DNA from: Bradyrhizobium sp. YR681
GTDB lineage: Bacteria > Pseudomonadota > Alphaproteobacteria > Rhizobiales > Xanthobacteraceae
Direction of reading: 5' to 3'
NCBI RefSeq assembly: GCF_000282615.1
Contig: NZ_AKIY01000205.1
Location: 1 to 64,000 of the forward strand
Length of the DNA: 64,000 nucleotides
Made by a program: the position numbers and the translations under genes. Below are positions 1-64,000 of the stretch, in pieces (position 1 is the first letter of the stretch; each line of letters starts with the position of its first letter). The notes under the pieces were generated by a model that worked only from the letters and a program-made list of their open reading frames with translations, was not told the origin of the DNA and did not search any database.

Positions 1-230
1 CCCCGCCGCTCGACGGCGGGCGCGTCGCGGTCGGGCTGCTGCCACGCCCCCTCGCGCTGCCGCTGGCCCGGCTCGAGCCGTTCGGGATGCTGATCCTGAT
101 CGCCCTGCTGATCCTGCTGCCGCTCGCCGGCTCGCAGTTCGGTCTAAATCTTGATGTTATTTCAGCAATACTGCCAACGTTGACCGGTTATGTGATTCAG
201 GCTGTTCTCTTCCTGACCGGCAATGCGTAG
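1..230 (+). CDS. Site-2 protease family zinc metalloprotease, C-terminal fragment
   Basis: Only the last 75 or so residues are in the window; the gene begins before base 1 and the reading frame starts at base 3. The fragment opens with PPLDGGR, the third metal-binding motif (N/PxxDG) of M50 intramembrane site-2 proteases, whose Asp is a zinc ligand. It is followed by hydrophobic membrane segments, as in the Rv2625c/YwhC-type rhomboid-like peptidases. The stop TAG is at 228-230 and the next gene starts at the adjacent base. Peptidase activity and substrate cannot be judged without the HExxH half. Confidence 0.8.
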   Translation, partial: PPLDGGRVAVGLLPRPLALPLARLEPFGMLILIALLILLPLAGSQFGLNLDVISAILPTLTGYVIQAVLFLTGNA

Positions 231-716
231 TTGAACAGCGACACCCGAACACAAGCCGAAGGGCCAGAGGCCGACTTGGTCAAAGCTGCCGATATGCTGA
301 TCGCGCGACGCGCGGACACCCGCGCCCGCGCCGATTTTGCCACCTGGAAAATGATGGCCAAGCTCAACGGGGCATCCGCGCTGCCCCCGGAGGCCCAGGA
401 GTTCCTCACGAGCTACAAGAACCTGCTGGCGCAGATGAGCGAGGGCGAGGCCACGGAGGCCACCATCGGGGCAATCTACAAGGCCTACTATGCCGAGATG
501 GGCGGCGCAGGCGCCGCGCCCGACGTCCGCACCCGCCCGCCCGAACCCGCGGCGGACAATGTTACCGCCTTCCGCCGTCCGGAACCGAAGCCGAAGAAGG
601 CCAACTTCTTCGGGGCAAGTGCGACCGGCGGAACCCAGAAGCGCCCCCTGCCGGTGGCGCTGATCTTCGCCTGCCTGGTCGTCGTCTATGTCGGGATCCG
701 GCTCTACTGGCGCTGA
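231..716 (+). CDS. Hypothetical protein with C-terminal membrane anchor
   Basis: 161 residues beginning at a TTG that directly follows the stop of the protease gene, so translation is probably coupled. The first ~95 residues are soluble and rich in Ala and charged residues; residues ~95-135 are a Pro/Lys-rich linker; residues ~141-157 form one hydrophobic helix close to the C-terminus, giving a tail-anchored topology. No domain recognised. Its 3' end overlaps the convergent tonB gene by 13 bases. The start is uncertain because no clear ribosome-binding site precedes the TTG; an ATG at 294 is an alternative. Confidence 0.6.
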   Translation: MNSDTRTQAEGPEADLVKAADMLIARRADTRARADFATWKMMAKLNGASALPPEAQEFLTSYKNLLAQMSEGEATEATIGAIYKAYYAEMGGAGAAPDVRTRPPEPAADNVTAFRRPEPKPKKANFFGASATGGTQKRPLPVALIFACLVVVYVGIRLYWR

Positions 717-1540
717 GCCGTCTTCTTCCTTTTCTTCTTGGCGTCCTCGGCTTTCGGCGGCGTGAAGATGATGTCGATGGTGCGCTCGAACCGGTCTTCC
801 GTCAGCTCGGCAGCCGGCGGCGGGAAAGGATCGGACTTCCTGATCATCGAGACGGCGGCCGCGTCGTAAGCCTTGTCACCGGAGGAATCCAGGACATCGA
901 CCGACAGCACATTGCCCTTGCGGTTGAGGGCGAAGGTCACCTTGACCTTCTGATTGCTCGGCGTCTTGCCGTCGGGATTGACCTTGTTCTGCTCGATGCG
1001 CGCGGTGATCTGACGATTCCAGTCTTCTGTCAGCTTCCTGGTATCCTTGCCAATGCCGAGCACCGGCGCCGCGGCCTTCTCGCCTTCGGGCGCGTCCTCA
1101 TCGAGTGACTGCCGCGCCGTGGCAACCGATTTCGGCGATGCTTCCGCGGCCGGAGTCTCGATCGCGGCGATCTTCGGATCCTCCTCCTGCGGCTTCTTCG
1201 AATTGTTCTCGGTGACCACGCGATCCGGATCCTCGACCTGCTGCGATTGATCCTTGGGAAGCTCCGACTCCTTGGTCTCGGCCTTCTGCTCGGGCAGCGC
1301 CTGCTGCTCCTGCATCGCTTCGCTGTCGGGACCCGGCGGCAGGTCGGTGTCGGGCGCATCGGGCGAGACGGCCGAGACGGCGTATTCCGCACCGGCGGCG
1401 CCCAGACCATCCCCGGAATCGTCCTCGCGCAAATGAGCCAGCGCCAGCGCCGCCCCGCCGAGATGGAGCGCCAGCGCCACCAGCGCCGCCGCCATCCAAA
1501 GCTTCCGGGATGGCCTGGTTTCGGTCTCGACCTCGGACAT
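704..1540 (-). CDS. tonB: TonB-like energy transducer
   Basis: 278 residues. A short cytoplasmic N-terminus and one membrane helix (residues ~14-34) are followed by a long periplasmic linker rich in Glu, Pro and Lys. A TonB C-terminal domain follows at ~170-262, with the typical run of small hydrophobic strands around [13 protein letters not shown] and the [15 protein letters not shown] region. It carries proton-motive energy from ExbB-ExbD to outer-membrane receptors. It is the last gene of the minus-strand unit receptor-piuC-exbB-exbD-tonB, 9 bases after exbD, and most likely serves the siderophore receptor encoded first. The basic tail (KKKRKK) is unusual but lies after the domain. Confidence 0.88.
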
Positions 1541-1549
1541 GGCGGGCCC

Positions 1550-2002
1550 TTAAGGCTTCGCGGCGCCGGCCGCCGGCGTTGCGGGGGCTTCCAATGCGAC
1601 GAGCTTCACGCGCGTATAGCCGCCCTGGCGCAACAGCTCCATGACGCCCATCAGCTCGCCATAGGGCACCGAGCGATCGCCGCGCAGGAAAACGTATTTG
1701 TCCTTGCTCATCTCCGACAATCCGTCGAGCGTCGCAGCGAGGTCGGCACGCGTCACCGGATTTTCGCCGATTGCCAGCGTCAGATCGGACTTGATCGAGA
1801 CATAGGTCGGCTTGTCCGGCTTCTTCTGCGGCGTCGCGCTCGAGGTCGGCAGATCGACCGGCAAGTCGACCGTGGAGAGCGGCGCTGCGACCATGAAGAT
1901 GATCAGCAGCACCAGAATGACGTCGATGAACGGCGTGACGTTGATGTCATGCGTTTCCGAGAAATCGTCGTCGTCATCATTGTCAGCGAGCGAAACTGCC
2001 AT
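1550..2002 (-). CDS. exbD: Biopolymer transport protein ExbD
   Basis: 150 residues. The N-terminus carries the family signature [19 protein letters not shown], with the membrane-embedded Asp needed for proton translocation, followed by a periplasmic domain. ExbD works with ExbB and TonB in the inner membrane. It starts 3 bases after the exbB stop and ends 9 bases before tonB, so the three are clearly one unit. The length is normal for the family. Confidence 0.93.
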
Positions 2003-2005
2003 GCT

Positions 2006-2901
<896 letters not shown>

Positions 2902-2905
<4 letters not shown>

Positions 2906-3591
2906 ACTTCGGCCCAGTAGCGAATGAGGTTGTGATAGATACCCGTCAATTTGACCGTTTCGGGATCGTCACGCCCGAGCCGTTCCACCAGCGCCTGTAT
3001 CGCGGTGTCGAGGTCAAAGATCATGGTACGGGCTTGATCGTCCCGTATCATGCTCTGGAGCCAGAAGAAAGACGCAACCCGCGTTCCCCGGCTCACCGGG
3101 GTCACGAGATGCAGGCTCGTCGAGGGATAGAGCACGCAGTCGCCGGCTGGCAACTTGACTTCGTGCGAACCGTAGGTGTCCTCGATCACAAGTTCGCCAC
3201 CGTCATATTCTTCCGGCTCGGCGAGGAACAGCGTGACCGACAGGTCTGTGCGGATGCGAAGACCGGTCAGGCGGTCGCCGCGGATCGCATTGTCGACATG
3301 CAGGCCGAAATGGTGGCCGCTGTCCGCGGCATAGCGGTTGAACAGCGGCGGGAAGATCTGGAGCGGAATTGCCGCCGCGATGAAGCGCGGGTTCGACGTC
3401 AGCGCCGAGATGATGCGGTTGCCGAGCTTGCGCGCGACCTCGCTGTCCGGCGGCAATTGCTCGTTGCGCTTGACCATCGCCGACTGCGAGCCGGCGGTGG
3501 AGCGCCCGTCCTCCCATTCGCTGGCGTCCATGATGCGGCGGAAATCCGCCACATCATCCTTGCTGAGAACGCCAGGCAGGCACGTCAACAT
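2902..3591 (-). CDS. piuC: Fe(II)/2-oxoglutarate-dependent PKHD-type hydroxylase
   Basis: 229 residues starting at the ATG at 3591 ([11 protein letters not shown]), two bases after the receptor stop. The iron-binding triad is visible as H98xD100 (LHVDNAIR) and H161, with the 2-oxoglutarate-binding Arg at ~171 ([10 protein letters not shown]). PiuC/YbiX proteins are routinely encoded beside catecholate siderophore receptors; they are thought to modify a siderophore or the receptor, but the substrate is not settled. The downstream overlap with exbB and the upstream receptor place it in the iron operon. The frame is open further upstream, but that stretch lies inside the receptor gene in another frame. 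Confidence 0.9.
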
Positions 3592-3593
3592 GA

Positions 3594-6011
3594 TCAGAAC
3601 TTCGCCGTCGTCACGATGTAGAACGCCCGGCCCGGCGCGACCGCCACGAACGGCGTCGCACTGCGATAGAGCGTGTCGTAATAGAGCTTGTTGGTGAGGT
3701 TCTGCGCGTAGAACTTCATGGTCCAGTTCTTGTCGATCTTCTTCTCGACGAACGCATCGAAGCGCCAATAGCTCGGGATCAGCGTGCCGGTGTTGGCGCC
3801 GAAGGTGCCGCCATAGACCTTGGAGCGGAACACCGCTTGGCCGCCGACCTCCCAGTCGCCGTCGAACTTGTATTTGGTCAGGAGGCTGAACGACTGGTGG
3901 GCGACGTTGGCGAGCTGCAGGCCGACATTGCTCGGGATGTTGCTCTTGGTCACCTTCGACTCCATCAGCACGATGCCGCCGAACACGCTCCAGCGGTCGG
4001 TGAGCTTGCCGCTGGCCTCGATGTCGATGCCCTGGATCCGGTACGCCGCACCCGACGTAAGCTGACCCGCGGCGTTGGTCTCACGCGCGTTGTCCTTGGT
4101 GGTCTGGAACAGCGCGCCGCTCACCAGCAGGTGACGGTCCATCAGCTCCCATTTGGTGCCGATCTCGCCCGCCTTGTTCTTCTCCGGCCCGAGGATCGTG
4201 GTGCCGGTCGGCGGAGACGAGCCATAATCCGTACCGGTTGCGTCGAGCTCGGAACCGAACGGGTTGGTCGAGGTCGCATAGGCCGCATAGAGGCTGCCGA
4301 TCGGAACGGGCTTGTAGACGATGCCGGCGTTGTAGTTGACGAAGTCCGAATTGACGCTGCTCGAAGCCGCGGCGATCGACGATCTCAGCGCGTAGTTGTC
4401 CCAGCGCACGCCACCATTCACGATGATGGTGTCTTCCCAGTTCGCGGTATCCATCGCGTAGACGGCACCGCTGTCGACGTTGTAATGGGTCGGATCGCCT
4501 GTGAGGACCGGATTGAACGGGCCGGAGCTGTAGGTATAGCCCGGCGAATACATGTTCTGAAGCGTCAGAGCACCGTTGCTGCTGAATCCGGATCCAAACG
4601 CTTCCGACGCAAGCCCGTTGTAGCGGCCGATTCCGATACGCTCGTTCGAGACCTCGAGCCCGGTCACCGCCGTGTGCTTGACCGGTCCCGTGTTGAACTT
4701 GAACGTCGCGTCTTCCTGGTTGGCGATGACGTCGACCCACTGGTTGCGGCTCTGCGCGCTCGCGGTGATGGTCCACTTGGTCGGATCGGAACTGGTCGTG
4801 ATGGGCGACTGCGGCAATGTGCCGATATATTCCAGCGTCGACTGCTCCATGCGGGTGCGGCTGGTCAGGGTGATGTTGTTGGTCGGCTTGTACTCGGCCG
4901 TGAGCGTGCCGAAATCCTGACGCGCAGTCTGGAAGTCGCGATTGAGGATGCCGTACCAGGTCCCGCGCGGAATGCCCGCTTCGGTGGCCGGCACGTTGCC
5001 CTGCTTGTAATAGGGCACGCCGAAATCCGGATAGCCGCTAAGATCGGTATGCACGTAATTCGTGGTGATCTTGAAGTCGTTGGTCGGGGCGTATTTGGTC
5101 GAGATGAAAGTACCCCAGCGATTGTCGGTCACGTAATTGCGGCCGGCGACATTGGCGTCCTGGAACAGGCCGCCGACGCGCACCGAGAAGGTCGGGTCGA
5201 TGACCTGGTTGACGTCGATCGTGACGCGCTTGGTCATGTCGGTGCCGAACGTCGTCTCGGCGTTCTGGAAGTTGCGATCGGTCGCCTGCTTGGTGACGAT
5301 GTTGATCGCACCGCCCGCGGTGCCGCGGCCGGCATAGGACGAGGCCGGCCCGCGTAAAATCTCGAGCTGCTCGGTGAAGAAGTTCTCGCGGATGGAGACC
5401 GCGGGATCGCGGATGCCGTCGATGAAGACGTCGTTGCGCGCATCGAAGCCGCGGATGAAGAAGCGGTCGCCGAACGCGTTGCCACCTTCGCCCGAACCGA
5501 GCGTCACGCCGGCGGTCGAGCGGCCGATCTCCCTCAGCGTCGTGGCGTTCTTGTCGGCCAGCACTTCCTTGCTGAGCACGGTGATGGTCTTGGGCGTGTT
5601 CAGAAGCGGCTCGGGAAACTTGCCCGAGGCCTGGACGCGATCGACCTTGTAGGGAGCGGTCGCATCCGCATAGGGATTGGCGTCGGCGGGGCCGGACGGC
5701 GTCGTGGGGGCGGACTGCTGGGCCTGCTGGCGCTGCGCGGCGCGGCGAAGCGCATTGCGGGCACGGACCTGCTCCGGCGTCGGCTTCGAGGCCGCCGGAC
5801 GCGGACGCTGGACCGGAGCATCGACGGTCACCGGCGGCAGGTTCGACTGCTGCGCCTCTGCGCCCGACACGGACGCAACCGCAATCAGGCTAGCGACTGC
5901 CGAGACCTTCTTGCCGGAAATTCCCGTGGATTTGTCATCCGTCGGATTGAACGCTGCGACCGAACGCAACGACTTCGGTGCGACCACCTGCCCCATTACC
6001 AAACGCCCCAT
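3594..6011 (-). CDS. fiu: TonB-dependent siderophore receptor (Fiu-like)
   Basis: 805 residues. A long N-terminus with a hydrophobic signal segment (~36-53, cleavage after GAEAQ likely) is followed by a Pro-rich stretch. The plug domain (~120-240) includes [13 protein letters not shown] and the [16 protein letters not shown] region. A 22-strand barrel follows, ending in the aromatic tail ...YIVTTAKF. The link to piuC and the sequence style suggest a catecholate receptor of the Fiu type, but the ligand is inferred. It is the first gene of the operon; three ICE-like half-sites lie 115-167 bases upstream, indicating Irr-type iron control. The start at 6011 has only a weak ribosome-binding site; the ATG at 5996 is an alternative. 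Confidence 0.9.
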
Positions 6012-6125
6012 CTTCTTGTTCGCTCGTTCACTTCGACGAACGATTGGGTGTTGGTATCGGCCGCAAAATAGCGGGTCAATGCGCGCGAGCCGCGAGAACC
6101 CCGGAATACGTCCAGTTCAAAACGA

Positions 6126-6178
6126 TTCTAAATCGTACATTGAAATCGTTCTAAACCGCAGTCTGGACTCATTCTAAA
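6126..6178 (-). promoter_or_regulatory. Three ICE-like half-sites at 23-bp spacing upstream of the siderophore receptor
   Basis: TTCTAAA occurs at 6126-6132, 6149-6155 and 6172-6178, each copy exactly 23 bases from the next. It is one half of the inverted repeat bound by Irr in Bradyrhizobium (TTTAGAA, short spacer, TTCTAAA). The matching left halves are degenerate: TTCAAAA at 6116-6122 is the best preserved. The array sits in the promoter region of the minus-strand iron operon. Binding by Irr is inferred. Confidence 0.6.
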
Positions 6179-6222
6179 ATGAGCGCGGAAACACCGTGAA
6201 ATCCTGCTTCACCTGAACACCG

Positions 6223-6462
6223 TCAATCGCTGCTCGGTGGCTTCATCAACGAGAACAATTCATCGACGGTTTTCTGCGCCACCGCGCGCACGCGATCGGT
6301 GTCGTCCATACCGGCGATGTTGACACCACCAACGACCGCTTTGATCTCGTCGCGAAAGTCGGTGAGAAAGCGCAAGGGATCGCGCTGCTCGTTGGCGACG
6401 CGCGCGATCAATCCCGTGATCAGAATCTGACACGCGATCAGCTTGCCGTTCAGCTCGTCCAT
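6223..6462 (-). CDS. Small soluble hypothetical protein (79 aa), putatively iron-regulated
   Basis: 79 residues from the ATG at 6462 (MDELNGKLIACQ), preceded by GGGAG at a suitable distance. The protein looks helical and soluble: a helix carrying LIACQILITGLIARVANEQ, then DPLRFLTDFRDEI and a second helical half. No domain recognised. An ICE-like motif lies 74 bases upstream of the start, in the same orientation as the array before the siderophore receptor, so the gene may belong to the same iron regulon. The frame is open upstream to 6624, but that extension is Arg-rich and lacks a ribosome-binding site. Confidence 0.65.
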   Translation of the reverse strand: MDELNGKLIACQILITGLIARVANEQRDPLRFLTDFRDEIKAVVGGVNIAGMDDTDRVRAVAQKTVDELFSLMKPPSSD

Positions 6463-6535
6463 CCTGCGCTCCCGTTGTGGCGGGGCCGATATGACCGATG
6501 CTGATTTTCCTGACAACCGAAACGCGCCCGCGCGA

Positions 6536-6552
6536 TTTAGAACCGTTCTCGC
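6536..6552 (-). promoter_or_regulatory. ICE-like iron box upstream of the 79-residue gene
   Basis: TTTAGAACCGTTCTCGC on the plus strand: one half (TTTAGAA) is a perfect match to the Irr box half-site and the other keeps TTCT. It lies 74 bases before the start of the minus-strand 79-residue gene. Read on the minus strand it carries the same TTCTAAA word that is repeated before the siderophore receptor. Confidence 0.5.
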
Positions 6553-6762
6553 AAACCACAAATCCCGCGGCTCCCCATGGCGCGATGAGCCGACCTTTCT
6601 CTGGCCGCGCCGCGCTCCGCCCACACCGGTTACGGGTGTTGCCTAATTTTTGCACCCTGATCGTTCGGCACGGGAAAATGCAGCACTGCACACCGCCGCG
6701 CCAGATGGCTGCCTAGGCAGTGCAAAGCTTTCCAATTGTTTAGGATTCTCAGCCGATAGTGC

Positions 6763-6791
6763 TGTTTACACTGGAACTTGGCGTGTATTAT
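6763..6791 (+). promoter_or_regulatory. Possible promoter of the RND efflux operon
   Basis: TGTTTA and TATTAT separated by 17 bases, 70 bases before the adaptor start and within the most AT-rich part of the intergenic region. The match to sigma-70-type promoters is modest. Confidence 0.3.
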
Positions 6792-6860
6792 ACAAGCGCG
6801 CTGGAACCCTATGATTGCCCCGCAATTCGTAGTTTTGGGCATGCGAGCCAACGAGCCGAT

Positions 6861-8033
6861 ATGAAAAAATCACGGCCGATTCTCTGGATTCTCATGATCG
6901 CGGCCGTGGCCTCCGCGGGTTACTATGGTTGGCAGAAATACGGCTCGCCGGATGCCGGAAAAGCCCAGACCGCCCAAAAGGGCCCGCCCCGCGCGCCCGC
7001 CGTTCCCGTCAGTGTGGCACCGGTCCAGAAGGTCGACTTCCCGGTCTACCTGACCGGCCTCGGTACGGTTCAGGGCTTCAACACCGTACAAGTCCGGACC
7101 CGGGTCGACGGCCAGATCGACAAGATCGCCTTCACTGAAGGCCAGATCGTCAGGGAAGGCGAGCTCCTGGCCTCGATCGATCCCCGTCCCTATCAAGCCA
7201 CGCTCGACCAGGCCAAGGCCAAGAAAGCGCAGGACGAGGCGAACGTGGCCAATGCCAATCTCGAGCTTCAGCGTGCCATGAAGCTCGGCGAATTCGCCAC
7301 CGCGCAACGGGTCGATACGCAGCGCTCGACCGTCGCCCAGCTCAACGCCCAGATCGCCGCCGACGAAGCCGCGATTTCGAACGCCCAGACCCAGCTCGAC
7401 TACACGCAGATCAAGGCGCCGATCACAGGCGTCGCCGGCCTGCGCCTGGTCGACATCGGCAACATCGTCACCGCTTCCACGCAGACGGGAATCGTCACGA
7501 TCTCGCAGGTGGAGCCGATCGCGGTGATCTTCACCGCGCCGGAGGATCAGCTTCCCTATATCGCCGAGGGCCAAAAGGCCGGCGCGTTGAAGGTGATCGC
7601 GTTCAGCACCGACGGCAAGAAGACGCTGGCCGAGGGCAAGCTGGCCGTCATCAACAATCAGGTCGACACGACCAGCGGGACCATCCGCCTCAAGGCGGTG
7701 TTCGACAACAAGGACCACGCGCTGTGGCCGGGCCAGTCGGTTTCGACGCGGCTTCTGGTGCGGACGCTGAAGGATGCGACCGTGGTTCCGGATGACGCGG
7801 TCCAGCATTCGACCAACGGCCTCTACGCCTATACCGTCAATCAGGACAACAAGGCCGAAGTGCACAAGATCAAGGTCAGCTACGCCATCGACGGACGTTC
7901 CGTCATCGATGAAGGGCTGAGCCCGGGTCAACAGGTGATCACCGGCGGTCAATTCAAGGTGCAGCCCGGAAGCCTCGTCTCGACGGCGGTGGCAAGCTCC
8001 GATCCGGCCCAGAACAAGGTACGACAGGAATGA
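6861..8033 (+). CDS. RND efflux periplasmic adaptor (MdtA-like)
   Basis: 390 residues from the ATG at 6861 (MKKSRPILW). An N-terminal membrane anchor (residues ~7-23) is followed by the lipoyl half-motifs, an alpha-helical hairpin (~115-175, Ala/Gln-rich) and beta-barrel domains, the standard membrane-fusion protein order. LTGLGTVQGFNTVQVRTRVDG and the TQLDYTQIKAPITGVAGLRLVDIGN segment are characteristic of the MdtA subgroup. It links the inner-membrane pump to an outer-membrane channel. The stop overlaps the permease start (ATGA). No outer-membrane factor gene is adjacent. Confidence 0.9.
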   Translation: MKKSRPILWILMIAAVASAGYYGWQKYGSPDAGKAQTAQKGPPRAPAVPVSVAPVQKVDFPVYLTGLGTVQGFNTVQVRTRVDGQIDKIAFTEGQIVREGELLASIDPRPYQATLDQAKAKKAQDEANVANANLELQRAMKLGEFATAQRVDTQRSTVAQLNAQIAADEAAISNAQTQLDYTQIKAPITGVAGLRLVDIGNIVTASTQTGIVTISQVEPIAVIFTAPEDQLPYIAEGQKAGALKVIAFSTDGKKTLAEGKLAVINNQVDTTSGTIRLKAVFDNKDHALWPGQSVSTRLLVRTLKDATVVPDDAVQHSTNGLYAYTVNQDNKAEVHKIKVSYAIDGRSVIDEGLSPGQQVITGGQFKVQPGSLVSTAVASSDPAQNKVRQE

Positions 8034-11000
8034 CCGAGGGCGGGATTTCGGCACCTTTTATCCGTTATCCCATCGGCACCTCGCTGCTGATGGCCGGCAT
8101 CCTCTTCGTCGGTCTCGTCGCCTATCCCCTGCTGCCGGTCGCGCCGCTGCCGCAGGTGGACTTCCCGACCATCCAGATCACCGCCAACCTGCCGGGCGGC
8201 AGCCCCGAGACGATGGCCTCGTCGGTGGCCCAGCCGCTGGAGCGCCAGTTCGCCCAGATTCCCGGCATCGCCCAGATGACCTCGACGAGTTATCTCGGCA
8301 CCGCGTCGATCACCATCCAGTTCGACCTCAACCGCAGCATCGACGGCGCCGCCAACGACGTGCAGGGCGCCATCAACGCCGCCAGCGGTCAGTTGCCGAA
8401 GAACCTGCCCTCGCCGCCCACCTACCGCAAGGTCAACCCGGCCGACGCGCCGATCCTGCTGTTGTCGGCGACGTCGGAAACGATGCCGCTCACCAGCGTC
8501 AGCGACGCGGTCGACGCCCAGCTCGCCCAGCAGATCAGCCAGCTCTCCGGCGTCGCGCAGGTCTTCATCGGCGGCCAGCAAAAGCCGTCCATCCGCATTC
8601 AGATCGACCCGGCCAAGCTCGTCGCCAAGGGCCTGTCGATGGAGGATGTGCGCAGCCAGATCGCGATCACGACGGTCGACAGTCCGAAGGGCAACATCGA
8701 CGGACCCAAGCGCGCTTATACGATCTACGCCAACGACCAGCTCACCCAGTCCAAGGACTGGAACGACGTCATCATCGCCTATCGCAACGGCGGTCCCTTG
8801 CGCATCCGCGACATCGGCCAGGCCGTCAGCGGCGCCGAGGACGCCAAGCAGGCGGCATGGGCCAACGGCAAGCGCGGCGTGTTCCTGGTGATCTTCAAGC
8901 AGCCAGGCGCCAACGTCATCGAGACCGTCGACCGGATCAAGGCAACCCTGCCCCGGCTGGTCGCGGCGATCCCGCCCGCAATCAAGATCGAGGTCATCAG
9001 CGACCGCACCACGACGATCCGCGCCGCGGTCGAGGACGTCCAGTTCACCCTGCTCCTGACCATCGCGCTCGTGGTCATGGTCATCTTCGTCTTCCTGCGC
9101 AGCTTCTGGGCGACGGTCATCCCCACCATCACGGTTCCGCTGGCGCTGCTCGGCGCGTGCGCCCTGATGTGGGTCTGGGGCTATTCGCTCGACAATCTGT
9201 CGCTGATGGCCCTCACGATCGCGGTCGGCTTCGTCGTCGACGACGCCATCGTGATGCTCGAGAACATCACGCGCTATATCGAGGAAGGCGAATCGCCGAT
9301 GGCGGCGGCCTTCCGGGGCTCCAAGGAAATCGGCTTCACCATCATCTCGATCAGTATCTCACTGGTCGCCGTGCTGATCCCTCTGCTGCTGATGGGCGGC
9401 ATCATCGGCCGCCTGTTCCGCGAATTCGCAGTCGTGCTGGCGATGACGATCTTCGTGTCCATGTTCGTGTCGCTGACGCTGACCCCGATGATGGCCTCGC
9501 GCTTCCTGCGCGCCCATGGCGAGGTGAATCACGGCCGGTTCTACCAGTGGAGCGAGCGCGGCTTCGACGCGATGCTGCGCGGCTACGAACATGTGCTCGA
9601 CCTCGCGCTGGCCTGGCGCCGCACCACGCTCGTGATCTTCTTCGCCACGCTCGCCCTGTCGGTCTATTTGTTCGTCCTGATCCCGAAGGGCTTCTTCCCG
9701 CAGCAGGACGTCGGCCTGATCACCGCGACCTCGGAAGCCTCCCAGGACATCTCGTTCGCCGAGATGCAGCGCCGCCAGGTCGAGCTCGGCAAGATCGTGA
9801 TGGAAGATCACGACATCGCGTCGGTGGCGATGAACATCGGCGGCAGCGGCCGTGCCGGCAACAACGGCAACATGTTCATCACGCTGAAGCCGCGCGACGA
9901 GCGCGACGCCTCCGCGCAGCAGATCATCGCCCGGCTGCGTCCCAAGCTCGAGAAGGTGTCCGGCGCCCGCCTCTACATGCAGGCGGCCCAGGACGTCCGG
10001 CTCGGCGGCCGGCCGACGCGCACGCAGTTCGAATTCACCTTGCAGGACGCCGATCTCACCGAGCTCAACGACTGGGCACCGAAGATTCTGGCCAAGATGC
10101 AGACGCTGCCGCAGCTGCGCGACGTCGCCACCGACCAGCAGACGCAGGGCACTACGGTCCAGCTCAAGATCAACCGCGACACCGCCTCGCGCTACGGCAT
10201 CCAGCCGCAGGTGATCGACGACACGCTGTACGATGCGTTCGGCCAAAGGCAGGTCACGCAATATTTCACGCAGCTCAACACCTACAAGGTCATCCTCGAG
10301 ATCCTGCCGGAGCTGCAGGGCAACCTCGACAGCCTGAACAAGCTCTACGTGAAATCGCCGCTGACCGGCGACCAGGTGCCGCTGTCGACCTTCGCGACCT
10401 GGAGCACCGATCCGGTCCGCCCGCTCTCGATCAGCCACCAGGGCCAGTTCCCGGCGATCACGATCAGCTTCAACCTCGCGCAAGGCGTCGCACTCGGGCA
10501 GGCCACCGAGGCCGTGCAGAAGGCGATGGCCGATCTCGGCGCACCGCCGACGCTGAACTCGAGCTTCCAGGGCACCGCGCAGGCGTTCCAGCAGTCGCTC
10601 GGCACCGTGCCGCTGCTGATCCTCGCCGCCCTCGTCGTGGTCTATCTGATCCTCGGCATCCTCTATGAGAGCTACATCCATCCGATCACGATTCTGTCGA
10701 CCCTGCCCTCGGCGGGCGTCGGCGCGCTCGCGATCCTGATGGCGGCCGGCTTCGAGTTCAGCTTGATCGCGCTGATCGGCGTCATCCTGCTGATCGGCAT
10801 CGTGAAGAAGAACGGCATCATGATGGTGGACTTCGCGATCGCCGCCGAGCGCGACCACCACAAGACGCCGGAGGAATCGATCCGCCAGGCCGCGCTGCTG
10901 CGCTTCCGGCCGATCATGATGACGACGATGGCGGCGCTGCTCGGCGGCGTGCCGCTGATGCTCGGCCACGGCACCGGCGCCGAGATCCGCCAGCCGCTCG

Positions 11001-11176
11001 GCTACGCCATGGTCGGCGGCCTGATCGTCAGCCAGGCGCTGACGCTGTTCACGACGCCCGTCGTCTATCTCTATCTCGACAAGCTCAACAACTGGTTCTC
11101 CGACTGGGGCCGTTCGGATGACGGCGAAGGCCACGAGACACCCGAGCACAGGACCGTCAAGCAAGCCGCCGAGTGA
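8030..11176 (+). CDS. RND efflux transporter permease (MdtB/MdtC-type)
   Basis: 1048 residues, the full length of an RND pump: twelve membrane helices with two large periplasmic loops after helices 1 and 7. The proton-relay pair Asp-Asp is present around residue 404 (VGFVVDDAIVMLENI), and Lys lies in the helix-10 motif VKKNGIMMVDFA. The N-terminus and loop sequences are closer to the MdtB/MdtC group than to AcrB. MdtB and MdtC normally work together, but only one permease is encoded here, so this pump is probably a homotrimer. Substrates are unknown. Its start overlaps the adaptor gene by four bases. Confidence 0.92.
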   Translation: MTEGGISAPFIRYPIGTSLLMAGILFVGLVAYPLLPVAPLPQVDFPTIQITANLPGGSPETMASSVAQPLERQFAQIPGIAQMTSTSYLGTASITIQFDLNRSIDGAANDVQGAINAASGQLPKNLPSPPTYRKVNPADAPILLLSATSETMPLTSVSDAVDAQLAQQISQLSGVAQVFIGGQQKPSIRIQIDPAKLVAKGLSMEDVRSQIAITTVDSPKGNIDGPKRAYTIYANDQLTQSKDWNDVIIAYRNGGPLRIRDIGQAVSGAEDAKQAAWANGKRGVFLVIFKQPGANVIETVDRIKATLPRLVAAIPPAIKIEVISDRTTTIRAAVEDVQFTLLLTIALVVMVIFVFLRSFWATVIPTITVPLALLGACALMWVWGYSLDNLSLMALTIAVGFVVDDAIVMLENITRYIEEGESPMAAAFRGSKEIGFTIISISISLVAVLIPLLLMGGIIGRLFREFAVVLAMTIFVSMFVSLTLTPMMASRFLRAHGEVNHGRFYQWSERGFDAMLRGYEHVLDLALAWRRTTLVIFFATLALSVYLFVLIPKGFFPQQDVGLITATSEASQDISFAEMQRRQVELGKIVMEDHDIASVAMNIGGSGRAGNNGNMFITLKPRDERDASAQQIIARLRPKLEKVSGARLYMQAAQDVRLGGRPTRTQFEFTLQDADLTELNDWAPKILAKMQTLPQLRDVATDQQTQGTTVQLKINRDTASRYGIQPQVIDDTLYDAFGQRQVTQYFTQLNTYKVILEILPELQGNLDSLNKLYVKSPLTGDQVPLSTFATWSTDPVRPLSISHQGQFPAITISFNLAQGVALGQATEAVQKAMADLGAPPTLNSSFQGTAQAFQQSLGTVPLLILAALVVVYLILGILYESYIHPITILSTLPSAGVGALAILMAAGFEFSLIALIGVILLIGIVKKNGIMMVDFAIAAERDHHKTPEESIRQAALLRFRPIMMTTMAALLGGVPLMLGHGTGAEIRQPLGYAMVGGLIVSQALTLFTTPVVYLYLDKLNNWFSDWGRSDDGEGHETPEHRTVKQAAE

Positions 11177-11240
11177 ACTTGCGCCGCGGCTCCCGCGACG
11201 CTACAGCGAAGCCTTCGGTTCACGCCAACGCGGTTTCGCC

Positions 11241-11807
11241 ATGCCCATGCAATCCAGACTTGCCGCCCTCGCCGCCGCGCTCCTGTTGTCGACAGGGGCC
11301 GCGTATGCCCAGCAGGGCGCCAAGAAGAACGCCGCTCCCCCTGCTCCGGCCGCGCAGCCCGCGCCAGCTCCGACGCAGCCGCAGGCTGACGGCGCACAGC
11401 AGGCCGGCTGGGTCGTGCGTTGCACCAGCGTCAGCCGCGATGCCCCGCTCGAATGCGCGATGGAGCAGAACGCGGTGCTGACCAAGACCGGCCAGACCGT
11501 CGTCCTGATCAACATCCGCATCGCGCCCGACACCCGCACGCCGGTGGCGCTGCTTCAGCTGCCGCTGGGCCTCAACCTGCCCGTCGGCGCAAAGCTCCAG
11601 GTCGACGAGGGCAAGACGGTCGATCTCCAGATCCAGACCTGCGAGAACCGCGGCTGTTATGCCTCGACGCCGATCGCCGCTGACCTGCTGGCCGCCTTGC
11701 GCGCGGGCAAGCAGCTGAAGGTCTCCTTCCAGAACATGGCCAAGGAGACCATCGCGATCCCGATGCCGCTCGGCGATTTCGCGGCCGCCTACGACAAGAT
11801 CAAGTAA
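11241..11807 (+). CDS. Invasion-associated locus B (IalB) family protein
   Basis: 188 residues from the ATG at 11241. A signal peptide (residues ~1-24, ending AYAQQ) and an Ala/Pro/Gln-rich linker (~25-52) precede the IalB domain (~53-188), which starts with the usual GWVVRC and has four Cys arranged as in the family (WVVRCTS, LECAMEQN, QTCENRGCYAS). IalB proteins are periplasmic or surface proteins of uncertain molecular role, common in Hyphomicrobiales. The gene follows the RND permease by 64 bases and may be cotranscribed. The frame is open further upstream into the permease gene; the start was chosen from the signal peptide. Confidence 0.85.
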   Translation: MPMQSRLAALAAALLLSTGAAYAQQGAKKNAAPPAPAAQPAPAPTQPQADGAQQAGWVVRCTSVSRDAPLECAMEQNAVLTKTGQTVVLINIRIAPDTRTPVALLQLPLGLNLPVGAKLQVDEGKTVDLQIQTCENRGCYASTPIAADLLAALRAGKQLKVSFQNMAKETIAIPMPLGDFAAAYDKIK

Positions 11808-11849
11808 GGCTGCTCCCGCCTCCTCCTGGAGTGCACGCCTCTCACCTCG

Positions 11850-14138
11850 TCATTGCCGCGCCATTTGCGCATTGCCGACGGCATCGCCGTCGAGCTTCTG
11901 GTCGCTGTGCATGGTGACGGTGACGCGCAGCAGCCGGCCTTCGAATTCGAACGGCGCCTCGTAATGCGACACGGGGCTGCCGCGGTCGCGGCCGATGTCG
12001 AGGCCGGACCAGGAGATCAGCGTGTGGAAGCCGAGCTGGGTCTGCAGCGATCCCGCCTTCTCGCCATCGATCAGCAGCGTGTATTGGGTGACGCCGGTGC
12101 GCGAGCCCTTTGCCGGCGGCTCCTTGCGCAGGAGACGTTCGACATGAACCCCGAGCCGCCGCGCGCTCGACGCCACTTTCCGGTCCGAGCGCACGATCTG
12201 GTGGCTGCCACCGATGTTGAGGTCGTGCACGAGGTGGCCATCCCTGACATAGAGGCTGTAGCCTGACGTCGCATCGCCGTGCGAGATCAGCACGCCATCG
12301 GCACCCGCTTCGTCGATCTCGACATGCGCCTCGATCGTGTAGCTGCGGCTGCGCACGTCGGGTGCAACGTCGGTCGGCACGTGGCCCATGCCGGCATGGA
12401 AGACGAAATGGTGGCGCGCTCCGTGGAAGCGCGCGGCGTTCTCCGCAAAGCGCGGCCCGAAGCGGTCGTCGAGCGGCAGCACATTGTGCTTCTCGGCCTC
12501 CGCCCACCACGCTGCGATCATCCGCGCAAGACGCTCCGGCTCCCTCGCGGCGAGATCATCGGTCTCGGAGAAGTCCTGGTCGAGATGGAACAGCTCCCAC
12601 CTATCGTTCTCGAACGGCGTGCCCGACGGATGGAACGCGACCGCCTTCCATCCGGCCTGCCAGAGGCCGCGATGGCCGAACATCTCGAAATATTGCGGCG
12701 AGCTCTTCGAGGGCGCGGACGCATCGGTGATCGAGCGCGCGAAACTCTCGCCTTCCAGCGGCATCTGCGGGCAGCCCGCGATCGTTGGGGGCGCCTCGAT
12801 CCCGATCAGTTCCAGCAGCGTCGGCGTGAGATCGCAGGCATGCACGAACTGGTGCCGCAGCTCGCCCTTCGCCGCGATCCGCTTCGGCCAGTTGACGACA
12901 AAGGGATCGCGGATGCCGCCGCCATGGGTATTTTGTTTGTAGCGGCGCAGCGGCGTGTTCGAGGCCATCGCCCAGCCATGCGGGAAATTGCTGTGGGTGT
13001 CGGGTCCGCCGATGTCGTCGATGCGGGCGAGTTTTTCGGCGATCGGCTCCGGCTTGAAATTGAAGGGCCCCATCGCGTTGACGAAGCCGAGCGGCCCGCC
13101 CTCCTGGCTCGCGCCATTGTCCGACATCACGATGATCACGGTGTTGTCGCGGATGCCGGCGGTCTCCAGAAACGCGACGAGGCGCGCCAGATGCCGGTCG
13201 GAATGATCGAGCATGCCGGCAAAGGCGGCCTGCAGGCGCGTGAAGACGCGGCGCTCGTGGGCCGAATGCTCCTCCCAGGCCTTCACGCCGTCGTTGCGCG
13301 GCGGCATTCGCGTTGCCTCAGGCACCAGCCCCATCGCCTTCTGGCGCGACAGCCGTTGCTCGCGCTCGACGTCCCAGCCGTGCGCGAAGGCGGCGTCGTA
13401 ACTCCGGATGATATCCATCGGTGCCTGGTGCGGCGCATGGCAGGCACCGAGCGCGACCCAGGTGAGCCAGGGAATGTCGGGCCGGTCGGCCTGATGGTCG
13501 CCGATGAAGCGGATCGACTGGTCGATCAGATCCTCGGTCAGATGATAGCCGTCGGCGTAAGTCCCAGGTGGATCGACATGCGTGTTGTCCGAGACGAGCT
13601 CCGGTGCATATTGATCGGTCTCGGCGTCGAGGAAGCCGTAGAACCGGTCAAAACCGCGGCCGAGCGGCCAGCCGTCGAACGGACCGGTGGCGCCGCTCTC
13701 GGTCAGCGGCGTGACGTGCCATTTGCCGACCATGTAATTGCGATAGCCGTGCATACGCAGCATCTCGGCGAGCGTCCCCGCCTCGCGCGCGATCTTGCCG
13801 CGATAGCCGGGGTAGCCTGAATCGAAATTGGCAAGGCATCCGACGCCGACGGAATGATGGTTGCGCCCGGTGAGCAGCGCAGCCCGCGTCGTCGAGCACA
13901 TCGCGGTGGTGTGGAAACCGGAGTAGCGCAGGCCCTCCGCGGCGAGCCGATCGATGGTCGGCGTCCTGATCGCCGAGCCGTAGCAGCCGAAATCGGAGAA
14001 GCCGACGTCGTCGAACAGCACGACCAGGATGTTCGGCGCGCCCTCGGGCGGCCGCGGCGCCTCCGGCCACCAGGGTTTCGAATCCGCAACCGTCTTGCCG
14101 ACGGTGCCGCGGAACGGCGTGCCGCTGCCTGCGCTCAT
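11850..14138 (-). CDS. Arylsulfatase-type sulfatase
   Basis: 762 residues from the ATG at 14138. Sulfatase fold: NILVVLFDDVGFSDFGCYG with the metal-binding Asp pair (~43-44), then the active-site region HTTAMCSTTRAALLTGRNHHS. Cys81 is the residue expected to be converted to formylglycine. The motif is CSTTR rather than the usual CxPxR, so Thr replaces the Pro. A second metal site is visible in IVMSDNGASQEGG. The C-terminal ~200 residues are beyond the core of short sulfatases and match the long arylsulfatases of soil bacteria. No signal peptide is apparent. It hydrolyses sulfate esters, substrate unknown. It is divergent from the TetR gene, with a palindromic operator between. Confidence 0.9.
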   Translation of the reverse strand: MSAGSGTPFRGTVGKTVADSKPWWPEAPRPPEGAPNILVVLFDDVGFSDFGCYGSAIRTPTIDRLAAEGLRYSGFHTTAMCSTTRAALLTGRNHHSVGVGCLANFDSGYPGYRGKIAREAGTLAEMLRMHGYRNYMVGKWHVTPLTESGATGPFDGWPLGRGFDRFYGFLDAETDQYAPELVSDNTHVDPPGTYADGYHLTEDLIDQSIRFIGDHQADRPDIPWLTWVALGACHAPHQAPMDIIRSYDAAFAHGWDVEREQRLSRQKAMGLVPEATRMPPRNDGVKAWEEHSAHERRVFTRLQAAFAGMLDHSDRHLARLVAFLETAGIRDNTVIIVMSDNGASQEGGPLGFVNAMGPFNFKPEPIAEKLARIDDIGGPDTHSNFPHGWAMASNTPLRRYKQNTHGGGIRDPFVVNWPKRIAAKGELRHQFVHACDLTPTLLELIGIEAPPTIAGCPQMPLEGESFARSITDASAPSKSSPQYFEMFGHRGLWQAGWKAVAFHPSGTPFENDRWELFHLDQDFSETDDLAAREPERLARMIAAWWAEAEKHNVLPLDDRFGPRFAENAARFHGARHHFVFHAGMGHVPTDVAPDVRSRSYTIEAHVEIDEAGADGVLISHGDATSGYSLYVRDGHLVHDLNIGGSHQIVRSDRKVASSARRLGVHVERLLRKEPPAKGSRTGVTQYTLLIDGEKAGSLQTQLGFHTLISWSGLDIGRDRGSPVSHYEAPFEFEGRLLRVTVTMHSDQKLDGDAVGNAQMARQ

Positions 14139-14204
14139 CTGCTCCTCCCTGTTTACTGCCGGTGAAAGGCCACGATTGACCCGCGTCCCGTCTCGGCCTA
14201 AATT

Positions 14205-14224
14205 ATAATCAGAATTATGATTAT
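14205..14224. promoter_or_regulatory. 20-bp palindromic operator between sulfatase and TetR genes
   Basis: ATAATCAGAATTATGATTAT: perfect 7-base arms (ATAATCA/TGATTAT) around a six-base centre containing AATT. It stands out as AT-rich in a GC-rich setting, 66 bases before the sulfatase start and 12 bases before the TetR start. The size and position fit a TetR operator that controls both divergent genes. Confidence 0.65.
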
Positions 14225-14236
14225 GATCTTGAGCGG

Positions 14237-14905
14237 ATGCAAGCACGGATGCGGCCATCGCCCGGAGAGTCCCAGCCTCGCGATTTCGACCTGCCGGGCG
14301 TAGCCCCGTCGCGGCAGAAGCGCAGCCGGGAAACGACACTGGCCCTGCTCCGCGCCGGCGCGGACATGCTGCGCTCGCGCAGCCTTGCCGAGCTCTCGAT
14401 CGAGGCCCTCTGCACCGAGGTCGGCGCCACCGTCGGCGCCTTCTACAGCCGCTTCGAGAGCAAGGACGCCTATTTCAACGCGCTGACGGCGCTGGCCGCG
14501 CGCGACGGCGAGCAGCGGCTCGGCGACATCAGGCGACCGTCACCGGACACTGGCCTCGACAAGCTCTGCCACATCATCGTCGGCGGCATCATCGTCTGGA
14601 TGCGAAGCCATGAGGGCGTGCTGCGCGCCGCGCTTCAGCACGACGACACCCGCCCGGACAAATGGACGCCGTTCAAGGCGCTCGCAAAGGCGACCACGGA
14701 GCGCGCCACGCCTCTCCTGCTGCCGGCCATGGGCAAGGGCCGCAAGGCCGCAAAGACCCGCACCATCGCTTTCGGCTTTCAGGTCGTGCTGGGCACGCTG
14801 GTGAACGCGATCCTCAACGATCCCGGACCGCTGCCGCTCCGGTCGAAGGAGATGGAGACGCGGCTGGCCGGTTGCCTGTTGCTGCTGCTTGAGGCCGAGC
14901 TATGA
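14237..14905 (+). CDS. TetR family transcriptional regulator
   Basis: 222 residues. The DNA-binding domain lies at ~30-85: RSRETTLALLRAGADMLRS, then LAELSIEALCTEVGATVGAFYSRFESKDAYFNAL, the classic TetR helix-turn-helix with the xGAFYxxFxSKDAxF segment. The rest is the ligand-binding helical domain. It is divergent from the sulfatase gene, with a 20-bp palindrome immediately upstream of the start, so autoregulation and control of the sulfatase are likely. The start could instead be the ATG at 14249; neither has a strong ribosome-binding site. Confidence 0.88.
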   Translation: MQARMRPSPGESQPRDFDLPGVAPSRQKRSRETTLALLRAGADMLRSRSLAELSIEALCTEVGATVGAFYSRFESKDAYFNALTALAARDGEQRLGDIRRPSPDTGLDKLCHIIVGGIIVWMRSHEGVLRAALQHDDTRPDKWTPFKALAKATTERATPLLLPAMGKGRKAAKTRTIAFGFQVVLGTLVNAILNDPGPLPLRSKEMETRLAGCLLLLLEAEL

Positions 14906-15009
14906 CGGTCCCAAAGAATCTGCTTCGCCTCGTCCCCGAGCGCCACGGCGCTTCGAGCTTTCGGCGGCGTCGGTCCAGGTTTTTGGGATCAGGGAGCTTT
15001 TTTCGAGTC

Positions 15010-15083
15010 TGGCTGGGGAACCTGGATTCGAACCAAGACAAACAGAGTCAGAGTCTGTTGTGCTACCGTTACACCATTCCCCA
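15010..15083 (-). tRNA. tRNA-Gln (anticodon CUG)
   Basis: 74 nucleotides including an encoded CCA. The acceptor stem TGGGGAA pairs with TTCCCCA, the discriminator is G, the D-arm contains GGTGTAACGGTAGCAC, the anticodon arm ACAGA-CTCTGAC-TCTGT has CTG in its loop, and the T-arm loop is TTCGAAT. The TGGGGAA start is typical of bacterial tRNA-Gln. It decodes CAG, the preferred Gln codon in GC-rich genomes. Confidence 0.95.
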
Positions 15084-15271
15084 ACGGAATAGCCGAACAA
15101 ATTCAATGACTTACTGACTTGTCCGACTGCGGCCGGAAGCGCGTTGGCGCAAATCACGGCTCAGGCGTGGCTGCGTTCTACCCGCTCGCATCTGAGCTGG
15201 CAAGCGCTGCGGTGGATGGGTCCCCATCAACCGTTGACGGGGACCGGGACGCCACCGGCGCGAGCATTCCG

Positions 15272-15592
15272 CTAATGCGGACGTCCAATGTTGACGACAA
15301 TCTCGCCCTTGCAAGTTGCGATCATGACCTGACCGTATTCATCCTGCGGCGGGCTCTCCTCGTAGCGGAGCGGGATCGTCGTGATCTCCTCCTGCGCCGT
15401 GCCGGCCGGTCGCTCGGCGTCCACGTCGAGGATCAGGATCTTCGGATTGATACCCTGCGGCGAGCGCTTGGTCAGCCGGGCCTGCCAGCCATTGGTCGGC
15501 ACCCGCACGTCGCCGACCATGACGAGCCTGGGCGGCGCGCCCGGCGCCCGGTCGATCCAGGCCTTGAAGGTGTTTCTCAGCAGGACAGTCAT
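15272..15592 (-). CDS. Conserved hypothetical protein (106 aa)
   Basis: 106 residues from the ATG at 15592, which is preceded by a good ribosome-binding site (AGGAGG, eight bases before). A beta-rich small protein: RLVMVGDVRVPTNGWQARL, then KILILDVDAERP and EEITTIPLRYEE, ending GEIVVNIGRPH. No domain recognised. It lies between tRNA-Gln and the haem peroxidase gene, divergent from the latter. Third-position G/C bias supports coding. Confidence 0.72.
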   Translation of the reverse strand: MTVLLRNTFKAWIDRAPGAPPRLVMVGDVRVPTNGWQARLTKRSPQGINPKILILDVDAERPAGTAQEEITTIPLRYEESPPQDEYGQVMIATCKGEIVVNIGRPH

Positions 15593-15857
15593 GACGCGTC
15601 CCTCCTGTGCCAAGTTGCGTTCACCACGTCGCATTTGCCAAATCACGCGATCCCTCGGTCGCGGGCGAAACATAGGCGAGCCGGGCGAAGCTGATCGTGA
15701 ATGGCCCGTGAATGCGGTGCGCGCGATCCGCCCGCCCCGCCACGCTCGCGTCCGGGATCGGACCGGCGGATCGAAGCGCCTGTCCGTGTGCAGGATCGAT
15801 TCACGTTCAAATCACGGTGTTGAAAATAATGTCGCTCATGATTTTGGGAGGTCAAAG

Positions 15858-17660
15858 ATGGGCAGACATGGTGGCGGCTTCTCCATCGCTCGGGAGCAAC
15901 TCGGCGGCGACACGAACTCCGACGCAACGCTGGCGGGGACCGGCGATCGCGAATTATCGGCCCGGCTAGGGGCCGATGCAGCTCGGGCGCGAGCATCCGC
16001 CCCGTCCGAGCGAGGCATTTCGGGCTTCCGGCACTTCCTGTCCGAGCTCGATACGTTGCCGCTGGACAAACGCTTCAAGGTCGACGGCGACGATCCGCTC
16101 AAATCGGACGCGAGCAAGGAGCGCCTGCGGAGCCTGATGGACCGCCTGGCCAAGCGCATGCGCGTTCCCCCGGTGTGGGAGGGCGGCCAGGGTCCGCTGG
16201 AGAACAGCGACATTCCGGCCGGATATACCTATCTCCTCCAGCTCGTCGCACACGACCTCGTCCAGACGTCATTCCCGATATCGGAGCTCGAAAATACCGC
16301 AACCGGCGTGCGCAACGATCGGGCCTACCGTTTGAAGCTGGATACGATCTACGGCGGCGGCCCCGAAGTGTGCCCGTTTGCCTATGAGGCAAGACCGAAA
16401 TCGTCCCGCTCGAAACTGCGTCTGGGCAGCGGGACCAGCAGCGCGGACCAGGTCGAGATGACGCCGAAAGGCCGCGACATCGCGCGTGTTGCCTGCCCGT
16501 GGGATCCGAACAGTCAGCCGCACCGGCTGACCGAGGTTCTGATCGCCGACCAGCGCAACGACGATCATGCCATCCTGTCGCAGCTCACGACCCTGTTTCA
16601 CCATCTGCACAACGGTCTGCTGGCAAGGCTCTCCCCGCCCCCCGGGGGCACGACCGAGTCCGAAGCCGTTGCCATCGACAAGGCGTTTCTCTGCGCGCGC
16701 GGCGCGGCCACGCTCATCTATCGCAACATCATACGCCGCGATTTGCTGAAGAGAATCCTGAACCGCGACGTCTACGCCAGGTACAATGTGGACCGGCCTC
16801 ACTTCCTGAGCGTTTCCTCCACGCGGCAACCGTATCGCGGCTCGCTGATCCCGCTGGAGTTCACGCACGCCGCGTTCCGCTTCGGCCACGCGATGGTCCG
16901 CGACAGTTACAGGATCAACCCCACCAACGCGTTCCCGCTCGGAGAGGTCCTGCGGACGACGTCCAATTCCGCCCCGAACAATATGCCGCTGCCGCGGAAA
17001 TGGATCGCAAGCTGGTCGCACTTCTTCGACGTGCCGGGCAAGCCGCAACCCCAGCCCAGCATGCGCATCGGCCCCCATTTCAGCGGACAGCTGCACGACA
17101 GGTCGCTGTTTCCGCCGATCTCCCCCGACGGCGCATGGGGGCTCGCATACAAGGACCTGATGAGTGCCGGGTTCGTCGGCCTGTGGTCGGTGGACAGCCT
17201 CGTCGAGGAAATCCGCTCGCGGCAGCCTTCCCTGATCGGCCGCGATCGATTGCTCGAAGATCGCAGCTATCGTGTCGGACGGTTGCGCACCTGGCTGGAG
17301 CAGAATCGCGGCGATCTGACCGACGCCGATATCGAGACCCTGGCGAATGACCCGCCTCTGCCCTTCTACATTCTATTCGAAGCAGCCGCAGGGCCTGACG
17401 ATCCGGCCAAGCAGGGCAAGACGCTGGGCGTGCTCGGATCGATCATCGTGGCGGAGGTCATCTTCGGTGCGATGCTCGAAGACGGAATACCGGCCGGCTC
17501 CTGGTCGAGCAGCCTCGGAGAATCGCTGTCCCGCCTTTCGACGCGCATCTACGCCGCCAACCGCCTCGCTTTCGTGCCGGAGATCGAGAATATGGGCGAC
17601 CTGGTCCTCTTCATCGCCGATATCGCCAACCTGCAAGACGCTGATCCGACTTTTCTCTGA
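15858..17660 (+). CDS. Animal-type haem peroxidase
   Basis: 600 residues from the ATG at 15858, preceded by GGGAGG. The key elements of the animal haem peroxidase (An_peroxidase) superfamily are present: distal His at ~132 (LLQLVAHDLVQTS), catalytic Arg at ~233 in QRNDDHAILSQLTTLFHHLHN, and proximal haem-ligand His at ~344 in AAFRFGHAMVRDSY. Bacterial members (peroxicin-like) oxidise halides or phenolic or amino-acid side chains; the substrate here is unknown. No classical signal peptide is seen. It is followed 41 bases later by the 130-residue leader-like gene on the same strand, and lies opposite a SARP regulator and a YcaO gene. This suggests an oxidative tailoring role, which is inference. 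Confidence 0.9.
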   Translation: MGRHGGGFSIAREQLGGDTNSDATLAGTGDRELSARLGADAARARASAPSERGISGFRHFLSELDTLPLDKRFKVDGDDPLKSDASKERLRSLMDRLAKRMRVPPVWEGGQGPLENSDIPAGYTYLLQLVAHDLVQTSFPISELENTATGVRNDRAYRLKLDTIYGGGPEVCPFAYEARPKSSRSKLRLGSGTSSADQVEMTPKGRDIARVACPWDPNSQPHRLTEVLIADQRNDDHAILSQLTTLFHHLHNGLLARLSPPPGGTTESEAVAIDKAFLCARGAATLIYRNIIRRDLLKRILNRDVYARYNVDRPHFLSVSSTRQPYRGSLIPLEFTHAAFRFGHAMVRDSYRINPTNAFPLGEVLRTTSNSAPNNMPLPRKWIASWSHFFDVPGKPQPQPSMRIGPHFSGQLHDRSLFPPISPDGAWGLAYKDLMSAGFVGLWSVDSLVEEIRSRQPSLIGRDRLLEDRSYRVGRLRTWLEQNRGDLTDADIETLANDPPLPFYILFEAAAGPDDPAKQGKTLGVLGSIIVAEVIFGAMLEDGIPAGSWSSSLGESLSRLSTRIYAANRLAFVPEIENMGDLVLFIADIANLQDADPTFL

Positions 17661-17701
17661 CAGCCGGCAATTCCGCCGGTCGCAAACCAAGGGAGATCGC
17701 A

Positions 17702-18094
17702 ATGCAAACCGAGATGTTCGACATCGTGAACTATGATGTGTGGGGTGACCTCGTGAAGAAATGGGCTCGCGACGCCAAGACGCGTCCGGCCACCATCGCG
17801 GAATTCGAGCAACAGCTCGACCAGGCCGGCGTCATGGCGAAATTTCCCCAACCGTTCACCGAGATTGTTTTCATCCAGCCCGATTACAGGAGCGGCACGC
17901 TGCTCATCAAGCTGCCGGATGCCTCCGTGCTCGCCGAGACCGAAAAGGAATTGATGGGCTCGGCCAACTACCCGCTCCCGCTGTTCTACACGGACGACAT
18001 GAAGGACAGCAATCTGGAGAACGACACCCCCGCCGGCAGGCTGCTGTTTCATTCCAAGCGCGTCGGCGAGTACACTATCAAGTTCTGCGGATAA
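17702..18094 (+). CDS. 130-aa protein with NHLP-like N-terminal half, putative modified-peptide precursor
   Basis: 130 residues, start preceded by GGGAG, 41 bases after the peroxidase stop. No firm family. Residues ~14-73 follow the pattern of nitrile-hydratase-type leader peptides: a Trp-containing helix (WGDLVKKWARD), a second helix ending in Gly (FEQQLDQAGV), a P..TEIVFIQPD strand and a closing strand TLLIKLPD. Residues ~85-130 (ANYPLPLFYTDD..., ending KFCG) would then be the core, with a single Cys near the end. YcaO cyclodehydratases act on such precursors, and a YcaO gene is 2.1 kb away. Alternatively it is simply a small globular partner of the peroxidase. The coding frame itself is well supported. 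Confidence 0.75.
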   Translation: MQTEMFDIVNYDVWGDLVKKWARDAKTRPATIAEFEQQLDQAGVMAKFPQPFTEIVFIQPDYRSGTLLIKLPDASVLAETEKELMGSANYPLPLFYTDDMKDSNLENDTPAGRLLFHSKRVGEYTIKFCG

Positions 18095-18098
18095 ACGG

Positions 18099-18117
18099 AC
18101 GCGTGCTCACCACGCGT
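18099..18117. terminator. Hairpin between convergent genes
   Basis: ACGCGTG at 18099-18105 pairs with CACGCGT at 18111-18117 across a five-base loop. It sits between the stop of the 130-residue gene and the stop codon of the SARP regulator, which lies in its loop. A bidirectional terminator is possible, but there is no T tract. Confidence 0.4.
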
Positions 18118-20251
18118 GATGCCTGAAGTCGACAACCGGGACGCCTGCGCCGCCGATGCCGTCGCGCAGGCGCTCCCAATCCTCACGACGGGCAATGGGA
18201 TGGGCATGGAGGAACCAGAGCGCGATCTCCCGGTCGGTCGGCGGCTTGCCGAACCATATCGCGCGGATGCCGTCGAGGAACTTCCTGGCCTCGAGGCGCG
18301 CCTCGTCCGTCCTTCCGAGATGAAACAGCGCGGCGGTCTTCCAGCCCGGAAGCGTCTTCGCGACGTTGTTGGCGCGATCGATCCCCTCGATCGCTTCCAG
18401 GTAATTTCCTCGCATGAATTGAAGCACGGCACGATAGGGCCAATGCAGCGGCGGCGGTGCCCAGAACACCTTGAGAGCTTCCGCCACGAGTTCATTGCCG
18501 CGCTCGAAATTGCCGCAAAAGCCCTGACAGGAAGCCCCGGACAGCAGCGTCCAGGGATCGTTGCCGTTGAGTTCGCATGCGAGGTCGATATGGGCGCTGG
18601 CTTCCGAATATTGCATCAGCATCGCCTGCGACCAGCCGAGGCAGAGCTGGGCCCGGGAATCGACGGGATCGAGCTGGACCGCCGTCCTTGCAAGCTCAAG
18701 CGTGGACCGCGCTTTCGTCAGGTCGCGGAACAAGCCGGGAAAGACGAAATGCTCGGTGTTGTTCATTTGAACGAGTGCACTGTAGCTCGGCGAGAAGTTC
18801 GGCGCGACGGCGATCGCATCGGTCAGAAGCGCTATCGACTCGCGCCAGTGTTCGGCGCTGAAGCTCCCGAAGCTCGCCTGCGCGCGAAGCCAGCGGTCAT
18901 AGATGTCCAGAGACACGTCCGGCGCCGTCGCCACGCGCGTCAATCGCTCGGTCGACAGATAGACGTTCACCGACAGCGCGGTGCGCTGAACGATCCTCTG
19001 CTGCACCTGGAACCAGTTCTCGAGCTTCAGCTCGAACGTATCGCTCCAGATATAGACGCCGGTATTCGTCTCGCGCAGGGTCAACACCATGCTGATCGTG
19101 TCACCGGCCTGATAGGCGGTCGCAGCGATGCTGTAGCGCGACGCTCCCGCACGCTCTCCCGACGCCAGCGGCTGCTCCGCCGTGCCGTCCCCGACATACC
19201 ACTCGCGGAATTTGGTCAGGCAGGCGATGAAGTGATGGCGAAAACCCGTCACGAGGTGGACGCGGTCCGCGCTGACGCCGTTCATGCTGAACGGATCGAC
19301 CAGGATCGCGATCTTGGCCGCCGTTCGGGATGATGTTGGCGATGGTCTCGGCGCCTCGGCGCCAGCCGACGCCTGCGCGCCGTCCCGCTGCACTGGACCG
19401 ACCTCAACGGATGTGACTTCGTCCTCGAACTGGCCGTTCTTGATGTCGGCGATCAATTGCTGCGTCTTGACCGAAGGCTCCATCCCGTATTCTTCGTCGA
19501 GGATGTTCCACAAGGTCTTGTAGGCACGGAGCGCGCCGGACAGGTCGCCCTCTTCCGCGCGCGTCTGCATCGCATAGCGGCACGCTTCCTCGTGGGTCGC
19601 GTCGAGGCTCAGGATCGCCTCGGCCAGCCCTCGCCGGTTCGCCGCGGGAAGCCCGACATTCCTGAGGCCGGCCTCGAGGGCCCGCAAGATGCGGTCATGG
19701 AAGGTCTGCCGCTTGGCGAGAAGCCAGACGCGGAACGACGGGTCGATGTCGTCGAGGCCCGCGAGCAGGGTCTCCATCAGGCCGGGCGCGCTCATCAGCA
19801 GCGGATGCGCATGCTGGGCTTCAGCCTCGCGCACGGCGTCGAGCAGATCGACGTGAATCCGCTGGCGCTCCATTTCGACGAGCATCTTCTCGATCTGAAA
19901 TCCGTCGTATCCCGCCTCCAGGAACGTTTCCCGCAACTCATGGAGGACCTGACGAAGCGATGCACGCGCCTTGTACTCGTCGGACTCGCTCCACAGCAGC
20001 CCAACCAGACGCTCGCGCGTCTCCTGGTGGCGGTCCGTCAATGCCAGGTAGCCGAGAACCGCCCGCGACTTCCGGCTCTTGATCCGTATCTCCCGCCCCG
20101 CGAACGCGACGGAGAGACCGCCAAAAACAGAAATCGTCAGGCTTTCGCGCGGCTTGGGATTTCCACCATCCCTTGCTGGGGATTTCGAGAGAGGTGCTCG
20201 AGCGTTCACTTTCGATCCGCCCCGATAAACCGCACTTACGAATAGAAGCAA
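18107..20251 (-). CDS. SARP/BTAD-type transcriptional regulator with TPR-like C-terminus
   Basis: Up to 714 residues. The order is an OmpR-like winged helix (~38-120: ISVFGGLSVAFAGREIRIKSRKSRAVLGYLAL, then RERLVGLLWSES...RASLRQVLHELRE), a bacterial activation domain (BTAD, ~125-280, including AMQTRAEEGDLSGALRAYKTLWNILDEEYG), a TolB-N/CadC-like segment (~315-460), and TPR-like helices to the end. SARP-type activators typically control secondary-metabolite clusters, mostly in actinobacteria. It directly follows ycaO on the same strand, so it probably regulates the YcaO/peroxidase locus. The start is uncertain: the TTG at 20251 abuts the ycaO stop; the GTG at 20209 has a weak upstream GGGGCGG. 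Confidence 0.82.
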   Translation of the reverse strand: MLLFVSAVYRGGSKVNARAPLSKSPARDGGNPKPRESLTISVFGGLSVAFAGREIRIKSRKSRAVLGYLALTDRHQETRERLVGLLWSESDEYKARASLRQVLHELRETFLEAGYDGFQIEKMLVEMERQRIHVDLLDAVREAEAQHAHPLLMSAPGLMETLLAGLDDIDPSFRVWLLAKRQTFHDRILRALEAGLRNVGLPAANRRGLAEAILSLDATHEEACRYAMQTRAEEGDLSGALRAYKTLWNILDEEYGMEPSVKTQQLIADIKNGQFEDEVTSVEVGPVQRDGAQASAGAEAPRPSPTSSRTAAKIAILVDPFSMNGVSADRVHLVTGFRHHFIACLTKFREWYVGDGTAEQPLASGERAGASRYSIAATAYQAGDTISMVLTLRETNTGVYIWSDTFELKLENWFQVQQRIVQRTALSVNVYLSTERLTRVATAPDVSLDIYDRWLRAQASFGSFSAEHWRESIALLTDAIAVAPNFSPSYSALVQMNNTEHFVFPGLFRDLTKARSTLELARTAVQLDPVDSRAQLCLGWSQAMLMQYSEASAHIDLACELNGNDPWTLLSGASCQGFCGNFERGNELVAEALKVFWAPPPLHWPYRAVLQFMRGNYLEAIEGIDRANNVAKTLPGWKTAALFHLGRTDEARLEARKFLDGIRAIWFGKPPTDREIALWFLHAHPIARREDWERLRDGIGGAGVPVVDFRHHAW

Positions 20252-21595
20252 CTATAACAAACTAATCCCACGTGTATAGGCATCGCCCCCTCCGGTCCGG
20301 CGGCGCGCGGACAGGAGGCGTTCGCTCGCGACTTCGGACGGCTCCATCTGGAGCGCGGGCGCGGCGACCCGCACGACGGAAATTCCGAATATGGGACGGG
20401 TCAGGTCGATGGCGAACGTCTCGATGCCCCTGGCCGACAGTCTCCCGACCAGGGCGTCGAGCTGCCGCGCCGGCGTGTCCGGGCCAAGCTCGGAGACAGA
20501 ACGGCCCGGCGCGACCGGATGCAGCAGCTCGCAACTCGCCGCATCGATCAGCGTGCTGCGGGCGACGTGGCGATGATCATATTCATTCAGCGCCGCATCG
20601 CCTCCCTCCTGCCGCTTTTGCTCCACTACGGCATAGGCCAACTCCATCTGGCACATCTCCATCAGCGCGGAGCCGACCGCATGTTCGACGCTCGGACGGG
20701 CCGCCAGCCCGCAGGCGAAGCCGCGTCCATCGGCGCGGCAGGACATCGCCACGATGCAGGGAACGTCCATGTCGGTGGTGATGTCGAGGAGCCAGGTCAT
20801 CCTCGTCGTGACGCCGCGGCGCGCCTGTGCCACCAGAGCCGCGGCGGCCGCCACCGCCTGCCCTTCGAGCACGACCAGCCGCCCACGAATGCCGCCGCGC
20901 CACCACAGACTGGCGGCATCCCTCTCGATCAGTTCCAGCATCCCGTGCAATGCCGCCGCCTCGAACGAGGGGCCGGCCGCGCAGCCCGAGCTCAGACTGA
21001 AGGGCGGCGCGAGCGCACTCCGTTCAGGCGTTCGCCGCAGGCACAAATCCGCGGGAAACGGCACCGACCGGCCGCTCGAGAGCTGCGTCGCGTCGATCCA
21101 GTCGACGACGCCATGCGCCGACAATCGCATGAATTCGGCAAGGACCGCCCGGGAGGCGGGATCGAACGCGGCAAGACCATCTTCGATCGCGCCTCCCCGA
21201 AGCCGATCCAGCGCAGTCTCGAACTGCGAGAGATACTCGACCCCTTCCCCGACACATGACTCGAACGCCTGGCGAAGCGACAGGCCGGCACCGGACGCAC
21301 TCGAACGAGCCTGGTGCGCGAAGGTGGAATCGACACCGGCCGCGCTGATGTCCGCGCCGAAGAACGAGACTCCCGGCGCATCACGCGAGGCCAGCTGGAA
21401 GACGTCGGAAAATCTGGCGGCCGCCTGGAGCAACGCAATGCGATTCCGCGTTTGCCGCGGCTCCGCCGCGCCCGGCGGCAGGTATTCGAGCTTCTCGAGA
21501 ATGGTTTCGAGGTCGCGGTCGCGGCCATATGAAGATGGGCCCGCCAGATATGCGGCCAACCGCTCGAACTGACTGGTTGCGTTCGATGCGTCCAT
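20252..21595 (-). CDS. Stand-alone YcaO family cyclodehydratase
   Basis: 447 residues. YcaO signatures are clear: SGAGLSLRQAFESCVGEGVEY (~101-121), GCAAGPSFEAAALHGMLELIERDA (~204-227) with the ATP/Mg-binding Glu residues, and GFACGLAARPSVEHAVGSALMEMCQMEL (~292-319). YcaO enzymes activate backbone amides with ATP to form azolines, thioamides or amidines in peptides. There is no fused or adjacent ThiF-like (E1) leader-binding partner and no TfuA gene, and the C-terminus lacks the PxPxP ending of azoline-forming cyclodehydratases. The product type is therefore open. It is cotranscribed with the SARP regulator downstream. Confidence 0.9.
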   Translation of the reverse strand: MDASNATSQFERLAAYLAGPSSYGRDRDLETILEKLEYLPPGAAEPRQTRNRIALLQAAARFSDVFQLASRDAPGVSFFGADISAAGVDSTFAHQARSSASGAGLSLRQAFESCVGEGVEYLSQFETALDRLRGGAIEDGLAAFDPASRAVLAEFMRLSAHGVVDWIDATQLSSGRSVPFPADLCLRRTPERSALAPPFSLSSGCAAGPSFEAAALHGMLELIERDAASLWWRGGIRGRLVVLEGQAVAAAAALVAQARRGVTTRMTWLLDITTDMDVPCIVAMSCRADGRGFACGLAARPSVEHAVGSALMEMCQMELAYAVVEQKRQEGGDAALNEYDHRHVARSTLIDAASCELLHPVAPGRSVSELGPDTPARQLDALVGRLSARGIETFAIDLTRPIFGISVVRVAAPALQMEPSEVASERLLSARRRTGGGDAYTRGISLL

Positions 21596-21756
21596 CGGTC
21601 GAGTTCCACACCCCGGCAGGGTACTGGTTCGATCGCCAGCATGCCACCAACGCCCTGCAAAAGGTCAAGGAAATCGTGCGATTTCCCTGCAACCGTGCGA
21701 ATTCACGCTGGCTTCACGCCCCTGCATGATGATCCGGACCGATCGCGATGGTTTAG

Positions 21757-22269
21757 ATGGCCGGTATGTGGAAAAATGGTTTTGTCATTGCAATGGCTGC
21801 GGAATTCTCTTTCGCGGCCTATCACCGACCGATTTCGATCCGACGCAAGACCCGACGATGGATCATCGTATCGCGCTGCGGTCCGGGCTCGGAATTCATC
21901 ACGATCGCAAGTGCGGCCGGCAGGGTCGAGCCGCACGCAGACGCCCCGATCGGCCTGGCGCCGATCAACACGGCCGTCGGCATTCTCCTGTCGCAAACCG
22001 CAGAGGATCTCACCTTCCTGATGGTTCGGCAGCCGCCGACCCATTTCCCGATCGCCGGGGCATTTCTCCCGACCGATGGCTACTGTCGGATTTTCGAGTC
22101 ACAGGGGTCGTTTCGGCTGCGGAGCGAAGGACGCCACGCACATGGCGCCAGACGCCCCGATAGCCACGTCCGCAGCGACTTGCCGGATCCCGCGCCCAAC
22201 GCGCGGCGCGCGCTGGGCTGGCACATCGAGGCTGTCAAGCACAATTGGGTCGGCGAGTTCATCAGTTGA
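21757..22269 (+). CDS. Possible orphan protein (170 aa)
   Basis: An open frame of 170 codons divergent from the YcaO gene. Its second half shows the G/C third-position bias of real genes here, but the first 40 codons do not. No domain is recognised; there are Cys at ~41 and ~109 and an Arg/His-rich C-terminal half. No convincing ribosome-binding site precedes the ATG. It may be a real accessory gene of the YcaO locus, a decayed gene or chance. The rest of the 753-base stretch 21596-22348 holds nothing else I can support. Confidence 0.3.
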   Translation: MAGMWKNGFVIAMAAEFSFAAYHRPISIRRKTRRWIIVSRCGPGSEFITIASAAGRVEPHADAPIGLAPINTAVGILLSQTAEDLTFLMVRQPPTHFPIAGAFLPTDGYCRIFESQGSFRLRSEGRHAHGARRPDSHVRSDLPDPAPNARRALGWHIEAVKHNWVGEFIS

Positions 22270-22348
22270 GGAACGAGCGGCGTTGCGAATCCCGCTCCAG
22301 CGTCCCGGCGCCTCGCGTTGAGACGTCGCCGGGCGGGCCGACCGGCCC

Positions 22349-23320
22349 CTACTCCAGCTTGATGTTCGCGGCTTCGATCACCTTCTTCCACCGCGCGGTC
22401 TCGGCGGCGATGTAGGCCTTGAACGGCTCCGAATCCACGGCGACCGCGGTCGCACCGAGCTCGGCCATCTTCTGCACCGTCTCCGGCTGCTGCATGAAGG
22501 CGCGGATCTCGGCCGAGAGCCTTTCGACGATCGGCTTCGGCGTGCCCGCAGGCACGAAGAAGCCGTGCCAGGCGACGGCCTCGAAGCCCGGCAGGAATTC
22601 GGCCACGGCGGGGACTTGCGGATCGAAGTCGGCCCGCTTCGGCGTTGCGGTCGCCAGCATTGCGAGCTGGCCGGTCTTCACCTGCGGCAGCAGCAGCGGC
22701 ACGTTGTCGAAGGCGAGATCGATCTGGCCGCTGAGCAGGTCCGTCAGCATCTGGCTCGAGCCCTTGTAGGGTACGTGCACCATCCTGGTGCCGGTCATCT
22801 GCTGGAACAACTCGCCGGCCAGATGCTGCGAGGTGCCGACGCCGGCCGAGCCGAACGAGACCTTGTCCGGGTTCGCCTTCAGATAGGCGATCAGCTCCGG
22901 CACGGTGCGCGCCGTGATCTTGTTGGGGTTGACGACGAGCACGTTGGGCACGACGCTGATCTGCGCGACCGGCGTCAGATCCCTGTCCGGCTGATAGCTG
23001 AGCTTCGGGCCATAGAGCGACGGGTTGATCGCGAGCGCGGAGGTGCTGGCAAGGCCGAGCGTAGTGCCGTCAGGCGCCGATTTCGCCAGCCGTGTCACGC
23101 CGAGGATCGAGCCGGCGCCGCCGACATTCTCGACCACAAACGGTTTGCCGAGCTTCATCTGCAACTGGTTCGAGACCATGCGCGCAAAGATGTCGGCGGT
23201 GCCGCCGGCGGCGAAGGGAACGATCACCGTCACCTGCTTGGACGGATAGCCGTCCTGCGCCTTCGCCGGCGACGTCGCCAGCAGCACTGCCGACACAAGA
23301 CCAAGCCAGATCGATCTCAT
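22349..23320 (-). CDS. Tripartite tricarboxylate transporter substrate-binding protein (TctC/Bug family)
   Basis: 323 residues from the ATG at 23320, preceded by GAGAGGAAA. A signal peptide (~1-21, ending AKAQ) and the family hallmarks YPSKQVTVIVPFAAGGTADIFARMV and NVGGAGSILGVTRLAKSAPDGTTLG are present. Bug proteins bind small carboxylates in the periplasm for TctAB permeases; none is encoded nearby, as is common for this expanded family. It is the last gene of the catabolic operon that starts at 29050, so its ligand is probably the substrate of that pathway. Confidence 0.9.
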   Translation of the reverse strand: MRSIWLGLVSAVLLATSPAKAQDGYPSKQVTVIVPFAAGGTADIFARMVSNQLQMKLGKPFVVENVGGAGSILGVTRLAKSAPDGTTLGLASTSALAINPSLYGPKLSYQPDRDLTPVAQISVVPNVLVVNPNKITARTVPELIAYLKANPDKVSFGSAGVGTSQHLAGELFQQMTGTRMVHVPYKGSSQMLTDLLSGQIDLAFDNVPLLLPQVKTGQLAMLATATPKRADFDPQVPAVAEFLPGFEAVAWHGFFVPAGTPKPIVERLSAEIRAFMQQPETVQKMAELGATAVAVDSEPFKAYIAAETARWKKVIEAANIKLE

Positions 23321-23376
23321 CGAAGTTTCCTCTCGTTTCACTGTGTTGTTGATTGGCCGCGCGCGTCGCGGGAAAT

Positions 23377-24507
23377 CTAGAATGCGACCTCGTACATCCC
23401 GAGAATTGCGTCTCGGCTCAAATCGCGCGGATTGTTGTCGAGCAGGCGGCGAATGGCGTGCGCTTCGTCGGCCATCACACCGAGATCGCTCTTGGGCACA
23501 CCGAGTGCGGACAACCGCATCTCGATGTCGAGTTTCTTGCAGAACCCGTAAGTCGCCTCGAACGCCAGCTTCGGATCGTTGCGCTCCGGCAGTCCCAGCG
23601 CGCCCAGCACCGCGACCGTCTTCGCCTCCACCGCCGGCATGTTGAAGGCGAGCGTGTGCGGGAAGATCACCGCGCAGGCAAGACCATGCGCCACGTGATG
23701 GCGCGTGCCGAGCGGATAGGCCACGGCATGGCCGGCGGTGGTGTTCACCGGTCCAAGGCAATAACCGCCATAGAGCGAAGCGAGCGAAAGACCAGCGCGC
23801 GCCTCACGGTCGCCGCCATCGGCCACCGCGCGCTTGAGATAGCGGCCGACCAGCCGCGCGCCCTCGAGCGCGTAGAGGTCGATCGCCGGGTGCGCCTTGC
23901 GGCTGGTATAGGCCTCGACGCAATGGGCCAGCGCGTCGACGCCGGTGGCCGCGGTAACCTCCTGCGGCACGGTCATCGTCAGGTCCGGATCGACGATGGC
24001 GATATCGGCCAGCATGAAACGGCTCTGCACCGCCTGCTTGTTCTGGCTGACGGGATCGGTGACGAGCGCACGGGTGCCGGCCTCGCTGCCGGTGCCCGAC
24101 GTGGTCGGGATCTGCATCAGCGCCACGCTGCGGCCGGCCACCTTCTCCGGCCCGACGATGTCTGCGAAGGGCACGTCAGATGTGCACATCACCGCGACCA
24201 GCTTGGCGAGATCCATCGCGCTGCCGCCGCCGAAACCGACGACGAGGTCGGGCTTGACCTCTTTCGCCATCGCTACCGCCTTTTCGAGATTGGGCAGGTC
24301 CGGCTCGGGCTTGACGTCGCCGAACACTTTGACGGCCCCCGGCAGCGCCAGCGTGTCGACGCGACGCGCGTTGAACGCATCCGAGATCACCAGCGGCCGC
24401 TTGGCACCGATCCGCTCGGCAAAGCGCTTCGCAGCGCCGATCGTGCCGTTGCCAAACTCCAGGATCGTGGGCCGTAGGATTTCGATGGGCGTGAAGGCGT
24501 TGGTCAT
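23377..24507 (-). CDS. Iron-containing alcohol dehydrogenase
   Basis: 376 residues from the ATG at 24507. Group III Fe-ADH family: NAD-binding GFGGGSAMDLAKL (~93-105), PTTSGTGSEA, then metal-ligand regions DALAHCVEAY and the His-rich HAVAYPLGTRHHVAHG. It oxidises an alcohol or hydroxy acid, or reduces the aldehyde or keto form, with NAD(P). Its neighbours are a PdxA2-type dehydrogenase and a sugar-acid kinase upstream and a TctC protein downstream, so it probably handles a small hydroxy acid or a breakdown aldehyde. A maleylacetate-reductase-like role is possible. Confidence 0.88.
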   Translation of the reverse strand: MTNAFTPIEILRPTILEFGNGTIGAAKRFAERIGAKRPLVISDAFNARRVDTLALPGAVKVFGDVKPEPDLPNLEKAVAMAKEVKPDLVVGFGGGSAMDLAKLVAVMCTSDVPFADIVGPEKVAGRSVALMQIPTTSGTGSEAGTRALVTDPVSQNKQAVQSRFMLADIAIVDPDLTMTVPQEVTAATGVDALAHCVEAYTSRKAHPAIDLYALEGARLVGRYLKRAVADGGDREARAGLSLASLYGGYCLGPVNTTAGHAVAYPLGTRHHVAHGLACAVIFPHTLAFNMPAVEAKTVAVLGALGLPERNDPKLAFEATYGFCKKLDIEMRLSALGVPKSDLGVMADEAHAIRRLLDNNPRDLSRDAILGMYEVAF

Positions 24508-24520
24508 CGTGTGGTCGATC

Positions 24521-25554
<1,034 letters not shown>

Positions 25555-25558
<4 letters not shown>

Positions 25559-26667
25559 ATCGGACTCTCCATTCTGAGCAGATGATTGTCCCGGAGCAGG
25601 TCGCGCCACAGCTCGCTGGGACCGAATGCGCCGGATTTCGACACGATTTCGACGCCGGCCCAGCGTCCGCCCTGCAGGATCGAGCGCGGCAATCCCGGAA
25701 CGATACGCCCTGTCACCTCAAGGGCATGTGCGTCAAGGGCAACGCATGCAGCCTTCAAGGTCTCGCCGCCGGCAACGACCAGCGTGCCCGGCGGTTCAAG
25801 CGCCGCGATCAGAGCTGCCATTTCGCGTGCGATCCGCCGCGCCGCTTCGGCGCGTGACAGCCCCTCGGCGAGAGAGAACTTGACCAGTGCCACGCCGTCA
25901 TCGACCAACTTGCGCTGAACGCGCGCAGCGTCCTCGCCCTCCGCAAGCGCGATCGTCGCCTCGCCGCACGCGGCGAGCTGCGACGCGGTGGCGGGCTGGT
26001 CGGAGCCGAACAGCCCCAGCACCGGCAGCTTCAACTGAACAGGCGCATCGGCGCGGTGGCTACGGGCGAGCGCGCCGGCCAATCCGCCGCTTCCACACCA
26101 CAGCACCGGCCCCGGCATGCGCCGTCCCATCTCCACGACACGATCGAGGTCGATGTCGCTCTCGGCATCAAATACCTGAACCCCGCCCAGCGACAGCGTC
26201 TCCACATGCCCCTGTCGCGCCTCGATGCCGTCCTGTCTCAACTGATCCAGCAAATTGTCGCCGACGCGATGCCATTCGCCTTGCACGGTGCGCGCGAATT
26301 GCTGGCCGCCTGCGGTGCGGCGTCCCTGATAGTCGAAGGCGGGCGCGACCACGCAGGAAGCCCATTGACCGCCGTGCAGGCAGGCGCCGAGCTCGGCCGC
26401 CCACGCGCCACGCAGGAGGCTGTCGACCTTCTTGTAGGCGATCGTCGCCCCCTGGAGCTGCGGCGCCAGCCGACCGACGATCTCGACGCTCTCGGTCTTC
26501 GATCGCTCGCGGGTGCCGCTGTCGATCGCAAGGCTCCGGGCGCGCAGCGTCGCGGGTGCTTCGGGCCATGTGACGTCGAACGGTCCGCACAGGCCGACGA
26601 ACTCCGCCGCGGTGTCGAGCGCACCGGTGAGATCGTCGGCGAGGAGGCGGACGCTCGTCATCGTCAT
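25555..26667 (-). CDS. Four-carbon acid sugar kinase (DUF1537 family)
   Basis: 370 residues. N-terminal substrate domain with LLADDLTGALDTAAEF and YKKVDSLLRGAWAAEL, C-terminal nucleotide domain with VVAGGETLKA. The family phosphorylates threonate, erythronate and related C4 acids at the 4-position. The protein is about 40-60 residues shorter than most characterised members, mainly in the middle. It overlaps the PdxA2 gene (ATGA) downstream and the FAD dehydrogenase gene (ATGA) upstream, so all three are translationally coupled. The start may be the third codon (also ATG). Confidence 0.85.
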
Positions 26668-28103
26668 GCCGCTCCCGTGCTGAAGATCTTGCCCGGATTC
26701 ATCAGGCCGTGCGGATCCAGCAGTTGCTTGACGCCCTGCATCAGCGCGATGTCGAGGGGATCGGCAACGCGAGCGAGCCGGCCGCGATTGGTGATGCCGA
26801 TACCGTGCTCGGCACTGATCGCCCCGCCCTGCGCAGCGGTCTCGTCATCGACGATCTCGTTGATCTCGGCCACCAGCCTGGCGGTCGCGTCCGGGTCCTG
26901 GCAATGCACGCGATCGATCAGCGCCACGACATGGATGTTGCCGTCGCCGATATGGCCGTGCATCACGACGTTTGCATGCGGGACGGCGGCCTTGATCCGC
27001 GCTTCGACGTTGTTGACGAAAGCCGCCTGGCGCTCCAGCGGCACCACGCTGTCATGCGACACGACGTAACCGCTGCGCTTGTTACCTTCGGACACGCTGT
27101 GCCTGACGGACCAGATCGCCTTCGCCTGCGCGAGGTTGGAGGCCAATATCGCGTCTTCCGCGAGCCCGGCTTCCATCGCCTCAGCGAGCACCGCAGCCAG
27201 CGGGTCATTGAGGTCGACGCCGGCAAGCGTGTCGGTCAGCTCGACGATCAGATACCAGGGCGTCGTCAGCTCGAAGGGGACGGTGACGTGCGGCACCGTC
27301 GCGGCGATCGCATCGATCTGCGCGCGCGACATGATCTCGAGGCTGCCGAGCCGGTCGCCGACCACGCCGCGCAGGCGCGCCATGATCTCGAGCGCCTGCT
27401 CGACGCCCTGCAGCTTCAGCAACGCCAGGGCCGAGCTGCGCGGCGGCGCGAACAGTTTCAGCACCGCCGCGGTGACGATGCCGAGCGTGCCCTCCGCGCC
27501 GATGAAGAGCTGCTTGAGCGCATAGCCGGTGTTGTCCTTGCGCAGCGCGCGCAGACCGTTGAAGATGCGCCCGTCGGGCAGCACGACTTCCAGCCCAAGC
27601 ACGAGATCGCGCGTCGGCCCGTAGCGCAGCACGGCCGTGCCGCCGGCATTGGTCGAGATGTTGCCGCCGATCTGGCATGAGCCCTCGGCCCCCAAGCTCA
27701 GGGGGAAGTAGCGATCGACGTCCTTTGCCGCGCTCTGCACCTCGGCGAGGATGCAGCCGGCTTCGACCGTGATCGTATTGGCGAGCGGACTGACGTCGCG
27801 AATGGCTCGCATGCGGTCGAGCCGGATCACGACATTGCCCGCCCGATCATCGGGCGTCGCCGCCCCGCACATGCCGGTGTTGCCGCCCTGTGGCACGATC
27901 GCGAGCCGCCTTGCCACGCAGAGCCTGACGATTGCGGCGACCTCGGCGGTCGAGCCGGGCTTCACCACCGCAACGGCACGGCCGTGATAGCGCCCGCGCC
28001 AGTCCACCACATAGGGCTCCTGGTCGGGTCCCGCCGCGATGACGTGCTTGTCGCCGACGATCGCGGCAAGCCCGGCCAACGCATCCTGGAAAGAAACGGA
28101 CAT
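26664..28103 (-). CDS. FAD-linked oxidoreductase (GlcD/D-2-hydroxy acid dehydrogenase type)
   Basis: 479 residues from the ATG at 28103, preceded by GGAAAGAAACG. FAD-binding type 4 domain: VKPGSTAEVAAIVRLC, then the pyrophosphate loop PQGGNTGMCGAATP (~77-90). The C-terminal cap carries HGHIGDGNIHVV and EHGIGITNRGRL, features of glycolate oxidase GlcD and D-lactate or D-2-hydroxyglutarate dehydrogenases. It likely oxidises a 2-hydroxy acid to the 2-keto acid. Position: second gene of the catabolic operon, overlapping the kinase gene. An upstream open extension in the frame lies within the preceding lyase gene and was discarded. Confidence 0.9.
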   Translation of the reverse strand: MSVSFQDALAGLAAIVGDKHVIAAGPDQEPYVVDWRGRYHGRAVAVVKPGSTAEVAAIVRLCVARRLAIVPQGGNTGMCGAATPDDRAGNVVIRLDRMRAIRDVSPLANTITVEAGCILAEVQSAAKDVDRYFPLSLGAEGSCQIGGNISTNAGGTAVLRYGPTRDLVLGLEVVLPDGRIFNGLRALRKDNTGYALKQLFIGAEGTLGIVTAAVLKLFAPPRSSALALLKLQGVEQALEIMARLRGVVGDRLGSLEIMSRAQIDAIAATVPHVTVPFELTTPWYLIVELTDTLAGVDLNDPLAAVLAEAMEAGLAEDAILASNLAQAKAIWSVRHSVSEGNKRSGYVVSHDSVVPLERQAAFVNNVEARIKAAVPHANVVMHGHIGDGNIHVVALIDRVHCQDPDATARLVAEINEIVDDETAAQGGAISAEHGIGITNRGRLARVADPLDIALMQGVKQLLDPHGLMNPGKIFSTGAA

Positions 28104-28129
28104 CGATCGCCTCGTCGCCCGCACCGGCT

Positions 28130-29050
28130 TCAGGCGGAGGCCGCGAACGCCGCGGCATTCGCGAGCAGCTCTTTCAGCTGGCCCGACTGCAATGACTCCA
28201 GCGGCGGCCGCAGGCGCTGCCATCCGGCATGCCTGGTGCGATCGGCCACCAGCGCCTTCAGGGAGGCCATTTGCGGGAATTTCGAGACCAGCTCGCGCGC
28301 CTTCACGATGCGCGCCTGCGCCGCCTTGAGCGCCGGATCGTCGTCGCTGTCCCGGAAGTGCTTGTAAACGTATGCAAGACTGCGCGCGACGATATTGGAG
28401 GTCGCTGTGATGCAACCCGCGCCGCCCTTGCGCAGCAGCGGCAGCATCAATGGATCGGCACCGCCCAGGACCGCAAAGCCGGGGAAGCGCTCCACCATCG
28501 CCGTCATGTTGGCGAAGTCGCCGGACGAATCCTTGATGCCGGTAAACGTCGCCGGATAGGCCTTGCGCAACCGCTCGATCAGCGCATGCGAGATCGGCTG
28601 CGCCGACATCTGCGGGTAGTGATAGAGGACGACCTTCAGGCGCGCATCGCCGATCCGCTGCACCACTTCGCTGTAGGAGGCATAGATGCCGTCGTCGGTG
28701 ACGTTCTTGTAGTAGAACGGCGGCAGCATCACCACGGTGTCGACGCCGACCGAGAGCGCGTGACGCGTCAACGCAATGGTCTCGGTCAGCGCAGCAACGC
28801 CGGTGCCGGGCAGCAGCCGCTGCGGCGCGATGCCGGCGGCGACCACGGCTTCGAGCAGCGCAGTGCGCTCAGTCACCGAGAAGGAGTTCGCCTCCCCTGT
28901 CGTGCCGAGCATGGCGATACCGTCGCAGCCTTCGTCCAGGAGGTAGCGGCAATGCTCCAGGAAACGCGCGTGATCGGGCGCGAGCTCGGCGTCGAGCGGC
29001 GTCACCGCCGCGGAGAACACGCCATGGGGGTGCAGCGATGATGTCGACAA
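28130..29050 (-). CDS. Dihydrodipicolinate synthase/N-acetylneuraminate lyase family aldolase
   Basis: 306 residues from a TTG at 29050 with a strong ribosome-binding site (GGAGG five bases before); the frame stays open a little further but without such a signal. Class I aldolase barrel: GTTGEANSFSVTER, the active-site Tyr in YHYPQMSAQPIS and the Schiff-base Lys in FTGIKDSSGD. Family members split or form 2-keto-3-deoxy acids with pyruvate. It is the first gene of the six-gene catabolic operon, so it is probably a catabolic lyase rather than the lysine-biosynthesis DapA. Confidence 0.88.
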   Translation of the reverse strand: MSTSSLHPHGVFSAAVTPLDAELAPDHARFLEHCRYLLDEGCDGIAMLGTTGEANSFSVTERTALLEAVVAAGIAPQRLLPGTGVAALTETIALTRHALSVGVDTVVMLPPFYYKNVTDDGIYASYSEVVQRIGDARLKVVLYHYPQMSAQPISHALIERLRKAYPATFTGIKDSSGDFANMTAMVERFPGFAVLGGADPLMLPLLRKGGAGCITATSNIVARSLAYVYKHFRDSDDDPALKAAQARIVKARELVSKFPQMASLKALVADRTRHAGWQRLRPPLESLQSGQLKELLANAAAFAASA

Positions 29051-29077
29051 AACTTCCTCCGATCGCCAGAACGATGT

Positions 29078-29094
29078 TGTTCGGAATGCGAACA
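29078..29094. promoter_or_regulatory. Palindromic operator between the catabolic operon and the IclR gene
   Basis: TGTTCG-GAATG-CGAACA: perfect 6-base arms with a 5-base spacer. It lies 28 bases before the TTG start of the lyase gene and 62 before the IclR start. IclR-type regulators bind short inverted repeats of this form. Assignment to the adjacent regulator is inferred from position. Confidence 0.6.
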
Positions 29095-29155
29095 TTTGTT
29101 ATTTTCTGATCCAGTCGTAAAATCAGCATGCCCCCGCGTCAAGGGCGATGCTGTC

Positions 29156-30007
29156 ATGGCGGGGCATTCGAGCATGGCCAAGGTCCAGAAGATGGCCGCG
29201 AAGCGCAAATCGGAAACTAACGCCAAAAATCCCAAGAATTATGTCGCCTCCGTCGGCAAAGCCTTTGCCGTGCTCAAGAGTTTCAGCAGCGAAACCTTCG
29301 AGCTCACCCTGAGTGAGATTGCCGCACGCGCCGATCTCGATCGCGGAACCGCGTTCCGGCTGATCCAGACCCTGGTCGAGCTCGGCTATCTCCAGGCCGC
29401 TCCCCAGAGCCGCCGGTTCCGCCTCGGCCTCGCCTGTCTCGACCTCGGCTATACCGTGCTGTCGCACGGATCCTTGCGGACCATCGTCGAGCCGCTGCTG
29501 CGCGACCTCGTGCCTGATGTCGGCGATGCCGCCTCGCTCGGCATCCTCGACGGCGGCGACGTGATCTATCTCGCGCGCATCAGCGCCGGGCTCGATCGCT
29601 ACAAGATGGATCGGCGGCCAGGCACGCGCATTCCCGCCTACAGCGCCGCGCTCGGCCATGTCATGCTGGCGCATCTGGCGCGTGACGAGCAGATCGCACG
29701 GCTCGAGTTGCGGCCCCGCGTCAAGCTGTCGGAGCGGACGCTGACCGATCTCGATGCCCTGCTCGCCCGGCTCGATCAGGTGAAGAAGAAAGGTCATGCC
29801 GTCTCCGACGGCGAGAACGCCTATGGCCTGCGTACGCTGGCAACGCCGGTCTTCGATGCCCAGGGCCTCGTGATCGGCGGCTTGAGCGTCACCGTCGATG
29901 CGACGCGGATGGACATGACGGCCTTCCGCGACCAAGCGCTGCCGCGCCTGATGCAGGTGACGGGCAAGGTGCAGGATATCGCGATCAAATCGGGATTGTC
30001 GGGCTGA
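29156..30007 (+). CDS. IclR family transcriptional regulator
   Basis: 283 residues taking the ATG at 29156; ATG at 29174 is an equally good start. A Lys-rich N-terminus is followed by a winged helix-turn-helix (~36-95: VGKAFAVLKSFSSETFELTLSEIAARADLDRGTAFRLIQTLVELGYL). The IclR effector domain (~115-280) contains ISAGLDRYKMDRRPGTRIPAYSAALGHVMLA and YGLRTLATPVFDAQGLVIGGLSV. Divergent from the lyase-led catabolic operon with a palindrome between, so it is the probable controller of that operon, sensing a pathway acid. Confidence 0.9.
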   Translation: MAGHSSMAKVQKMAAKRKSETNAKNPKNYVASVGKAFAVLKSFSSETFELTLSEIAARADLDRGTAFRLIQTLVELGYLQAAPQSRRFRLGLACLDLGYTVLSHGSLRTIVEPLLRDLVPDVGDAASLGILDGGDVIYLARISAGLDRYKMDRRPGTRIPAYSAALGHVMLAHLARDEQIARLELRPRVKLSERTLTDLDALLARLDQVKKKGHAVSDGENAYGLRTLATPVFDAQGLVIGGLSVTVDATRMDMTAFRDQALPRLMQVTGKVQDIAIKSGLSG

Positions 30008-30032
30008 GGGCGTTCTTGCCGACCGGGCTGGC

Positions 30033-30833
30033 GTGAGAGCGCGATCGACCTATATCTCGTTGGTTCGCCCTCCCACTCCCGACCTCCTCTTGAGAAAATC
30101 CGTACTCACATTTCTGCTGTTGGTGTTCGTGCCGATCGGCCTATCGGCCGCGCGGTATTACTGGCTTGGAGATGGCCGCGGTAACTGGCAGACGGCCGAC
30201 CGCTCCAGCGCGGGCCTGCTGCCTCCGGCGTCTTCCCATCCCGATGCCCTGATCCGGGTCTACGCGGCGCGAACGGTGCGGTGGCGCAGCATCTTCGCCG
30301 TCCACACATGGATCGTCGTCAAGGAAAAGGGTGCGACCAGCTACAGCCGATACGACTACACGGCGTGGGGCGAGCCGATCCGGAGCAACGGGTTCGCTCC
30401 CGACGGCAGGTGGTTCGGTGCCCTCCCGGAAACCGTGGTGGCGGTCGACGGGCCACAGGCCGAACTCTTCATTCCCAGAATTCGATCTGTGATCGAGACC
30501 TACAAGTTTCGGGCCTACGGCGATTACAGCGCTTGGCCGGGGCCGAATTCGAACACCTTCGTTCAGGCCGCCCTGAATGCCGTGCCCGAACTTGGCGCGG
30601 TTCTGCCGCCGACCGCCATCGGCAAGGACTATCCCTATTCCGGGCAATGGATCGGGCTGACCGCCTCGCGCACCGGCTTCTATGCCTCGCTCTCGGGCTA
30701 TCTCGGCCTCACCCTCGGCTGGGTCGAAGGTCTCGAGATCAACTTCTTCGGTGCCGTGCTTGGCTTCGACATCAGGCGTCCCGCCGTCAAGCTGCCCGGC
30801 ATCGGCCGCCTCGGTGTTGCGATCGGTCTGTAA
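30033..30833 (+). CDS. DUF3750 domain protein
   Basis: 266 residues from a GTG at 30033. One N-terminal hydrophobic segment (~25-43) and then a conserved domain with HTWIVVKEKGATSYSRYDYTAWG, IRSNGFAPDGRWFGALPE and the diagnostic WPGPNSNTFVQAALNAVPELGAVLPPTAIGKDY. This pattern matches the DUF3750 family of alphaproteobacteria, which has no assigned function. The protein is probably membrane-anchored with the domain in the periplasm. It follows the IclR gene by 25 bases on the same strand, though a functional link is doubtful. It is convergent with the RNase Z gene. Confidence 0.8.
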   Translation: MRARSTYISLVRPPTPDLLLRKSVLTFLLLVFVPIGLSAARYYWLGDGRGNWQTADRSSAGLLPPASSHPDALIRVYAARTVRWRSIFAVHTWIVVKEKGATSYSRYDYTAWGEPIRSNGFAPDGRWFGALPETVVAVDGPQAELFIPRIRSVIETYKFRAYGDYSAWPGPNSNTFVQAALNAVPELGAVLPPTAIGKDYPYSGQWIGLTASRTGFYASLSGYLGLTLGWVEGLEINFFGAVLGFDIRRPAVKLPGIGRLGVAIGL

Positions 30834-30848
30834 CGCTGGTCACGATCA

Positions 30849-31751
30849 CTAGACAACGACGTGATCGAAGTCAGTCGCGATCCGTGTGTTGGGAAAGATC
30901 TTCACCGCCTCGGCGAGAATCTCTGCGTCCTCGTAGCGTCCCGACATATGGGTCAGCACGAGCTGGCCGACATTGTTCGCGGCCGCGAACGCAGCCGCCT
31001 CCGCTGCGGTGAGATGGCCGTAATTCCGCGCGGTCGGTGCGTCGCGATCGAGGAATGTCGCCTCGATCACCAGCAAGTCGGCATCGGCGACATACTGGGA
31101 CAATCCCTCGGTGGTCTCGGTGTCGCCGATCACGACGAGCTTCTTGCCACCGCCCGGCGGCCCCAAGACGTCTTCCGGATCAATCGTGCGCTCGGCGATG
31201 ACGACCGGCCGTCCTTTCGCCAACTCACCGCGCAAGGGGCCGTCAGGGACACCAAGCTCAGCGAGGCGATCGGACCGGAGGTGGCGCCGCGCGGGGCTCT
31301 TGAAGACGAAACCAAAACTGTCGGTGTTGCGGTGGCGCACCGGAAAGCAGTCGATGGTGAAATCACCAACGTCGATGACCTGTCCTTCGCTCAGTGGCGC
31401 GAACTCCACCGGGATCGGCGCCCTGCCCGCGCCCCACAGTCCCGCAAGCATGCGAATGACGAGGTCGAGCGTAGCAGGCCCGCCATGAACGGTCATCATT
31501 TCGGCGGTCTGCCGCAAGCCCAGCGTCGAGAACAGGCCGGGGATACCGAGCACGTGATCGAGATGCGCGTGCGTCAGCAGGATGCGATCGAGCCGCCGGA
31601 AGCCGGCACCGCTGCGTAGCAACTGCCGCTGCGTGCCCTCGCCGCAATCGACCAAGATACGCTGGCCGGCCGCCTCCACGAGGAGTGCCGGGTGGTTGCG
31701 TTCGGCGGACGGAACGCTGGCCGAGGTTCCGAGAAATGTCAGGGCGAACAT
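30849..31751 (-). CDS. rnz: Ribonuclease Z (metallo-beta-lactamase fold)
   Basis: 300 residues from the ATG at 31751 (a GTG three codons earlier is possible). The zinc motif LLTHAHLDHVLGIPGL (HxHxDH), the aspartate region VVIGDTETT and the closing LTHMSGRYED are those of RNase Z/ElaC, which removes 3' trailers from tRNA precursors lacking CCA. The exosite region is present (around GPPGGGKKL). Length fits the short bacterial form. Because the tRNA gene in this window encodes its own CCA, the biological role may be wider than tRNA trimming. It lies downstream of the alcohol dehydrogenase gene but 55 bases apart. Confidence 0.85.
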   Translation of the reverse strand: MFALTFLGTSASVPSAERNHPALLVEAAGQRILVDCGEGTQRQLLRSGAGFRRLDRILLTHAHLDHVLGIPGLFSTLGLRQTAEMMTVHGGPATLDLVIRMLAGLWGAGRAPIPVEFAPLSEGQVIDVGDFTIDCFPVRHRNTDSFGFVFKSPARRHLRSDRLAELGVPDGPLRGELAKGRPVVIAERTIDPEDVLGPPGGGKKLVVIGDTETTEGLSQYVADADLLVIEATFLDRDAPTARNYGHLTAAEAAAFAAANNVGQLVLTHMSGRYEDAEILAEAVKIFPNTRIATDFDHVVV

Positions 31752-31806
31752 GCTCGTCACTTGTCGAGAAGTTGAGAAACTCTGTCGCCCTGACTTGCCT
31801 GAGACG

Positions 31807-32817
31807 CTACAGTTTCACAACGATCTTGCCGAAGTGCGCGCCTGTCCGGAGATAGGTGAACGCTTCGGGGGCCTCGTCGAAGCCATAGATCCGATCGACG
31901 ATCGGATGGATTGCCTGGTCGGTCAAGAAACGATTCATCGCGGCGAAATGCTCGACCGATCCGACGGTGACGCCGATGATATCGGCATTCTCCCACTGCA
32001 GGCGCGCAAGATCGGGTTTCGGGCCGAACCCGGTCAAAACACCGATCTGGACGATCTTGCCGCCCGAAGCGACCGATCGTAACGATCGGTCATAGGTGCC
32101 GGGACCGCCGAGCTCGAGGACATGAGTGGCACCTTCGCCGTCCGTCGCCTTCATCAGGGGGACATCCCAGTCGGGCGTGTCGCGGTAGTTGATGAGGATC
32201 GAGGCGCCCATCGCCTTGGCGCGGGCGAGCTTCTCATCCGACGAAGATATCACAATTGCACGCGCGCCCAGTGCCGCGGCGAACTGGAGGCCGAACAGCG
32301 CGACACCACCTGTTCCCTGGACCAGCACCGTGTCGCCTTTGCCCATCCCGCCGCGCGTGATGAGGCCGTGCCAGGCCGTGACGCCGGCGCAGGGCAAGGT
32401 CGCGGCCTCGATCGAGGACAGATGCGCCGGCACCGAGACGAGCGCGGTTGCCGGCAGCACGACATATTCCGCCAGCACTCCGTCCATCGTGTTGCCACCG
32501 AGGGCCGAAGGAACATAGCTGGTCCTGAACGGCCCGGAGACCCAATCGCGAAAGAACGACGCGGCGACGCGGTCTCCAACCTGCCATTGCAGAACGCCGG
32601 CGCCGATCGCGTCAACGACGCCCGCGCCGTCGGAGAGCGGCACGCGGCCGTTGAGCGCGCCTTGTCCTACGCGGTCGAGGATCAAAAGATCGCGATAGTT
32701 CAGACTTGCTGCCTCGACCCGGATGCGAACCTCACCCGTCGCAGGTTCGGGTTTGCTGACATCGGCCAGCACAAGGCCGCCAGCGCCAGCATGCTCGTTC
32801 AGATGGTAGGCTTTCAT
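31807..32817 (-). CDS. Zn-type/quinone-reductase-like NAD(P)-dependent alcohol dehydrogenase
   Basis: 336 residues from the ATG at 32817, preceded by GGGAGGAG. Medium-chain dehydrogenase: ASLNYRDLLILDR, the NAD(P)-binding VLVQGTGGVALFGLQFAAALGA (~165-186), and no clear structural-zinc Cys cluster, so it may be a zinc-independent reductase of the quinone-oxidoreductase type. Divergent from a MerR gene. Its promoter has the 19-base spacer and dyad typical of MerR-activated promoters, so it is probably induced by an electrophile or similar signal sensed by that regulator. Confidence 0.87.
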   Translation of the reverse strand: MKAYHLNEHAGAGGLVLADVSKPEPATGEVRIRVEAASLNYRDLLILDRVGQGALNGRVPLSDGAGVVDAIGAGVLQWQVGDRVAASFFRDWVSGPFRTSYVPSALGGNTMDGVLAEYVVLPATALVSVPAHLSSIEAATLPCAGVTAWHGLITRGGMGKGDTVLVQGTGGVALFGLQFAAALGARAIVISSSDEKLARAKAMGASILINYRDTPDWDVPLMKATDGEGATHVLELGGPGTYDRSLRSVASGGKIVQIGVLTGFGPKPDLARLQWENADIIGVTVGSVEHFAAMNRFLTDQAIHPIVDRIYGFDEAPEAFTYLRTGAHFGKIVVKL

Positions 32818-32859
32818 TGTTGCTCCTCCCGCAGGGGTGTTCACAGGGACGAGCACAGC

Positions 32860-32890
32860 CTGTAAGGTCTAACAGCGCTGTCAGGGTCAA
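32860..32890 (-). promoter_or_regulatory. MerR-type promoter with 19-bp spacer and dyad operator
   Basis: On the minus strand, TTGACC (32885-32890) and TTACAG (32860-32865) are separated by 19 bases. The spacer holds CTGACAGCGCTGTTAG (32869-32884), a 16-base dyad with a single mismatched pair and a perfect ACAGCGCTGT core. The overlong spacer with a central dyad is the hallmark of promoters that MerR-family activators untwist. It reads toward the alcohol dehydrogenase gene. Confidence 0.7.
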
Positions 32891-32902
32891 GAGGGTTTTT
32901 CA

Positions 32903-33250
32903 ATGAGGATTGGTGAGCTCTCCCGCAGGACGGGGGTCAGCGTCCGAATGCTGCGGTACTACGAAGCCGAAGGGCTGCTTGCGCCGCCACGCACAGACGC
33001 CGGGTATCGCGATTATGGCGCGGCGGAAGAGCAAACCGTTCGGCGGATCAAGATGCTCGGCGCGGCCGGAATGACGCTCGAAACGATCCAGCAATTGCTT
33101 CCGTGCGTGAGGAACAACGATCCGGAATTCACGCCGTGCAACAATCTACGAAAGATACTCGCTGATCAGGTCAGCCTCATCGACGAGCGTATCGAGACGC
33201 TCAGCCAAAGCCGGACAATATTGGCGGGCTTCCTGTCGAGCGTGAACTGA
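32903..33250 (+). CDS. MerR family transcriptional regulator
   Basis: 115 residues. N-terminal winged helix MRIGELSRRTGVSVRMLRYYEAEGLLAPPRTDAGYRDY, then a dimerisation helix. Two Cys (68 and 79, CVRNNDPEFTPC) lie at the start of the dimer helix, where related regulators sense thiol-reactive compounds; whether they do so here is inference. Short length without a large effector domain. It is divergent from the alcohol dehydrogenase gene, whose promoter carries a fitting operator. Confidence 0.9.
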   Translation: MRIGELSRRTGVSVRMLRYYEAEGLLAPPRTDAGYRDYGAAEEQTVRRIKMLGAAGMTLETIQQLLPCVRNNDPEFTPCNNLRKILADQVSLIDERIETLSQSRTILAGFLSSVN

Positions 33251-33273
33251 TCGCCAGATCGTGAACTGGGGCT

Positions 33274-34257
33274 TCAGCGTCCCCAATGCCACGCAAGCAG
33301 CAGTGCGTACAGGCCCATCGACCCGGCGTAGAGCGCGGCAAGCAGCGCGTAGCCCGCGACCTGGCGACCGATCGTCGCCTTCGGCGTCACCCACCAGTCG
33401 AGCGCCCTGAAGGCCGCGGGCACGAGCCACCAGCCGAGCAGCTGGGTGCTGACGAGATTGCCGACGAACAGCGACAGCCAGATCGGCACGCCGTGGCTGT
33501 CGATCAGCGGCCGGCTGATGAAAGTGCCCCAGAGATAGACCACGGGATAGAGCACCAGCAGGACGATGAGGTTGCTCTTCCAGATCAGCGCGGGGCCCTG
33601 CTCCGGCGCCTGCGTCTTGCCGGAAGGGAACCAGAAGTTGAAGCCGTAGCTCGCCCGCTTCACGTTCATGCCGGCGTTGAAGCGCGCGCCCTCCTTCAGC
33701 AGCGTCTGCCGCAAGGGCGAGTCGAGCCACGCCGTGAGATTTGCATCGCTGTCGAACGACAGGATGACGATCCATTCGTCGTGCAGGCCTGGAATCGGCC
33801 GCTCGATCTTGTGGCGCAGAAATCCCTTGAACTCGGCTTCCGCAGCCTGGATGCGCTGCTGCCAGGTGAGGAAGGCGTCCTCCAGTCCAACAGGCACCTT
33901 GAAGGAAATCACCGCGGAGACCGCATTGTCGCGCTGAACGCCGGTATCGGGCAGGATATGGACATCTTCCGAACCGACGAAGTAGCGCTGTATCTCCGCG
34001 ATCAGCTTCGCCCGCACCTCGCTCTGAAGCCAGGCGCGCGCTGCGGCCGGGCTCGCAAAGCGAACGATGGTCACCCAATCCACATGCGCAGGCGGCTGCG
34101 GCGGCACCACCTCCTGGCTGAGGAAGCCGGGCCAGGTCTTGAGCACCTCGCCGACCTCGCCGTTCCAGCGTGCAAACGCGGCGAAGCCGTCGTCCGCGAT
34201 GCGGCGCTGGATAACGAGGGCAACCGGCTGGCCGGCCTTGTCAGGTGATCCGTTCAT
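33274..34257 (-). CDS. Tandem antibiotic-biosynthesis-monooxygenase-domain protein with membrane C-terminus
   Basis: 327 residues from the ATG at 34257. Two dimeric alpha-beta barrel (ABM) domains in tandem: ~12-105 (VALVIQRRIADDGFAAFARWNGEV..., WVTIVRFASPAAARAWL) and ~110-205 (AVSAVISFKVPVGLEDAFLTWQQRIQAA..., WIVILSFDSDANLTAWLDS). Three membrane helices follow (~228-322). The barrels are predicted to be cytosolic with the tail anchored. The activity is unknown; single ABM domains oxidise quinol-like compounds or haem. It is the last gene of the MFS-guaD unit, 14 bases after guaD. The frame is open further upstream, inside guaD. Confidence 0.82.
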   Translation of the reverse strand: MNGSPDKAGQPVALVIQRRIADDGFAAFARWNGEVGEVLKTWPGFLSQEVVPPQPPAHVDWVTIVRFASPAAARAWLQSEVRAKLIAEIQRYFVGSEDVHILPDTGVQRDNAVSAVISFKVPVGLEDAFLTWQQRIQAAEAEFKGFLRHKIERPIPGLHDEWIVILSFDSDANLTAWLDSPLRQTLLKEGARFNAGMNVKRASYGFNFWFPSGKTQAPEQGPALIWKSNLIVLLVLYPVVYLWGTFISRPLIDSHGVPIWLSLFVGNLVSTQLLGWWLVPAAFRALDWWVTPKATIGRQVAGYALLAALYAGSMGLYALLLAWHWGR

Positions 34258-34271
34258 AGCGGCCGTCCGCT

Positions 34272-35669
34272 TCAGCTCTTCTTGTAGAGGCGCTTGCCCA
34301 TCACCCAGGTCTCGTCGACGCAGCGATCGTCGCCGACCATCATGACGGCGAACAGCATGTTGGCGGCTTCGTCGATTGTGCGCGGACCGGCGCCGTCGGC
34401 GACCAGCGACTGGTGCCAGAGCTGCGCCACCGGGCCGCCATTGGGATCGAGCGCTACGAAATCGGCCTCCTTGCCGGGCTCGAAATTGCCGAGCTTGTCG
34501 TCGATGTAGAGGCCTTCGGCGCCGCCGAGCGTGACCGACCAGAAGCCGCGATAGGGCGAGAGCTTGTTGCGCTCGGCTTCCGCGAGATCCTTGCGCGCCG
34601 GGTCGATGCTGCCGTCGAGCATCGTGTTGTTGCACATGCCGACCTTGTAGGCGTCATCGAGCACGGAGATCATCGAGAAGCGGTTGCCGCCGCCGACGTC
34701 GGTGCCGAACGACATCTTCACCCGATGCTCGGGATCGGTGGCGCGGCCGAGACGGAACAGGCCGCTGCCGAGGAACAGGTTCGAGCACGGGCAGAACACC
34801 ACCGCCGCGCCCTTCTTCGACATGCGGCGGAACTCGTTGTTCGAGAGATAGACGCCGTGGCCGCCGGAGAACTTTGGCCCGACCAGGTCGAACTTCTCGT
34901 AGACGCCGAGATAGTCCTCGCAGTCCGGGTGCTCGACGAGCACGCCGCTGCATTCGGCCGGGTTCTCGGAGATATGGGTGTTGACCCAGCAGTCCGGATG
35001 CTCGTGCTTGAGACGCTGACATGCCTTGAGCAGTTCCGGCGAGGCGCCGAAGGCGAAGCGCGGCGTGATGGCGTAGAGGTTGCGACCCTTGTTGTGATAC
35101 TGGGCGATCAGACGCTTGCTGTCGCGATAGAAGTTTTCTGGCGTGTCGATGAATTCGGCCGGCGCGTTGCGGTCGATCCCGGTGAGGCCCGCGATCACGC
35201 GCATGTTGCGGCGGGCCGCTTCCTCGAACAGCTCTTCGGTCGAGACCGGCGAGGAGCTGGTGAAGGCCTGGCAGGTGGTGGTGCCGGCGGCGAGCAATGC
35301 GTCGAGAAAGCGCTTCACGCCCTCGCGCGCGTAGTTGCGATCCCGGTACTTGATCTCCTCGGGGTAGATCGACTTCTGCAGCCACGGCAGCAGCTGCTCG
35401 CCATAGGCTCCGAGCACGCGGGTCTGCGGCAGATGGATGTGGCCGTCGATGAAGCCCGGGACGATGATGCGGTCCTTGATATGGGTGATCGCGACGCCCG
35501 GATGTGCGGCGGCAATCTTGTCATGGGGACCGAAGGCCTTGATCACGCCATCCGTGACGACCATCAGGCCGTCCTGATGAAAGCGCGCGGCGGCCTGCTC
35601 GTTGCCGATGTGCTTCCAGGGATCGTCGACGAAGTCGAAGAACGTGCCGCGAATACCGACGGTGGTCAT
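34272..35669 (-). CDS. guaD: Guanine deaminase
   Basis: 465 residues. Amidohydrolase of the guanine-deaminase group: metal-binding HxH at His77/His79 in PGFIDGHIHLPQ, further ligands at NTHISENPAE and in the GGHGVYLSN region, and the catalytic Asp in MSFGTDVGGGNR. It converts guanine to xanthine in purine breakdown. Gene order MFS-guaD-ABM protein with gaps of 15 and 14 bases indicates one transcript. Full length for the family. Confidence 0.93.
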   Translation of the reverse strand: MTTVGIRGTFFDFVDDPWKHIGNEQAAARFHQDGLMVVTDGVIKAFGPHDKIAAAHPGVAITHIKDRIIVPGFIDGHIHLPQTRVLGAYGEQLLPWLQKSIYPEEIKYRDRNYAREGVKRFLDALLAAGTTTCQAFTSSSPVSTEELFEEAARRNMRVIAGLTGIDRNAPAEFIDTPENFYRDSKRLIAQYHNKGRNLYAITPRFAFGASPELLKACQRLKHEHPDCWVNTHISENPAECSGVLVEHPDCEDYLGVYEKFDLVGPKFSGGHGVYLSNNEFRRMSKKGAAVVFCPCSNLFLGSGLFRLGRATDPEHRVKMSFGTDVGGGNRFSMISVLDDAYKVGMCNNTMLDGSIDPARKDLAEAERNKLSPYRGFWSVTLGGAEGLYIDDKLGNFEPGKEADFVALDPNGGPVAQLWHQSLVADGAGPRTIDEAANMLFAVMMVGDDRCVDETWVMGKRLYKKS

Positions 35670-35684
35670 GAGGATGTTCCTTGC

Positions 35685-36902
35685 TTAAGTCTGTGTGGCG
35701 TGGCGCACTGAGGGCAGCGAGATCGCCAGCAGCGTCCCCGCGACGGCGCAGAGGCCGAGATAGAGCCATCCGATCGGCGCCTGCGTGGCTTCAGGCAGCA
35801 CCGCTGCGACCGCCATGGCGCCGCTCACGGCGAGATAACAGAGCGCGCTGATGAGGCCGCCGATCAGGCCGTGGTCGCGCTCGAACAGGCCCAGCGCCAT
35901 GCCGTACATCATCGGGCACAGCACACCGCAGCCGCCGAGCACCAGCGCGCCGCCGATCGTGATCGACGTAAAATCGAGACCGAGGGTCATGCCGGTTACG
36001 GTCAGGACCGCGGAGCCTGCGACAAACAGCGCAAAGGCGCCAAAACCCATCACGCGGGGCGGCATGGAGTGCGCGAAATGCGCGCAGCCGAGCTCGCCGG
36101 CGAGATTGACGCCGCCAAGGCCGAGCGCGACGAGGCCGTAGACGGCTGCCGAATAACCGAGGCCGGACTGGTAGAAGAACGGCGCGACGACGCCGAATGC
36201 GAGCTGCGCGCTGGCGGCGGCGGCAAAGACCAGCACGAAGGCCAGGAAGCCCGGGCGCACCAGCGCCTCGCGCAAGATGCCGGCGGTGCGGCGCGGATCG
36301 AACGGCGCGCGCCGATCCACAGGCAGCGTCTCCGGCAGAAGGAATACCACGATCGCGGCGACGATGGCCGCGGCGATGGCGATGATGACGAACACGCCGC
36401 GCCAGGACGTCAGCTCGACGATGAAGCCGCCGGCCGCGGGCGCCAGCACAGGCGCAAGCCCCCAGGCCGCGCCAAGCAGGCCGGAGATCGCCGTGAGCTC
36501 GCGGCCGCGAAAACAGTCGGCCGCGACCGCATAGGCCACGACCAGACAGGTGCAGCCGCCGATGCCTTGCAGGAAGCGCAAGCCCAGCAGCAGCGAGGCG
36601 CTGGTGGCGAGCGCGCAGGCGATGCTCATCGCGATCAGCACCGACAGCCCTGCCAGCAGGACGTTGCGGCGGCCAAGCGTATCGGAGGCGATGCCGACCG
36701 GCACCAGCGCCAGGCTCATGCCGAGCATGTAGGCGGTGACGGTGTTCTGCATCGAGGCGGAATCGGTTGCGAGATCCACCACCATCTGCGGCAGGCCCGG
36801 CGTGTAGGCATCGAGCGGGATCTGGCTGAACGGCACGACGCACAGCAGGATCGGCACGATCCCGCGCTTCGCGCAACCGGCGTCCGAAGCAAGTGCAGTC
36901 AT
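35685..36902 (-). CDS. MFS transporter, Bcr/CflA type
   Basis: 405 residues, twelve predicted membrane helices. The first helix region (PFSQIPLDAYTPGLPQMV) and ASDTLGRRNVLLAG between helices 2 and 3 match the Bcr/CflA drug-efflux group of the major facilitator superfamily. First gene of a minus-strand unit followed by guaD and the ABM-domain gene. Given guaD, export of a purine or related heterocycle is possible, but this is inference. Confidence 0.88.
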   Translation of the reverse strand: MTALASDAGCAKRGIVPILLCVVPFSQIPLDAYTPGLPQMVVDLATDSASMQNTVTAYMLGMSLALVPVGIASDTLGRRNVLLAGLSVLIAMSIACALATSASLLLGLRFLQGIGGCTCLVVAYAVAADCFRGRELTAISGLLGAAWGLAPVLAPAAGGFIVELTSWRGVFVIIAIAAAIVAAIVVFLLPETLPVDRRAPFDPRRTAGILREALVRPGFLAFVLVFAAAASAQLAFGVVAPFFYQSGLGYSAAVYGLVALGLGGVNLAGELGCAHFAHSMPPRVMGFGAFALFVAGSAVLTVTGMTLGLDFTSITIGGALVLGGCGVLCPMMYGMALGLFERDHGLIGGLISALCYLAVSGAMAVAAVLPEATQAPIGWLYLGLCAVAGTLLAISLPSVRHATQT

Positions 36903-37419
36903 GGCTTACGCCCCCTCGATGCCCGCGGGCCCCGTCTTTTCGTGCACACAATGAGAGGCGACGATGCAGGTTGCGGATATTGACGCGCGGGAGCGTGCCA
37001 GAACTGTGTGTAAAAACTCTTAGGGGGTCCGGTCCGATACGGGAGGCCTCACGCCCCGAACCATGCGGCGCGGTGACGCTCCGGCAAAAAATCGAAAACA
37101 ACCCCATGCACAGTAGGGATCGGGCCGAAATCGTTGGCCTTTTCAAAAATTCGGTAAGGACGAAATTTTCGCTTGCGCCGTCGGGCAAAACAGGTGCAGA
37201 ATTGCATCATCGCCGACCGTGGGTTTGCCGCCGCACCGGTCCGTTAACCGTTCGGAAGGCATGGCCGTCTCGAACGGCATTGCCCTCCGCATCGGCAAGC
37301 TGGTCCGGTGCTGGTTGCGCGGCCCCTCTGATCCCCCTTTCAAGATCGCACGTTCGACGCCCCGGGCATCTGCAACGGGAATGGCCTCGACGCGACAATG
37401 GGATACAATGGAGTTCATG
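36903..37419. other. Divergent intergenic region, 517 bases
   Basis: Between the MFS and amidase starts. It has a patch of AT-rich words around 37083-37160 (AAAAATCGAAAACAACCCC and a TTTTCAAAAATTCGG segment) that could hold promoters, but no clear -35/-10 pair or palindrome. An amidase-frame extension to 37219 is open but carries no family residues and no ribosome-binding site. Confidence 0.4.
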
Positions 37420-38913
37420 ATGACCGCAGATGGCGCTGACCTTGACTACGGCTCGATCGGCGCACTGCTGGGCGCCCTGCACGCGCGCAAGCTGTCCGCG
37501 GCCGAGCTCCTCGAACACACGATCGCGCGCATCGAAGCGCTGGACGGACCGATCAATGCGATTGTCGTTCGCGATTTCGATCGTGCACGAGACGCCGCCC
37601 GCGCGGCCGACGCCGCACTTGGCCGCGGCGAGCGGCTGCCCCTGCTCGGCATCCCCGTGACCCTCAAAGAGCCGTTCAACGTTGCCGGCCTGCCGACGAC
37701 ATGGGGCTTTCCGCATTTCAGGGATTTTCAACCAAAAGAAGACGCGCTCGTCGTCTCGCGGTTGAAGGCGGCGGGCGCCATCATCATCGGCAAGACCAAC
37801 ATCCCGATCGGCCTCAGGGATTTCCAGAGCTACAACGAGATTCACGGCACGACGAACAATCCGTGGGATCTCGGCCGCTCGCCCGGCGGCTCCTCGGGCG
37901 GATCGGGAGCGGCGCTGGCCGCGGGCTTCGGTCCGCTCTCGATCGGCTCGGATATCGGCGGCTCGATCCGGGTGCCCGCGCATTTCTGCGGCGTGTTCGG
38001 CCACAAGCCGAGCCTCGGCCTGGTCCCGCTGCGCGGATACAGCCTGCCGCCAGCACCGCCCGTCCCGGGCCAGGGCGATCTCGCTGTCGTCGGGCCGATG
38101 GCGCGCACCGCCTCCGACCTTGCATTATCGCTCGATGTGATCGCCGGCCCCGATGAGACGCGCGACGGAATCGGCTATCGCCTTGCATTGCCTGCCCCGC
38201 GCCACCACGATCTCAAGAACTTCAAAATCCTCGTGGTCGATACGCATCCGTTGATGCCGACGGGTGACGCCGTACGCTCTGCTATCGGACGACTCGCCGA
38301 ACGGCTCGAACGCTCAGGCGCGCGGGTCGCGCGCGCGAGCACGTCGCTGCCCGATCTCGCCGACTCCGCGCGGCTCTACATGAAGCTGCTCAACGCAGCG
38401 CGAAGCCCCCGCCTGACACCGGCGGCTCTCGAAGACGCGCAAGCACTTGCCGCGACACTCTCGCCCGACGACCGCAGCCTCGAGGCCGAACGCGCCCGTG
38501 GCTGGGGCATGTTCCATCGTGACTGGCTGGCGATCGACGCGGCCCGCCTCCAGCTACAACAACGCTGGCAACTCTTCTTCCGCGCGTTCGATGCGGTGAT
38601 CTACCCGGCCGCCGCCGTGCCGGCGTTTCCACACGATCATTCCGAGCCGTTCGATGCACGGCAGCTCGACATCGATGGAAAACTCTACAACTATTCCGAT
38701 GCGTGCTTCATCTGGGCCGACCCCGCTTCGACCTGCGGACTGCCGGCAACCGCCGTTCCGATCGAGCGTACGCCTTCGGGCCTGCCGATCGGCGTGCAGA
38801 TCATCGGGCCGTATCTGGAGGACCGCACGACGATTGCGCTGGCCGGACTGGTCGAACGGGAATTCGGCGGCTTCGTCCCGCCGCCGGGGCTGGCTGCTGG
38901 TAGTGGCGCATGA
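37420..38913 (+). CDS. Amidase (amidase signature family)
   Basis: 497 residues taking the ATG at 37420, which has GGAG six bases before; in-frame ATGs at 37408 and 37417 are alternatives. Catalytic Ser-cisSer-Lys triad is visible: Lys83 (VTLKEPFN), Ser158 in SPGGSSGGSGAALAAG and Ser182 in GSDIGGSIRVPAHFCG. Such enzymes hydrolyse carboxamides, and some act on plant auxin amides, nylon oligomers or aryl amides; the substrate is not predictable. No signal peptide. Downstream sequence changes base composition sharply. Confidence 0.92.
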   Translation: MTADGADLDYGSIGALLGALHARKLSAAELLEHTIARIEALDGPINAIVVRDFDRARDAARAADAALGRGERLPLLGIPVTLKEPFNVAGLPTTWGFPHFRDFQPKEDALVVSRLKAAGAIIIGKTNIPIGLRDFQSYNEIHGTTNNPWDLGRSPGGSSGGSGAALAAGFGPLSIGSDIGGSIRVPAHFCGVFGHKPSLGLVPLRGYSLPPAPPVPGQGDLAVVGPMARTASDLALSLDVIAGPDETRDGIGYRLALPAPRHHDLKNFKILVVDTHPLMPTGDAVRSAIGRLAERLERSGARVARASTSLPDLADSARLYMKLLNAARSPRLTPAALEDAQALAATLSPDDRSLEAERARGWGMFHRDWLAIDAARLQLQQRWQLFFRAFDAVIYPAAAVPAFPHDHSEPFDARQLDIDGKLYNYSDACFIWADPASTCGLPATAVPIERTPSGLPIGVQIIGPYLEDRTTIALAGLVEREFGGFVPPPGLAAGSGA

Positions 38914-38935
38914 GACAGGCCATCATTTGCTTTGC

Positions 38936-39643
38936 ATGACCCGCCTCTTTTGCAACATATGGTCCAGAATTGTGATCGTCGAAGGGATCATGGGGTCCGG
39001 CAAGTCGACGACCGTACGGCGAATTGCTGATCGCTTGAAGGCTTCCGGTGTGTCCGCCCTCGGCATTACCGAGGGCACCAGCCCACATCCGATCCGCTTT
39101 GATTGGGACGTGCCATGGGAGGACATGCCGGCAACGCATCTGGCGAAGTCAGCCGCTGCGCGTTGGAGTGCCTACGCCAATTCTGCCGCGACGTCGGCGA
39201 GCATCACGGTTGTCGACGGACAGCTTTTCCATGGGAATTTAACGTCGCTGTTTTTGCTTGATGCCGACATCGCCCTGATCCGCAGCTACCTTTGTGAGGT
39301 GGTAGCCACTATCAAGCCGCTACATCCTTTGCTGATCTACTTTCACCAAGACGACGTTGACCGAGCGATTAGAGCGATTTCCGCTGAGCGGGGGGACTCA
39401 TGGGTGACATATCAGGTCAATTGGAAGCTGACGTCGCCGTACGCCGTTAGGCATGGCTACGCTGGTCTTCGGGGACTCATCGAGCTCTATCGTGATTATC
39501 GCCGGCTTACCGACGGTCTCTACGCGGAGCTCGATATCCCGAAGATCAGCATCGAGAACTCCGGAATGGAATGGGCGAAGTATGAAGAGACCATAGTTTC
39601 CGTCTTGGTGAACCCGGCCGGCGACGGGGGCCGCAATTCTTGA
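38936..39643 (+). CDS. P-loop kinase-like NTPase (thymidylate-kinase-like)
   Basis: 235 residues from the ATG at 38936; a GTG at 38972 just before the Walker A motif is possible, and neither has a good ribosome-binding site. Walker A VIVEGIMGSGKSTT (~13-26) resembles nucleotide kinases; later VVDGQLFHGNLTSLFL and LHPLLIYFHQDD suggest a phosphate-acceptor and DD region. A similar domain occurs in deoxynucleoside and sugar kinases. Codon use is markedly less G/C-rich than in neighbouring genes, which hints at transfer. No partner gene. Confidence 0.7.
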   Translation: MTRLFCNIWSRIVIVEGIMGSGKSTTVRRIADRLKASGVSALGITEGTSPHPIRFDWDVPWEDMPATHLAKSAAARWSAYANSAATSASITVVDGQLFHGNLTSLFLLDADIALIRSYLCEVVATIKPLHPLLIYFHQDDVDRAIRAISAERGDSWVTYQVNWKLTSPYAVRHGYAGLRGLIELYRDYRRLTDGLYAELDIPKISIENSGMEWAKYEETIVSVLVNPAGDGGRNS

Positions 39644-39953
39644 TCGCTCTATGACTGAGCTAGAGAAGATGCTTGCGTGCTGAGCGAGTGGCGACAGGCG
39701 GCGCTGGTCTGCTCCGGGTCAAAAGCTGACACCCGGCGGGGTGCGCGGCAAGTTCAGCTACGGGCCAGAAGCAGTCTTTCTTTTTGGTCCGCGTGGCGCC
39801 ACGAGCCCGGTTCTCGCATTCAAAAGAGCATTGCAGTGATCCCAGTCAACGCAAGACCGTTTACAATCTGTACAAGGTGATCATGCTATTACGTGCGCCG
39901 TGGCTATTCACAGACTTTGCAGCGGCGTCACCGCTTTGCTTTCGCGCGAGGGC
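39644..39953. other. Non-coding, lower-GC stretch
   Basis: About 310 bases between the kinase-like gene and the lipoprotein gene. Contains GGGTCAAAAGC at 39717-39727, a word also present at 40774-40784 on the other side of the lipoprotein gene. Nothing else identified. Confidence 0.4.
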
Positions 39954-40655
39954 ATGCGCCTGAGCGCGGCCCTTGTGAGCCTGGGCGCTCTGGGTTTGCT
40001 GGCGGCTTGCGGGGGCGGGGACGACGCCGCGTTTCGCTATCGGCTATCCTTTTCGGTCGCGATCAATGAAGCGGTCAGGTCCGGCTCCAGCATCATCGCA
40101 GTGCGCTACTGGACCGGGGGAGCCTCCTGGGGAACCGGCAAGGCGACCTATTCTATCGTCAAGGGCGTTGCCCCGGTCATAGACCTTGGCCAATACGGCA
40201 TGCTGGTCGCGTCGATGGCTTCCAATGGCGAGGAATGGTTCAGGCGTAAGAAGCAGTACGGACTGACCTGCAAGAAACCGCTTACGGCGGACTCGCTGCC
40301 CGCCAAATTCAGTCAGGAGCCGGCGGTGCTCGCCAATCTGCAACAAGGCAGGCGCGACTTAACGGACGACTCCTATCCCGCCTTCATCTGGTTTCCGTAC
40401 GGCCAACCCTACGAGCGCGCGCAGCAGCTCTGCCCGGAAGAATTCTCCCGCGCGATCGGTGCCAACATCGAATTGCAATCCGTCACGATCGAGGTCGCGC
40501 CCGACGCACCGCTGCTGACCAGATTGAATATTAGCGCCCCCTGGTTGGACGAGATCCGAGCCGATCAAACGAGGCTGGGTGGAGTCACCACCACAGCTGG
40601 AGTTTTCAAGCCGCGCCGCACAATCATGATCGAAACAGACGACCCCACAAACTGA
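39954..40655 (+). CDS. Putative lipoprotein
   Basis: 233 residues from the ATG at 39954; a GTG at 39900 in frame is possible. The N-terminus is a lipoprotein signal peptide (hydrophobic to LGLLAAC, lipobox LAAC with Cys19), then a Gly/Asp linker and a soluble domain of unknown family (e.g. RYRLSFSVAINEAV, PAFIWFPYGQPYERAQQLCPEEF). Two further Cys near the middle may form a disulfide. Likely anchored in the inner or outer membrane, facing the periplasm. No domain recognised and no functional neighbour. Confidence 0.72.
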   Translation: MRLSAALVSLGALGLLAACGGGDDAAFRYRLSFSVAINEAVRSGSSIIAVRYWTGGASWGTGKATYSIVKGVAPVIDLGQYGMLVASMASNGEEWFRRKKQYGLTCKKPLTADSLPAKFSQEPAVLANLQQGRRDLTDDSYPAFIWFPYGQPYERAQQLCPEEFSRAIGANIELQSVTIEVAPDAPLLTRLNISAPWLDEIRADQTRLGGVTTTAGVFKPRRTIMIETDDPTN

Positions 40656-40951
40656 GGGCTGCTTTGAGGCTGAAATGTCTCCTGTGGGTCAAACTAAGAA
40701 GAACTCAGCCTGAGCAAATCTAGTCCGCCGTGCCCCAATAAGCGGACCTCCACGAGGTGCGCCACCACTTCGCTGATGGGTCAAAAGCGGCGATGGACGC
40801 CAAGTTGGATCGGCGTCCGGTTCGGCCCTGATAGCCCACATGAAAACGCGCTCAATTGATCTCCGGCTAAGGGTCACAATCGGCAATGCGCTGGCCCATC
40901 AGAAGCTTGATTCGTCCCTCAGGCGCCGACAAAGTTCTTATGAGCCACCCT
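40656..40951. other. Non-coding gap, 296 bases
   Basis: Between the lipoprotein and TetR gene ends. Contains GTCCGC (40723-40728) and GCGGAC (40742-40747) as a loose inverted repeat, and the GGGTCAAAAGC word at 40774-40784. It looks like degenerate intergenic repeat material; no gene is supported. Confidence 0.4.
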
Positions 40952-41557
40952 CTAGGTCTTCTCGGCCGACTGCGCCTCGACCGCCTGCACAGCCACATCA
41001 GCCACTTGCCGCAGCGCTTCGCGATCCGAGCCTGACGACGCCATCACGCCCATGCCGACGGACACCGCCGAGACATAGCGCGCGAGCGCGGCGGGGTCGG
41101 AGGTCGGTTTGAGATCGCCTTCCGCCTTCGCGCGAACAAAACGCTCGCGGAGCTGGTCCTCGTTCTGGGCTCTGCGGGCGGCGAGCTCGAAGGGGACGTT
41201 TTCGGAGCCGGTGCCGCAGGCGATGCCGCCCTGCACCAGCAGGCAGCCGGGCGGATTGGCGGGGTCGGTCTGCTTGTCGGCGATGCCCATCAGCATCCGT
41301 TCGGCGACGGCGCGGGCCGTCGGCGCTGCAACCACCTCGTCCATCCAGACGCCGCGGAGCTTGGTGTAGCGATCGAGCGCGGCCTTGAGCAGGCCTTCCT
41401 TGTTGCCGAAACAGGCGTAGAGGCTCGGCGGATTGATGCCCATGGCCTCGGTGAGCTGGGCGATGGTGGCGCCCTCATAGCCATGGCGCCAAAACACTTC
41501 CATCGCCTGGTCCAACGCCATTTCAGCGTCGAATTCGCGGGGGCGTCCCATGCCCAT
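40952..41557 (-). CDS. TetR/AcrR family transcriptional regulator
   Basis: 201 residues from the ATG at 41557 (MGMGRPREF), which has GAGGAG nine bases before. DNA-binding domain: ALDQAMEVFWRHGYEGATIAQLTEAMGINPPSLYACFGNKEGLLKAALDRY. The rest is the TetR ligand domain with Cys in PPGCLLVQGGIACG. It is divergent from the AcrA/AcrB-type pump genes, with a 16-base palindrome just upstream of the pump adaptor, so it is very likely the pump repressor. Confidence 0.93.
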   Translation of the reverse strand: MGMGRPREFDAEMALDQAMEVFWRHGYEGATIAQLTEAMGINPPSLYACFGNKEGLLKAALDRYTKLRGVWMDEVVAAPTARAVAERMLMGIADKQTDPANPPGCLLVQGGIACGTGSENVPFELAARRAQNEDQLRERFVRAKAEGDLKPTSDPAALARYVSAVSVGMGVMASSGSDREALRQVADVAVQAVEAQSAEKT

Positions 41558-41726
41558 GTGCCTGTTCTCCTCGAAATCGGCGTCGTCCCTCAACCTAACG
41601 CCTGACCCTATCTATTTGTTCTCGCTTTATTTTCTCTTCCACTTGCCAACTCTTGCGGTAAGCGGCTACAATTTTCTTAGTGAATGGTACATAAGTATCT
41701 TGCACTGCGGCATCCAGCTCCACATC

Positions 41727-41742
41727 TGTAGTGAACACTACA
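41727..41742. promoter_or_regulatory. TetR operator upstream of the AcrAB-type pump
   Basis: TGTAGTG-AA-CACTACA: perfect 7-base arms with a 2-base spacer, ending 16 bases before the adaptor start. Its position over the start region of the adaptor transcript fits repression by the divergent TetR protein. Confidence 0.65.
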
Positions 41743-41758
41743 TATCTGGAGCGCGCAA

Positions 41759-43003
41759 ATGCATCCCTCGCAAAACTCCCCCCGCACCGGCCGTTTCCGC
41801 CGCCTTCTCGGCGGCGTCGCCGTCGTGGGCGCCCTCGCCGTCACAGGCTCGATCGCGACCGGCCATTACTTCCGTGCAGCCCAAGCGACGGCAACGGCCG
41901 CCGCGGCTGAGCAAGCCGTCTCCGTCACCGTCGCGCTGATCGAACCGAAGCAGACCGTGCTCTGGGACGATTTCTCCGGCCGGCTCGAGGCGATCCAGCG
42001 CGTCGAGCTTCGCCCGCGCGTGGCCGGTGCGATCCTCAGCACCAATTTCACCGAAGGTGCGCTGGTGAAGGCCGGCGACGTCCTGTTCAAGATCGACCCG
42101 GCGCCTTACGCGGCGGAGGTCGACAAGGCCAACGCGCAGCTCGAAGCCGCCAAGGCGCGCGTCGTGTTCACCCAGAGCGAGCTCGAGCGCGGCGCGCAGC
42201 TGGTCGGCAACGCCGTGGTCACCCGCCGCGACTACGACCAGCGCGACAACGCCAATCGCGAAGCCATCGCCAATGTGAAGGCCGCAGAGGCGACGCTCCA
42301 GACCGCGAAGCTCAATCTCGACTATACCGAGGTGCGTGCGCCCGTGGACGGCCGCGTCGGCAAGTTCGAGATCACCGTCGGCAACCTCGTCGCCGCCGGC
42401 ACCGCCTCTCCCGTCCTGACCTCGCTGGTCTCGGTCAATCCGATCTACGCCTCGTTCGATGCCGATGAAGAGGTCGTGCTGCGCGCGCTGAACTCGATCG
42501 CAGATGGCACCGGCCAGCGCGGCAAGCTCGACCAGATCCCGGTGGAGATGACGACATCAGGCGGCCTCTCGGCGAAGGGCCACATCCAGCTGATCGACAA
42601 CCAGGTCAACGGCCAGAGCGGCACCATCCGCGTCCGCGCGGTATTCCGGAATGAGGACGGGCGCCTCATCCCCGGCCAGTTCGCGCGCGTGCGGATGGGG
42701 CAACCGAAGCAGCAGGCGCTGGTGATGATCGACGAGCGCGCGATCGGCACCGACCAGGACAAGAAGTTCGTGATGGCGGTCGGTGACGACAGCCGCGCGG
42801 TCTATCGGCCGATCACGCTCGGCGGTGCCGTCGACGGCCTGCGCATCGTCACCGCGGGCCTGAAGCCCGGCGACCGCATCGTGGTCAACGGTCTGCAACG
42901 CGTGCGTCCCGGCGCCCTCCTCAAGACCGAGGTCGCGGCGATGGGCGCGCGCGGGCCGCAGCAGGCATCGAACCACAGCAACCAGGACGTGGTGCAACGC
43001 TAG
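41759..43003 (+). CDS. RND efflux periplasmic adaptor (AcrA/MexE-like)
   Basis: 414 residues, GGAG seven bases before the ATG. An N-terminal hydrophobic anchor (~18-36) is followed by the lipoyl half-domain (LRPRVAGAILSTNFTEGALVKAGDVLFKIDPAPY), a helical hairpin (~125-175), and the LNLDYTEVRAPVDGRVGKFEITVGNLV barrel region. It couples the permease encoded next to an outer-membrane channel. A hairpin repeat separates it from the permease gene. Controlled by the divergent TetR gene. Confidence 0.93.
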   Translation: MHPSQNSPRTGRFRRLLGGVAVVGALAVTGSIATGHYFRAAQATATAAAAEQAVSVTVALIEPKQTVLWDDFSGRLEAIQRVELRPRVAGAILSTNFTEGALVKAGDVLFKIDPAPYAAEVDKANAQLEAAKARVVFTQSELERGAQLVGNAVVTRRDYDQRDNANREAIANVKAAEATLQTAKLNLDYTEVRAPVDGRVGKFEITVGNLVAAGTASPVLTSLVSVNPIYASFDADEEVVLRALNSIADGTGQRGKLDQIPVEMTTSGGLSAKGHIQLIDNQVNGQSGTIRVRAVFRNEDGRLIPGQFARVRMGQPKQQALVMIDERAIGTDQDKKFVMAVGDDSRAVYRPITLGGAVDGLRIVTAGLKPGDRIVVNGLQRVRPGALLKTEVAAMGARGPQQASNHSNQDVVQR

Positions 43004-43011
43004 TGTTCTCT

Positions 43012-43120
43012 GTCGTTCCGGGGGCGCCTAGCGCGAACCCGGAATCCAGAAATGACTGAACTCCGACCACTTCACCTCGAGATTCCGGGTTCGCGGGCGG
43101 CGCCCGCGCCCCGGAATGAC
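43012..43120. repeat. Intergenic palindromic element between pump adaptor and permease
   Basis: Left arm 43012-43046 (starts GTCGTTCCGGGG, ends GAACCCGGAATC) is the inverse of right arm 43081-43120 (starts GATTCCGGGTTCG, ends CCCCGGAATGAC), with a 34-base loop. It resembles the short GTCATTCCGGGG-type palindromic repeats scattered in Bradyrhizobium intergenic regions. It can fold as a long hairpin within the pump transcript. Confidence 0.7.
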
Positions 43121-43153
43121 GGTGGCGTGTAGATATTGCCCAGGGGCAAGGCC

Positions 43154-46100
43154 ATGAATCTCTCAAAGTTCTTCATCGATCGTCCGATTTTCGCCGGCGT
43201 GCTGTCGGTCCTGATCTTCCTCGCCGGCCTGATCTCGCTGTTCGCGATGCCGATCTCGGAATATCCCGACGTCGTGCCGCCCTCGGTGCTGGTGCGCGCG
43301 ACTTATCCCGGCGCCAATCCCAAGGTGATCGCGGAGACGGTGGCGACCCCGATCGAGGAGCAGATCAACGGCGTCGAAGGCATGCTCTACATGTCGAGCC
43401 AGGCCACCACCGACGGCGCCATGACGCTGACGGTGACGTTCCGCCTCGGCACCGATCCCGACAAGGCGACGCAGCTGGTGCAGAACCGCGTGCAGCAGGC
43501 CGAGCCGCGCCTGCCGGCCGTGGTGCGCCAGCTCGGCATCATCACCAAGAAGTCCTCGCCCGACCTCACCATGGTCGTGCATTTGCTGTCGCCCAACGGC
43601 CGCTACGACATGACGTATCTGCGCAATTACGCGGTGCTCAACGTCAAGGACCGTTTGGCGAGGATCGACGGCGTCGGCGACGTGCAGCTCTACGGCGCCG
43701 GCGACTATTCGATGCGGGTCTGGGTCGATCCGCAGAAGGCGGCCGAGCATGGCCTGACCGCCAGCGACATCGTGCGGGCGATCCAGGCGCAGAACGTCGA
43801 GGCCGCCGCCGGCGTCGTCGGCTCCTCCCCGAACGTCAGGGGTATCGATCTGCAGCTTTCGGTCAACGCCGAGGGGCGTCTTGCCAATGAAGATCAGTTC
43901 GGCGACATCGTGGTCAAGACCGGTACGCGCGGCGAAGTCGTGCGCCTGCGCGACGTCGCCCGCATCGAGCTTGGCGCGTCCGAATACGGCCTGCGCTCGC
44001 TGCTCGACAACAAGCAGGCGGTGGCGATCCCGATCTTCCAGGCGCCCGGCTCCAATGCGCTCCAGATTTCCGACCACGTCCGCGCCACCATGGCCGAGAT
44101 CAAGAAGAACATGCCGGAAGGCGTGTCCTACCAGATCGTCTACGATCCCACCCAGTTCGTGCGCTCCTCGATCGAGGCCGTCATCCACACGCTGCTGGAG
44201 GCGATCGCGCTGGTGGTGCTGGTCGTGATCCTGTTCCTCCAGACCTGGCGCGCCTCGATCATTCCGCTGCTGGCCGTTCCGGTGTCGATCGTCGGCACCT
44301 TCGCGGTGATGCACGTGTTCGGCTTCTCCATCAACGCGCTCAGCCTGTTCGGCCTCGTGCTCGCCATCGGCATCGTCGTCGACGACGCCATCGTCGTGGT
44401 AGAGAACGTCGAGCGCAACATCGAGGGCGGGCTGTCGCCGCGCGATGCCACCTATCAGGCGATGCGCGAGGTGTCCGGTCCGATCATCGCGATCGCGATG
44501 GTGCTGATCGCCGTGTTCGTGCCGCTCGCCTTCATCTCCGGCCTCACCGGGCAGTTCTACAAGCAGTTCGCGCTGACGATCGCGATCTCGACCGTGATCT
44601 CCGCCGTCAACTCGCTGACACTGTCGCCGGCGCTGTCGGCGCTGCTGCTCAAGGGCCATAACGAGCCGAAGGACCGGCCGACGATCATCATGGAAAAGAG
44701 CCTCGGCTGGTTCTTCCGCGGCTTCAACAACGCGTTCACCCGTTCCTCGGAGAATTACAGCGGCACCGTCACCAAGGTGATCTCGGGCAAGGCCGCGGTG
44801 ATGGGCCTCTACGTGGTGCTGGTCGGCGTGACCGCCCTGCTGTTCCAGCAGGTGCCGAGCGGATTCGTGCCGGGCCAGGACAAGCAATATCTGGTCGGCT
44901 TCTCGCGGCTGCCGGATGGTGCCACGCTCGACCGCACCGAAGAGGTGATCCGCAAGATGAGCGACATCGCGCTGACCCAGCCCGGCGTCGAAAGTTCGGT
45001 CGCCTTTCCGGGCCTGTCGATCTCCGGCTTCACCAACTCCTCGAACGCGGGCATCGTGTTCTCGACGCTGAAACCGTTCGACGAGCGCAAGGGGGCGGCC
45101 CTGAGCGGAAATGCCATCGCAGCGGATCTGAACAAGAAATATGCCGGCATCCAGGAAGCCTTCATCGCGATGTTCCCGCCGCCGCCGGTCAATGGCCTCG
45201 GCACCATCGGCGGTTTCAAGCTCCAGATCGAGGATCGCGCCGGTCTCGGCTATGAGGCGCTGAACGAGGCGACCAACGCGTTCATGGCGGCGATGCAGAA
45301 GGCGCCTGAAATCGCCGGCGTGTTCTCCAGCTTCCAGGTCAACGTGCCCCAGCTGTTCGCCGACATCGACCGCACCAAGGCGCTCCAGCTTGGCGTGCCC
45401 GTGCCGGAGGTGTTCAACACGCTCCAGATCTACCTTGGCTCCTACTACGTGAACGACTTCAACAAGTTTGGCCGCACCTATTCGGTCCGGGTCCAGGCCG
45501 ACGCGCCGTTCCGCGCCCGTGCCGACGACATCAGGCAGTTGAAGGTGCGCTCCTCCTCCGGCGATATGGTGCCCTTGTCGGCACTGCTGCAGATCCGGCA
45601 GAGCGCCGGGCCCGAGCGCGCGATCCGCTACAACGGCTTCCTGTCCTCCGACATCAACGCAGCGGCAGCGCCCGGCTTCTCATCCGGCCAGGCACAGGAA
45701 GCGGCGACTCGGATTGCGGCCGAGACGCTGCCGCCCGGCTTTGCCTTCGAATGGACCGACCTGACCTATCAGGAGTTCATCGCCGGCAATTCCGGCCTCT
45801 GGGTGTTCCCGCTGGCGATCCTGCTGGTGTTCCTGGTGCTGGCCGCGCTCTATGAGAGCCTGACCCTGCCGCTCTCGATCATCATGATCGTGCCGATGGG
45901 CCTGCTGGCGGCGATGTTCGGCGTCTGGATCTCCAAGGGCGACAACAACGTCTTCACCCAGATCGGCTTGATCGTGCTGGTCGGCCTCTCCGCCAAGAAC
46001 GCGATCCTGATCGTCGAGTTCGCGCGCGAGCTCGAATTCGCCGGACGCACGCCGATCCGGGCCGCGATCGAGGCGAGCCGCTTGCGGCTTCGCCCGATCC

Positions 46101-46354
46101 TGATGACGTCGATGGCCTTCATCATGGGCGTGCTGCCGCTGGTGCTCTCGACCGGCGCGGGCTCGGAGATGCGGCGGGCGATGGGCGTTGCGGTGTTCTC
46201 CGGCATGATCGGCGTCACCGTGTTCGGACTGTTCCTGACGCCGGTGTTCTACGTGCTGCTGCGAACCGTCACCGGCAACAAGCCGCTGGTGCATCACGGC
46301 AGCGGCTCCAGTGTGGCCCCGGTGCAGGGGCTTAGCCATGAAGCCGGGCACTAA
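43154..46354 (+). CDS. RND efflux transporter permease (AcrB/MexF-like, HAE1)
   Basis: 1066 residues from the ATG at 43154 (MNLSKFFIDRPIFAGVL), preceded by AAGG. Twelve membrane helices and two large loops. The proton-relay Asp pair is in LAIGIVVDDAIVVVENVERN (~407-426) and the family sequence SISGFTNSSNAGIVF is in the second loop. The HAE1 group exports hydrophobic drugs. It is cotranscribed with the adaptor gene unless the hairpin between them stops transcription. No outer-membrane channel gene follows. Confidence 0.93.
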   Translation: MNLSKFFIDRPIFAGVLSVLIFLAGLISLFAMPISEYPDVVPPSVLVRATYPGANPKVIAETVATPIEEQINGVEGMLYMSSQATTDGAMTLTVTFRLGTDPDKATQLVQNRVQQAEPRLPAVVRQLGIITKKSSPDLTMVVHLLSPNGRYDMTYLRNYAVLNVKDRLARIDGVGDVQLYGAGDYSMRVWVDPQKAAEHGLTASDIVRAIQAQNVEAAAGVVGSSPNVRGIDLQLSVNAEGRLANEDQFGDIVVKTGTRGEVVRLRDVARIELGASEYGLRSLLDNKQAVAIPIFQAPGSNALQISDHVRATMAEIKKNMPEGVSYQIVYDPTQFVRSSIEAVIHTLLEAIALVVLVVILFLQTWRASIIPLLAVPVSIVGTFAVMHVFGFSINALSLFGLVLAIGIVVDDAIVVVENVERNIEGGLSPRDATYQAMREVSGPIIAIAMVLIAVFVPLAFISGLTGQFYKQFALTIAISTVISAVNSLTLSPALSALLLKGHNEPKDRPTIIMEKSLGWFFRGFNNAFTRSSENYSGTVTKVISGKAAVMGLYVVLVGVTALLFQQVPSGFVPGQDKQYLVGFSRLPDGATLDRTEEVIRKMSDIALTQPGVESSVAFPGLSISGFTNSSNAGIVFSTLKPFDERKGAALSGNAIAADLNKKYAGIQEAFIAMFPPPPVNGLGTIGGFKLQIEDRAGLGYEALNEATNAFMAAMQKAPEIAGVFSSFQVNVPQLFADIDRTKALQLGVPVPEVFNTLQIYLGSYYVNDFNKFGRTYSVRVQADAPFRARADDIRQLKVRSSSGDMVPLSALLQIRQSAGPERAIRYNGFLSSDINAAAAPGFSSGQAQEAATRIAAETLPPGFAFEWTDLTYQEFIAGNSGLWVFPLAILLVFLVLAALYESLTLPLSIIMIVPMGLLAAMFGVWISKGDNNVFTQIGLIVLVGLSAKNAILIVEFARELEFAGRTPIRAAIEASRLRLRPILMTSMAFIMGVLPLVLSTGAGSEMRRAMGVAVFSGMIGVTVFGLFLTPVFYVLLRTVTGNKPLVHHGSGSSVAPVQGLSHEAGH

Positions 46355-46359
46355 AGCTG

Positions 46360-46429
46360 GAGCATGATCTTGTCGGAAGACCGCTTCGCACTTTGCGCTA
46401 ACGCGGCCCTTCGGGTCCGGATCATGCTC
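46360..46429. repeat. GAGCATGATC...GATCATGCTC palindromic element
   Basis: GAGCATGATC at 46360-46369 and its exact inverse GATCATGCTC at 46420-46429 bracket a 50-base centre. It matches a short palindromic element common in intergenic regions of Bradyrhizobium and Rhodopseudomonas. Its end overlaps the stop codon of the TauE-type permease gene. It lies between convergent genes and may act as a terminator. Confidence 0.65.
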
Positions 46430-47157
46430 TAGATCAGGGAAATCCCCGAGATCAGCAACAGAACGAGCACGGTCTTGCGAAAGACCGTCTCGTTGACCCG
46501 GTGAAAGGCGATCACGCCCAACGCGGAACCGGCGAACAGGGCCGGCAGGCTGATCGCAAGATTGACGAAGACCTTTGACGAGAGGTCCTGATGCCCGACC
46601 AATAGCGCGATTGCGAAGATCTGCATCGCGGCGATGAAGGGCTGCACCAGGCCGCGCTGCTCGCTCTTGGGCATGCCGCGCATGTCGCACCAGATCGTCG
46701 GGATCGCGCCGGGCATGGCCGTGAGACCACCGACCAGCCCTCCCCCGAACCCGATCAGCGCGACCCAGTGCCGGCCGACGGCCTCGCCCGCCGTCACCAG
46801 CGTCGGCCGCAGCAGCATGTAGGCGGCATAGAGCGCGACGATGATGCCGAAGCCGCGGCGGAGCAGATGCGTGTCTGTGGACTGAAGCAGCGACACCGCG
46901 ATGGGAACGCCGATCAAGCCGCCGACGATCAGCAGCAGGCTGCCTTCCCAGCGGATGCTGCGCCGGAGTGCCCACAGATTGGTCGCCTGCACGCCGATGC
47001 TGCACGCCATCATCAGCGGCACCGCCTCCAGCGGTTGAAACACCCGGAGCAGAATGGCGCCCGCGACCGCGGAGAATGCGAAGCCCGAGAGCCCGGAGAC
47101 GAAGGCGCCTGCGAACACGGCGACGCTGAGCAGAAGGCTGGTTGCGATGTCCGGCAC
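46429..47157 (-). CDS. TauE/SafE (TSUP) family permease
   Basis: 242 residues from a GTG at 47157 with GGAGG seven bases before. About eight membrane helices with the family repeats FVSGLSGFAFSAVAGAILLR and FGGGLVGGLTAMPGAIPTIWCD (~140-162). TSUP proteins move sulfite, sulfoacetate and other anions across the inner membrane; the substrate is unknown here. The frame is open further upstream (to 47232), overlapping the start of the small gene before it, but the ribosome-binding site marks 47157. Confidence 0.87.
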   Translation of the reverse strand: MPDIATSLLLSVAVFAGAFVSGLSGFAFSAVAGAILLRVFQPLEAVPLMMACSIGVQATNLWALRRSIRWEGSLLLIVGGLIGVPIAVSLLQSTDTHLLRRGFGIIVALYAAYMLLRPTLVTAGEAVGRHWVALIGFGGGLVGGLTAMPGAIPTIWCDMRGMPKSEQRGLVQPFIAAMQIFAIALLVGHQDLSSKVFVNLAISLPALFAGSALGVIAFHRVNETVFRKTVLVLLLISGISLI

Positions 47158-47173
47158 GATACGTCCTCCGGGA

Positions 47174-47413
47174 TCAATCGTAAGGCGACGGGGTCGCGGG
47201 AACGTCGGCGCCGCCGGTGCAGAGCAGCGCATCGGGCGAGTTCACCTGTGATGGCGACACCGGCAGAGCATGAGACCGTTCCAGCATCGCAAGTCCGATC
47301 AGCTGAAGCGTGACGAGTGCGGCGGTCAGCGCGATTGCGACGATGTTGGCGTTACGCGCCTTCGAACGTGGGCTGGCCGGCGGTGCGCTCGTGCGCATCA
47401 AGTCCGTGGGCAT
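47174..47413 (-). CDS. Small membrane-anchored protein
   Basis: 79 residues from the ATG at 47413 (MPTDLMRTSAPP), or 74 from 47398. One hydrophobic helix (~23-43: NIVAIALTAALVTLQLIGLAM) followed by a periplasmic tail (~36 residues) with one Cys (LLCTGG). No family recognised. It overlaps the next upstream gene by 62 bases in another frame. It ends 16 bases before the TSUP permease start, suggesting one transcript. Confidence 0.55.
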   Translation of the reverse strand: MPTDLMRTSAPPASPRSKARNANIVAIALTAALVTLQLIGLAMLERSHALPVSPSQVNSPDALLCTGGADVPATPSPYD

Positions 47414-47609
47414 GTCCTGAAATATCCTTTTCGTTGCTGACCGGAATGATTTCATTCAAAGGCAATGCTTCGCGCGGCTGCTCCAGCAGGTGCCGATAGC
47501 GCTGCAACGCGCGCCGCGCCTCGATCTCGCGCTGCGCATGGAGCGCCGCGCCGACCCGCGCAACCATGCTGCGGAACTTGTCCGCCAGACCAGATGACGC
47601 CGTTCGCAT
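47352..47609 (-). CDS. Small hypothetical protein (85 aa)
   Basis: 85 residues, preceded by GAGAGGAG seven bases before the ATG, a good ribosome-binding site. A helical N-terminal part (LADKFRSMVARVGAALHAQREIEARRALQRYRHLLEQPREALPLNEI) is followed by a flexible tail rich in His and Gly. No domain recognised. Its 3' end overlaps the membrane-anchored small gene. Codon bias weakens in the overlap, so one of the two starts or ends may be misjudged. Confidence 0.6.
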   Translation of the reverse strand: MRTASSGLADKFRSMVARVGAALHAQREIEARRALQRYRHLLEQPREALPLNEIIPVSNEKDISGHAHGLDAHERTAGQPTFEGA

Positions 47610-47838
47610 GACAATCTCCTCTCAACCTGCACGAGAGATTGACGGACTTCAGTTCCGCTTGCAGTGAGTTGCTTCACACAAATGTCTGGTCGTCGAACAA
47701 CAGATCGTGTGACGTCTCGTAAGAGAGAACGTCGACGATCGCGTCATTCGATCGAACGACCCGCGATAACTTTCTAATGATGTCTCTGATTGAACCTGAT
47801 GGCGTGTCGAACCGATCGCCCGCGCCGACGAGCGCGCG

Positions 47839-48957
47839 TCAGTGCACCAGCGGATTGGAGAATCCCGCCACGAGCTTGACGAGATCCGCCTGACGGGAAA
47901 CGCCCGTCTTGGCATAGACGCGGTGCAGATGCGTCTTCACCGTCGTCTCGGCGATGCCGAGCGCAATTGCGGTCTCCGGCACGCCGCCGACGTCGACGAT
48001 CGATTGCAGAACCCTGAATTCCGCAGGGGTCAGCTCGAACGTACGATCGATCACGTCGGCACATGAGCGGCCGTCGAACTCCGCTCGCCAGATGAACAAG
48101 GCACCGACGGCCGGCGTGCGCTCCGCCGCGCCTTCACGCAGCAGCGACGGCAACGCGATGACATGCGCGACGTAGTACGAACCGTCCTGCGCGATCAGCG
48201 AAATCTTCCGCCCGGACTCCGCGGCCAGGGCAACCTCGCCCGCGTCGCGAAAGATATCGCGCAGGGCGCGATTTGCGTCGGCGGATCTTGCCACGAGCCG
48301 GCCCGCGACGGACCGCAGGACATCGTCGGCGGCCAGGAGCATCTCCGCGGCCGGATTGCTGTGGACGATGTTGCAGGCCTTGTCGAGCAGGACAACGCCG
48401 GCCGTCAGCCGATCCACGACGTCGGCGAGCGCGGTCGCGCGCTGCTGCTTCCGCTCGATCGCCCGGTTGATCAGCAATGCCCGGCTTGCGTGCGGGACCA
48501 GGAATTGCATTCGCGCCCGCTTGTCGGCGTCGAGCATGTCCCTGCCCGGGATCACGGTCAGCAACATCGGACAGGGCGATTTCGACTGCTCCAGCACCAC
48601 GTTGGCGACATCGGCGCAGCCCTGCGGGCGAAGCCATTCCTGATAGAAGCGCCCGCGGCGATACTCGTCGAAATTCACGAGATCGGGGATGTTGCGGACC
48701 TCGCCATAACGCGGAAGCCTGGCGAGCGGATCGTGGCGGGCGTAGGTCTCGGCATAGAGCTGGATGTAGTGCGGATCGACCCCGCAATAATAATGCGTCG
48801 CGCCGGATTTGCTGACGGGATCCTTCGAGATCAGGCCGCAGGCCTGGCTGCCGATGAATGCGTTGAGCATGACGACGACATCGCTCCACATTTCGGGGTG
48901 GAGGCCGGCGTCATAGATGCTCTCGATCAGCTCGGACTGTTTTGGAGGGCGGGGCAT
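47839..48957 (-). CDS. LuxR-type helix-turn-helix regulator (first paralog)
   Basis: 372 residues from the ATG at 48957. N-terminal sensor region: IYDAGLHPEMWSDVVVML, HYYCGVDPHYIQLYAETYARHDPL and NFDEYRRGRFYQEWLRPQG. A PAS-like segment follows (~185-215, VVLLDKACNIVHSNPAAEMLLAADD), then a C-terminal GerE helix-turn-helix (~308-360: FELTPAEFRVLQSIVDVGGVPETAIALGIAETTVKTHLHRVYAKTGVSRQADLVKL). No acyl-homoserine-lactone domain. Sister to the gene at 49068-50186, identical in length. Target unknown. Confidence 0.85.
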   Translation of the reverse strand: MPRPPKQSELIESIYDAGLHPEMWSDVVVMLNAFIGSQACGLISKDPVSKSGATHYYCGVDPHYIQLYAETYARHDPLARLPRYGEVRNIPDLVNFDEYRRGRFYQEWLRPQGCADVANVVLEQSKSPCPMLLTVIPGRDMLDADKRARMQFLVPHASRALLINRAIERKQQRATALADVVDRLTAGVVLLDKACNIVHSNPAAEMLLAADDVLRSVAGRLVARSADANRALRDIFRDAGEVALAAESGRKISLIAQDGSYYVAHVIALPSLLREGAAERTPAVGALFIWRAEFDGRSCADVIDRTFELTPAEFRVLQSIVDVGGVPETAIALGIAETTVKTHLHRVYAKTGVSRQADLVKLVAGFSNPLVH

Positions 48958-49067
48958 CGGAAGAACCAATGGTCAAGCGCGGAGATGGCGAAATGTTCTT
49001 CTGCCCGGCGGCTTAGGTGAGTCGATTACGGCGGCAAAAGGTTCAGCTCCGACGGCGATTTTACCCG

Positions 49068-50186
49068 TCAGTTGACGAGCGGGTTGGAGAAGCTCGCCGC
49101 GAGCCTGACCAGATCGGCCTGCCGGGACACGCCGGTCTTGGCGAAGACGCGATGCAGATGCGTCTTCGCCGTCGTTTCCGCGATTCCGAGCGCGACCGCC
49201 GTCTCCGGCACGCCGCCGACCTCGACGATTGACAGCAACACACGCAGCTCGGCCGGCGTCAGATCGAAGGTCCGCGCGATCAGCTCGCCATAGGATTGCC
49301 CACCGAACGACACCTTGCGCAAAAGCAGTGCACCGACGGCATCGACGCCTCGTTCGTTGCCGTTGCGCATCACGCACGAGAGCGGCAGAATATGCGCAAC
49401 GTAGCGCTCGCCCGCGGGTGACAGCAGCGGAATCGCGTGGTCTCTCGCGGCCAGCGGGACAATTTCGTTGCGGGCTGCAAACGCCGCGCGCAGCGTGTGA
49501 TTGGCCTCCGCGCTGCTGGTCACGAGCTGCCCGGCCACGGACCGAACCACATCGTCGGCCGCGAGCAAGGCGCGGCCCGCGGAATTCGCATGCACGAGGC
49601 GGCAGGAGGCATCGAGCAGGAAGATGCCGGACGCCAGATTATCCAGGACGTCGGCCAGCGCCGTCGCCAGCGTCAATTTCGAATCGATGGCGCGGTTGAT
49701 CAGCAGCGCGCGGCTGGCATGCGGCACGATCAGCGAGAGACGGCGCTTCATCGCGGGATCGACCATGCGCCGGCCCGACAGCACCGTCATCATCACCGGG
49801 CAGCTCGGATTCGACTTGTCGAGCACGACATTGGCCGCGTCGCTGCACCCCTGCGGCTGCATCCATTCCTGGTAGAAGCGCCCGCGCCGATACTCGTCGA
49901 AATCGACGAGATCCGGGATGCTTGCAATCTGGCCGTGTGGCGGCAGCACCGTCAGCGGATCGAACTTCGAATGAGTGTCGGAGTAGAGCTGGATGTAGTG
50001 GGGGTCGGCCCCGCAATAATAGTGCGTGACGCCGAATTTGCTGATGGAATCCTTGGAGAACAGCCCGCAGGCCTGACCGCCGACGAAATCGCGGACGCCT
50101 GCGACGACGTTGTCCCACAGCGAAGGGTCGAGCCCTGCGTCATAGATGGACTCGACCAGTTCGGGCAGCTTTCGGGGTCCGTGCAT
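49068..50186 (-). CDS. LuxR-type helix-turn-helix regulator (second paralog)
   Basis: 372 residues. Near-identical architecture to the first paralog: ESIYDAGLDPSLWDNVV, HYYCGADPHYIQLYSDTHSKFDPL, DFDEYRRGRFYQEWMQPQG, VPHASRALLINRAID, and the same GerE domain (~312-364, FDLTPAELRVLLSIVEVGGVPETAVALGIAETTAKTHLHRVF). Residue-by-residue similarity over most of the length marks a tandem duplication. It lies 110 bases upstream of the first paralog on the same strand. Whether both are active cannot be judged. Confidence 0.85.
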   Translation of the reverse strand: MHGPRKLPELVESIYDAGLDPSLWDNVVAGVRDFVGGQACGLFSKDSISKFGVTHYYCGADPHYIQLYSDTHSKFDPLTVLPPHGQIASIPDLVDFDEYRRGRFYQEWMQPQGCSDAANVVLDKSNPSCPVMMTVLSGRRMVDPAMKRRLSLIVPHASRALLINRAIDSKLTLATALADVLDNLASGIFLLDASCRLVHANSAGRALLAADDVVRSVAGQLVTSSAEANHTLRAAFAARNEIVPLAARDHAIPLLSPAGERYVAHILPLSCVMRNGNERGVDAVGALLLRKVSFGGQSYGELIARTFDLTPAELRVLLSIVEVGGVPETAVALGIAETTAKTHLHRVFAKTGVSRQADLVRLAASFSNPLVN

Positions 50187-50368
50187 GGCGTGAAATGGCC
50201 TGAGTGATCAATATCACCAACCATACCAAAACCAGCGCATGCGGCATCCTCCGATCGGATGAGACGGACACGCCGGCCGGACGGAGGGTGCCCGGCCGGC
50301 GAGGCTCGAAACGAGCCGATGCCGTGTCATGCGCCACTGGTGCAAAGTCGCGACACCGCCCGCGCCGC

Positions 50369-50617
50369 TCACGCCTGGTCCCAGCCCGCCCTCTCCGTGC
50401 TCTCGGACCACACCGCGGCGCGATAGATCTCACGGCCATCCTTGTCCCTGACGCGGATCCAGGCATCGCGGTCGCGCAGATCGTCGCGCCAGACGAACAG
50501 GTGCCGCGCCATCTCGTCGGCCACCACGATGGTCGCCCTGGCATGTTCGAACACCATGCCGCCGGGATCGATCTTCACGACATTGCCGACCAGGAGGTCG
50601 AAGAAGAAACGGCGCAT
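50369..50617 (-). CDS. DUF6894-like small protein
   Basis: 82 residues. N-terminal MRRFFFDLLVGNVVKIDPGGMVFEHARATIVVADEMA and WIRVRDKDGREIYRAAV are typical of the short DUF6894 family found in many copies in Bradyrhizobium. Function unknown. Divergent base composition is not evident. It stands alone between the LuxR and DUF3455 genes. Confidence 0.75.
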   Translation of the reverse strand: MRRFFFDLLVGNVVKIDPGGMVFEHARATIVVADEMARHLFVWRDDLRDRDAWIRVRDKDGREIYRAAVWSESTERAGWDQA

Positions 50618-50668
50618 TCAACACTCCGGCTTCGAGCGCCGTTGCCGCTCGCTACGCTGTGTCATGAT

Positions 50669-51223
50669 CTATTCCGCGCGCCAGAACACGTAGTCGGCCG
50701 AATACGGCACGCTGCGATAGGCCCCTGCCTGGGTGCACGGCCCCCTCGCCACCCCGCCTTGCGTGTTGATGCGCTGGACGTGGGTCACGCCGTAAAGCAG
50801 GCCATTGCCGGTCTGCGCGACGGCGCCGAACTTGAGCCAGGGAAGGTCGTCCTCCGTCCGGCCCATCGCGCTGGCCACGATCCTGGCCTTGACCGAGCTG
50901 CCGTCCTTGTGCTCCCACACCAGCGTGCGCGGATCGACCGCTTCCCAGTGCAGCGCGGCGTAGTGGCGTCCCACCGAATTGTCGCCGTCCATCAGCGTGG
51001 CGGCCGGCTCACGCGCCTGCCAGACGAGCCGGTTCGCAGCGTCGGGCCGGCACTCGTAGATCTGCGCGCCCTCGGCATGCAGCGCCGTGCCGGGAATCTC
51101 GCCGGGAACCCTGATCTCGTCCGGCGTTCCCGCCAGTGCCGACGATGCGCACAGCACGCTCGCGAGAATGACGCTGCGATACAGCGCCGTTTTCATGGTC
51201 ATGACGTCTCGATCAAGGATCAT
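50669..51223 (-). CDS. DUF3455 secreted protein
   Basis: 184 residues from the ATG at 51223, which has AAGGG seven bases before; ATGs at 51202 and 51196 would give a more typical signal peptide. The signal segment (~12-31) ends SALAG. The domain has VPGEIPGTALHAEGAQIYECRPD, LVWQAREPAATLMDGDNSVGRHYA and the Cys-containing GVARGPCTQAGAYRSVPYSADYVFW, matching the DUF3455 family. Function unknown; predicted periplasmic or secreted. It follows the AraC gene by 50 bases on the same strand. Confidence 0.82.
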   Translation of the reverse strand: MILDRDVMTMKTALYRSVILASVLCASSALAGTPDEIRVPGEIPGTALHAEGAQIYECRPDAANRLVWQAREPAATLMDGDNSVGRHYAALHWEAVDPRTLVWEHKDGSSVKARIVASAMGRTEDDLPWLKFGAVAQTGNGLLYGVTHVQRINTQGGVARGPCTQAGAYRSVPYSADYVFWRAE

Positions 51224-51273
51224 GTCAAATCCCTTGGTTGAAATGGCAGTTGGCTGAAATTCGGCCGGGCCCG

Positions 51274-52248
51274 CTAAAATGCCCCGCCGCTCCGGACGTC
51301 GCTTGGCGTCGCGCCATAGGCCCGCCGGAAGCAGCGGTTGAAGTAAGAGAGATCGCCGAAGCCGACGTCGTAGGCGATCGAGCTCACCGGCCGCTCGGCA
51401 AAATCGGGCTCGCGCAACATGCGATGGGCGCGCTTGAGACGTTGCTCGGTCAGGAAGGACGAGAAGGTCTTGCCGTCGGCTTCGAACAATCGCTGCAGAT
51501 AACGCGGGGTCACGCCGAGTTCGTGAGCAACGCTTGCCACCGAAATATCCTGCTGCCAGCAATTGTTGGCGATCAGGAACTTCGCCTTCTGGAGGCGCGC
51601 CGCCTTGATGCCGCGCCGTCCGGTCGATTCCCGGGCGTGATCCGTGGCGCCGAGAACGAGCGCCAGGAGATCATGCAGATGCGCGACGCCGAGCTGGCGC
51701 ATCGCAGGGTTCGCCAACGCCTTTTCGTGCACCAGCGCGATCGCATAGTCGACGAGCAGCCGAAGCCCGGTGGTGTGCTCCGGGATCACGCGCATCACCG
51801 CATCGTCGACATCGACGATCATCGGGGCCAGCACGCGTCTCGGCACGCGCAGCGAGAAACCGCTCCCCAGCGAGATCCGCTCGAAGGTGGTGACGTCCTC
51901 CGCGCTCGTCAGGACCGCCTCTCCTGCCTGAAGCCTCAGATCATGTCCTCGCTCGGATATCCCGAGAACGCCGGACCTGTTCACGATCAGGGCGAGACTG
52001 TCGTCGCCGTCCGCGACCAGCTGCTTGGTGCGAATGACCCGCGCTCCGCACAATCCGCCGATCAGCAACTGGGCTTCCGGCAGGACGTGGGACGTGAAGC
52101 TCGCCGCGGCCGGCTTTCCCTCCCTCGCCTCGACCTCCGCCTTCAGCACGCCGCGACAGTAGAACTCGCGCAGCAGCGGCACGCGCTCCTCTTCGGCAAT
52201 GTGGTCTGTTGAAACATTGAAAATTGAAAATTCATCCTTGCCGCTCAC
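51274..52248 (-). CDS. AraC family transcriptional regulator
   Basis: 324 residues from a GTG at 52248, which has GGAGAG six bases before; this start is preferred over upstream GTG 52392. N-terminal AraC-type sensor region (~1-200, with cupin-like stretches) and two C-terminal helix-turn-helices (~222-320: QKAKFLIANNCWQQDISVASVAHELGVTPRYLQRLFEADGKTFSSFLTEQRLKRAHRML...IAYDVGFGDLSYFNRCFRRAYGATPSDVR). Its 3' end is 50 bases from the DUF3455 gene. A 14-base palindrome lies upstream of its start. Confidence 0.9.
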   Translation of the reverse strand: MSGKDEFSIFNVSTDHIAEEERVPLLREFYCRGVLKAEVEAREGKPAAASFTSHVLPEAQLLIGGLCGARVIRTKQLVADGDDSLALIVNRSGVLGISERGHDLRLQAGEAVLTSAEDVTTFERISLGSGFSLRVPRRVLAPMIVDVDDAVMRVIPEHTTGLRLLVDYAIALVHEKALANPAMRQLGVAHLHDLLALVLGATDHARESTGRRGIKAARLQKAKFLIANNCWQQDISVASVAHELGVTPRYLQRLFEADGKTFSSFLTEQRLKRAHRMLREPDFAERPVSSIAYDVGFGDLSYFNRCFRRAYGATPSDVRSGGAF

Positions 52249-52385
52249 TGCAATCTCTCCAACCAACGAGCCAGCCCGGCCATGCGCCGTCGTCCTGCCG
52301 CGCGCGTTCGATACGCATCGCATCGTCTTCGTGGCGCACGCGGCCTTTCGCATTTCGGGTGGGGCGCGATATACGAAAGTATCAA

Positions 52386-52399
52386 ATGACACGCGTCAT
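52386..52399. promoter_or_regulatory. Palindrome in the AraC/LuxR intergenic region
   Basis: ATGACACGCGTCAT: perfect 5-base arms around ACGC. It lies 138 bases upstream of the AraC start and 80 bases from the 3' end of the third LuxR paralog. AraC proteins usually bind direct repeats, so the recogniser is uncertain. Confidence 0.35.
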
Positions 52400-52478
52400 A
52401 CGTTTGGAGGACGGACGGACCTTGCTCATCACAATGGATTGAGATTGCGCGCTCTCACGCTCTTCGATGTGAAATGGA

Positions 52479-53636
52479 TCACACCGCGTCGTTGCCGCTG
52501 CCCGTTCGCGGGGCAAACGGGGCGGCAAAGCCGGCGGCGATCTTGACGAGATCGGCCTGCCTGCCGGCGCCGGTCTTTTCGAACAGCCGGCCGAGATGTG
52601 TCTTCACCGTCGTCTCGGCGATGCCGAGCTTGGCCGCAATGTCGGGAACGCCGCCGATCTCGACGATGGCCATCAACACGCGCAATTCGGACGGCGTCAG
52701 CTTGAACGCCGCGCCGATTGCATCGGGCACGAGCGACGACACCATCGCAGCCCTCTGAACGAACAGCACGGTGGCGGCAATATCCCTCGGCTGATCGCGC
52801 TCCCGCTTCAGCGCAAAGGCATGGAGCAGATAATGTTGACCGTCGGCCGACGTCGCAAGCTCGATCTGACGGCGACCGGTCGAATGAATTGCGGCATCCG
52901 CGGTCATTTCGAACAGGTTGCGGAATATTTTGTCGGTCTGGGTGTTACGGGCCACGATTCTGTCGCCGACCATCGCGAGGAGATTGGCGTCGGCGAACAG
53001 CAGGCGGCACGCCGCGTTGGCATGGACGACCCGCCCCTCGGTGTCGAGCAGGCAGATCGCCGTGCTCAGTCCGTCAAGCACGTCGGTGAGATCGTCCACG
53101 GTATGCGTGCGCGCCCTGAGCTGCCGTCCCATGACTCGCGAGCGCTGGATGTGCGGCGCGAGCAGCCGCATGCGCTCGCGCATCACCTCGTCGACGGTGC
53201 CGCGGGAGCGGTGACGCAGCACCTGCAAGATCGTGGTGCGGACATTCGATCGTTCGAGGGTGACCGTCGCAAGGTCGATCGCGCCCTGCGGTTCCACCCA
53301 CTCGCGATAGAAGCTGGTCGCCACGAAGTCCGAATGCGGCATGATGTCGGTCACGCCGACGGTCTGTTCGGCGGCGGGATCGAGATGGCGCTCGAGGAGC
53401 GGATCGAGCTCCACATACCTGTCACGGTAGAGCTGTCGGAATCGGGGATCCGTGCCGAAATGCTGATGTATCTCGATCGAGAGCCCGGCTGCATCCCTGG
53501 ACAGGATGGTCGCGGCACATCCGCCGACGAAATTCGAAACCTGCTCCAGCGCGGCGCTGCGCAGCGCCGGATTGGCCGCCGCATCGTAGATCTCGCCGAC
53601 GAGCGACGAGAACCGGTTTGCCTGGAGGAGCGTCAT
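52479..53636 (-). CDS. LuxR-type helix-turn-helix regulator (third paralog)
   Basis: 385 residues from the ATG at 53636, which gives a length close to the other two; the frame is open upstream to 53795 with another ATG at 53690. The same order of domains: GEIYDAAANPALRSAALEQVSNFVGG, HFGTDPRFRQLYRDRYVELDPLLERHL, SFYREWVEPQGAIDLATVTLERS, a PAS-like part, and a GerE domain (~315-368: FKLTPSELRVLMAIVEIGGVPDIAAKLGIAETTVKTHLGRLFEKTGAGRQADLVKI). More diverged than the first two. No ribosome-binding site supports the start. Confidence 0.82.
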   Translation of the reverse strand: MTLLQANRFSSLVGEIYDAAANPALRSAALEQVSNFVGGCAATILSRDAAGLSIEIHQHFGTDPRFRQLYRDRYVELDPLLERHLDPAAEQTVGVTDIMPHSDFVATSFYREWVEPQGAIDLATVTLERSNVRTTILQVLRHRSRGTVDEVMRERMRLLAPHIQRSRVMGRQLRARTHTVDDLTDVLDGLSTAICLLDTEGRVVHANAACRLLFADANLLAMVGDRIVARNTQTDKIFRNLFEMTADAAIHSTGRRQIELATSADGQHYLLHAFALKRERDQPRDIAATVLFVQRAAMVSSLVPDAIGAAFKLTPSELRVLMAIVEIGGVPDIAAKLGIAETTVKTHLGRLFEKTGAGRQADLVKIAAGFAAPFAPRTGSGNDAV

Positions 53637-53962
53637 CGGGCGAACGATGCGATCCGCGTGCTGCCCCGGCGACGAAGAGGGCGAGCGCATCGGAAACTGG
53701 TGCAGGAGACAGGTTGGCGAACCGCCACCCTCGGCGCGGAAAACATGTTGCAGCGAGATGCTGGAATATCGAACATCGTCCTTGCGTAACGTCAACCGCA
53801 GGATGCGGCTTGGACGGTTTCGCCAAAGACTAGGATAAATGCGAACAGCGCGACGACAGTGTGCGTTGAGTCACTCGCACGCTGCGGCCGAGTCTTGTTG
53901 CCACCTGTTCCCGCTGATGCGGTGAGCCGCTTGCGTCGCTGTGCTTGCCGCCGCTCAGCAAT
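53637..53962. other. Intergenic region, 326 bases
   Basis: Upstream of the third LuxR paralog and 3' of the small secreted protein gene. It may contain the LuxR promoter and possibly an N-terminal extension of that gene. I see no palindrome or promoter that I would call. Confidence 0.4.
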
Positions 53963-54460
53963 CTACTTCCGGTTCTCCTCGCAGAATTTCAGCGCGGCGA
54001 GCGCTTCGCCGGCACGCGGGATCTGTATCTCGATGCTGTCGTCGTCATCGTCCTCGAAGTCGAGCGAGAGGCGCCTGGCCTTCGAGAGCCGGTCCATGAT
54101 CGACTGGTCGAACTCGAAGATGCCGCGCACGGTGGTCTTGTCCATCACCTCCCACTTCGCCTTCTTCATGATGTCGGCGTCATCGGTGCCGACATCGGCC
54201 TTGAGGATCTCGCCGACCTGCCCCCACTCCCAGCCGTCATAGATGATCACCATCACGATCGCCTTTTCGGAATAGGTGATGACGATGACGTAGTCGCGGT
54301 TCTCGTCGTCCTTGTCCTTGTAGCCGCGACTTGCATTGCAATGCGTGTCCTGCGTGCGCTTCTCGATGGTCCAGTCGCCGACCTTGGATTGTTGCGCGAG
54401 CACCGGCCCGGCGCCCAAGGCGCCCACGAGAATTCCGGCGGCGAGAAGGAGTCGTTTCAT
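53963..54460 (-). CDS. Secreted hypothetical protein
   Basis: 165 residues from the ATG at 54460. Signal peptide ~1-22 (ending PVLAQ), then VGDWTIEKRTQDTHCNASRGYKDKD and an acidic C-terminal half (FEDDDDDSIEIQIPRAGEALAAL). Two Cys (~41 and near the end, KFCEENRK). The opening VGDWTIEKR is reminiscent of IalB-like proteins but the match is weak. No function assigned. The next gene upstream (54561-55007) is on the same strand. Confidence 0.75.
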   Translation of the reverse strand: MKRLLLAAGILVGALGAGPVLAQQSKVGDWTIEKRTQDTHCNASRGYKDKDDENRDYVIVITYSEKAIVMVIIYDGWEWGQVGEILKADVGTDDADIMKKAKWEVMDKTTVRGIFEFDQSIMDRLSKARRLSLDFEDDDDDSIEIQIPRAGEALAALKFCEENRK

Positions 54461-54560
54461 GTCAGCCTCCAGCGTCTTCCCCACGCGGAGATGACCACCT
54501 CTCCCGGCGGCCTGCAAGGGTTTCAGGCACCACCGCAAGGGCCGGCGGCGAGCGGCTGCG

Positions 54561-55007
54561 CTACCCTCGCCGCGGCACGATCGCGATCGGGGTGAAAGTG
54601 TAGACCTCCTCGCCGTTCTGGTTGAACATCGTCCACTTCACCAGCGCGATGCCCTGCGGCTTCGACTTCGAGGGCGTCAGGCTCATGACCTCGCCGACCA
54701 GATGCAGGCGGTCATTGGGCCGCACCGGCATGGTCCAGCGCAGACCGTCGACGCCCGCGCCGATCAGCGGATGCGGGCCGAACGGCCGGGCCTGGATCGC
54801 AAGGTTCATGGCAATCGCGGCGGTGTGCCATCCTGATGCGGCGAGCCCCTTGAAAAGGGTCTCCTTGGCGGCCTCGTGGTCGAGGTGCATCGGCTGCGGA
54901 TCGAACTCCGCCGCGAAGCGCTTGATGTCGGCCTCGGTGACCTCGACCTCGGGTGATTTGAACCGCATTCCGACGGTGAGATCGTCGAAACACTCGACCA
55001 GCGCCAT
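54561..55007 (-). CDS. MaoC-like hot-dog dehydratase
   Basis: 148 residues from the ATG at 55007, with GAGG eight bases before. MaoC_like family: TEADIKRFAAEFDPQPMHLDHEAAKETLFKGLAASGWHTAAIAMNL (~24-69), with the catalytic Asp-x5-His set DPQPMHLD (~36-43). Such proteins hydrate enoyl-CoA. A separate fatty-acid unit lies 3 kb away. The closest match is to small stand-alone MaoC proteins; the substrate is unknown. Confidence 0.85.
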   Translation of the reverse strand: MALVECFDDLTVGMRFKSPEVEVTEADIKRFAAEFDPQPMHLDHEAAKETLFKGLAASGWHTAAIAMNLAIQARPFGPHPLIGAGVDGLRWTMPVRPNDRLHLVGEVMSLTPSKSKPQGIALVKWTMFNQNGEEVYTFTPIAIVPRRG

Positions 55008-55202
55008 GATTTTGCCTCGCAATACGATTGCCGCCCGCCGGAAGCACGCGGCCAGGAAGGGGTGAGCGCCGGATGTAGCGGCTCCGCGCTGCACAAACCA
55101 GTCCCGGAGTTCCCCGCGAAACCCCTTTCCCGATGCGACGAAACACGCCTGAAACAGATGGCCGCTTAAGTCTTTGTCAAAATAAATACAGGGACGGCCA
55201 CC

Positions 55203-55286
55203 ATGCAATTCCTCCTGGAACTGATCTACGAGTACTCCCGCTGCCAGCATCTCGTCGCCCAGCCGCTGCGGGAGCCTGAGCTATGA
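55203..55286 (+). CDS. Micro-ORF 1 (27 aa), coupled
   Basis: 27 codons from ATG at 55203: MQFLLELIYEYSRCQHLVAQ followed by seven residues. AGGG lies about eleven bases before the start. Its stop overlaps the start of the next micro-ORF as ATGA, a sign of translational coupling. No family. Bacterial genes this small are easily missed, and I cannot exclude chance. Confidence 0.4.
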   Translation: MQFLLELIYEYSRCQHLVAQPLREPEL

Positions 55287-55375
55287 TCGAGCTGATCTCG
55301 GCCCTGCTCGCCCTGTGCAGCATCGGCGTCTTCGCAGTACATGCGCTCGATGCCTACCGAACCACTCATACCTGA
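55283..55375 (+). CDS. Micro-ORF 2 (30 aa), single membrane helix
   Basis: 30 codons from the ATG at 55283: MIELISALLALCSIGVFAVH, then a ten-residue polar tail. A single hydrophobic helix spans residues ~3-19. It overlaps the preceding micro-ORF by four bases. Together they look like a small operon of unannotated peptides. Confidence 0.42.
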   Translation: MIELISALLALCSIGVFAVHALDAYRTTHT

Positions 55376-55393
55376 GCGCCCCGTCCTGATTGG

Positions 55394-55816
55394 CTAGAAT
55401 GGCCGCCGGTAGAAATGCTCCGAATGCGTTGCCGGCGGAAACCTGTTGGCGAGCGAGAGCGCGGCCTTTTCGTCCGTCTCGAGCGCAATCTTCTGCGCGA
55501 GCATCACGTCGCCGGGCACCAGGAAGCCTGACGGGACGAAGCACCACCCCATCGTCGCAAGACCGGCATCGTCGATTTCGTGGACATTGGCCGCCGTGCC
55601 GTAATGGATGCGATACCTTTTGCCGGTATCGCAGCCGATCACATCGAAATACCGGTGCTGCTCGAACTGGGCGCGTTGCGCAGGCGACAGCCACTCGGCC
55701 AGAAGACGGCGGCCGCGCGCATCCGGCGTATTCTCGCCGAAGAAGCGACGGTAGAGTTCGCGCAACGCATGCAGACGCGCACGCGCCGGCGCGCGGAACC
55801 GAAGTGCCGCGAACAT
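55394..55816 (-). CDS. Conserved small protein paired with the Gly-Gly protein
   Basis: 140 residues. N-terminal Arg-rich helix, then LSPAQRAQFEQHRYFDVIGCDTGKRYRIHYGTAANVHEIDD, followed by WCFVPSGFLVPGDVMLAQKIALETDEKAALSLANRF. The pattern of a compact beta domain followed by mLAQKiaLEtDE...AN is one I associate with a widespread family of unknown function, but I cannot name it. It starts 12 bases after the 73-residue gene and is almost certainly cotranscribed with it. Confidence 0.78.
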   Translation of the reverse strand: MFAALRFRAPARARLHALRELYRRFFGENTPDARGRRLLAEWLSPAQRAQFEQHRYFDVIGCDTGKRYRIHYGTAANVHEIDDAGLATMGWCFVPSGFLVPGDVMLAQKIALETDEKAALSLANRFPPATHSEHFYRRPF

Positions 55817-55828
55817 GAGCAGCCCAGG

Positions 55829-56050
55829 TCAGCCGCCGACCAGGCGGGGATAGAAAAGCGTTTCCTGCGCGGTCGGGTCGAACGATTTAATACGGGTGAC
55901 CTCACCGGGCCCGGTACGGAAGGCGGCAGTGAAGCCGGCTCCGGTCAGCTCCCGAAAACGCTGTTCGGCCCGCGCCAGCGCCTCGGCATTGCCAGGATCA
56001 AACTCGTGGCGGGTATCGCCGGTCTGGTCCATCACGATCTGGGTTGCCAT
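55829..56050 (-). CDS. Small protein ending in Gly-Gly (73 aa)
   Basis: 73 residues. A predicted beta strand (ATQIVMDQTG), short strand (TRHEFDP), a helix (NAEALARAEQRFRELTG) and two more strands, ending YPRLVGG. The size, order of elements and C-terminal diglycine recall ubiquitin-like beta-grasp proteins; there is no E1-like partner in the window. The family is otherwise unknown to me. It is first in a two-gene unit with 55394-55816. Confidence 0.75.
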   Translation of the reverse strand: MATQIVMDQTGDTRHEFDPGNAEALARAEQRFRELTGAGFTAAFRTGPGEVTRIKSFDPTAQETLFYPRLVGG

Positions 56051-56159
56051 AGTTGAGTCTCCTCATGCCCAGCCCTGAATCGATCAAAGCAAACCTCATG
56101 CCGTCGGTTCCTGATGGCAACAACTTTCTCGCAGCCGCGCATCACGCCTTGCTGAACTC

Positions 56160-56975
56160 CTAGCGCGACGCCGCCGCCCCTCCCTCGTCGATCTGCCGCC
56201 CCATCAGCGCAATCGCCTTCTGATAGACACCCGCCGCGTTCCAGGCCTCGATGGCGACGAAGTTCGGCTCGCCCGGCTGGTAACCGGCTCCCGCCTTCCA
56301 GCCATGGGCTTTGAGGAAATTGGCGGTCGAGTTCAGCGCGTTGGCCGCGACCTCGAGATTGCCGGTGCCGTAGGCCAGAATGTTCTTGGGCATGAACTGG
56401 GTCTGGCCGACCTCGCCATGCATGGAGCCACGGGTTGATCCCGACAGCGTGCCGCGGTCGATCAGCTTCAGCGCGGCATAGAGCTGGTCGGTGAAGAACT
56501 CCGGACGGCGGCAGTCATAAGCGAGCGTCGCGATCGACGAGAGCATGTTCTGGTTGCCGCGCTGGCTGCCGAAGCCGGTCTCCATGCCCCAGATCGCAAT
56601 CAGCGGCCCGGGCGGCACGCCATAGCGCTGCTGGATCGAGGCGAACAAGGCTCCTTGCGAATTCTTGAGCTGCCGGCCCTTGGCGACGATGGTGGTGGCG
56701 CCGCGCTTGGCGAGGAACTGGTCGAGCGTCAGCGAGAAGCTGCGCTGGCCGCGATCGGCCGCGATGGTGGCGCTGGCGTAGTTCGTCTGCATCAAGGCCG
56801 AGAGCGCGGTCTGGCCGATGCCCTTGCCTTGCGCCTCCGCGCTGAACTCGCGCTTCCAGGCCTCGAAGCCGGCCGGCGAGCTGCCGCATGTGGCGGCGTG
56901 GGCGGCGGGCGCAAGCGAAAGAAGCAGCGCAGCAGCGCCAATCATGGCCGTCGCAACGGTCCTGCCCTTGGTCAT
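56160..56975 (-). CDS. Lytic murein transglycosylase (MltB family)
   Basis: 271 residues. Signal peptide ~1-27 (ending AHAA), then a transglycosylase domain with the catalytic Glu132 in LIAIWGMETGFGSQRGNQNMLSSIATLAYDCRR and GEVGQTQFMPKNILAYGTGNL. The MltB/Slt-like family cleaves glycan strands to 1,6-anhydro-muropeptides. It is smaller than E. coli MltB and lacks a lipobox, so it is probably a soluble periplasmic enzyme. A single gene with no operon partner. Confidence 0.88.
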   Translation of the reverse strand: MTKGRTVATAMIGAAALLLSLAPAAHAATCGSSPAGFEAWKREFSAEAQGKGIGQTALSALMQTNYASATIAADRGQRSFSLTLDQFLAKRGATTIVAKGRQLKNSQGALFASIQQRYGVPPGPLIAIWGMETGFGSQRGNQNMLSSIATLAYDCRRPEFFTDQLYAALKLIDRGTLSGSTRGSMHGEVGQTQFMPKNILAYGTGNLEVAANALNSTANFLKAHGWKAGAGYQPGEPNFVAIEAWNAAGVYQKAIALMGRQIDEGGAAASR

Positions 56976-57093
56976 TCCTCGTTCCTCTCACTTGACGTGC
57001 GCGACCGGCTCGCGCGGGCGCATGATCCTACGTCGGCCCTGATGGCTCAAGCCCTACCAGCCGCTTTGGATGGCTTGACACCGGGAAGGTCGC

Positions 57094-57900
57094 CTACCCT
57101 TCGCGGTCCGTTCCGAGCAGGAAATCCACCATGATGCTCTGGTGCTGCTGGTACATGTCCGTGCCGGTCCCGGTGGCGCAGCCGATCTTGCGGGCGGCGG
57201 CGATCAAGGGCGAGACTTCGGGCTTGGTGATGACGCAGCCGCAATAGGCCGCTGGGGCGAGCCGCGCGACATCGACCGGCAGCGGATCGCCGTCCTTCAT
57301 CCCGGCAGGTGTGGCATTGGCGACGAAATCGAAGCCGGCCGGGTCCACGGAGCCGCCCCGCACCGGTGCTTTGCCGAGCCCGTTGAGCCGGCCGACCAGC
57401 GCATCGCGGCGCTCAGTCGCGACGTCATGAATCGCGAGCTCGCTGACGCCAGCCTCGACCAAGGCGAGTGCGATTGCCGATCCCGCGCCGCCGGCGCCGA
57501 CCAGGAGCGCTCGCATGCCGCCCGGATCGATCCCCTTCGCCCGCGCCGCACCCACAAAGCCGAGTCCATCCACCATGTCGCCATGCCACAAGCCGTCGAC
57601 ACGGCGACGCATCAAATTGACCGTGCGCAGGAAATGGGCGCGCTCCGTCGTACTCGTGCAGGCCTCGTAGCAGGCAAATTTGTGCGGGATAGTCACGACG
57701 ATGCCGTCGAGGTTCTTCAGCCGCGTTGCCACCGAGAGGAAGTCGGGCAAATCCGCCGGTGCCACCTGAACGGGCACGAGAATGCCGTCATGCCCCCGCG
57801 CCGCAAAGGCGGCCGACACGCCCGCGGGCGAGCGGACCTGTGCGATGGGATCACCGACGATGACGTAGAGCCGCGTCGCGCCTGAAGGAGCCGGGATCAT
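57094..57900 (-). CDS. Shikimate-dehydrogenase-like NAD(P) oxidoreductase
   Basis: 268 residues from the ATG at 57900, five bases after the stop of the monooxygenase gene. Shikimate DH fold: catalytic Lys in VVTIPHKF, Rossmann GAGGAGSAIALAL (~126-138), C-terminal DMYQQHQSIMVDFLLG. The N-terminal substrate motif is diverged: instead of SxSPxxHN it has RSPAGVSAAF, so the Ser and His/Asn that hold shikimate are not all present. It is better called SDH-like (quinate or a related hydroxy acid) than AroE. Its coupling to the monooxygenase gene suggests a joint catabolic role. Confidence 0.8.
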   Translation of the reverse strand: MIPAPSGATRLYVIVGDPIAQVRSPAGVSAAFAARGHDGILVPVQVAPADLPDFLSVATRLKNLDGIVVTIPHKFACYEACTSTTERAHFLRTVNLMRRRVDGLWHGDMVDGLGFVGAARAKGIDPGGMRALLVGAGGAGSAIALALVEAGVSELAIHDVATERRDALVGRLNGLGKAPVRGGSVDPAGFDFVANATPAGMKDGDPLPVDVARLAPAAYCGCVITKPEVSPLIAAARKIGCATGTGTDMYQQHQSIMVDFLLGTDREG

Positions 57901-57905
57901 GCCGC

Positions 57906-59747
<1,842 letters not shown>

Positions 59748-59925
59748 CGATTTCCTCCACGGCGGACGCTGCTTCGCCGGCCGCTCACCATACGTTAGCC
59801 CCGAAAAAGTGACGCACGCAATCACACCGCGCGCTTTTTGCGTGAACGCCGCGTGACGTTCCGCTAACCTCGCGCGCAAATCACAAGCATACGCGACGCA
59901 ACGACGTGGCGATCCGGAGGAAACG

Positions 59926-61551
59926 ATGCAGGGATTGATGATGGACATGCCGCTCCTGATCAGCGGCCTGATCCAGTATGCCGCCGATTATCACGGCGAA
60001 GCCGAGATCGTCGCGCGCGAGATCGAGGGCGACATCCATCGCTATACCTATGCGGACGCGCATCCGCGCATCAAGCGCATGGCGCTGGCGCTGAAACGGC
60101 TCGGCATGAAGCAGGGCGACCGCGTCGGCACGCTGGCCTGGAATACGCACCGGCATTTCGAAATGTTCTATGCGGCGCCGGGCATGGGCTATGTGCTGCA
60201 CACCGTCAATCCCAGGCTGTTTCCCGAGCAGCTCGTCTACATCATCAACCATGCCGAAGACCGCCTGCTGTTCATCGACCGCGCCACGCTGCCGATCGTC
60301 GAGGCAATCGCGCCGCAACTGAAGACCGTCGAGGCTTACGTCGTGATGTCCTCGCGCGAGCGGATGCCGGAGACCAGGCTCGCCAATGTGCATTGCTACG
60401 AGGAGCTTCTCGACAAGGAGAGCGACGCCGGCTTCGCCTGGCCGGAGTTCGACGAAAAGTCCGCCTCCACCATCTGCTACACTTCGGGCACGACGGGCAA
60501 CCCGAAGGGCGTGATCTACTCGCACCGCGCCGCGATCCTGCAGACCATGACCTGCTGCAATTTCGACTTCCTGCCGGGCCATGTCGAAGGCGTGCGCGAG
60601 GTGATGATGCCGATGGCGCCGCTGTTCCACGGCAACGGCTGGAACATGCCGTTCACCGCGCCCTACACCGGTTCGAAGCTGGTGCTGCCCGGCCGCAATT
60701 ACGAGCCCGACAAGCTCTACGAGCTGCTCGAAGGCGAGAAGGTGACGCTGTCGGCGGGCGTGCCGAGCTTCTGGCTGATCCTGCTCGACTGGCTCGGACG
60801 CACCGGCAACAAGTTCACGACGCTGCGCGCGACATTGTCGTCGGGTTCGGCGCCGCCGCGCGCGATGGTCGAGAAGCTCAAGCGCGAATACGACATCGAC
60901 TACATCCAGGCCTGGGGCATGACGGAGGCGTTGGGCTGCTCGATGCCGGGACTGCGGCCGGGCTCGGAGCACCTTGGCGACAAGGAGAAGTTCGACCGGC
61001 GCCAGGTGTCGGGGCGCGCCTGTTTCGGCACCGCCTTGCGCATCGTCGACGACACCGGCGTCGAGCTCCCCCGCGACGGCAAGACCGTCGGCCATCTGCG
61101 CGCGCGTGGTCCCTGGGTCGCCTCCGGCTACATGAAGCTGGAGGAAGGCCTCGACCGCGACGGCTGGCTGATCACCGGCGACATGGCCGTGATCGACAGC
61201 CAGGGCCACGTCACGCTGACCGACCGTTCCAAGGACGTGATCAAGTCCGGCGGCGAATGGATATCATCGATCCAGCTCGAGGACGTCGCCTTGTCGCATC
61301 CGGATGTGCTTCAAGCCGCGGTGGTCGCGATCAACCACGAGAAATGGCAGGAGCGTCCCCTGCTCCTCGTCGTCCGCAAGAAGGGCGCGACCGTCGACGG
61401 CAAGACGCTGCTGGACCACATGCGCCCGAAGATCGCCAACTGGTGGATGCCGGACGCCGTCGAATTCCTGGACGAGTTTCCGATGACCGGTACAGGCAAG
61501 GTGCTCAAATCGGCATTGCGCGAGAAGTTCAGGGACTATCGCGTCGCATAA
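59926..61551 (+). CDS. Long/medium-chain acyl-CoA synthetase
   Basis: 541 residues, GGAGG before the ATG. AMP-binding family: the P-loop-like [12 protein letters not shown] (~185-196), [11 protein letters not shown], then [35 protein letters not shown], and the Lys of the C-terminal motif [13 protein letters not shown]. It activates a fatty or similar carboxylic acid as the CoA ester. With the acyl-CoA dehydrogenase next to it and the monooxygenase opposite, the group looks like breakdown of an alkyl or cyclic ketone-derived acid. Confidence 0.92.
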
Positions 61552-61591
61552 GTCACGGCACGATCGCGCGCCGCGCTCAAGGAGACGAAAG

Positions 61592-62803
<1,212 letters not shown>

Positions 62804-62830
62804 AAGAGATGCTCGCCGATAGGCAAGGTG

Positions 62831-62990
62831 CCGTCTTCCTTCTCCCCTTGCGGGAGAAGGTGGCGCGAAGCGCCGGATGAGGGGTATCTATCCGCACTGC
62901 AAGCGCGGAGAGATACCCCTCACCCAAGTGAGCCTGTGTCAACCAGCGGAGCTGCCCTCTCCCGCAAGGGGCGAGGGCGCAATCATGCGC
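62831..62990. repeat. Compound palindromic intergenic element
   Basis: Contains CCTTCTCCC-N5-GGGAGAAGG (62838-62860), a 9-base-pair hairpin, and GAGGGGTATCT (62879-62889) with its exact inverse AGATACCCCTC (62911-62921). A further imperfect copy of the first stem lies near 62957-62976 (CTCTCCCGCAAGGGGCGAGGG). It resembles multi-stem repeats common in Bradyrhizobium intergenic DNA. It lies between the acyl-CoA dehydrogenase and HlyD-type genes, so a terminator role for both is plausible. Confidence 0.65.
62838..62860. terminator. Hairpin downstream of the acyl-CoA dehydrogenase gene
   Basis: Nine-base perfect stem CCTTCTCCC/GGGAGAAGG with loop CTTGC, 34 bases after the acyl-CoA dehydrogenase stop. 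No T tract. It is part of a repeat element, so termination is inferred from position. Confidence 0.4.
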
Positions 62991-63004
62991 GGCATCGTCT
63001 CAGC

Positions 63005-63871
63005 CTAGTTCAAGACCTCGACCGTCGCCGAACGTCCCGCAACCAGCGCCGTGCCGCCGGGCACCGGATCCAGCGCGATCCGCACCGGAACGCGCTGGGC
63101 GAGGCGCACCCAGCTGAAGGTCGGGTTGACGTTGGCGAGCATGCTGGCGCCTTCAGCACGGTCGCGGTCCTCGATGCCGGCGGCGATGCTCTCGACGCGG
63201 CCTGACAGGGTGACCTTCTCGCCCATCAGGCGGACCTGCACCTTGTCGCCGATGCGGATGCGCGCGAGCTTGGTCTCCTCGAAATATCCTTCGACATGCA
63301 GCGTGTCGGTGTCGACCAGGGCCATCACGCCCTTCCCCGCCGTGACATAGGCGCCGGGGCGCAAATCCATGTTGGTGATCACGCCGTTCACGGAGGCGTG
63401 GACCTCGCTGCGGTCGAGGTTGAGCTGCGCGACGGCGCGGTCGGCGACGGCCGCATCGAACGACGCCTTGGCCTGGAGCTGGGTCGCCAGCACCTGTTCC
63501 TGCTTCTGCTGCGACACCGCATCGGTCGTCAGCGCGCTGTAGCGCTTCAGATCGGCATTGGCCTGGTCGAGGGTGGCCTGATGACCGGCCACCGACGCAT
63601 CAGCCTGCCGCAGCGCCAGCGCGAAGCGCTCGCGGTCGATCCGGAACAGCACGTCGCCGCGGCGGACCTTCTGGTTGTCCTTGACCAGCACCTGGGTGAC
63701 GAAGCCGGAGACATCAGGCGCGACCTGCACCACATCGGCGCGGACGCGGCCGTCGCGGGTCCAGGGCGACTCCATGTAATAAACCCAGAGCTCGCGGCCG
63801 ACGCCGAGCGCGGCGACGACGGCAAGGACGGTCAGCGCGAGGCGGGCGAACCAGGCGAAATTGCCCTTCAT
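63005..63871 (-). CDS. HlyD/AaeA-type efflux adaptor
   Basis: 288 residues. One N-terminal membrane helix (~8-26), then the biotin-lipoyl-like halves (VRADVVQVAPDVSGFVTQVLVKDNQKVRRGDVLFRIDRERFALAL), a short helical part and a barrel (SEVHASVNGVITNMDLRPGAYVTAGKGVMALVDTDTLHVEGYFEETKLA). The pairing with a DUF1656 (AaeX-like) gene matches the AaeXAB aromatic-acid efflux set, in which an AaeB-type inner-membrane protein should follow upstream. Start overlaps the DUF1656 stop (ATGA). Confidence 0.9.
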   Translation of the reverse strand: MKGNFAWFARLALTVLAVVAALGVGRELWVYYMESPWTRDGRVRADVVQVAPDVSGFVTQVLVKDNQKVRRGDVLFRIDRERFALALRQADASVAGHQATLDQANADLKRYSALTTDAVSQQKQEQVLATQLQAKASFDAAVADRAVAQLNLDRSEVHASVNGVITNMDLRPGAYVTAGKGVMALVDTDTLHVEGYFEETKLARIRIGDKVQVRLMGEKVTLSGRVESIAAGIEDRDRAEGASMLANVNPTFSWVRLAQRVPVRIALDPVPGGTALVAGRSATVEVLN

Positions 63872-64000
63872 GAGAGAACCTCCGAGAGATAGACGACGCC
63901 GCCGAGCAGGCAGACAAAAATCGCGAAATCGAACAGCGCGCGGTGCCAGACCAGCCGGTAGAAGTCGAAGCGCTGCATCAGCCGGCGCAACAGCGCGCTG
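63868..64000 (-). CDS. DUF1656/AaeX-like small membrane protein, C-terminal part
   Basis: Only the last 43 or so residues are visible; the gene continues beyond base 64000. RRLMQRFDFYRLVWHRALFD then FAIFVCLLGGVVYLSEVLS, the typical YRLVWHxALFD sequence and final helix of the DUF1656 family. AaeX is a small inner-membrane protein of unknown role encoded with AaeA and AaeB. The stop overlaps the adaptor start by four bases. Confidence 0.85.
   Translation of the reverse strand, partial: SALLRRLMQRFDFYRLVWHRALFDFAIFVCLLGGVVYLSEVLS

Follow-up and report, generated by a model that had tools for sequence, protein, structure and literature searches.

The window, by which we mean the whole stretch of 64,000 nucleotides from Bradyrhizobium sp. 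YR681 that was analysed, contains a compact group of genes that includes a stand-alone YcaO enzyme. On the plus strand, a gene for a 600-residue animal-type haem peroxidase matching PF03098 (15858..17660) is followed by one for a 130-residue protein (p130; 17702..18094), the putative substrate or precursor, which belongs to a conserved family and ends in RVGEYTIKFCG. Its conserved C-terminal tail, the putative core as delimited by alignment, occupies the last 13 codons and the stop (18053..18094). On the minus strand lie a SARP-like regulator of (winged helix)-BTAD-TPR arrangement, assigned through its BTAD match (18107..20251), and the 447-residue YcaO, assigned through PF02624 (20252..21595). 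The original prediction had placed these four genes and their strands correctly. It overlooked a fifth, p170 (21757..22269, plus strand), which is divergent from YcaO, recurs near the group in other genomes and is predicted by AF2 to form an 8-stranded beta-barrel. The four genes, often five, are a conserved cassette.

Conservation was assessed in two sets of loci: 27 neighbourhoods found starting from p130, and 79 loci found starting from the peroxidase, drawn from the best 80 of 201 stretches that matched. Genomes are shared between the sets (L013/L081, L014/L121, L044/L095 and others), so their counts are not additive. The regulator and YcaO accompany p130 in 27/27 p130-first loci, with one YcaO broken, and the peroxidase does so in 23/27. 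The checks set by the original prediction thus went mostly its way: p130, whose constant absence from the side of a YcaO gene would have told against it, has a YcaO in its locus throughout this set. All four families occur in 64 of the 79 peroxidase-first loci (best 80 of 201), spread over many genera, which bears out the proposed synteny, and p130 converges on the regulator in every one of the 71 loci from the same best 80 of 201 that have both. Over 34 hand-picked taxon groups, the peroxidase and the regulator each recur in 33, p130 in 30 and YcaO in 23; the peroxidase and p130 counts are partly built in because loci were selected by one or the other, and those of the regulator and YcaO are not. 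The next commonest families, p170 and a short-chain-dehydrogenase-like family, reach 5 groups each. Apart from the cassette genes no family is widespread in these groups, the flanks vary, and among the families recurring near the cassette, inspected by eye, none resembles a transporter, exporter or protease. The cassette is kept in many soil and water bacteria, and because the neighbourhood is conserved far outside the genus, the co-location exceeds chance.

Linkage of peroxidase and YcaO, central to the original prediction, holds in those 64 of 79 loci with all four families (best 80 of 201) and has exceptions. One genus carries p130, regulator and YcaO with no peroxidase match in 4/4 genomes. 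Six of the 79 peroxidases (best 80 of 201) have no other cassette family in their locus, one of them being cut by a contig edge, and distant peroxidases on three plasmids (L216-L218) have no YcaO in the locus. Where a cassette lacks YcaO on a continuing contig (L086/L124, L115, L126), a YcaO was found elsewhere in 3/3 genomes tested, adjoining p170 in one of them (L205). The genome with the broken cassette YcaO (G138) carries another YcaO from the same subfamily whose frame is open. The solitary peroxidases, like the lack by eye of a recurring protease or exporter, speak against the reading favoured below, in which the cassette makes p130 and modifies its tail.

The YcaO matches PF02624 at 178.5 bits (cut-off 25.7; 2.8e-52) over model positions 1-324 of 325, and no second protein of the genome matches this model at E<=0.001. 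Its closest solved relatives, by phmmer against the PDB, are TruD (3.3e-16) and LynD (1.5e-15); it aligns to their YcaO part only, and their other domains and the proteases of cyanobactin systems were not seen in the cassette. Scored against TIGR03604, the azoline-forming SagD family, it reaches 145.3 bits, under the cut-off of 219.25, whereas proteins of two NHLP-type control loci exceed it (L195, 246.7 bits; L210, 253.9 bits); against TIGR03266 it reaches 59.1 bits, far under the cut-off of 365. Model searches of the window's genome found no E1-like/RRE leader-binding partner (TIGR03882; 68 candidates scored), no TfuA (PF07812) and no SagB-type flavin dehydrogenase. The score below the SagD-family cut-off and the lack of an E1-like or TfuA protein in the genome also tell against the favoured reading. 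A C-terminal PxPxP, which we take to be a mark of azoline formation, is present in 0/65 cassette YcaO frames; its absence is undiagnostic, because the NHLP-type controls L195, L210 and L211 are also without it. N-terminal YcaO extensions in L043 and L045, in which Pfam sees the YcaO domain only, were taken as chance open frames.

The peroxidase, the sole oxidoreductase in the cassette, matches An_peroxidase (PF03098) at 34.5 bits (cut-off 25). Like other bacterial proteins of the animal haem peroxidase (peroxidase-cyclooxygenase) superfamily, it has intact distal and proximal residues: the distal Gln-His-Asp, the catalytic Arg and the proximal Arg-His are invariant in a 23-sequence alignment, and in an alignment of 81 rows those without a gap at a given catalytic column (79 or 80) all carry the expected residue. 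It differs from those proteins in its linkage to YcaO and a Cys-tailed protein, and in having Ala, in 72/79 peroxidases, at the position matching what is presumably Asp94 in the numbering of human myeloperoxidase.

p130 has no match in Pfam or further family libraries. Its tail follows the nearly invariant motif R-[IV]-[GA]-[DE]-Y-[TSCA]-x-x-x-C-x-COOH; motif and penultimate Cys are present in 28/28 and 76/76 p130 proteins of two overlapping sets. In an alignment of 57 sequences, comprising that of the window and 56 of the 76 from named loci with near-duplicates omitted, R120, Y124 and C129 are invariant and gap-free, and the penultimate Cys is the sole Cys in 38. Three divergent plasmid cassettes were identified independently of p130: two have a slightly relaxed tail, and the third has the penultimate Cys only, the rest of the motif being absent. 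The QY30 variant combines a peroxidase with a protein that ends in Cys-x and has Phe at the Tyr position; the 183-residue protein of QY30 has no relative in 385 genomes of the class or in the other plasmids. Because QY30 has Phe and yet has the peroxidase, Tyr is unlikely to be an obligatory target; because the tail, Tyr included, is kept in the 4/4 genomes without a peroxidase match, the peroxidase appears dispensable in that genus. Tandem p130 genes occur in L112, L120 and L121.

AF2 predicts p130 to be folded (pLDDT 85.6), with a last helix at 110-126 and Cys129 within four residues after it. As R120-Y124 falls inside this predicted helix, part of the tail motif may serve the fold. A fold search with the model gave no match at E<=0.001, and none of 20 re-aligned chains reached Z>=2. 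Family models recognised no leader in p130, a further point against the favoured reading. As far as the alignments go, the invariant Cys-x tail would agree with p130 being acted on by YcaO.

The description of p130 as NHLP-like found borderline profile support and was confirmed by neither family libraries nor fold search. None of nine p130 proteins matches TIGR03793 (NHLP; at E<=10) or TIGR03795 (NHLP-Burk), and with no match from the curated models we rejected filing it as NHLP. A p130 profile compared with a mixed profile of the NHase C-part and two NHLPs gave 57% probability (p=1e-4), which exceeded the values of all 60 shuffles and all 18 unrelated windows; adding NHLP-Burk to the mixture gave 34%, above 40 shuffles. 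The separate profiles gave 2.5% for full NHase, 4.3% for the NHase C-part alone (equalled by 1/40 shuffles) and 6.9% for the two NHLPs alone (equalled by 0/40); the value for NHLP-Burk alone was equalled by 2/40. Foldseek returned 14 matches, the best at E 5.1, none to NHLP or NHase, although a fold is not excluded by being missing from such a list. Homology of p130 to NHLPs is thus possible on borderline profile evidence, as the mixed profile beats its decoys. Against TIGR03795, the two genuine NHLP-Burk members of L210 reach 154.9 and 161.3 bits. TIGR03793 gave matches in 44 of 299 genomes, none above cut-off; those coinciding with PF02979 are nitrile hydratase alpha, and the NHLP loci L195 and L196 were drawn from the others. 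TIGR03795 found nothing in 150 genomes of the phylum or in 14 controls, an uninformative result.

For the regulator, the SARP label is tentative: BTAD scores above cut-off (28.6 bits; cut-off 22.1), but the N-terminal winged helix (Trans_reg_C) stays below the cut-off of 26.2, at 13.5 bits for the window's protein and 23.9 for that of L064, and the TPR matches in Pfam are also under theirs. The start of its ORF, 20251, was set mechanically as the first one following a stop, and the true start is probably downstream. In Bradyrhizobium members of the p170 family adjoin YcaO, and in Acetobacteraceae, a distant clade, they adjoin the peroxidase; the AF2 model of p170 (pLDDT 81.2, pTM 0.80) resembles a general beta-barrel in fold search, with a best Z of 8.6 that is not distinctive.

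On balance, we favour the reading that the cassette makes p130 and modifies its tail, with YcaO acting at the penultimate Cys and the peroxidase oxidising the product. The first ~115 residues of p130 would fold and serve recognition, and modification would fall on the last ~11. YcaO would bind p130 and, with ATP, activate the backbone amide that precedes the penultimate Cys, most likely closing it to a thiazoline. The peroxidase would then oxidise the tail, either converting thiazoline to thiazole, which in classical azole pathways is the job of a flavin dehydrogenase, or acting on the Cys/Tyr pair. The BTAD-TPR protein would control expression, and p170, where present, may help YcaO or bind the product. 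Genes, linkage, near-constant tail and intact catalytic residues of the peroxidase are observed, whereas we infer which protein is the substrate, where and by what chemistry it is changed, in which order and to what end. The near-constancy of the tail makes an antibiotic family less likely as the product than a single conserved group, either bound to the protein or resembling a cofactor. A secondary-metabolite cluster with a variable product, as originally suggested, is doubtful, given the nearly invariant putative core and the lack by eye of a recurring transporter- or protease-like family.

It is less probable, though conceivable, that p130 is instead an adaptor that replaces the E1-like/RRE or TfuA partner and brings another protein or peptide to YcaO, its tail serving as a docking arm or metal ligand. 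The genome is indeed without either partner, p130 is predicted to be folded, and its tail is almost constant where most RiPP cores vary, with R120-Y124 helical in the model. However, besides p170 no other small protein recurs (among genes of >=90 aa), the invariant Cys one residue from the C-terminus is a likely reaction site, and the tandem p130 genes in L112, L120 and L121 suit substrates better.

Somewhat more doubtful is the idea that p130 is permanently modified, with a thioamide, thiazoline or other group, and acts as a small redox or metal protein partnered by the peroxidase, with nothing cleaved. There is precedent for a YcaO acting on a whole protein, in the thioglycine of McrA, and the near-invariant tail and the lack of a protease or exporter recurring by eye would fit; but the peroxidase is missing in one genus, and the persistence of p130 is an assumption.

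We regard an ordinary NHLP-type azole (TOMM) cluster that has shed its dehydrogenase and E1 domain as improbable. NHLP-Burk TOMM clusters (TIGR03795, the BMA_0021/BMA_0022 family; Haft 2010, PMC2887384), so far as the sections of that paper drawn on here describe them, resemble the cassette in a precursor of ~115-120 aa beside YcaO, in tandem precursors, as in L112, L120 and L121, and in that one precursor per pair ends in Cys or Cys-Cys, and the mixed NHase/NHLP profiles (57%, and 34% with NHLP-Burk) stand above shuffles. Against this, p130 matches neither TIGR03793 nor TIGR03795 (0/9), the fold-search list is without NHLP or NHase, and the single profiles for the NHase C-part and NHLP-Burk were equalled by shuffles (1/40 and 2/40). 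L195 and L210 moreover have one protein above the cut-off for both TIGR03882 and TIGR03604, which the cassette has not; in L210 it is the YcaO protein itself that also matches TIGR03882. In L211 the adjoining gene encodes a protein kinase-AAA protein, and profiles of the cassette peroxidase, regulator and p130 find nothing in L210 or L211. That the genes are unrelated neighbours, a possibility of the general kind, is refuted by the synteny in 64 of 79 loci (best 80 of 201) across many genera with changing flanks, and we give it practically no credence.

Two further systems invite comparison. Proteusin/NHLP pathways with an MprC-type YcaO, in the portion of PMC12455567 on which we draw, share with the cassette a large structured leader and a YcaO that targets a Cys close to the C-terminal end, as would be the case here; MprC carries an RRE domain and is partnered by the flavin oxidase MprD, whereas model searches of the window's genome found no TIGR03882 protein or SagB-type dehydrogenase. 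YcaO-TfuA thioamidation, as in thioamitides, likewise uses a small YcaO without a fused E1 domain in proteobacteria, and in one such locus (L212) the YcaO adjoins a relative of the cassette regulator (193 bits); unlike it, the window's genome is without TfuA, and L212 is without the cassette peroxidase or p130.

YcaOs of peptide pathways usually have a recognition partner, and azole-forming ones also a flavin dehydrogenase. To our knowledge no peroxidase-YcaO pair has been known before. For NHLP YcaOs, PMC12455567, in the same portion, gives a recognition partner and a flavin enzyme as usual. Here, neither was found in the genome by model searches, and the peroxidase holds a fixed place beside the putative substrate. 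No paper on a YcaO paired with a peroxidase was found in the open-access literature, and the pairing with an animal-type haem peroxidase looks undescribed. Current tools may miss the cassette: an antiSMASH survey of Acetobacteraceae type strains, in the part of PMC8776678 used here, reports a YcaO cluster for one species only, Roseomonas mucosa, and five Belnapia loci have the cassette (L094, L098-L101), in strains that may differ from those surveyed.

Tentatively, the cassette could represent a new class of ribosomal maturation, across Alphaproteobacteria and plasmids, in which an animal-type haem peroxidase replaces the flavin dehydrogenase after a stand-alone YcaO has acted on a folded protein at its penultimate Cys, yielding one conserved C-terminal group that resembles a cofactor or metal-binding group. 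If so, the usual scheme of a leader with a variable core would be reversed, the recognition part varying and the modified tail being fixed. If the tail is modified, this would be the first peroxidase-YcaO pair known to us, and so constant a tail would speak for a conserved physiological product and against an antibiotic.

The window (C205:1-64000, from a genome of 7.8 Mb) carries the four genes where the original prediction had placed them. The haem peroxidase (15858-17660) and p130, the 130-aa putative substrate protein (17702-18094), are encoded on the plus strand with 41 bases between them, and p130 is convergent with the BTAD-TPR regulator (18107-20251), 12 bases away, which lies on the minus strand behind YcaO (20252-21595). 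A fifth gene, p170 (21757-22269, plus strand), encodes a predicted beta-barrel and is divergent from YcaO, the two starts being separated by 161 bases. Upstream of the cassette, at a distance of about 0.8 kb, a tRNA-Gln (CTG) on the minus strand (15010-15083) is a possible integration site. Between this tRNA and the peroxidase is a 133-aa ORF (15272-15673, minus strand), for which we found no family match and, using tblastn, no match in seven other cassette loci (L011-L017).

Of 248 genomes from the family, 8 matched in searches with p130; at the level of the order, its profile matched 23 of 347 genomes, from 14 of 134 genera. All matching neighbourhoods, together with the window, formed a p130-first set of 27 loci. 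The predicted pairing of p130 with a YcaO gene was borne out: YcaO is present in 27/27 of these loci, with one copy, that of L015, broken in two. The regulator adjoins p130 in 27/27 and the peroxidase in 23/27; the 4 loci without a peroxidase all come from one genus, and the peroxidase profile found no match in these four genomes at E<=0.001. The two short pieces of the L015 YcaO lie at 11707-12133, and the same genome holds a second, open YcaO elsewhere, with no p130 within the 17 kb examined.

Starting instead from a peroxidase profile, we took the best 80 of 201 matching stretches, giving 79 loci of named genomes whose titles include Bradyrhizobium, Belnapia, Roseomonas, further Acetobacteraceae, Reyranella, Nisaea, Thalassobaculum, Stappia, Hyphomicrobium, Nitratireductor and a Nitrosovibrio bin, among others. 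Among these 79 loci from the best 80 of 201 stretches, 41 have all five families, 23 have four, lacking p170 by the profile used, 7 have the peroxidase, p130 and regulator only, 1 has the peroxidase, p130 and YcaO, 1 has the peroxidase and p130, and 6 have the peroxidase alone. A richer p170 profile added p170 in L106, L110 and L122. When restricted to the 57 loci that span 18.5 kb or more, the counts are 55 for p130, 54 for the regulator, 52 for YcaO and 35 for p170. Peroxidase, p130, regulator and YcaO are thus linked in 64/79 peroxidase-first loci.

Of the 7 loci with peroxidase, p130 and regulator only, three (L073, L077, L111) are short contigs ending in or just past the regulator; the others are two cassettes under one isolate name (L086, L124) and one from each of two further isolates (L115, L126). 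Because YcaO is encoded elsewhere in 3/3 of these isolates' genomes, YcaO and p130 can co-occur unlinked; the distant YcaO of the L115 genome adjoins p170 (L205). Orphan peroxidases occupy a different setting. The 6 peroxidase-only loci are L113, L114, L116, L117, L125 and L133. In L113, L114, L116, L117 and L125 (about 8700-10700) the same peroxidase family is found in a locus without p130 or YcaO, and in L113, L116 and L125 it lies, by eye, between an apparent metallo-hydrolase and an apparent aldo-keto reductase. Elsewhere in the L116 and L125 genomes there is a full cassette (L206, L207), and no YcaO match was found in the L113 genome. Two more An_peroxidases in the source genome have no other cassette family within 14 kb.

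As a control for chance proximity, we clustered 625 predicted genes of at least 90 aa from 34 taxon groups picked by hand from the loci. The widespread families were the peroxidase (33 groups), regulator (33), p130 (30) and YcaO (23), the p130 and peroxidase counts being partly built in because loci were chosen by one or the other. Next came p170 and a short-chain-dehydrogenase-like family (5 groups each), one family in 4 groups and four in 3. By eye, the eleven listed families include no transporter, protease, methyltransferase or SagB-type dehydrogenase, bar one solute-binding-like family (3 groups).

Across 57 sequences p130 is divergent overall (mean column identity 27%); R120, Y124 and C129 are invariant, residues 121-123 are nearly so, and no gap falls within the final 20 positions of the window protein. 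In 28/28 p130-first and 76/76 peroxidase-first proteins (overlapping sets) the sequence ends in R[IV][GASE][DE]Y[TSAC]xxxCx, with Cys in the penultimate position and the final residue varying among A, G, Q, V, E, M, T, K, H, I and S. No other Cys is present in 38/57 sequences. Tandem p130 pairs sharing this tail occur in L112, L120 and L121 (about 10600-11550).

We also examined nine plasmid regions reached from YcaO and peroxidase matches, and the cassette is present in three. Those of Paroceanicella profunda pD4M1F (L214:6956-12348) and Mesorhizobium huakuii pMhuNZP2235a (L215:6728-12400), whose annotation goes no further than peroxidase, YcaO-like protein and hypothetical proteins, encode small proteins ending DFRLGDYVLQHCD and CRLGDYVMSRCK, respectively, which fit the motif once it is relaxed slightly to allow L in position two and V following Tyr, and score weakly with the p130 profile (37 and 24 bits). 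The Paroceanicella YcaO is a partial Pfam match. Rhodobacteraceae QY30 carries a variant (L213:2836-8801) comprising an An_peroxidase, a stand-alone YcaO, a cyclase-BTAD-TPR protein and a 183-aa protein that ends IATFAFTRCR, retaining the penultimate Cys only, and has no score with the p130 profile. This protein, which ends Cys-Arg without the remaining p130 tail, has a weak EF-hand match, and we found no relative of it among 385 genomes of the class or on the other plasmids. The regulator profile matches all three cassettes; BTAD exceeds its Pfam cut-off in QY30 only. In L216-L218 a peroxidase is present, and YcaO, p130 and the regulator were not found by profile.

Three more of the nine plasmid regions, L210-L212, are YcaO loci of other kinds. 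L210 holds two TIGR03795 precursors, and L211 is similar in appearance. L195 (9577-13856) encodes an NHLP-type precursor ending Cys-Cys (TIGR03793, 48.1 bits; cut-off 50.9), together with a member of the nitroreductase family and a protein that both TIGR03882 and TIGR03604 match. In L212, a YcaO-TfuA locus of Paracoccus kondratievae (1080-5584), a relative of the cassette regulator (193 bits) is divergent to the YcaO-TfuA pair; the cassette's regulator type may therefore accompany other YcaO systems too.

The original prediction had called p130 NHLP-like. No curated family model matches it, and at E<=0.001 no PDB structure matches its AF2 model (pLDDT 85.6, pTM 0.74). A profile combining the nitrile hydratase (NHase) C-part with two NHLPs does align residues 31-86 (57% probability, p = 1e-4), its score of 28.6 exceeding the best of 60 shuffles (22.8) and the best of 18 unrelated windows (15.4). 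Separate profiles gave 6.9% for the two NHLPs (0/40 shuffles as good), 4.3% for the NHase C-part (1/40) and 0.6% for NHLP-Burk (2/40); NHLPs with NHLP-Burk gave 0.9% (0/40), and all three combined 34% (0/40). Overall, p130 is possibly a distant relative of NHLP, and the curated models do not support its membership of that family.

The window YcaO is full length, with TruD and LynD as its nearest solved structures, and scores under the SagD-family cut-off. The source genome gave no match to models for TIGR03882, TfuA or SagB-type dehydrogenase; in control genomes TfuA and SagB exceeded their cut-offs and TIGR03882 matched only below its own, yet this model matches L195 and L210. The peroxidase alignment shows the distal Gln, His and Asp, the catalytic Arg, and both proximal residues (Arg, His) in all rows that are ungapped at these positions. 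The column aligned with the haem-tying Asp of myeloperoxidase is Ala in 72/79 peroxidases.

The simplest reading is that YcaO would modify C129 of p130, since this invariant Cys is penultimate and lies past the last predicted helix, behind a folded recognition part, YcaO is an ATP-dependent amide activator, and the sole other conserved small candidate is p170. We are less sure of the peroxidase's role. It may oxidise the tail, where Tyr at -7 would be a natural target; because this Tyr is kept in the one genus without a peroxidase match and is Phe in QY30, a Cys-derived ring would be at least as likely a site. In one study, an NHLP-type YcaO works on a single Cys of a designed core, with the thiazole completed by a flavin oxidase (PMC12455567); by analogy, the peroxidase might replace such a flavin oxidase in the cassette. 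Among the matches listed from the open-access literature, which leaves most subscription journals and preprints outside, we found no description of a YcaO-haem peroxidase pair, and an earlier one elsewhere is possible. That the tail hardly changes favours a single product whose role is general.
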